Source of the DNA: a virus
Virus record (IMG/VR): IMGVR_UViG_3300014720_000224
Span: 1-21,492 of that record
Length of the DNA stretch: 21,492 bases
Reading direction: 5' to 3' (one strand)
Made by a program: the position numbers and the translations under genes. Positions 1-21,492 of this stretch are shown piece by piece. The notes below the pieces were generated by a model. It was not told the DNA's origin. It ran no database searches and was given only the letters and a program-made list of their open reading frames with translations. Each line of letters starts with the position of its first letter. Position 1 is the first letter of the stretch.

Positions 1-539
1 TCCTTAATGCAGATATAAAATCTAATGCTGCAATTTCGCACAGCAAATTGGCAAACATCACTGCTGGGCAAGTTCTTTTGGGTAATGCTTCAAACGTTCC
101 AACAGCAACTGCTTTATCTGGAAAGGTAACAATTGATTCATCTGGAGTCACATCAATCACTCCAGGTATTATTGTCAATGCAGACATTAGTTCATCTGCT
201 GCTATTGAAATCACAAAAATCGCCGACGTAACCATTGATACAAAAACAGCCAATTACACGCTGCTACTGACAGACAAGAACAAGTTCATCGAGATGAATC
301 TTGCTGGCGCAAATACGGTAAGCGTTCCAACGAACGCTTCTGTTGCTTTCCCAATCGGTTCACAAATTCACATCACGCAGTACGGCGCTGGCAAAACACA
401 GGTCGTGGCGGTAACGCCAGCAACGACAACGGTTAGGTCAACTCCAGGAACATATCTAAGAGCGCAGTACTCATCTGCAACGCTTGTGAAAAGAGCAACC
501 GATGAGTGGTATCTCGTTGGAGACCTCAGTGCCACATGA
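1..539 (+). CDS. Tail-fibre-like structural protein, C-terminal part (5' end outside window)
   Basis: The frame is open from base 3 to the TGA at 537-539, giving at least 178 residues; the start lies left of the window. The visible part holds a fibre-repeat segment (GNASNVPTATALSG, then VTIDSSGVTSITPG) and a C-terminal domain with DKNKFIEM, SVAFPIGSQI and LVKRATDEWYLVGD. The C-terminal about 120 residues closely match the end of the long fibre gene at the other window edge, which has DKNKIVEM, SVAFPVGSQI and LIKRAENTWVLVGD. Such domains are common at the ends of tail-fibre proteins of tailed phages, so a distal fibre or adhesin role is likely. The next gene starts inside its stop codon (ATGA), so the two are probably translated together. 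The function is inferred from repeat style and the paralog, not from a specific motif. Confidence 0.85.
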   Translation, partial: LNADIKSNAAISHSKLANITAGQVLLGNASNVPTATALSGKVTIDSSGVTSITPGIIVNADISSSAAIEITKIADVTIDTKTANYTLLLTDKNKFIEMNLAGANTVSVPTNASVAFPIGSQIHITQYGAGKTQVVAVTPATTTVRSTPGTYLRAQYSSATLVKRATDEWYLVGDLSAT

Positions 540-1123
540 GACCAATAGTAGGGAACACTTCTAGCGAAGGTAAAAAACCAACGACGCCGACCATCGGCAC
601 GGCCTCTGCTGGTGATGCGCAGGCGACAGTACCATTCACAGAATCCACATACCGTGGAAAAAATAATGCTGGAACCTACAGAGCAACATCTAGCCCTAGT
701 TCAATTGCGGGGACCTGCGCTGCGCCGTGCAATTCAATTACGGTTACTGGCTTAAGCAATGGAACTGCTTACACGTTTACCGTAAGACTTGAAACACCGT
801 ACGGTGTCAATTCGGATAATTCTTCTTCATCTAATTCTGTAACCCCTGTTGCGCCACCCTACTTCCCACCGTACTTCCCACCCTACTTCCCACCGTACTT
901 CCCACCACAGTTCCCACCTGTGGATTTCTGTACAACTTGCCTCGCTAGTACCCCATGCGTGTTTGCAAACTTTACTTTCACACAAAGAGTAACCAACCAC
1001 ACGAACTGCGCCTTCTTCGCAGGTATCTGCGGAGGAGTTTGCACTGGTAGTTATGATGAATATATCCATCCTTGCGGATATGGCTGTTGCGTAAGTTTGG
1101 CACTAAATGCATCATGCCCGTAA
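536..1123 (+). CDS. Fibronectin type III protein with PP[YQ]F repeat and cysteine-rich C-terminus
   Basis: A 195-residue protein. I chose the ATG at 536 because it overlaps the upstream stop (ATGA) and puts GKKPTTPT near the N-terminus, as in the right-hand paralog. Residues about 15-103 form a fibronectin III-like domain with the signature ITVTGLSNGTAYTFTV. Residues 107-128 are a proline/aromatic repeat: four PPYF units and one PPQF. The last about 65 residues carry ten cysteines (132, 135, 141, 158, 165, 169, 180, 184, 185, 194), including a CC pair; two more (61, 65) lie in the FnIII domain. Coupling to a tail-fibre gene suggests a virion surface or fibre-associated protein. The cysteine-rich domain is absent from the paralog and I do not recognise it; it could be disulphide-bonded or metal-binding. 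Confidence 0.85.
   Translation: MRPIVGNTSSEGKKPTTPTIGTASAGDAQATVPFTESTYRGKNNAGTYRATSSPSSIAGTCAAPCNSITVTGLSNGTAYTFTVRLETPYGVNSDNSSSSNSVTPVAPPYFPPYFPPYFPPYFPPQFPPVDFCTTCLASTPCVFANFTFTQRVTNHTNCAFFAGICGGVCTGSYDEYIHPCGYGCCVSLALNASCP
854..919 (+). repeat. 12-nt tandem repeat encoding PPYF units
   Basis: About five and a half copies of a 12-nt unit of the form CCACCSTACTTC sit in the FnIII protein gene and encode PPYF, with the last full unit changed to PPQF. It is the short counterpart of the much longer array at 16953-17306. The codons are nearly uniform between units, which suggests recent expansion or slippage. Confidence 0.9.
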
Positions 1124-1157
1124 TACCAAGATATGTTAGAGTTTGGCGTCGACAAAC

Positions 1158-1163
1158 GGAGGA
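1158..1163 (+). promoter_or_regulatory. Ribosome binding site fixing the start at 1170
   Basis: GGAGGA lies 6 nt before the ATG at 1170. This favours that start over an in-frame TTG at 1143. Confidence 0.8.
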
Positions 1164-1169
1164 AAACAA

Positions 1170-1439
1170 ATGAGCAATGAACTAATCCCAGCACCAACCG
1201 ATACGCCAAGTGCAACCCCTGATGGTTTCAGGACGTTTGCATTCGTCGTTGATGGAGAGGTCGGCTACAAGGTGTCGATATCTACGCATCCTGATTTTCT
1301 GCCAAGCGTTGCCTGCTTGTCGTCAAATCCAACAATCATAGAATTGCACGGAGACGACAGGGTAATGGTTACGCCAGCATGGAAAAATATCATGGGTTGG
1401 ACATTCGACGGCGAAAACTTTCATCCACCAGTTGAATAA
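1170..1439 (+). CDS. Small hypothetical structural-type protein (89 aa)
   Basis: A small protein of 89 residues with a good Shine-Dalgarno site. I do not recognise a catalytic domain. The N-terminus is Pro/Thr-rich (NELIPAPTDTPSATPDG). A short beta-rich core follows (FRTFAFVVDGEVGYKVSI), and the protein ends with WTFDGENFHPP. That WxxDGxxFxPP ending resembles the C-terminal motif of many small phage virion proteins and fibre attachments, so I infer a virion-associated role. It lies between the FnIII adhesin-like gene and a small Cys-rich protein gene in the left + strand cluster. Function unknown. Confidence 0.7.
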   Translation: MSNELIPAPTDTPSATPDGFRTFAFVVDGEVGYKVSISTHPDFLPSVACLSSNPTIIELHGDDRVMVTPAWKNIMGWTFDGENFHPPVE

Positions 1440-1443
1440 TCTT

Positions 1444-1450
1444 GGAGGGG
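1444..1450 (+). promoter_or_regulatory. Ribosome binding site for the gene at 1454
   Basis: GGAGGGG sits just upstream of the ATG at 1454 (5 nt from the GGAGG core). It favours that start over an in-frame TTG at 1442. Confidence 0.8.
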
Positions 1451-1453
1451 ACA

Positions 1454-1687
1454 ATGTCCGCGTGGCAGGATTTCATTAAAAATAATAAGTCGTCAAGAGT
1501 AAAACCATGGGATGTAATAAACCCAAATTCTCCGAAAGCGCAAGATGAGGAAGCAGAAAGACGATACGCAATTTGCGAAAAATGCCCAAGGTTCCTTGGA
1601 GTTACAAAACAGTGCAAGGAATGTGGATGTTTTATGAACCTAAAAACAAAACTTGCAGATGCAACGTGCCCGCTCGGTAAATGGTGA
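1454..1687 (+). CDS. Small zinc-finger-like Cys-rich protein (77 aa)
   Basis: A 77-residue protein. The C-terminal half has a regular cysteine pattern: C41-x2-C44, C54-x2-C57-x-C59 and C72, with the conserved-looking words ICEKCPRF, CKECGCFM and CPLGKW. Small phage proteins with this CxxC / CxxCxC / CPxxKW layout are common in aquatic myoviruses and are annotated as hypothetical or DUF6171-like; the layout suggests a bound zinc ion. The N-terminal half (WQDFIKNNK, KPWDVINPN) is polar with no recognisable domain. Its stop codon TGA shares a base with the next ATG. The role is unknown; nucleic-acid or protein binding is only a guess. Confidence 0.75.
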   Translation: MSAWQDFIKNNKSSRVKPWDVINPNSPKAQDEEAERRYAICEKCPRFLGVTKQCKECGCFMNLKTKLADATCPLGKW

Positions 1688-1731
1688 TGTCAACAAATCC
1701 TGTTGTCGGTGCAGTGCTAGCATTTTTGTAA
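1687..1731 (+). CDS. Possible 14-codon leader peptide linking two genes
   Basis: An ATG at 1687 overlaps the upstream stop (TGATG) and opens a 14-residue frame, MSTNPVVGAVLAFL. Its TAA at 1729-1731 overlaps the ATG of the next gene (TAATG). The oxygenase start at 1731 has no visible Shine-Dalgarno site, so a ribosome re-initiating through this mini-frame could be how the oxygenase is translated. It may equally be a chance frame in a short spacer. Confidence 0.35.
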   Translation: MSTNPVVGAVLAFL

Positions 1732-2768
1732 TGAATATCTATTCCGCGTCAACCCCTCACATTGGCAGAGAAGAAGTATTGGAAATCGATGGATTTGACG
1801 ACGTTCACCTTGGTGGTGGAGTTGTTCTTTTTAGAAACGCGGTTGACGTAAAACGTGAAGTCATGGCACCGTGGATTGACGCTCATGCGCAAGCCGCACA
1901 TGAACAACGCTGGAAATATCACAAAGACCTTGATGGGCAGACTTATGCCGTGAATGAAGATGGAAATAAGTTTTCGCTGGAGCAAATTGAGGAGGTTCCG
2001 GTTCGTGTACTGCAGCCAGTAACAGAATCGACCGAGCCAGAAATAGCAGATATATTCAGAAACTGGGAAGACCAAATATATAAATGCCTACTAAAATACT
2101 CGTACAGATTTCCGTTTGTGGTGGGAACGATTTGGTGGCGTAGTCGAGGCCATGTCCTTCGTTATGACAAGGGAGACTACCTGGGCGTTCACAACGACAA
2201 CGACTCCAACTACAGGGCAACTGGCGGAGAAAGATTCATACCAAAGGGACAGGTTCAGATGCGCCAAGTGGTAGCAGTGATGCTGTACATAAATGACTGT
2301 GTTGATTCTCCGGAAAAGATTGATGGGACCAATTACACGGGGGGTGAGTTGTTTTTCCCGTACCTAGATATAACTCATCAAGCAAAAACTGGTGACATTG
2401 TTATTTTCCCTTGTAATTTTATGGCTACTCATGGCGTACACACCGTGACCGACGGGCAAAGGTACGGATATCTTGAGTTTTATTCACAAGGAGTTTCTCA
2501 TGCGGAAGTGTTGATAAATGTTAGTGAGCCAGAAGACTGTGATGATTGGTGTAGGCCGCACTGGATTGATAATTTTTATGACGATTTTGCAATCTACTCG
2601 AAGCATGCAGAATTTGGAAAAGAAAATTTTGGGATTATGCAGACCAATCCGGTTTATCAAAACCGCGCACTAGAAGGCGACAATGGCTTAATAAAACCAT
2701 ATTATTCGTCAAAAGTAAAAGAGGACACACTTAGCCGAGGAAAAGAATACCCGGCTGAACTTCTTTAA
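1731..2768 (+). CDS. 2OG-Fe(II) oxygenase, prolyl 4-hydroxylase-like
   Basis: A 345-residue protein of the prolyl-4-hydroxylase-like 2OG-Fe(II) superfamily. Such enzymes oxidise a substrate C-H bond using O2 and 2-oxoglutarate, giving succinate and CO2. The core motifs are visible: RGHVLRYDKGDYLGVHND supplies the iron ligands H154 and D156, GGELFFPY is the usual strand, and ATHGVHTVTDGQRYGYL supplies the distal H234 and the 2OG-binding R244. The N-terminal third (IDGFDDVHLGGGVVLFRNA; WKYHKDLDG) and the WWRSRGH segment match those of the three oxygenases at 4410-6922 on the other strand. I place the start at 1731 (TAATG overlap); an upstream in-frame TTG at 1653 lies inside the preceding gene and is less likely. 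This is the only oxygenase on the + strand, and it ends head-on against the opposite gene cluster. The substrate is unknown. Confidence 0.9.
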   Translation: MNIYSASTPHIGREEVLEIDGFDDVHLGGGVVLFRNAVDVKREVMAPWIDAHAQAAHEQRWKYHKDLDGQTYAVNEDGNKFSLEQIEEVPVRVLQPVTESTEPEIADIFRNWEDQIYKCLLKYSYRFPFVVGTIWWRSRGHVLRYDKGDYLGVHNDNDSNYRATGGERFIPKGQVQMRQVVAVMLYINDCVDSPEKIDGTNYTGGELFFPYLDITHQAKTGDIVIFPCNFMATHGVHTVTDGQRYGYLEFYSQGVSHAEVLINVSEPEDCDDWCRPHWIDNFYDDFAIYSKHAEFGKENFGIMQTNPVYQNRALEGDNGLIKPYYSSKVKEDTLSRGKEYPAELL

Positions 2769-3553
2769 TTCATATTACTTAGATATAAATTGTCGCCTCG
2801 TTTAGATTTGATATAAAGGGTTTGGCCAACTTTATTCACCTCCTCGTCGTTCACGACTGAAAAGTGAAAAAATAATGAGTTTCTATAAGTTGATTTATCA
2901 GTTACCCAATCCTCTTGCGGCAAGTCTGATTGTTTCCCACGGTGTATTGCCAAGCCGTGCCAAATTATAAAGTCGCCCTTTTTGGCTTTAAAGTTGTACG
3001 TTTTTGTATTGAGTCGTGCCATGTGTTCAGCAACGAGTTTTTCATAGTACTCGTAGCAAACGTGCGGATTGTCCATCATGTTTTTATAGTTGACAATCGA
3101 TGAGTCGGTATGCAGTATGTGGGAATAAGGGGCAACCTCAAATGGACCGCAATTTGGACCAAAATCTTCCAGGGCTATTATCCCGCCATAGTAATGGTCT
3201 CCATTTGGCACGAGACCACCGTACCCATGATTAAATTGTTCAATATCATCGTTAAAGTCTCTATGCCACTGTATGTTGGAGGAGCCAATTCTTGCTTCGA
3301 CCATATGCACTGAAAATTTACGGTTTATCGACTTGGCATACTCATCTAACATTTGCGAATGTATCAAATCGACTATTAGTTCGTCTTGCAAATATTCTAA
3401 CCGGGATGACAAATATGACTTCCACGGCTCAAGAATTGACGATGTAACTTCTTTATACTGTGTATTAAATCTATCTATTAGCGATATGTCTATTGCGTTT
3501 TCAATTACTTGAAATCCGAATTGCTGTATTGCTTCATGCGATATTTTGCTCAT
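2765..3553 (-). CDS. Phytanoyl-CoA dioxygenase (PhyH)-like 2OG-Fe(II) oxygenase
   Basis: A 262-residue protein with the PhyH arrangement. SSNIQWHRDFND carries H97 and D99, GPNCGPFEVAPYSH is the typical loop with a short lid, and KGDFIIWHGLAIHRG carries the distal H204; R224 in TYRNSLFFHF is the likely 2OG-binding arginine. PhyH enzymes hydroxylate diverse small molecules, including acyl-CoAs, ectoine and natural-product intermediates, so the substrate cannot be predicted. I chose the ATG at 3553, which has GGAGG 9 nt upstream; an ATG at 3583 has a poorer site. The gene overlaps the upstream dehydrogenase-like gene by 20 nt, so the two are probably co-translated. Its stop overlaps the stop of the convergent + strand oxygenase by 4 nt. 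Confidence 0.85.
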   Translation of the reverse strand: MSKISHEAIQQFGFQVIENAIDISLIDRFNTQYKEVTSSILEPWKSYLSSRLEYLQDELIVDLIHSQMLDEYAKSINRKFSVHMVEARIGSSNIQWHRDFNDDIEQFNHGYGGLVPNGDHYYGGIIALEDFGPNCGPFEVAPYSHILHTDSSIVNYKNMMDNPHVCYEYYEKLVAEHMARLNTKTYNFKAKKGDFIIWHGLAIHRGKQSDLPQEDWVTDKSTYRNSLFFHFSVVNDEEVNKVGQTLYIKSKRGDNLYLSNMN

Positions 3554-4400
3554 ACTGCAACACCTCCGGGTCGTGCCAAACATTTCTATCTTCTGGACGC
3601 TGTTTGTGCAAGTGCTTATTCGCGGTTAGATTTTTGCAGAATCTATTTATCCCGTGGATGAACCCTAGGTGTTCCGGAAAACCTAATTCTGCGCAAATGT
3701 TTCTGAGTTTCCCATCATTAATTTGTTGCCAAATTTCTATCATCGCCTCAGCGCCAGTTCTACCATCTACATAAAATTTGTCTGCAATAAGGTCTAATGA
3801 CGACTGCTCCCATGCCATGATTTTGGGAGTTTTCTTGTCTTGGTATAGGGGCTCATTCTCGGCTGATTTTTCAGCAACAGCCATATATCGATTTACGATT
3901 TTGGCTTGAGTTTCAGAATATTGAACACTCCATATTGTGTTTTGGAATATTCCATAAACGCCATTTGCCCTATCCCCGGACACAATCATTAAGTGAGTGC
4001 CAGGCCTTGTTTCTCGAATATCATCAAATGGGTAGCCCCTAATCGCGCCTTCGACGTAATTGTCTGTGAGATTTTGGATAATTGTTCGCCAATGTTTTTC
4101 TTCATCTTCACCATTTAGAGAATTTAGGTCTATATACAAACCATCGAATTTTGCATCTATAAAAAGGATTTTGGGCGTATCAAATGCGATGCTCCCTGTG
4201 CCAACACAAATCACAGTTTTGCAAATCTGACTGATGTCATTAAGATTGTTCACTTTTGTAAAACCACATTTGAGTGCCGAAGCAATTGTTTCATCTGTTC
4301 TTTCATAGGCAGGGAAAAATATTTTATGACCTACTGCTTGGAGTGATATGCCAATGCTCCTACCCATTTTCCCTGGCGAAATTATCCCGATGTTTTCCAT
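3534..4400 (-). CDS. NAD(P)-binding dehydrogenase of the 6-phosphogluconate / 3-hydroxyisobutyrate dehydrogenase type
   Basis: A 288-residue protein. The N-terminus IGIISPGKMGRSIGISL is a Rossmann NAD(P)-binding motif (G5-x4-G10-x2-G13) in the form typical of beta-hydroxyacid dehydrogenases. The GIISPGxMG wording is most like the DUF1932-containing subgroup. Alternating strands and helices follow (TVICVGTGS, ILFIDAKFDGLYIDLNS). The helical C-terminal half (VAEKSAENEPLYQ, FPEHLGFIHG) is unlike the families I know well, and I cannot place the usual catalytic lysine. Family members oxidise beta-hydroxyacids or reduce the semialdehydes. A dehydrogenase beside a PhyH-like hydroxylase could oxidise the hydroxylated product further, but this is inference. 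It lies 9 nt after the upstream oxygenase and overlaps the PhyH gene. Confidence 0.75.
   Translation of the reverse strand: MENIGIISPGKMGRSIGISLQAVGHKIFFPAYERTDETIASALKCGFTKVNNLNDISQICKTVICVGTGSIAFDTPKILFIDAKFDGLYIDLNSLNGEDEEKHWRTIIQNLTDNYVEGAIRGYPFDDIRETRPGTHLMIVSGDRANGVYGIFQNTIWSVQYSETQAKIVNRYMAVAEKSAENEPLYQDKKTPKIMAWEQSSLDLIADKFYVDGRTGAEAMIEIWQQINDGKLRNICAELGFPEHLGFIHGINRFCKNLTANKHLHKQRPEDRNVWHDPEVLQYEQNIA
3563..3567 (-). promoter_or_regulatory. Ribosome binding site for the PhyH-like gene
   Basis: GGAGG on the minus strand lies 9 nt before the ATG at 3553. It is inside the 3' end of the upstream gene and decides the start. Confidence 0.75.
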
Positions 4401-4409
4401 GGCGTGCTG

Positions 4410-5219
4410 CTACCTTTCAGGGATGCTTCCAATTAGCGCAAGAGGCTGGTACTGAACCCCAACCTCTTGCGAGAATTTACCGAAGTCTATATACGAAGAC
4501 GAATTAAGCCAAGACGTTTTTATCTCTTCTTTAGTTGACGGCAATTTTGGGCTTGCTCCAGGTATATCGCCATGACCATACCAAGACAAATATGCGTATC
4601 TTGTTCCGTCTGTTACTGGATAAATTTCGTGGCACCCAATAAAGTTTGATGGATATACCAGAATTCGTCCGTAAATTCCTGGAACGGAAATACCCCACGG
4701 TCTAAATCCGGTTTGTCCGCCAACGAATTCCTCATTGAGCGTAATTGTGCAAGTTAATGTATTGCAAACTGGTTGCTGATTCAACGGCGTAAAGTTGTCA
4801 TTTCCGTATGGAATCGACGCATCAGAATGTGGACCCATTGAATGGCCTTCGTCGTACCGAATCATATACCCACGAGTTTTCCATCTAATTGATGTCATTG
4901 CAGTTGGGAATTGTCTGCAATACATGACGACGGCATCGTATATGGCTTTTTCTAGGCTTGAAATTGTTGTCACATTTTTTTGTGATATTCCATTAAACAT
5001 TGTGTTTGTGTAGCGCAATGGAGCAATATCTCGATGTTGTTGCTGGTGATGCTCGTACCCCCCGCTATTCAACACTCTGCCATGTTTATCTGTCTCATAG
5101 CCTGCTGGGGCGACATTCTGTTCAATGTCAGAAATCAGTTGCTGAACATCAACGCGACTTGTTTCAATCAACCCATCAAACACCATTATTCCGTTACCAA
5201 GATGAGCTATTTCGCGCAT
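4410..5219 (-). CDS. 2OG-Fe(II) oxygenase, prolyl 4-hydroxylase-like (tandem copy 3)
   Basis: A 269-residue member of the prolyl-hydroxylase-like family. RWKTRGYMIRYDEG leads to GPHSDAS with iron ligands H131 and D133; IGCHEIYPVTDGTRYAYLSWYGHG gives the distal H197 and R207. The N-terminal domain has LGNGIMVFDG and VLNSGGY, which correspond to words in the neighbouring oxygenases, so this is a paralog. The middle of the core differs: EEFVGGQTGFRPWGI replaces the usual GGxxxFP strand. The ATG at 5219 starts 1 nt after the stop of the upstream oxygenase, so translational coupling is likely. The substrate is unknown. Confidence 0.88.
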   Translation of the reverse strand: MREIAHLGNGIMVFDGLIETSRVDVQQLISDIEQNVAPAGYETDKHGRVLNSGGYEHHQQQHRDIAPLRYTNTMFNGISQKNVTTISSLEKAIYDAVVMYCRQFPTAMTSIRWKTRGYMIRYDEGHSMGPHSDASIPYGNDNFTPLNQQPVCNTLTCTITLNEEFVGGQTGFRPWGISVPGIYGRILVYPSNFIGCHEIYPVTDGTRYAYLSWYGHGDIPGASPKLPSTKEEIKTSWLNSSSYIDFGKFSQEVGVQYQPLALIGSIPER

Positions 5220-5220
5220 G

Positions 5221-6117
5221 TCAGAATCCGCCTTGAACCAGCGAGAAAGCTAGCGAGCTGATGTGATGTTTATTTATTTCAAGATGATTGCGGAAATCCT
5301 CCCTAAGGGTGGGCATATAAACGTTTGTCGCTACTTGGGCTAGGTCGGGTTCTTTTATTGGGTCGACGATTGCTTCGTTGTATTGAATATTGGGACTCCC
5401 ATGCGAATACCATCCAAGATAGCTGTAGCGGGAACCACGCGTTACGGTGGTCACCTGATGTGAAGCAATGAAATTGGATGGGAACATTAAAATGTCTCCC
5501 TTTTTGGGCAAATAAGTTATCCCCAAATCATCAAATGCGTGGTGGCCACCACTAAAAGAATTATTGGTGACAACGTCCATGTCGTCTGTGCAATCGTTAA
5601 AATACACAATACACGACACGGTATTTCTGGTAGCCAGCTGGTCTGATGGTTGAGGAAATCCATAGACATAGTCAGCACTTGTATCAGAATGCACCCCCAG
5701 GTATTGGCGGTTTTGTTCTTCGTATCGGACGATGTGCCCCTTTACTTTCCACCATATATTTTTATAAGCAAGAGGGAATTTCGCCAGATATTGAAGCAAG
5801 TACGCATCTTTTGATTTTTCCAAAAAGTTTAAGAACTCTTTGATTTGCGGGTCTTTTCTTTGATGTGCAGAAGAACACCTCCCTGGCATTGCCATGAATG
5901 TGTCATCGCTAAATATGTAGCCGCTTTTATTTATTAGCGCTGGTTTTCCTGTTTCTGGGTGCAAGGTTGGCGTGTACATATCCGCGACATCCTCGCCAAC
6001 CAATTTCTCTGCTGTGTGATATGTCCATTCCCAGTCGAGAGTTATTGCGTTTTTGAATAAACACACACCAGACCCAAGATGCTCCATGGCTGAGTTATTA
6101 AACTCTGTAGTGGTCAT
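5221..6117 (-). CDS. 2OG-Fe(II) oxygenase, prolyl 4-hydroxylase-like (tandem copy 2)
   Basis: A 298-residue oxygenase. The N-terminal region has LGSGVCLFKNA and INKSGYIF. WWKVKGHIVRYEEQNRQYLG precedes H143-S-D145, SFSGGHHAFDDLGITY is the core strand, and FIASHQVTTVTRGSRYSYL provides H220 and R230. All expected metal and co-substrate residues are present, so it should be active. The start at 6117 has AGGAG 8 nt upstream, inside the end of the preceding gene (20 nt overlap). It is more closely related to the copies at 6098-6922 and 1731-2768 than to the other oxygenases here. The C-terminal about 60 residues after the core are not recognisable. The substrate is unknown. Confidence 0.9.
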   Translation of the reverse strand: MTTTEFNNSAMEHLGSGVCLFKNAITLDWEWTYHTAEKLVGEDVADMYTPTLHPETGKPALINKSGYIFSDDTFMAMPGRCSSAHQRKDPQIKEFLNFLEKSKDAYLLQYLAKFPLAYKNIWWKVKGHIVRYEEQNRQYLGVHSDTSADYVYGFPQPSDQLATRNTVSCIVYFNDCTDDMDVVTNNSFSGGHHAFDDLGITYLPKKGDILMFPSNFIASHQVTTVTRGSRYSYLGWYSHGSPNIQYNEAIVDPIKEPDLAQVATNVYMPTLREDFRNHLEINKHHISSLAFSLVQGGF

Positions 6118-6922
6118 TACTTCTACTCCTGTGCATTACGAGATGTGGTGGCGGTGTTTCCCCGTATTTGGCGTTTATGTACCTATCGTAGTCTCCCAGA
6201 ACGCTCTGGAGCCAAACCTGACCGCCATTGGAACTCGCAGCGGCCTGCGGGTCTATTCCGTGCTTTGCGTGTTCTGAGCCCTGAGCGAACCAAGCAAGAT
6301 ACGAATATCTCTTACCTTTGGTTACCTCGTTTATTTGGTGAGCAGCCGTATAGTTGGCCGGAAAAAATACAGCGTCCCCCGCTGAGGGAATGATATCAAC
6401 ATCAGCATATGGAAAATACATTGACCCGCCATCAAAGTCACTACCTGCTGTATTGAGAAAAATGATAGCACTCACCACATTTCTTGTTGCGTGTTGTTCG
6501 TCTGGAACATTTCCATATTTGTAATTTACGTCATTGTCGCAGTGTAATCCCAGAGAGCCGCCAGCAGAATAAGACAAAATGTGCCCGACGCTCTTCCACC
6601 AAAGGCAAGACAAGAGGGCGGGGAATATTTCCACGTATTTCAATAAGCAGTCATACAGTACCGCCTCGTATTCATTGTACCAGTCGTCTCCAAGTGCTTG
6701 CAGGCGCAACGGTGCTCGATGCATATGGTCCAAGCCATATATAAACCCCCCCTGGTTTACTGCGTGGACTGGTTTCCCTGATTCATCGTAAACAATCGTG
6801 AAGTTTGATTCAATTGCTTCCTGCTCAAGTCTCAACAATCTGTCTTGCATCTCGGCAAAATTAACATTATGCGCATTCTTAAATGTGACTATTCCATACC
6901 CGTGATTTATTATTTCAGTCAT
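6098..6922 (-). CDS. 2OG-Fe(II) oxygenase, prolyl 4-hydroxylase-like (tandem copy 1)
   Basis: A 274-residue oxygenase. HGYGIVTFKNA opens the N-terminal domain and VNQGGFIYGLDHMHRAP is the paralog-shared segment. WWKSVGHILSYSAGGSLGLH leads to H127-C-D129; FDGGSMYFPYADVDI is the core strand; TAAHQINEVTKGKRYSYLAW holds H195 and R205. The full Fe(II)/2OG set is present. It is the first of three tandem prolyl-hydroxylase-like genes, probably produced by duplication followed by strong divergence. The start ATG overlaps the stop of the glutathione-peroxidase-fold gene (ATGA). The C-terminus after the core is polar and histidine-containing, without a recognisable domain. The substrate is unknown. Confidence 0.9.
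   Translation of the reverse strand: MTEIINHGYGIVTFKNAHNVNFAEMQDRLLRLEQEAIESNFTIVYDESGKPVHAVNQGGFIYGLDHMHRAPLRLQALGDDWYNEYEAVLYDCLLKYVEIFPALLSCLWWKSVGHILSYSAGGSLGLHCDNDVNYKYGNVPDEQHATRNVVSAIIFLNTAGSDFDGGSMYFPYADVDIIPSAGDAVFFPANYTAAHQINEVTKGKRYSYLAWFAQGSEHAKHGIDPQAAASSNGGQVWLQSVLGDYDRYINAKYGETPPPHLVMHRSRSNDHYRV
6126..6130 (-). promoter_or_regulatory. Ribosome binding site for the oxygenase starting at 6117
   Basis: AGGAG on the minus strand lies 8 nt before the ATG at 6117, within the 3' end of the upstream oxygenase gene. Confidence 0.7.
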
Positions 6923-7536
6923 AGTAGTTCGTTAATCACTTCCACTATGGACGGATTGCCGATGGCAACTGCGGGTCCGATTGGTGAATCTGCCCAATTG
7001 AATCTCCAATAATTTTTCCCAGCTCTGTTCGTTAGAAATTTTTCGTAATTATTCGGAATTCTCATTATTGAACCTCCGGCAATATTTTGACCGGCAGCAG
7101 CTGTTTGACTCGTGTCTGCAGCAGTGTCATCTACCGCTCTAATTTCGTCTCCTCCCAAGTATTTCCAGACTGCATGCTTGGCTGGACCATTTACGTCAAC
7201 CTTGGTAGTAATAGGGAAAGTTACGAATGGATAATTTGTTTTTAAATTTTTCAATATTTCCTCGTCCGTACCCTGCTCCATCTCTCCAAACTGATTACAT
7301 GGATAACCTATTACGGAGAAATTTTTTTCTCGAAACATGTCGTGTAGTTGTTGCAATTCATACAAATGCTTTGCAGTTCTGGCCCATGACCAAAGGGGCT
7401 TAGTTTTTGGCTGGTATCTGGTTTTGGTTGCAATGTTCACATGTAAACAAACATGACCAAGCAGCGGACCAAGTAAGTCATCTGTGCTTCCGTCAAGAGC
7501 GCTTATCCGTATCTGATGGACAGAGTTAAAAGTCAT
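6919..7536 (-). CDS. Glutathione-peroxidase-fold protein with substituted active site
   Basis: A 205-residue protein that follows the glutathione peroxidase layout: ISALDGSTDDLLG; the strand CLHVNIATKT; YPCNQFGEMEQGTDEEI; KVDVNG; NNYEKFLTNRAG; and a final helix IVEVINELL. Active peroxidases use a Cys/Sec-Gln-Trp-Asn set. By motif alignment with human GPX1, the peroxidatic Cys/Sec is Thr39 here (NIATKT against NVASLU), the Gln is Met86 (GEM against GHQ), the Trp is Asn162 and only Asn163 remains. The secondary cysteine of FPCNQFG is kept as Cys80. About ten extra residues follow the active-site loop. The protein is probably not a classical peroxidase; it may be a thioredoxin-fold binding or scaffold protein. 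It overlaps both neighbours by 4 nt. Confidence 0.8.
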   Translation of the reverse strand: MTFNSVHQIRISALDGSTDDLLGPLLGHVCLHVNIATKTRYQPKTKPLWSWARTAKHLYELQQLHDMFREKNFSVIGYPCNQFGEMEQGTDEEILKNLKTNYPFVTFPITTKVDVNGPAKHAVWKYLGGDEIRAVDDTAADTSQTAAAGQNIAGGSIMRIPNNYEKFLTNRAGKNYWRFNWADSPIGPAVAIGNPSIVEVINELL

Positions 7537-7829
7537 TGCGAGCCCCCGTAGACTTCAAATTTTAACGGTGGATAATTACCGACTCTCATGATTCCGTTTG
7601 AACAGGTTGAATCAAACTCCATAGAAATGATTTCCCTGACTGGAGCGCTAATTTCAACGTCGATAGTCAGACGTCCGTCATTGACGCAATGGCTGTCTGA
7701 CGTGAATAGGTGCTCACCTATACCCGAATCAAATACTCCAGAATTATCATCGTTAATACGCAGCCAAAACCTATCTAGCCCAAGTGGCGTAGTGATTTTT
7801 AGTTCAGAATTATTGAGATTTTGTATCAT
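7533..7829 (-). CDS. Hypothetical beta-rich protein (98 aa)
   Basis: A 98-residue protein that I do not recognise. It has alternating hydrophobic and polar stretches typical of beta strands (ELKITTPLGLDRFWLRIN, RLTIDVEISAPVREIISMEF, PPLKFEVYGG) and two cysteines. There is no signal peptide or membrane segment. It overlaps the following glutathione-peroxidase-fold gene by 4 nt (ATGA) and is probably translated with it, so the two may act together. A short 35-nt spacer lies upstream, and I see no clear Shine-Dalgarno site before its ATG. Confidence 0.65.
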   Translation of the reverse strand: MIQNLNNSELKITTPLGLDRFWLRINDDNSGVFDSGIGEHLFTSDSHCVNDGRLTIDVEISAPVREIISMEFDSTCSNGIMRVGNYPPLKFEVYGGSQ

Positions 7830-7864
7830 TTTTAGATTCTAGCCCATGGTCAAGTCAATATGAG

Positions 7865-8482
7865 CTAATTAACTATGGGCCTTTCTTGGTAGATTGACCA
7901 GTCTGCATTTGGCGTAATATTTGGCTTGACAGGGCTTAGATTCATGCTTATCACAATTCTTGGGATGCTTGAATTGTGCCTCGTGGTCATGTGATTTAGG
8001 TATGAATTAAAGATTGTAAGCATGCCTTCTTTTGGCTCAATCATCACGGAACTATTCATATATCCACACCAGTTTGCAGAAAATACCAGTGCGGCAGAGC
8101 CATCCGGAACCTGTGGATAATACGATACTGAAAAATACTCTTCCGGATATATGTGGTGTTTTTTGTGATGGCAGTGCGCCATAACGCTTTTACCTTTATC
8201 AAGAAGTATTGCCCATAATTCGTCAATTTGATGGGCGCGTCCACCAACCCTGTCCACTGCGGCAATCACTGCTTTTTCGAGTTTTTCAAACTCTTTGCTT
8301 CTTGGGCATACGGTGTCCTCGTATTGTATAAATCCGCTCCAGTTATACCGCTCATCACCAGACGGCACCGCATATCCATATTCTTGTATTTCATGTACAA
8401 GCTTTTTGTTGTCAATATCATTTAAAATTGTTGTAAATATACCCTGTGTTATGAGGGGTGTGTATGCAAGCTCTTCACTCAT
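7865..8482 (-). CDS. 2OG-Fe(II) oxygenase of the phage type (2OG-FeII_Oxy_5-like)
   Basis: A 205-residue protein. The pattern DELWAILLDKGKSVMAHCHH, then EYFSVSYYPQVPDGSAALVF, then EPKEGMLTIFNSYLNHMT and PRIVISMNL matches the putative 2OG-Fe(II) oxygenase family common in cyanophages (Pfam 2OG-FeII_Oxy_5). The likely metal site is H103-x-H105 with the distal H164; R175 is the candidate 2OG ligand. A His stands where most oxygenases have an acidic ligand, which I recall as normal for this family. The closing PKEGML-x-IF-x3-L-x-H signature is well preserved. The gene overlaps the upstream oxygenase by 8 nt. Its substrate is unknown, as for the family. Confidence 0.8.
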   Translation of the reverse strand: MSEELAYTPLITQGIFTTILNDIDNKKLVHEIQEYGYAVPSGDERYNWSGFIQYEDTVCPRSKEFEKLEKAVIAAVDRVGGRAHQIDELWAILLDKGKSVMAHCHHKKHHIYPEEYFSVSYYPQVPDGSAALVFSANWCGYMNSSVMIEPKEGMLTIFNSYLNHMTTRHNSSIPRIVISMNLSPVKPNITPNADWSIYQERPIVN

Positions 8483-9146
8483 AGAAAAACTTATCTAACC
8501 CAAGTGCGGTCGGTGGGTTGTTTTTGTGCCACACATTGATAACCATTACTTCGCGTTTTCCGGACTTTACTGGAGTCGTTGAATGAAGAACATGGCCTGC
8601 ATCGAAATTAATAAACCTATTGCCCCTGTACGCAATTCTTTCTCTTTGCTCAATTGGAGAAATGTTGCGGTCAATGCTGTCTCGCTCAAGTATCATTTTT
8701 TGTCCGTCAACCAATACGGACTGATGTATCTCTAGAAATCCACCATCTTTATTATCGCAACCGTACCAAATTCCACCAGCATGTGGTCCAGAAAACGTCT
8801 TGGAATCCGCGTACAAAAATGTATCTTCGTCGACGTGGACATCCAAATATTGGCCGGGAAGATACGTCCTGGTCCAATATTCAAATCCCAATATCTCATC
8901 TTGTCGCGCTGGGAGTCTATTTTCCCATAGCTCCTTGATTACTCTTTTTTTTAGAGTGTTTGCTTCGGATAACCACCACCCATCCCAAAACATATACGGC
9001 GCAAAACAACTAGCTTTTTCATCGTGGTAGGAATTTAGCTCTGTTGCTATTTTCTCGCCTGGTCCCATCGATTCAGGGAAAAATAAGCAGTCCCCAAGCA
9101 CATCAAGATAGAGATTCCTGCTGATTGCATCGTCCAATATCTGCAT
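8475..9146 (-). CDS. 2OG-Fe(II) oxygenase (prolyl-hydroxylase-like core)
   Basis: A 223-residue protein. FEYWTRTYLPGQYLDVHVDED gives the iron ligands H104 and D106. GGFLEIHQS is the central strand, NRFINFDAGHVLHSTTPV supplies the distal His (H188 most likely), and KSGKREVMVINVW supplies R198. The N-terminal about 90 residues are specific to this gene, with an aromatic patch (YMFWDGWWLSEA). It is not close to the tandem prolyl-hydroxylase-like copies and probably entered the region separately. It starts 8 nt after the Asp/Asn hydroxylase-like gene and overlaps the next oxygenase. The substrate is unknown. Confidence 0.85.
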   Translation of the reverse strand: MQILDDAISRNLYLDVLGDCLFFPESMGPGEKIATELNSYHDEKASCFAPYMFWDGWWLSEANTLKKRVIKELWENRLPARQDEILGFEYWTRTYLPGQYLDVHVDEDTFLYADSKTFSGPHAGGIWYGCDNKDGGFLEIHQSVLVDGQKMILERDSIDRNISPIEQRERIAYRGNRFINFDAGHVLHSTTPVKSGKREVMVINVWHKNNPPTALGLDKFFYE

Positions 9147-9154
9147 ATATTCTT

Positions 9155-9898
9155 TTACAACCCTTCGATATCTGGAAAGCGAGCCCTGAGATACGTCATA
9201 TCAAAGTCAAAAAACAAAACTAATCTATCTTTGTCTCCGTTGTGTCTGACTGAATGCTTATATGGGCGACCGTCTTTAAATGCTAGTATTTTTCCTTCTT
9301 CCCAAGTTCTGCTTTTATCCCCTACTGTCAAAATACATTTTGGGTCATTGATTAATGACAAATGACATCTCATATGTTCATCTGCTCCAAAGTGTGGATT
9401 GATTGTTGTCCCTGGCTTAACCAAGCTGTAGAAAGCTCCAGAACATTGCCCCTCGTCTGCAAACTCATTAACTATTTTATTGAATGTTGGGAATTTTTTT
9501 CGAGAATCTTCGAGATGTTCTGGAATGGTTCTTTTTGTTTTCCATTTAAGTACTTTACGAATGTAATTAGTATTTGCCCATTGAACATTAATGTCTTCTT
9601 TTGGCATTGTTCCAGCTGCAAACCCCTCCCATACGCCGTCATGCAATTTTTCATTTCCCTCCCTGGCGCTGTCGGGTGTTGTGGCTTCGCGACTTGACTC
9701 TTTATCTATTTGTCCGCGGTTAGAAATGGCGAATTTGGGAACCGAAAACCTGGTAATGCTATCAGTCGTATTGTTGTTGTTGTGAGAATCCTGTACAAGG
9801 TATTCATCCCTTATTTTTATCCAATTTTTTTCAAGTTCGATACATACGGGTATTGTTGAGATTATCTCATCCCAAAACTCTGGAGTTTTATTTTTCAT
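9155..9898 (-). CDS. Aspartyl/asparaginyl beta-hydroxylase-like oxygenase
   Basis: A 247-residue protein. The C-terminal about 95 residues follow the Asp/Asn beta-hydroxylase pattern: FYSLVKPGTTINPHFG with H169, MRCHLSLIND with R177, KCILTVGDKSRTWEEGK, then YKHSVRHNGDKDRLVLFFDF with H215 and R225. Family members typically bind iron through two histidines without the acid and hydroxylate Asp/Asn in proteins; bacterial members also act on small molecules and lipids. The N-terminal about 150 residues contain a low-complexity Asn/Thr stretch (HNNNNTTDS) and no clear domain. With the prolyl-hydroxylase-like neighbours it broadens the range of possible side-chain hydroxylations. A 22-nt spacer separates it from the upstream methyltransferase-like gene. 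Confidence 0.85.
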   Translation of the reverse strand: MKNKTPEFWDEIISTIPVCIELEKNWIKIRDEYLVQDSHNNNNTTDSITRFSVPKFAISNRGQIDKESSREATTPDSAREGNEKLHDGVWEGFAAGTMPKEDINVQWANTNYIRKVLKWKTKRTIPEHLEDSRKKFPTFNKIVNEFADEGQCSGAFYSLVKPGTTINPHFGADEHMRCHLSLINDPKCILTVGDKSRTWEEGKILAFKDGRPYKHSVRHNGDKDRLVLFFDFDMTYLRARFPDIEGL

Positions 9899-9920
9899 AG
9901 AAAAATACTAGCCCAAAACT

Positions 9921-10628
9921 TCAATTTTTAATGAATACAGTTTGTCCGTAACCGTTCGCTAGGTGGTATGTATAGCCGTCTTGCTCTTTAAGCAAATCAT
10001 GCATTCTTGAATATGGGTGAATATGAAAGTCTTCTCTATACAGTTTTGTATTGTGATTTGAACAATCTATCAGCAATGCACCGCCGCTATTTAATGACGA
10101 AACCATATCCAAGAGCATCGAGTCGCTGCCAACAATTGACCACGCCCAAGCAACAATCATGTCAAATTTTTCAACTCCAAGGTCTTCGCGGTCTATTACG
10201 TCATATTCGTAATCATCTTGATTTCCCCAATCAATAATGCTCTCAGCATAAAACAAGTAACAGTTGTTCATTACACAAATCGTCGAGTTAGGGAACTTGG
10301 CTTTATAAACAGGAGCCACAAACATGTCGGCACTAATAAATAACACGGAATTCGGTTTATGCGTAAAAAGAATCTGCTCTTGTGCAATATGCTCACATTC
10401 AACTACTGCTAGCCACTCTGGTTCCATATTTTTGATTAGTTCATATATCCAGAAAGTATTAAGACCAGCAACTGCCACATTTCGCTTATCAATATTTATT
10501 GACGTTAGGTAATCGGATACATTTTCGCCAACCTCGGACATCATTTGTTTGAAGTCAAACCAACTTCCCAGAGATGTTTTTGAGCTCTGCTGGGTGACCA
10601 TCGAGCTTCTAAGTGCAAAATTATCCAT
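9921..10628 (-). CDS. Methyltransferase-like Rossmann-fold protein
   Basis: A 235-residue protein. The order of segments fits a class I SAM-dependent methyltransferase: strand 1 NVAVAGLNTFWIYELI (residues 50-65), strand 2 WLAVVECEH ending in an acid, strand 4 FDMIVAWAWSIVG (155-167), and a strand 5 region SLNSGGALLIDCSN. The usual glycine-rich motif I is poor (VAGLNTFW), so SAM binding is uncertain. I chose the ATG at 10628, which overlaps the upstream stop by 8 nt; a TTG at 10661 would add 11 residues. It sits between a set of small orphan genes and the hydroxylase cluster. It might methylate a product of the oxygenases, but that is inference only. Confidence 0.55.
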   Translation of the reverse strand: MDNFALRSSMVTQQSSKTSLGSWFDFKQMMSEVGENVSDYLTSINIDKRNVAVAGLNTFWIYELIKNMEPEWLAVVECEHIAQEQILFTHKPNSVLFISADMFVAPVYKAKFPNSTICVMNNCYLFYAESIIDWGNQDDYEYDVIDREDLGVEKFDMIVAWAWSIVGSDSMLLDMVSSLNSGGALLIDCSNHNTKLYREDFHIHPYSRMHDLLKEQDGYTYHLANGYGQTVFIKN

Positions 10629-10929
10629 TTTGTGCCGCCGCCAATGCAACTTGTCTTTCAAGCCATAGGTGTCTAGCTCGATGTGTCAAAAGAAAATTTT
10701 GTTTTCTAGTCAAATCGTAGTATGGTTTTCCCTGTTGGTTGTACGTGCTGCTACTCATATGAAAAGATTTTCTCAACTTAAAAAAAATATCATCTATCTC
10801 GACGTCGGATATTTGATTAAATTCTACGCCAGCAATATACAAAATGGTTGCCAACTCGCGCTCTATGCTGTTAAGGTGCTCTGCTGTGTCGTAGGCTTTT
10901 TCGCCGCCAACGCTTCTAGTTCGTCTCAT
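10621..10929 (-). CDS. Small hypothetical protein, GV-motif family member (102 aa)
   Basis: A 102-residue protein of unknown function, mostly helical in appearance. It contains ELATILYIAGVEFNQISDVE followed by a charged C-terminal helix (LTHRARHLWLERQVA). The words hydrophobic-helix + AGV + acidic turn recur in the three small genes at 11232-11948, which suggests a diverged paralog. It overlaps the upstream gene by 14 nt and the methyltransferase-like gene by 8 nt. I see no signal peptide, membrane segment or metal-binding motif. Confidence 0.65.
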   Translation of the reverse strand: MRRTRSVGGEKAYDTAEHLNSIERELATILYIAGVEFNQISDVEIDDIFFKLRKSFHMSSSTYNQQGKPYYDLTRKQNFLLTHRARHLWLERQVALAAAQNG

Positions 10930-11221
10930 CTTCTGCCTCTGCCCAGTCTTCCATATATTTTATTGGGTCACTACCATATTGTGACATTGGGTCGCTTCCC
11001 TGAAGTCTTTCACAAAAAATAGCAGCCCCATCCGGGAGCAAAAAAGAAAATGTTTTTGGATTCCACTTCATAATATTTTCCTTGCGGTCTGGATTGTCCT
11101 GTGGGTTTGTGATGTCCGGCTCTGACTTTGACTGTTCTGGGCAAATGTTGTATTGGCCAGTGGCAATAGCAGCGTCAACTAGTGCAACTGATTCCTTAAT
11201 GAGGGGGGTAGGAATTTTCAT
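10916..11221 (-). CDS. Small hypothetical acidic protein (101 aa)
   Basis: A 101-residue protein that I do not recognise. The first 50 residues are polar with a Pro/Asp/Asn-rich linker (SEPDITNPQDNPDRKEN). The second half begins MKWNPKTFSFLLPDGAAIF and ends acidic (YMEDWAEAEDETN). An internal ATG at 11071 is preceded by AAGGA at good spacing, so a 51-residue form starting at MKWNPKTF is possible. I keep the longer form because it starts only 10 nt after the upstream stop. It does not share the GV motif of the genes around it. Confidence 0.6.
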   Translation of the reverse strand: MKIPTPLIKESVALVDAAIATGQYNICPEQSKSEPDITNPQDNPDRKENIMKWNPKTFSFLLPDGAAIFCERLQGSDPMSQYGSDPIKYMEDWAEAEDETN

Positions 11222-11231
11222 GCAGGTATTT

Positions 11232-11444
11232 CTATAGGGCTGTATAAGTTTGTATCTGCTGAATCAAATTATTGAATGACTTATGTCTTGATTCATTGGA
11301 CTCCGGCGTCTCTGGATTTACAAAATTTTCATCAAGCTCATCTGGATTAACACCTAGTACCAACGCGAGTACGTAAATGGAATATTCAAGATACTGCTTT
11401 GCCTCTTCTTTTGCGGCCTCTTTTTGTGCTGTTGACAATGCCAT
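11232..11444 (-). CDS. Small hypothetical protein, GV-motif family member (70 aa)
   Basis: A 70-residue protein. It has a helical N-terminus (STAQKEAAKEEAKQYLEY), a hydrophobic segment with the family word ALVLGVNPDELDENF, then a polar linker and a C-terminal helix. The shared features with the two genes just upstream are a hydrophobic helix, G-V-[DN]-P, an acidic residue or two, and a final helix. It lies 2 nt after the preceding stop, so the group is surely co-translated. Function unknown. Confidence 0.65.
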   Translation of the reverse strand: MALSTAQKEAAKEEAKQYLEYSIYVLALVLGVNPDELDENFVNPETPESNESRHKSFNNLIQQIQTYTAL

Positions 11445-11446
11445 AA

Positions 11447-11701
11447 TTATCTCGTTTCAAGTTTTTGCTTTACAATGTCGTTGGCTCTTTTTACGTGGGC
11501 GACGAATCGCAAGTATTTATCCCTGTCCGTTAATTCGTTTGAATCATTTGCATTTAAATGGGCATTAATTTCTCCATCCTCAATTTCCGATGGGTCAACA
11601 CCTGCCAAAAGAAGGGAGTGAATCATGGTATTTACCTGCTGCTGCGACAGCCGATAGACCGCAGCAATTTTTGCTTGTGGACTTACTCGATTAAAGTCCA
11701 T
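11447..11701 (-). CDS. Small hypothetical protein, GV-motif family member (84 aa)
   Basis: An 84-residue protein. An N-terminal helix (QAKIAAVYRLSQQQVNTMI) is followed by LLLAGVDPSEIEDGEI, an Asn/Asp-rich loop, and a basic C-terminal helix (AHVKRANDIVKQKLE). It resembles the neighbours at 11706 and 11232 in order and spacing of these parts. The spacer to the upstream gene is 4 nt. No enzymatic motif is visible; the shape suggests a small helical partner or assembly protein, which is a guess. Confidence 0.65.
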   Translation of the reverse strand: MDFNRVSPQAKIAAVYRLSQQQVNTMIHSLLLAGVDPSEIEDGEINAHLNANDSNELTDRDKYLRFVAHVKRANDIVKQKLETR

Positions 11702-11705
11702 TGAG

Positions 11706-11924
11706 TTAGCCTAGCTCGGCAAGCTTTCGCCTTATCAAACGGACGGCAGTGATTGAGTCATTAAGAGTATCAACATCAAATTTGTGTTCAGCATTGAGGT
11801 CAAATGTGTCTGGGTCAACACCATGTGAGATGAGACGGTCAAACAACAACTTCTCGGCATCGCGAAGGCTTTTTTCAAAAATTCCGCGCTTTTCATTGTT
11901 TGTTAGCTGTGTTGTGAATTCCAT
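11706..11924 (-). CDS. Small hypothetical protein, GV-motif family member (72 aa)
   Basis: A 72-residue protein. Residues 11-35 form a charged helix, then LISHGVDPDTFDLNAEHKFD, then a helix ending AVRLIRRKLAELG. I chose the ATG at 11924 because GGAG stands 5 nt upstream; an in-frame TTG at 11948 would add eight residues. This is the first of the small-gene run and is separated from the DUF6065-like gene by 34 nt. The GVDP word and the closing basic helix match its neighbours. Function unknown. Confidence 0.65.
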   Translation of the reverse strand: MEFTTQLTNNEKRGIFEKSLRDAEKLLFDRLISHGVDPDTFDLNAEHKFDVDTLNDSITAVRLIRRKLAELG

Positions 11925-11929
11925 ATTTT

Positions 11930-11933
11930 CTCC
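11930..11933 (-). promoter_or_regulatory. Ribosome binding site for the gene starting at 11924
   Basis: GGAG on the minus strand lies 5 nt before the ATG at 11924, in the 34-nt spacer after the DUF6065-like gene. The spacer holds nothing else that I can recognise. Confidence 0.65.
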
Positions 11934-11958
11934 AATACTCTGGCGCAATTACAGTCAA

Positions 11959-12663
11959 TTATAGCAGTGGCGGCTCTGCAAGTTTGGGCATACCCATGAA
12001 CTCCGGACCTATTTTTTGTCCATCAGAGTCGAGTCCGGTTTTGATTCCCTTGGACCAAATCCACTCTCTGGATTTTTCTGCTTTTTCTTGACTGTACTTG
12101 ACCCTTCTGTCAATAAATTCTTTATTTTCCCAAATGTTAAATGATTCAAATTCCACAGAACCCAGCAATCCATCGTCCTGTATAGTGAAAAAACAAATTG
12201 GAGAGCCGGCAGGGAAAACAACCTCTTCGCCAACTTTTGTAATTTTCCAGTTCATTTGAACTTCGTCCGGCCACCACCACGTAGGAATAGTGGCAGTCAA
12301 ACCAACTGCTCCATCTGGGAAATAATTCGGGCTCCCAGAAATGACCGTTGAGTACGGCTGTTCTGTTTTTATTATCCAACCAAGTGTAAAAGATACCATT
12401 CCAATAATTGATTGTTGGACCTGACGGAATCCGTCTGACGAAAGTTCTCCCTTGATGACTCGCGGCACGGTGTTCCCACCATCCCAAATGACCACAACTT
12501 CTTCTTTTAGTTGCACCTCCCAGCCACTCACATTGGAAACAGTTACGGGGAGACATTGATATGCGTGTTTTTTGTGCGTGTCATCCATCCAGTTGCGCCT
12601 TATGCCAGCCTGCTTGATTGCTGGCGGATTTTGTCCAGATGGGCACAGCCCTATTTTTGTCAT
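11959..12663 (-). CDS. DUF6065-like protein
   Basis: A 234-residue protein. YQCLPVTVSNVSGWEV (residues 35-50), VVVIWDGG, FTLGWIIKTEQPYSTVISGS, PNYFPDG, then MNWKITKVGEEVVFPAGSP and ICFFTIQ reproduce, in order, the conserved words that I recall for DUF6065 proteins, which occur in bacteria and viruses and have no known function. The fold seems mainly beta and could be cupin-like. A WWW run lies at 129-131, and the C-terminus is charged and helical. Its start overlaps the stop of the upstream oxygenase (ATGA). DUF6065 genes near oxygenases may act in small-molecule or glycan metabolism, but I cannot support that from sequence. Confidence 0.7.
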   Translation of the reverse strand: MTKIGLCPSGQNPPAIKQAGIRRNWMDDTHKKHAYQCLPVTVSNVSGWEVQLKEEVVVIWDGGNTVPRVIKGELSSDGFRQVQQSIIGMVSFTLGWIIKTEQPYSTVISGSPNYFPDGAVGLTATIPTWWWPDEVQMNWKITKVGEEVVFPAGSPICFFTIQDDGLLGSVEFESFNIWENKEFIDRRVKYSQEKAEKSREWIWSKGIKTGLDSDGQKIGPEFMGMPKLAEPPLL

Positions 12664-13397
12664 CCTTTTGGAACCGCCAGTTGCCCTGGGGTGTATTTGG
12701 GTATTCCTGCGCCGGGCGTAGCTGGTGTTCCATCAATATTTTCGCCATATCCATGCTTGTGGTTTCTGTCGTTGTAGTCGAACATTGTCACGGCAACGTA
12801 TTTTGTGCCGCTTGTGACTGGTTTGGCGCCATGGGAATATATGTATGTCGATGGGAAAATTACGTTATCGCCAAACTCTGGTTTGATTGTGATGTTGAGA
12901 TTTGGAAAATACAATTCTCCGCCTTCGTAACCACTGTTCAAATAAAGACATGAGGAAACTGTGCAGGTATATGAAAAACCATGGTCGGTATGAACGCTGA
13001 AGTGTTCGCCTTCCTTGTATCTAACAAAATTAATTGCTTCCATAAAATCCATTTTTATGTTGTATCTTGCCTCGTAATCGGCTAGCGCAAATTTTAAGGA
13101 TTCGGAAACATCATGATAAATGTTTTTTATTTCTAAAAATTCATCCTGAGCATTATCTGCGTGTGCTTGCCCAATTTTACAATCGTGGCAATCTCTATAT
13201 TCTGGCATTTTTGTTTGGTCACCGACAAGGGCTTCCATCCACATGTACGGAGCGGTCGTACTTTCACCAATTGTTTTTTCAAGTCTTTCAACTACATTTT
13301 TTGCTTTTTCGCTGAGGGCGTTTCTGTAGAGAATAATTCCAAAACGTGGGTCGTCGACATGAAAAACTTGAATGTCTGGGCAAAGCATCTCTGTCAT
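12660..13397 (-). CDS. 2OG-Fe(II) oxygenase, prolyl 4-hydroxylase-like
   Basis: A 245-residue oxygenase. INFVRYKEGEHFSVHTDHG holds H136 and D138, YEGGELYFPNLNITIKPEFG is the core strand-turn, YSHGAKPVTSGTKYVAVTMF has the distal H189, and K199 occupies the position of the 2OG-binding Arg of the neighbours. Lysine at this place is what animal and algal prolyl 4-hydroxylases use, so of all the oxygenases here this one is most like a true prolyl hydroxylase in that feature. The start at 13397 has a strong AAGGAG site. A longer frame would overlap the upstream gene without such a site. The C-terminus is Gly/Pro-rich (IDGTPATPGAGIPKYTPG). It lies 13 nt after the next oxygenase upstream. Confidence 0.88.
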   Translation of the reverse strand: MTEMLCPDIQVFHVDDPRFGIILYRNALSEKAKNVVERLEKTIGESTTAPYMWMEALVGDQTKMPEYRDCHDCKIGQAHADNAQDEFLEIKNIYHDVSESLKFALADYEARYNIKMDFMEAINFVRYKEGEHFSVHTDHGFSYTCTVSSCLYLNSGYEGGELYFPNLNITIKPEFGDNVIFPSTYIYSHGAKPVTSGTKYVAVTMFDYNDRNHKHGYGENIDGTPATPGAGIPKYTPGQLAVPKG

Positions 13398-13403
13398 TTT
13401 TCT

Positions 13404-13409
13404 CTCCTT
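13404..13409 (-). promoter_or_regulatory. Ribosome binding site for the oxygenase starting at 13397
   Basis: AAGGAG on the minus strand is 6 nt before the ATG at 13397. It sits in the 13-nt gap after the upstream stop and sets the start there rather than at 13493. Confidence 0.85.
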
Positions 13410-13410
13410 G

Positions 13411-13947
13411 TTAATCCAAAATTGCAAACCACATTGCGGAGGAAAGTCTAACACCAGAAACAACCCTATGCACACAGTGGGCATATCGGGCATCTCCCGG
13501 AAAGAATATCAAACTGCCAGCTTTTGGTTTTATTTTTATATTTTTGTTGACAAACTCAATCTCGCCCCCTTCGAACTCTAAGCCAAAATATATTACTCCG
13601 GATACGTCAAAATTTTCAAAATTTGGTTTTGGTTTCCCGTCAAGAGTTTCATTGTCGGCGTGTATTTCTGGTTCGTGGTTGTCTGTCCGCCTAACAAAAA
13701 ACCCCGGATGAAATACGGACCAGTTGAGGTTTACGTTATAGGAGTCTTCAATCAATTTACCTGCGGCCATTGTCTCAACACGAATAGTGTTATATAGTTC
13801 TGAATAGCCTTCTTCTTTCATTTTCTGTGGGCTAAGCGATTCTTTAACATCAACCGACAATTGATTAATAAGCTCGAGAGAATCATGGTTGATAAAGTTT
13901 AAAACTTGATAAATACCGTCTAGTTTTCTGCTTTTATCGGAAGACAT
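13411..13947 (-). CDS. 2OG-Fe(II) oxygenase, compact prolyl-hydroxylase-like
   Basis: A 178-residue oxygenase, nearly only the catalytic core. EPEIHADNETLDGKPKPNF gives H96 and D98, FEGGEIEFVNKNIKIKPKAG is the core strand, and YAHCVHRVVSGVRLSSAMWF gives the distal H157 and R167. The H-A-D...DGxPxPN wording and the PKAG-x-LIFFPGD strand also occur in the two oxygenases further upstream (13951 and 15340), so this trio forms a second paralog group distinct from the one at 4410-6922. It is 3 nt from the upstream gene. The short N-terminal part (about 80 residues) is helical. The substrate is unknown. Confidence 0.88.
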   Translation of the reverse strand: MSSDKSRKLDGIYQVLNFINHDSLELINQLSVDVKESLSPQKMKEEGYSELYNTIRVETMAAGKLIEDSYNVNLNWSVFHPGFFVRRTDNHEPEIHADNETLDGKPKPNFENFDVSGVIYFGLEFEGGEIEFVNKNIKIKPKAGSLIFFPGDARYAHCVHRVVSGVRLSSAMWFAILD

Positions 13948-13950
13948 TTG

Positions 13951-14574
13951 CTATACAACCGTATAGAACGATGGGGTCGTATATCTTTCTCCAGACGTAA
14001 TCATTTTGACACCATGCAGGTAATTCACATCACCTGGGTGGATAACTGCAAGACCAGGCTTGGGGCGCACGGTTATATTGTGCTGTGGATAGTAGAGCTC
14101 TCCACCGGTAAACTCATCGTTGTAGTAAAAAAGGGTATTTATGTCGTAGTCGACAAATGCATTTGGGCGCCCGTCATTTAACTGTTTGTCTGCGTGGGGT
14201 TGTTGCTCTATGCCAGGACGCCACTTCATGATTACTGGCGGACGGACTGAAACCTCAACGCCGAATATGGACTCAATAGTTTCTTTCATTTTGTAGATGT
14301 ACTTATCCACTAGGGCATGTACTGCTGGGTTGAGTCGCAGCAAAATATCACTGCTGCACTGTCTATCGTTCCAATAATCGGCGTTATAAAGGCAGGTTCC
14401 ATCCTCCGCATACACGCTTTCTGCTTCATTGTTCCACTCATTTATTGTCGGACAAAAGTCTTGAATTTTTTTTAAGTCATTTTCATTTATAAAATTTTCA
14501 ATAACGTGTATGTTTTCTGGACCTGTTCCAAAATGCCCTGGCTTTATTTTCCATGGCGATTCTTCAGTAATCAT
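13951..14574 (-). CDS. 2OG-Fe(II) oxygenase, prolyl-hydroxylase-like (paralog of the gene at 15340)
   Basis: A 207-residue oxygenase. MKWRPGIEQQPHADKQLNDG carries H127 and D129, GGELYYPQHNITVRPKPG is the core strand, and YLHGVKMITSGERYTTPSFY carries H187 and R197. Several words are shared with the gene at 15340-15921: INEW in the N-terminal domain, [RK]W-x2-G-x-EQ before the metal site, PQHxI, YLHGV and RYT-x-P-x-F. The pair therefore arose by duplication and now flanks a sulfotransferase gene. The ATG overlaps the sulfotransferase stop (ATGA). The substrate is unknown, but its coupling to a sulfotransferase suggests that the two modifications act in the same pathway. Confidence 0.9.
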   Translation of the reverse strand: MITEESPWKIKPGHFGTGPENIHVIENFINENDLKKIQDFCPTINEWNNEAESVYAEDGTCLYNADYWNDRQCSSDILLRLNPAVHALVDKYIYKMKETIESIFGVEVSVRPPVIMKWRPGIEQQPHADKQLNDGRPNAFVDYDINTLFYYNDEFTGGELYYPQHNITVRPKPGLAVIHPGDVNYLHGVKMITSGERYTTPSFYTVV

Positions 14575-15347
14575 GATTCACCGCCGTTCGACATGACATA
14601 ATCATACAGCTCCATATCCATATGGTTGCGGCTTTCTATTTCTTTTACTTGCGCAGGACTTGGCATGACGCCACTTCTTACTGAAGAATTTATTTTGTTG
14701 TTGTCAATCCCCCAAAAATCACAGTCAAATTTTTCTTTACATTGTTTTATTAAATAGTTGTTAATTTCTTTTCTTTGATTTATTTCAAACAGTTTAATAT
14801 TTTTTATTTTATTTACTAATTTGTTTTTGGTTTTTGGCATATCTGATTCAACAAACAACATTGCATTTTCATTTATTTCTTTACTAGAAATATGTTCTCC
14901 AAAAATTTGTTTAATGCTGAAAATTCTACACGTAAGCATTTTTGTTTGCAGATTTCCGTCAAATGAAAAAAGTTTGCATTCAAATGGATAGTCTTCTTGA
15001 CCTTCGAGAAATGCATCAAGTGTTGATTTGTCAAATTTTCTATTTGCCGACATTGCTCTGTAGGCGGCAATACTAATAAAATGGTCAATCGGTTCTCTTA
15101 TAACTGAAAAAGTTTCTATTTGTCCGTTATTTTCTATTATCGGATTTGCTGCAAAGTGTCCACTTATCATTGGCCAATTTTTCATTTTTTCTTTATCGTA
15201 AGAAAATTCAAATATTCCAGGAACTAATTTTCCATATTCACGATTTTTAATTTTTGTAACATTGTTTAACTCAAACGACTTTTGTAATGAATAAAGTATT
15301 CCAGTTCCAGAGGTTCTAGGTATGTGTAAATGATAAAGATTATTCAT
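14571..15347 (-). CDS. Sulfotransferase family protein
   Basis: A 258-residue protein. The N-terminus LYHLHIPRTSGTGILYSL contains the 5'-phosphosulfate-binding loop (HIPRTSGT, residues 8-15), and FSVIREPIDHFISIAAY (residues 80-96) is the 3'-phosphate-binding motif with R84 and a Ser at 92. SGHFAANP before it is also typical of carbohydrate-type sulfotransferases (Sulfotransfer_2). Such enzymes move sulfate from PAPS to a hydroxyl or amine on a glycan, protein tyrosine or small molecule. No transmembrane anchor is present, unlike Golgi enzymes, so it should act in the host cytoplasm. The gene is strikingly AT-rich (about 30% G+C by hand count), well below the fibre genes. It overlaps an oxygenase gene on each side by 4-8 nt. 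Confidence 0.85.
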   Translation of the reverse strand: MNNLYHLHIPRTSGTGILYSLQKSFELNNVTKIKNREYGKLVPGIFEFSYDKEKMKNWPMISGHFAANPIIENNGQIETFSVIREPIDHFISIAAYRAMSANRKFDKSTLDAFLEGQEDYPFECKLFSFDGNLQTKMLTCRIFSIKQIFGEHISSKEINENAMLFVESDMPKTKNKLVNKIKNIKLFEINQRKEINNYLIKQCKEKFDCDFWGIDNNKINSSVRSGVMPSPAQVKEIESRNHMDMELYDYVMSNGGES

Positions 15348-15921
15348 TTTTATTTTTTGTGAGTATTTTGTGTTTTATTGGAACCCAAAAATGAGGTGAC
15401 GTGTATCTAACTCCTTCTAAAACTTTTCTTACACCGTGAAGGTAATAACTTCCAGAAGGGAAAAATATCAACATTCCCGCTTTTGGTGTTATTTCAATAC
15501 CGTGTTGAGGAAAATATATTTCTCCACCAAGATAGTTATCATTTATATACATTATTGAACCATAGTCAACAATATAGGTTTCGTTCGGTGTGCCATCCCT
15601 ATTCTCTCCGTCGCCATGCAGCTCTTGTTCTTCCCCGGCGTCCCATCTACGTATTCCAGCTTCAGCTGGCTCTAACGGTCTACCAAATTTAAACTCAATT
15701 TGTCTTTGTATTTCGTCAATGTAACCCTTCATCGTGTCATACAGCTCTGGGTTGTTGGCTTTCATGTGTTTTGCTGTTGATATTTTATCTTTACCGCTAG
15801 CTGACCATGTTTCCCACTCGTTGATGGAATAGCAGTATTTGTATAGTCTGCTCAAGTCGTCAGCTGAAATAAAATTTCGAACGATGACAATATTATTTGA
15901 GTCTGCCACCCTGGCGTTCAT
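15340..15921 (-). CDS. 2OG-Fe(II) oxygenase, prolyl-hydroxylase-like (paralog of the gene at 13951)
   Basis: A 193-residue oxygenase. RRWDAGEEQELHGDGENRDG gives H102 and D104; LGGEIYFPQHGIEITPKAG is the core strand; YYLHGVRKVLEGVRYTSPHF gives H162 and R172. It resembles the product of 13951-14574 throughout, and all catalytic residues are present. The C-terminus adds a lysine-rich tail (HKILTKNKNE). The ATG at 15921 is 2 nt after the stop of the glutathione-peroxidase-like gene, and a GGTGAG element lies a few bases upstream. The substrate is unknown. Confidence 0.9.
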   Translation of the reverse strand: MNARVADSNNIVIVRNFISADDLSRLYKYCYSINEWETWSASGKDKISTAKHMKANNPELYDTMKGYIDEIQRQIEFKFGRPLEPAEAGIRRWDAGEEQELHGDGENRDGTPNETYIVDYGSIMYINDNYLGGEIYFPQHGIEITPKAGMLIFFPSGSYYLHGVRKVLEGVRYTSPHFWVPIKHKILTKNKNE

Positions 15922-15923
15922 GT

Positions 15924-16922
15924 TTACTCACCAAGAAATGTCTCTATATCTTCGCTAATTATATGAAGAGATACTTCAATGCCTTTTCTTTGAAGAAGAT
16001 TTGGCCATGATTTATCTCCATATGCCCTGTATGCATCTTCGTTTTCTGGTGAGGGGTCAGTTTTTGGATTATGGTTTCGACGTCCATCATTGGTCCAAGA
16101 CTCTGTAATCCATGGGAATGTCTCCCCATTAATGTTTCTTTCCCCAAGAAGAAATCCGTTTGCGTATCTTTTTATTTTTGTTCCTGTTTTATCAATCAAA
16201 AACTTTTCAAAATTTCCGCGCAACGGGTCAAAACCTTTTACTTTTTCTGGTTGTTTCAATTTACCGTTTTCGTCCATTTCTTCTGCGTATGACCAAGGTA
16301 TTACCTCATTGTGATATGGAACGCCATTTGGCTGAAGGTCTGCCTTGTGTGCTCCTGTCAAATACCACCAAAGTTCATGTTGTTCTTGAATTTTTTCCTT
16401 GCCCGGAACGTAGCCAGGGTCATAAGTGTGTTTATCAAATCTTCCATTTGTTAATTCGGAAAACTTGTACGTGGTTCCAAAATTGTCTTCAGCATATTTT
16501 TTTGCCACTTCTCCTGGGGTCAGATTTAAACTATTTTGTTCTGCATAGGCCATCAATCCATTTTGAAATTCTGGATATCCGTGACAAACAAAGTCGTCAA
16601 CAACTATGGCAATGATATTAAAATTTGGTTCGTGTTTATACATCTGATTAAGTTCTTCAATGACCGAGTGTTGCGGTATGTTCCCGCACCCAGCAGCAAC
16701 ATTAAACACAAGTGTCACTTTGCCTTTTTGTTTACTCAAAATATCTGATTCTTTTCCGTCAGCAGAGGACAACTTAATGTCATAAATAGAAACTGGCAAT
16801 GTGTGCTCAAGCCATTCTGTGTCGTTTTTAAGCGATTCCGATACACAATTTTTTGCTATTTCCAAAACTCCATTTTGTAATTTTGTTTTAGAAATAAATT
16901 CATTTACGGTTGTTGCTGTCAT
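15924..16922 (-). CDS. Large glutathione-peroxidase-like / thioredoxin-fold protein
   Basis: A 332-residue protein. The layout is that of glutathione peroxidases with extensions: IYDIKLSSADGKESD, KGKVTLVFNVAAGCGN with a possible peroxidatic C79, IIAIVVDDFVCHGYP with C113 at the place of the FPCNQFG cysteine, and GNFEKFLIDKTGTKIKRY. The Trp of the catalytic tetrad is Gly236 and the Gln is not at its usual spacing, whereas Asn237 is kept. An insert of more than 60 residues rich in His/Tyr/Trp (about 150-225) and about 80 C-terminal residues are not part of the family. A redox role through C79/C113 is possible. GGAG 6 nt upstream favours the ATG at 16922 over the one at 16934. It follows the FnIII repeat gene by 18 nt. 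Confidence 0.75.
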   Translation of the reverse strand: MTATTVNEFISKTKLQNGVLEIAKNCVSESLKNDTEWLEHTLPVSIYDIKLSSADGKESDILSKQKGKVTLVFNVAAGCGNIPQHSVIEELNQMYKHEPNFNIIAIVVDDFVCHGYPEFQNGLMAYAEQNSLNLTPGEVAKKYAEDNFGTTYKFSELTNGRFDKHTYDPGYVPGKEKIQEQHELWWYLTGAHKADLQPNGVPYHNEVIPWSYAEEMDENGKLKQPEKVKGFDPLRGNFEKFLIDKTGTKIKRYANGFLLGERNINGETFPWITESWTNDGRRNHNPKTDPSPENEDAYRAYGDKSWPNLLQRKGIEVSLHIISEDIETFLGE

Positions 16923-16928
16923 GGTTGT

Positions 16929-16932
16929 CTCC
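16929..16932 (-). promoter_or_regulatory. Ribosome binding site for the gene starting at 16922
   Basis: GGAG on the minus strand lies 6 nt before the ATG at 16922. It overlaps the alternative ATG at 16934, which itself has no upstream purine-rich site. Confidence 0.65.
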
Positions 16933-16940
16933 ATTTTGTA

Positions 16941-17633
16941 TCACTTAAATCCCGGCGGGAAGAACGGTGGGAAGTATGGGGGGAAGAACGGCGGGAAGAA
17001 CGGAGGGAAAAACGGGGGGAAGAACGGCGGGAAGAACGGAGGGAAAAACGGGGGGAAGAACGGTGGGAAGAACGGTGGGAAGTATGGGGGAAAGAACGGC
17101 GGGAAGAACGGTGGGAAGTATGGGGGAAAGAACGGCGGGAAGAATGGAGGAAAGTACGGCGGGAAAAAGGGCGGAAAGAACGGGGGAAAGTATGGCGGGA
17201 AAAAGGGCGGAAAGAACGGGGGAAAGTATGGCGGGAAAAAGGGCGGGAAAAATGGTGGGAAGTACGGCGGGAAAAACGGGGGGAAGAACGGGGGAAAGTA
17301 TGGCGGAGTTACGGAACTCGATGCACTTGAATCATCCGATGCAACGCCATAGTTTGTGTTGGCTTTGACAGTGAATGTATAAGCTGTTCCAGCAGTCAAT
17401 CCAGAAACCGTTATTGGAGAACTACTGCCGGTTCCTGTAAGCCCGCTTGGAGAACTTGTTGCCGTATAGGTGACTGTTCCTTTGCCAATGTATGTTGATG
17501 CAGTAAAAGCAACACTGACTTGCTGAGCATTATTTCCTGCTGTGTTATTGGCTTGGTCTACGGCGGTGCCAGTAACGTTGGTTGGCGTTGTTGGCTTTTT
17601 GCCGCCACTGTCCTTTGGTGTCTTATTTGCCAT
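16941..17633 (-). CDS. Fibronectin type III protein with long [FY]FPP repeat tail
   Basis: A 230-residue protein. Residues about 11-109 are a fibronectin III-like domain with SSSPITVSGLTAGTAYTFTV and an NYGVASDDSSASSSVTP end. Residues 110-227 are PP followed by 29 uninterrupted four-residue units: mostly FFPP, with YFPP at every third unit in the N-terminal two thirds. The protein ends in GFK. It is the paralog of the left-hand protein at 536-1123: both have GKKPTTPT near the start, the same FnIII signature, and follow a tail-fibre gene directly. It has no cysteine-rich tail. Polyproline with regular aromatics should give an extended, sticky rod, as suits a fibre tip or adhesin. It is the most obvious local candidate substrate for prolyl hydroxylases. 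It starts 3 nt after the fibre gene stop. Confidence 0.88.
   Translation of the reverse strand: MANKTPKDSGGKKPTTPTNVTGTAVDQANNTAGNNAQQVSVAFTASTYIGKGTVTYTATSSPSGLTGTGSSSPITVSGLTAGTAYTFTVKANTNYGVASDDSSASSSVTPPYFPPFFPPFFPPYFPPFFPPFFPPYFPPFFPPFFPPYFPPFFPPFFPPYFPPFFPPFFPPYFPPFFPPFFPPYFPPFFPPFFPPFFPPFFPPFFPPFFPPFFPPFFPPYFPPFFPPGFK
16953..17306 (-). repeat. 12-nt tandem repeat array, 29 units, coding for [FY]FPP
   Basis: A near-perfect array of 12-nt units of the form GGSAARWAYGGS as read on the plus strand (coding strand pyrimidine-rich), with no interruption. A 36-nt higher-order period is visible because a Tyr codon recurs every third unit over most of the array. The plus strand is very G-rich, with many GGG to GGGGGG runs a few bases apart. 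Such arrays change length easily by slippage in multiples of 12 nt without breaking the frame. Confidence 0.92.
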
Positions 17634-17636
17634 AAA

Positions 17637-20600
17637 TTATGCCGAAATGTCTCCGACAAGAACCCAAGTATTCTCTGCTCGCTTAATGAGCGTAGCATAC
17701 GACCACTGTGTCCGCATCTTCAAACCTGGATTTGCATTGATTGTTACACCACCAGTTGCGACGACCGTCGTCTGTCCGGCGCCAGTTTGAAGAATGTTGA
17801 TTTGCGAACCAACAGGAAATGCAACTGAACTGTTTAATGGAACTGTCAAGTTATTCGCAGAAGCATTGCTCATCTCTACGATTTTGTTTTTATCAGACAG
17901 CACGAGTGTGTACGAAGCCGATTGGGCGCTTGTTGAAATATCTGCCAATTTGTCCAACTCAATCGCAGCCGAAGCATTTATGTCTGCGTTAACAATCGTG
18001 CCATCTGCAATCATTGTGCTGGTTACTGTGCCAGTATCGGTCGTTTGGACGACTGTTGCACCAACGGCGATTGTTGCTGTAGAACCCTCGCCTGGGGTGT
18101 GAGTTACCGAAATGCCTGTTCCCGCCGAAACACCCACCATGTAGTTTCCAGTTGTGTCCGTGCCAAGGTCAATTACGTCGTTAACCCATGCGCTTCCGTT
18201 CCACTTGAGGAATTGTCCAGAAGCCGCAGATGTGATGGTGACATCGCCGACGTCATCAAGCGTGTTGATTGTCGGAATTGAGGCATTCACCCACGCAGAG
18301 CCGTTCCACTTCAAGAACTCACCGTTGGCAGCACTGGTGATGGTGACATCGCCAATGTCGTTGAGCGTTGCTGGCGTCAGCGACGCGGCGTAAGACTCGG
18401 TTGCAATGTCGCCATAGGTCGTGCCGTTATTTGTTATTTCCCACTTGTCCGAAGTCTCATTCCAGCGAATTGCAACATTTGTAGAAGAACCGCGCTCAAC
18501 TTCGATGCCAGCATTCTCCGACGGCGCGCCAGTGGCGTTGTTGTTCAAAACGATGATGTTGTCGTCAATTGTTACTGTCTCGGCATTAACCGATGTGGTC
18601 GTTCCTGAAACCGTGAGGTTGCCAGTGACGGTCAGATTGTCATCAACCGTTACCGTGCCGCCAGCGGAGTCAATCGTCAATCCACCCGATGTGGTGTCAA
18701 TCTCATTGGCCGCAGTTACGCCAACTCGTACGGCATCAATGGTTGCTCCAGCAAAAGTTACGTTGTCGCTAGTTCCTACAGACTGACCGATTGACAACGT
18801 ATGTGTAGTGCCTTCACCAGACGTTGCGGCACTTGAAGTTACGCCCGTGCCACCAGTAATCGTGGCTACGTAATTACCAGTTGTTTTAGTCCCAAGAGCA
18901 ACTGTGTTATCTGGCAAAGTTACTGTGCCAGTAAAAGTTGGGGAAGCAAGCGGTGCCTTGAGGTCAAGGGCAGTTTGCGTAGCGCTAGAAACTGGCTTAT
19001 TCGCATCGCTCGTGTTGTCTACATTCCCAAGCCCAACATCACCCTTGACCAAACCAGCAGGAGAAGTGATTGTTTTGTTTGTAAGAGTTTGCGCCCCAGT
19101 GGTAGTAACCAAAATTGAAGTGTCGGCAATGCCGTGGATATTGGTTGTATCTGACTCATGGTTGCTGAGTGCTGTCGCCGCATTGGTTGCCGCGGTTGAA
19201 GCCGCACCAAAGGCATCAAACGTGTTTGTGGTTACCGCAATAGTCGGCGTTGCCGTTTCACCAGAGTTATTGCTGAGCGTAATCCCAGTTCCAGCAACAA
19301 GGCTGGCTACATAATTACCAGTCGTATCCGTGCCAAGAGCCACGCTGTTCGCCGCAATTGTTGCGGTGATTGATGCGTTGGCTGAGCCATTAAATGAAGC
19401 AGAACCAGTGACGTCGCCCGTCAACTCAATTGTTCTTGAAGTGGCGAGCGTGGTTGCGGTGTCTGCATTGCCCGTCAAATTTCCAGTGACATTGCCCGTT
19501 ACGTTGCCAGTCAACGGAGCGGTGACGCCCGCAAAAGTTACGGTGGAGCCAGTGCCAACTGCTTGACCGATTGCAATCGTTGGGCTTGACCCTTCACCTG
19601 GAGTATGCGTAACAGTTACACCTGTTCCTGCGGTTACATCTGCTACATAGTTACCTGTTGTGTCTGTACCAAGAGCGACTGAGTTCGGTTGAATCGTCGC
19701 TGAAATTGATGCATTTGCTGAGCCATTGAACGAGGCTGAACCCGTCACATCTCCAGTCAGTTCAATCGTTCGCGAGGTGGCGAGGGTTGTTGCGGTGTCT
19801 GCGTTGCCCGTGACGTTTCCGGTAAGTGGTGCGGTTACGCCCGCAAAAGTTACGGTGGAACCAGTGCCCACTGCTTGACCGATAGCAATAGTTGGTGTTG
19901 CTGTTTCTCCAGAGTTGTTACTAAGTGTTACGCCAGTACCAGCAACAAGACTTGCAACATAGTCACCAGTTGTATCGGTACCTAGTGCCACCGAGTTGGG
20001 TTGAATGGTCGCTGTAAGTGTTCCGCTTCCAAGGTTTGTTAATGTAAGCGAACCAGAAAGGTCTCCATCAAGAGTCACAACTGGAGAAACACCCGTAATT
20101 GTTGGATTATTTATTGTTGGCGATGTAAGTGTTTTGTTTGTTAACGTCTGCGCATCAGAAAGTGTCGCAACAGTCGCAATATTAATACTTAAAATATTTC
20201 CCGATTTAGACAATCCATTTCCTGCTGTGATGGTGGCAGTTCCAGTAAATTGCGTAAAATTTACTTCGTCTGTTCCAAGAATGTGTCTTCCAATTGTCCC
20301 TGTTCCACTTTGATTTTCCGCTGTTCCAATTGAATTAACAATGAATCCATTTCCCGCATTTATGGCGCCACCAAGTACAAAAAATGCGTCTCCTGGTTCA
20401 ATGTAATTATTAACTGAGTCAAAATCAGTTGCACGAGTAAGTTGGTATGTAGTACTTACGGAACCTTGTACAGTTACAACATAAACACCGTTATTCTGCG
20501 GAGTGGCTTGGTCTTTTACAAGTATTCTATTTCCATTTGAAGCGTTTGTTCCGTCAACTTGCAATCTTGCGTTTGTTGTTGCGGTAAGCGTCGCACCCTC

Positions 20601-21492
20601 ACCGCTTGTGCCGTTGTTATAAGTTGGCGAATTGGGAAGAGCTGCAGCGGTTGCAAGGTTAACAGCATCATGAAAATTTATACCTGCTGCAATATTGTCT
20701 ACATAGCTTTTTGTAGTGGCGTCGGTAGGCGCGCTTGGGGTGCCCGAAAGCGTCACTTTTGCGAAGGTTGGGCTATCGGTAGTACCGACAGATTGACCAA
20801 TGGCGATAGTCGGCGTCGCGCTCTCGCTTGAGTTGTTCGTCAGGGTTACGCCAGTGCCAGCAACGAGGCTCGCTACGTAATCACCAGTCGTGTCGGCTCC
20901 AAGAGCAACGCTGTTTGGCTGAATTGTCGCAGTGATTGATGCGTTTGCTGAGCCATCAAACGAAGCAGAACCAGCAACATCACCAGTCAATGAAATCGTT
21001 CGCGAGGTGGCAAGTGTCGTCGCTGTATCCGCGTTGCCCGTCACGTTTCCCGTGACATTACCCGTGACGTTTCCAGTAAGTGGTGCGGTTACACCAGCGA
21101 AAGTAACGCTAGACGCGGTGCCAACTGCTTGGCCAATTGCGATTGTTGGTGTTGCGCTTTCGCCAGAATTATCGGTTAGTGTTACGCCAGTTCCTGCGAC
21201 CAATGAAGAAACATAGTTACCAGTGGTGTCCGTTCCAAGAGTCACGCTGTTTGGTTGGATGGTTGCCGAGATTGAGGCGTTCTCTGAACCATCAAAAGAA
21301 ACCGAACCCGACACATCACCAGTGAGCGAAATTGTGCGAGCAGTTTCAAGTGCCGAAGCAGTATCTGCATTGCCGGTGAGGTCACCAACAAAATTTGCGC
21401 TTTCACCAGTACTGATACCGCCAGAGAACGAAATGTCGGTTCCGTCGGTCGTAATTTCAACACCGCCCAGGTCAATTGTGGTTCCCGACAGA
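17637..21492 (-). CDS. Long tail-fibre-like repeat protein (5' end outside window)
   Basis: The frame is open from the right edge to the TAA at 17637-17639, giving at least 1284 residues; an internal GTG at 21314 is not the real start. About seven degenerate copies of a roughly 100-residue repeat are visible, built on TIQPNSVALGTDTTGNYV, AGTGVTLSNNSGE and TPTIAIGQAVGTGSTVTFAG, joined by TGNVTGN / TGNADTATTLATSRTI linkers. Between them are fibre-type segments: KSYVDNIAAGINFHDAVN, a DVGLGNVDNTSDANKPVS word known from many phage fibres, and LTVSGTTTSVNAETVTIDDN. The C-terminal domain (DKNKIVEM, FPVGSQI, NTWVLVGDISA) matches that of the left gene. It is the likely distal tail fibre or adhesin. 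The function comes from repeat style and family resemblance. Confidence 0.9.
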   Translation of the reverse strand, partial: LSGTTIDLGGVEITTDGTDISFSGGISTGESANFVGDLTGNADTASALETARTISLTGDVSGSVSFDGSENASISATIQPNSVTLGTDTTGNYVSSLVAGTGVTLTDNSGESATPTIAIGQAVGTASSVTFAGVTAPLTGNVTGNVTGNVTGNADTATTLATSRTISLTGDVAGSASFDGSANASITATIQPNSVALGADTTGDYVASLVAGTGVTLTNNSSESATPTIAIGQSVGTTDSPTFAKVTLSGTPSAPTDATTKSYVDNIAAGINFHDAVNLATAAALPNSPTYNNGTSGEGATLTATTNARLQVDGTNASNGNRILVKDQATPQNNGVYVVTVQGSVSTTYQLTRATDFDSVNNYIEPGDAFFVLGGAINAGNGFIVNSIGTAENQSGTGTIGRHILGTDEVNFTQFTGTATITAGNGLSKSGNILSINIATVATLSDAQTLTNKTLTSPTINNPTITGVSPVVTLDGDLSGSLTLTNLGSGTLTATIQPNSVALGTDTTGDYVASLVAGTGVTLSNNSGETATPTIAIGQAVGTGSTVTFAGVTAPLTGNVTGNADTATTLATSRTIELTGDVTGSASFNGSANASISATIQPNSVALGTDTTGNYVADVTAGTGVTVTHTPGEGSSPTIAIGQAVGTGSTVTFAGVTAPLTGNVTGNVTGNLTGNADTATTLATSRTIELTGDVTGSASFNGSANASITATIAANSVALGTDTTGNYVASLVAGTGITLSNNSGETATPTIAVTTNTFDAFGAASTAATNAATALSNHESDTTNIHGIADTSILVTTTGAQTLTNKTITSPAGLVKGDVGLGNVDNTSDANKPVSSATQTALDLKAPLASPTFTGTVTLPDNTVALGTKTTGNYVATITGGTGVTSSAATSGEGTTHTLSIGQSVGTSDNVTFAGATIDAVRVGVTAANEIDTTSGGLTIDSAGGTVTVDDNLTVTGNLTVSGTTTSVNAETVTIDDNIIVLNNNATGAPSENAGIEVERGSSTNVAIRWNETSDKWEITNNGTTYGDIATESYAASLTPATLNDIGDVTITSAANGEFLKWNGSAWVNASIPTINTLDDVGDVTITSAASGQFLKWNGSAWVNDVIDLGTDTTGNYMVGVSAGTGISVTHTPGEGSTATIAVGATVVQTTDTGTVTSTMIADGTIVNADINASAAIELDKLADISTSAQSASYTLVLSDKNKIVEMSNASANNLTVPLNSSVAFPVGSQINILQTGAGQTTVVATGGVTINANPGLKMRTQWSYATLIKRAENTWVLVGDISA
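18080..21492 (-). repeat. Degenerate protein-coding repeats of the tail fibre
   Basis: Within the long fibre gene, about seven copies of an about 300-nt unit encode LGTDTTGNYV / GTGVTL / TPTIAIGQ words. The unit is best preserved at 19190-20060 and 20750-21492. A stretch from about 20060 to 20745 is unique and does not carry the repeat. The copies differ at many third codon positions, which indicates old duplication or exchange between repeats. Confidence 0.75.

Follow-up and report, generated by a model that had tools for sequence, protein, structure and literature searches.

This locus raises the question of what a sulfotransferase gene does in a phage genome, next to tail-fibre and oxygenase genes, and of how long it has been there. 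The window, i.e., the whole analysed stretch of 21,492 nucleotides (positions 1 to 21,492 of IMG/VR record IMGVR_UViG_3300014720_000224), carries the gene at 14571..15347 on the minus strand, with an ATG start and an open and intact frame of 258 amino acids. An earlier note, made from the sequence alone, had called the product a sulfotransferase with intact PAPS-binding motifs. Both motifs were found in the ORF, the PAPS loop HIPRTSGT as H8-I-P-R-T-S-G-T15 and the R-x7-S segment of the 3'-phosphate site as R84-EPIDHFI-S92. In the alignment of 42 distinct relatives, the residues Y5, L7, H8, I9, P10, G14, H64, P69, R84, P86, S92, N132, Q134, N220, and D244 are invariant, so the motifs are beyond chance. 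The loop holds the Lys/Arg and Gly that mark PAPS binding in the PAPS-dependent sulfotransferase superfamily (R11 and G14), and R84 and S92 provide the Arg and helix Ser of the 3'-phosphate site in all 42 sequences. Position 11 is either K or R in these relatives; several carry Lys and the window copy has Arg11. Such an Arg in place of the PAPS-loop Lys has a precedent in mycobacterial (Mt) Stf0 (PMC11625862). The only invariant His residues are H8 and H64, and the latter is the candidate catalytic base.

The relatives were first gathered by a search with the neighbouring oxygenase, in which a sulfotransferase was seen in the same slot of related contigs, and profiles built from them confirmed 28 stretches in IMG/VR at first and 167 in a later scan. 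The description of sulfotransferases as rare in phages therefore does not hold, since the 167 stretches came from one scan and other phage sulfotransferases, in P-SSM7, S-T4, and ACG-2014f, had already been annotated. With the single window sequence, phmmer against the PDB gave no convincing relative, and neither did tblastn against 50,697 phage records, where S-T4 appeared at E 9 only. Against the Pfam family PF03567 (Sulfotransfer_2), the window protein scored 17.1 bits, below the gathering cut-off of 22, and only 3 of the 42 relatives matched at E 0.01. The PxxRxxS motif and the PAPS-loop Lys of PF03567 are replaced in the window protein by P86-ID-H89-FI-S92 and Arg11. Because the single sequence scores below the Pfam cut-off, the assignment relies on the family profile and the predicted fold. 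The profile of 42 sequences matched the heparan sulfate 6-O-sulfotransferase HS6ST3 in the PDB in three collinear segments (E 1.9e-6). The AlphaFold2 model reached a pLDDT of 85.4 and a pTM of 0.87 (an earlier model from 7 sequences, with a pLDDT of 37, was discarded) and has the alpha/beta sulfotransferase fold, with Z scores of 14.8 to HS2ST and 13.3 to HS6ST. The next-best score was 9.6, and tyrosylprotein sulfotransferase (TPST) folds aligned at Z 7.3-7.5 only, in a tied middle range. Thus, the product is very likely a PAPS-dependent sulfotransferase, as the earlier note had said, and catalysis of sulfate transfer is likely.

The sulfotransferase belongs to a cassette on the minus strand, in which a long fibre gene is followed by an fn3-(F/Y)FPP protein, a redoxin-like gene, an oxygenase, the sulfotransferase, and further oxygenases. 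The first product is a long tail-fibre or minor tail protein of 1225 aa (17637..21314), and the second (16941..17633) consists of an fn3 domain and then about 29 tandem (F/Y)FPP repeats, which make it a candidate substrate of modification enzymes. A glutathione-peroxidase/redoxin-like protein (15924..16934) is encoded between the fibre and oxygenase genes; a second glutathione-peroxidase-like protein of the window cassette lies at 6919-7536. Directly upstream of the sulfotransferase is a 2OG-Fe(II) oxygenase gene (15340..15921), whose stop is overlapped by the sulfotransferase start by 8 nt. Directly downstream, a second one (13951..14574) starts in an ATGA overlap with the sulfotransferase stop; its nearest solved relatives are bacterial prolyl 4-hydroxylases. 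The HxD...H...R iron/2OG site is present in both neighbouring proteins. The same minus-strand run continues with a 2OG-Fe(II) oxygenase at 13411..13947, a prolyl 4-hydroxylase-like one at 12660..13493 (PDB 3itq/5hv0, E 3.5e-7), whose true start is probably at about 13430, and a DUF6065 protein, which is a conserved cassette member (11959..12663). For the two oxygenases compared with solved structures, the nearest were bacterial collagen-type prolyl 4-hydroxylases. The minus strand from the FPP gene to the oxygenases showed no terminator-like site. Further members of the oxygenase array on this strand are an Asp/Asn hydroxylase-like protein (9155-9898), a PhyH oxygenase (2765-3583), and 2OG-type oxygenases at 4410-5219, 5221-6117, 6098-6922, 7865-8482, and 8475-9146, and one more 2OG-type gene lies on the plus strand (1653-2768). 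In total, the window holds 12 genes of the 2OG-Fe(II) type between 1653 and 15921, the 8475 gene being a weak match, and this is an unusually dense array for one 21-kb window. At the other edge of the array, another fn3-(Y)FPP repeat protein, Cys-rich at its C-terminus, is encoded (506..1123, plus strand), beside a second fibre end (48-539). The two FPP proteins (506-1123 and 16941-17633) bracket the array on opposite strands, each behind a fibre gene end, and both fibre ends are alike at the C-terminus.

The association of the sulfotransferase with oxygenases is conserved in other phages. A 2OG oxygenase lies within 2 kb in 41 of the 42 distinct phage copies and is adjacent in 40, and one like that at 15340..15921 is the same neighbour in most orthologous loci. 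Moreover, in L110 (2817-4295) and in L111-L113 the sulfotransferase and a 2OG oxygenase are fused as one 493-aa ORF, the frame of which is open in both sequence versions (99.66% alike). There are one or two sulfotransferase copies per cassette; tandem copies occur in L069, L070, L071, L081, L085, L086, L092-L099, and L101-L109, and in the pairs that were compared, the PAPS loop reads HIPR in one copy and HIPK in the other. Two oxygenase domains are also found fused with each other, in a 495-aa ORF at L112:9115-10599. In an independent approach, IMG/VR was scanned for DNA coding three FPP repeats, with the enzymes ignored, which gave at least 80 usable loci. Among the matches listed, at least 76 loci had in-frame repeats, and 54 of these 76 had a 2OG oxygenase and 10 a sulfotransferase; among the matches listed, an oxygenase was present in 42 of the 54 loci of at least 6 kb. 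These loci are phylogenetically dependent and some of the contigs had been seen before, and the counts are given without a p-value. In the other fetched parts (about 135 kb) of a related 154-kb contig, the only oxygenases were two located at the cassette's far edge. A distant sulfotransferase is located downstream of the FPP gene in the distant phages L219, L174, and L244. FPP fibres with oxygenases also occur without a nearby sulfotransferase, and sulfation would therefore be optional.

The low G+C content of the gene had been read as a sign of recent acquisition. The hand counts behind this reading (about 30% for the gene, stretches near 12%, fibre gene above 50% in places) agree with the measured values. 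The gene has 30.2% G+C with a GC3 of 23.6% and 11.7% in its poorest 60-base stretch, and the adjacent fibre-type genes have 49-53%; most other window genes are at about 38-46%, with a GC3 of 30-47%. The recent arrival of a foreign AT-rich gene by horizontal transfer would fit this 30% against about 42% in the surroundings, as well as silent sites that diverge sharply from a sibling contig, IMGVR_UViG_3300020183_005982 (L061). On the other hand, each of the 42 distinct phage copies is lower in G+C than its own flanks (mean -7.4 points, extreme -13.8), so low G+C is a property of the sulfotransferase family; the window copy, at -12.2 points, is at the low end, among the most AT-rich of the family. 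In related phages, orthologues with 33-56% identity occupy the corresponding position, flanked by the same pair of 2OG-oxygenase genes. When the phylogeny and base composition proposed as a check in the earlier note were run, the window protein fell within a clade of phage proteins only (SH-aLRT 99, 34-row set), with relatives that are likewise AT-rich. The bacterial relatives found are distant, with about 25-33% identity over roughly the first 80-140 residues. Recent gain is thus refuted for the gene and we regard it as highly improbable, the remaining option being allele exchange between related phages. On this sequence evidence, the gene is a long-standing cassette member, already present in the ancestor of this uncultured phage group. 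A Gp23 search for classing the phage gave no match, a negative that does not indicate absence. For the terminase of a related 154-kb contig, the nearest matches come from Gordonia phages and from archaeal psiM phages, at about 43%, which is too distant, and host naming from this match was rejected.

By comparing the window with L061, an island of divergence was found at 14400..15650, which covers the sulfotransferase gene and reaches into the near end of the oxygenase gene on either side. The DNA identity is mostly 93-99% on both flanks and 52-65% over the sulfotransferase, and the drop begins and ends inside the two adjoining oxygenase genes. The two sulfotransferase proteins share 50% aa identity, next to flanks that are 94-99% identical, and their tree distance is 1.31 vs. 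0.02 for the flanks. Identity at four-fold sites is 19% in the sulfotransferase, rises to 67 and 77% in the two flanking genes, and reaches 91-94% beyond them. Positive selection alone was ruled out as the cause of the island, given 19% identical four-fold sites vs. 91-94% in undisturbed genes. Because of the island and its silent sites, the simplest reading suggested is that the allele in the window or in L061 was exchanged by homologous recombination with a relative, although the AU test leaves sister alleles possible (p 0.30) and does not indicate which of the two contigs carries the exchanged allele. It would mean that the recent part may be the allele and not the gene.

From the computed fold, motifs, synteny, fusion, and co-occurrence, we hypothesize, with about even confidence, that the sulfotransferase is a virion-protein modification enzyme that works with the oxygenases and has the FPP fibre as its prime candidate substrate. 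The FPP protein is presumed to be in the virion because its gene comes after a fibre gene. The enzyme would be cytoplasmic, PAPS-dependent, and a member of the heparan 2-O/6-O-sulfotransferase branch. The loop HIPRTSGT, together with the site formed by R84 and S92, would hold PAPS, with Arg11 in place of the usual PAPS-loop Lys, and His64 would probably deprotonate the acceptor hydroxyl. It would be expressed from the fibre operon together with the prolyl-4-hydroxylase-like 2OG oxygenases, in a common pathway. The oxygenases would hydroxylate phage fibre proteins, chiefly the (F/Y)FPP-repeat tail, which is the obvious Pro-rich target, and the sulfotransferase would then sulfate hydroxyls there, on hydroxyproline, tyrosine, or an attached sugar. 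The outcome would be a stiff and negatively charged fibre end, which may affect adsorption. The sulfated fibre already proposed in the earlier note thus remains the leading idea, strengthened by the fibre/oxygenase cassette and the sulfotransferase-oxygenase fusion, with an acceptor that we infer. Altogether, the gene content suggests that phages of this group chemically decorate their own fibres. It is improbable, in our estimate, that the adjacent or fused prolyl hydroxylase and sulfotransferase make a new modification on (F/Y)FPP fibres, either hydroxyproline that is itself sulfated or hydroxyproline that bears a sulfated sugar.

The acceptor may also lie elsewhere. Members of the HS2ST/HS6ST branch act mostly on sugars, and a bacterial relative in L160 stands beside apparent sugar-nucleotide and glycosyltransferase genes; by eye, this neighbourhood, the one bacterial locus examined in any detail, resembles a surface-polysaccharide cluster. 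For these reasons, a glycan is at least as natural an acceptor as a protein. The closest folds, those of the polysaccharide sulfotransferases HS2ST and HS6ST, are also compatible with an enzyme whose acceptor during infection is a polysaccharide of the host surface or a lipid-linked sugar, e.g., as a superinfection block, the oxygenases being unrelated in pathway. It is not obvious, however, why such an enzyme would be linked to the fibre operon, and over deep divergence the sulfotransferase is locked between oxygenases behind fibre genes and is even fused to an oxygenase in one lineage, which makes a host glycan rather unlikely. Alternatively, the substrate could be a small molecule or a nucleotide, and the gene a passenger of a hypervariable late region. 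This would be in line with the cytosolic SULTs, which have the same fold, and the 2OG superfamily includes small-molecule members. The SULTs score well below HS2ST and HS6ST, though, and the conserved gene order is unlike random cargo, and we therefore find this reading quite doubtful.

It was also considered that the enzyme might be a tyrosylprotein sulfotransferase, with the YFPP-repeat Tyr as its acceptor. InterPro IPR010635 groups a protein-tyrosine sulfotransferase with HS6ST (listed in PMC11625862). FPP proteins with a nearby sulfotransferase also have more repeat Tyr than those without (median 0.20 vs. 0, p 0.013, with kinship ignored). On the contrary, L174 and L219 have the enzyme and FPP repeats without Tyr, and some Tyr-rich FPP loci have no sulfotransferase, so the repeat Tyr is not a required acceptor, and we consider this specificity unlikely.

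Compared with known enzymes, the window sulfotransferase shares with HS2ST/HS6ST (Sulfotransfer_2 branch; PDB 4ndz, 5t05) a common fold over 198-212 residues, the PAPS loop and the 3'-phosphate site, and with HS6ST a C-terminal N...D..Y segment. The identity is 16% or less, and the window protein differs in having Arg at the Lys position of the PAPS loop and His at the Arg position of PxxRxxS, and in lacking the eukaryotic-type N-terminal anchor region, the fold beginning at residue 4. Phage sulfotransferases have been annotated before, with an unclear role (PMC10580990). Those of Prochlorococcus phage P-SSM7, Synechococcus phages S-T4 and ACG-2014f, and uncultured Caudovirales are phage-encoded members of the same fold class with 12-21% identity to the window protein. 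In phages, 2OG oxygenases occur widely and have prolyl-hydroxylase-like folds, and their benefit in aquatic phages has so far been described in general terms only (PMC12774648). In the open-access literature, we found no report on phage FPP repeats, on fibre hydroxylation with sulfation, or on a link of phage sulfotransferases or 2OG oxygenases to FPP-repeat fibres. A further parallel is a virus-encoded hydroxylase of a eukaryotic virus, which is thought to act on viral Pro-rich proteins; here, in contrast, a phage has up to 12 oxygenase genes in a run plus a sulfotransferase. Hydroxylation and sulfation of proteins are best known from eukaryotic extracellular proteins. The gene order, the fusion, and the repeat-bearing fibre-type proteins lead to one definite and testable role, virion-protein hydroxylation and sulfation. 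Such a role would also offer one reason why 2OG oxygenases are so numerous in aquatic phages.

Some minor observations accompany these loci. A DUF6171 protein (window 1442-1687) adjoins an oxygenase gene and is encoded directly beside the sulfotransferase in the distant phages L144, L145, L147, and L148. A PAPS-reductase-domain protein is present at L075:15592-16731, on a related 154-kb phage contig. By eye, the FPP-type repeat proteins at L023:1-618 and L026:3578-4903 end in a look-alike of a Hint/intein-like autoprocessing domain.
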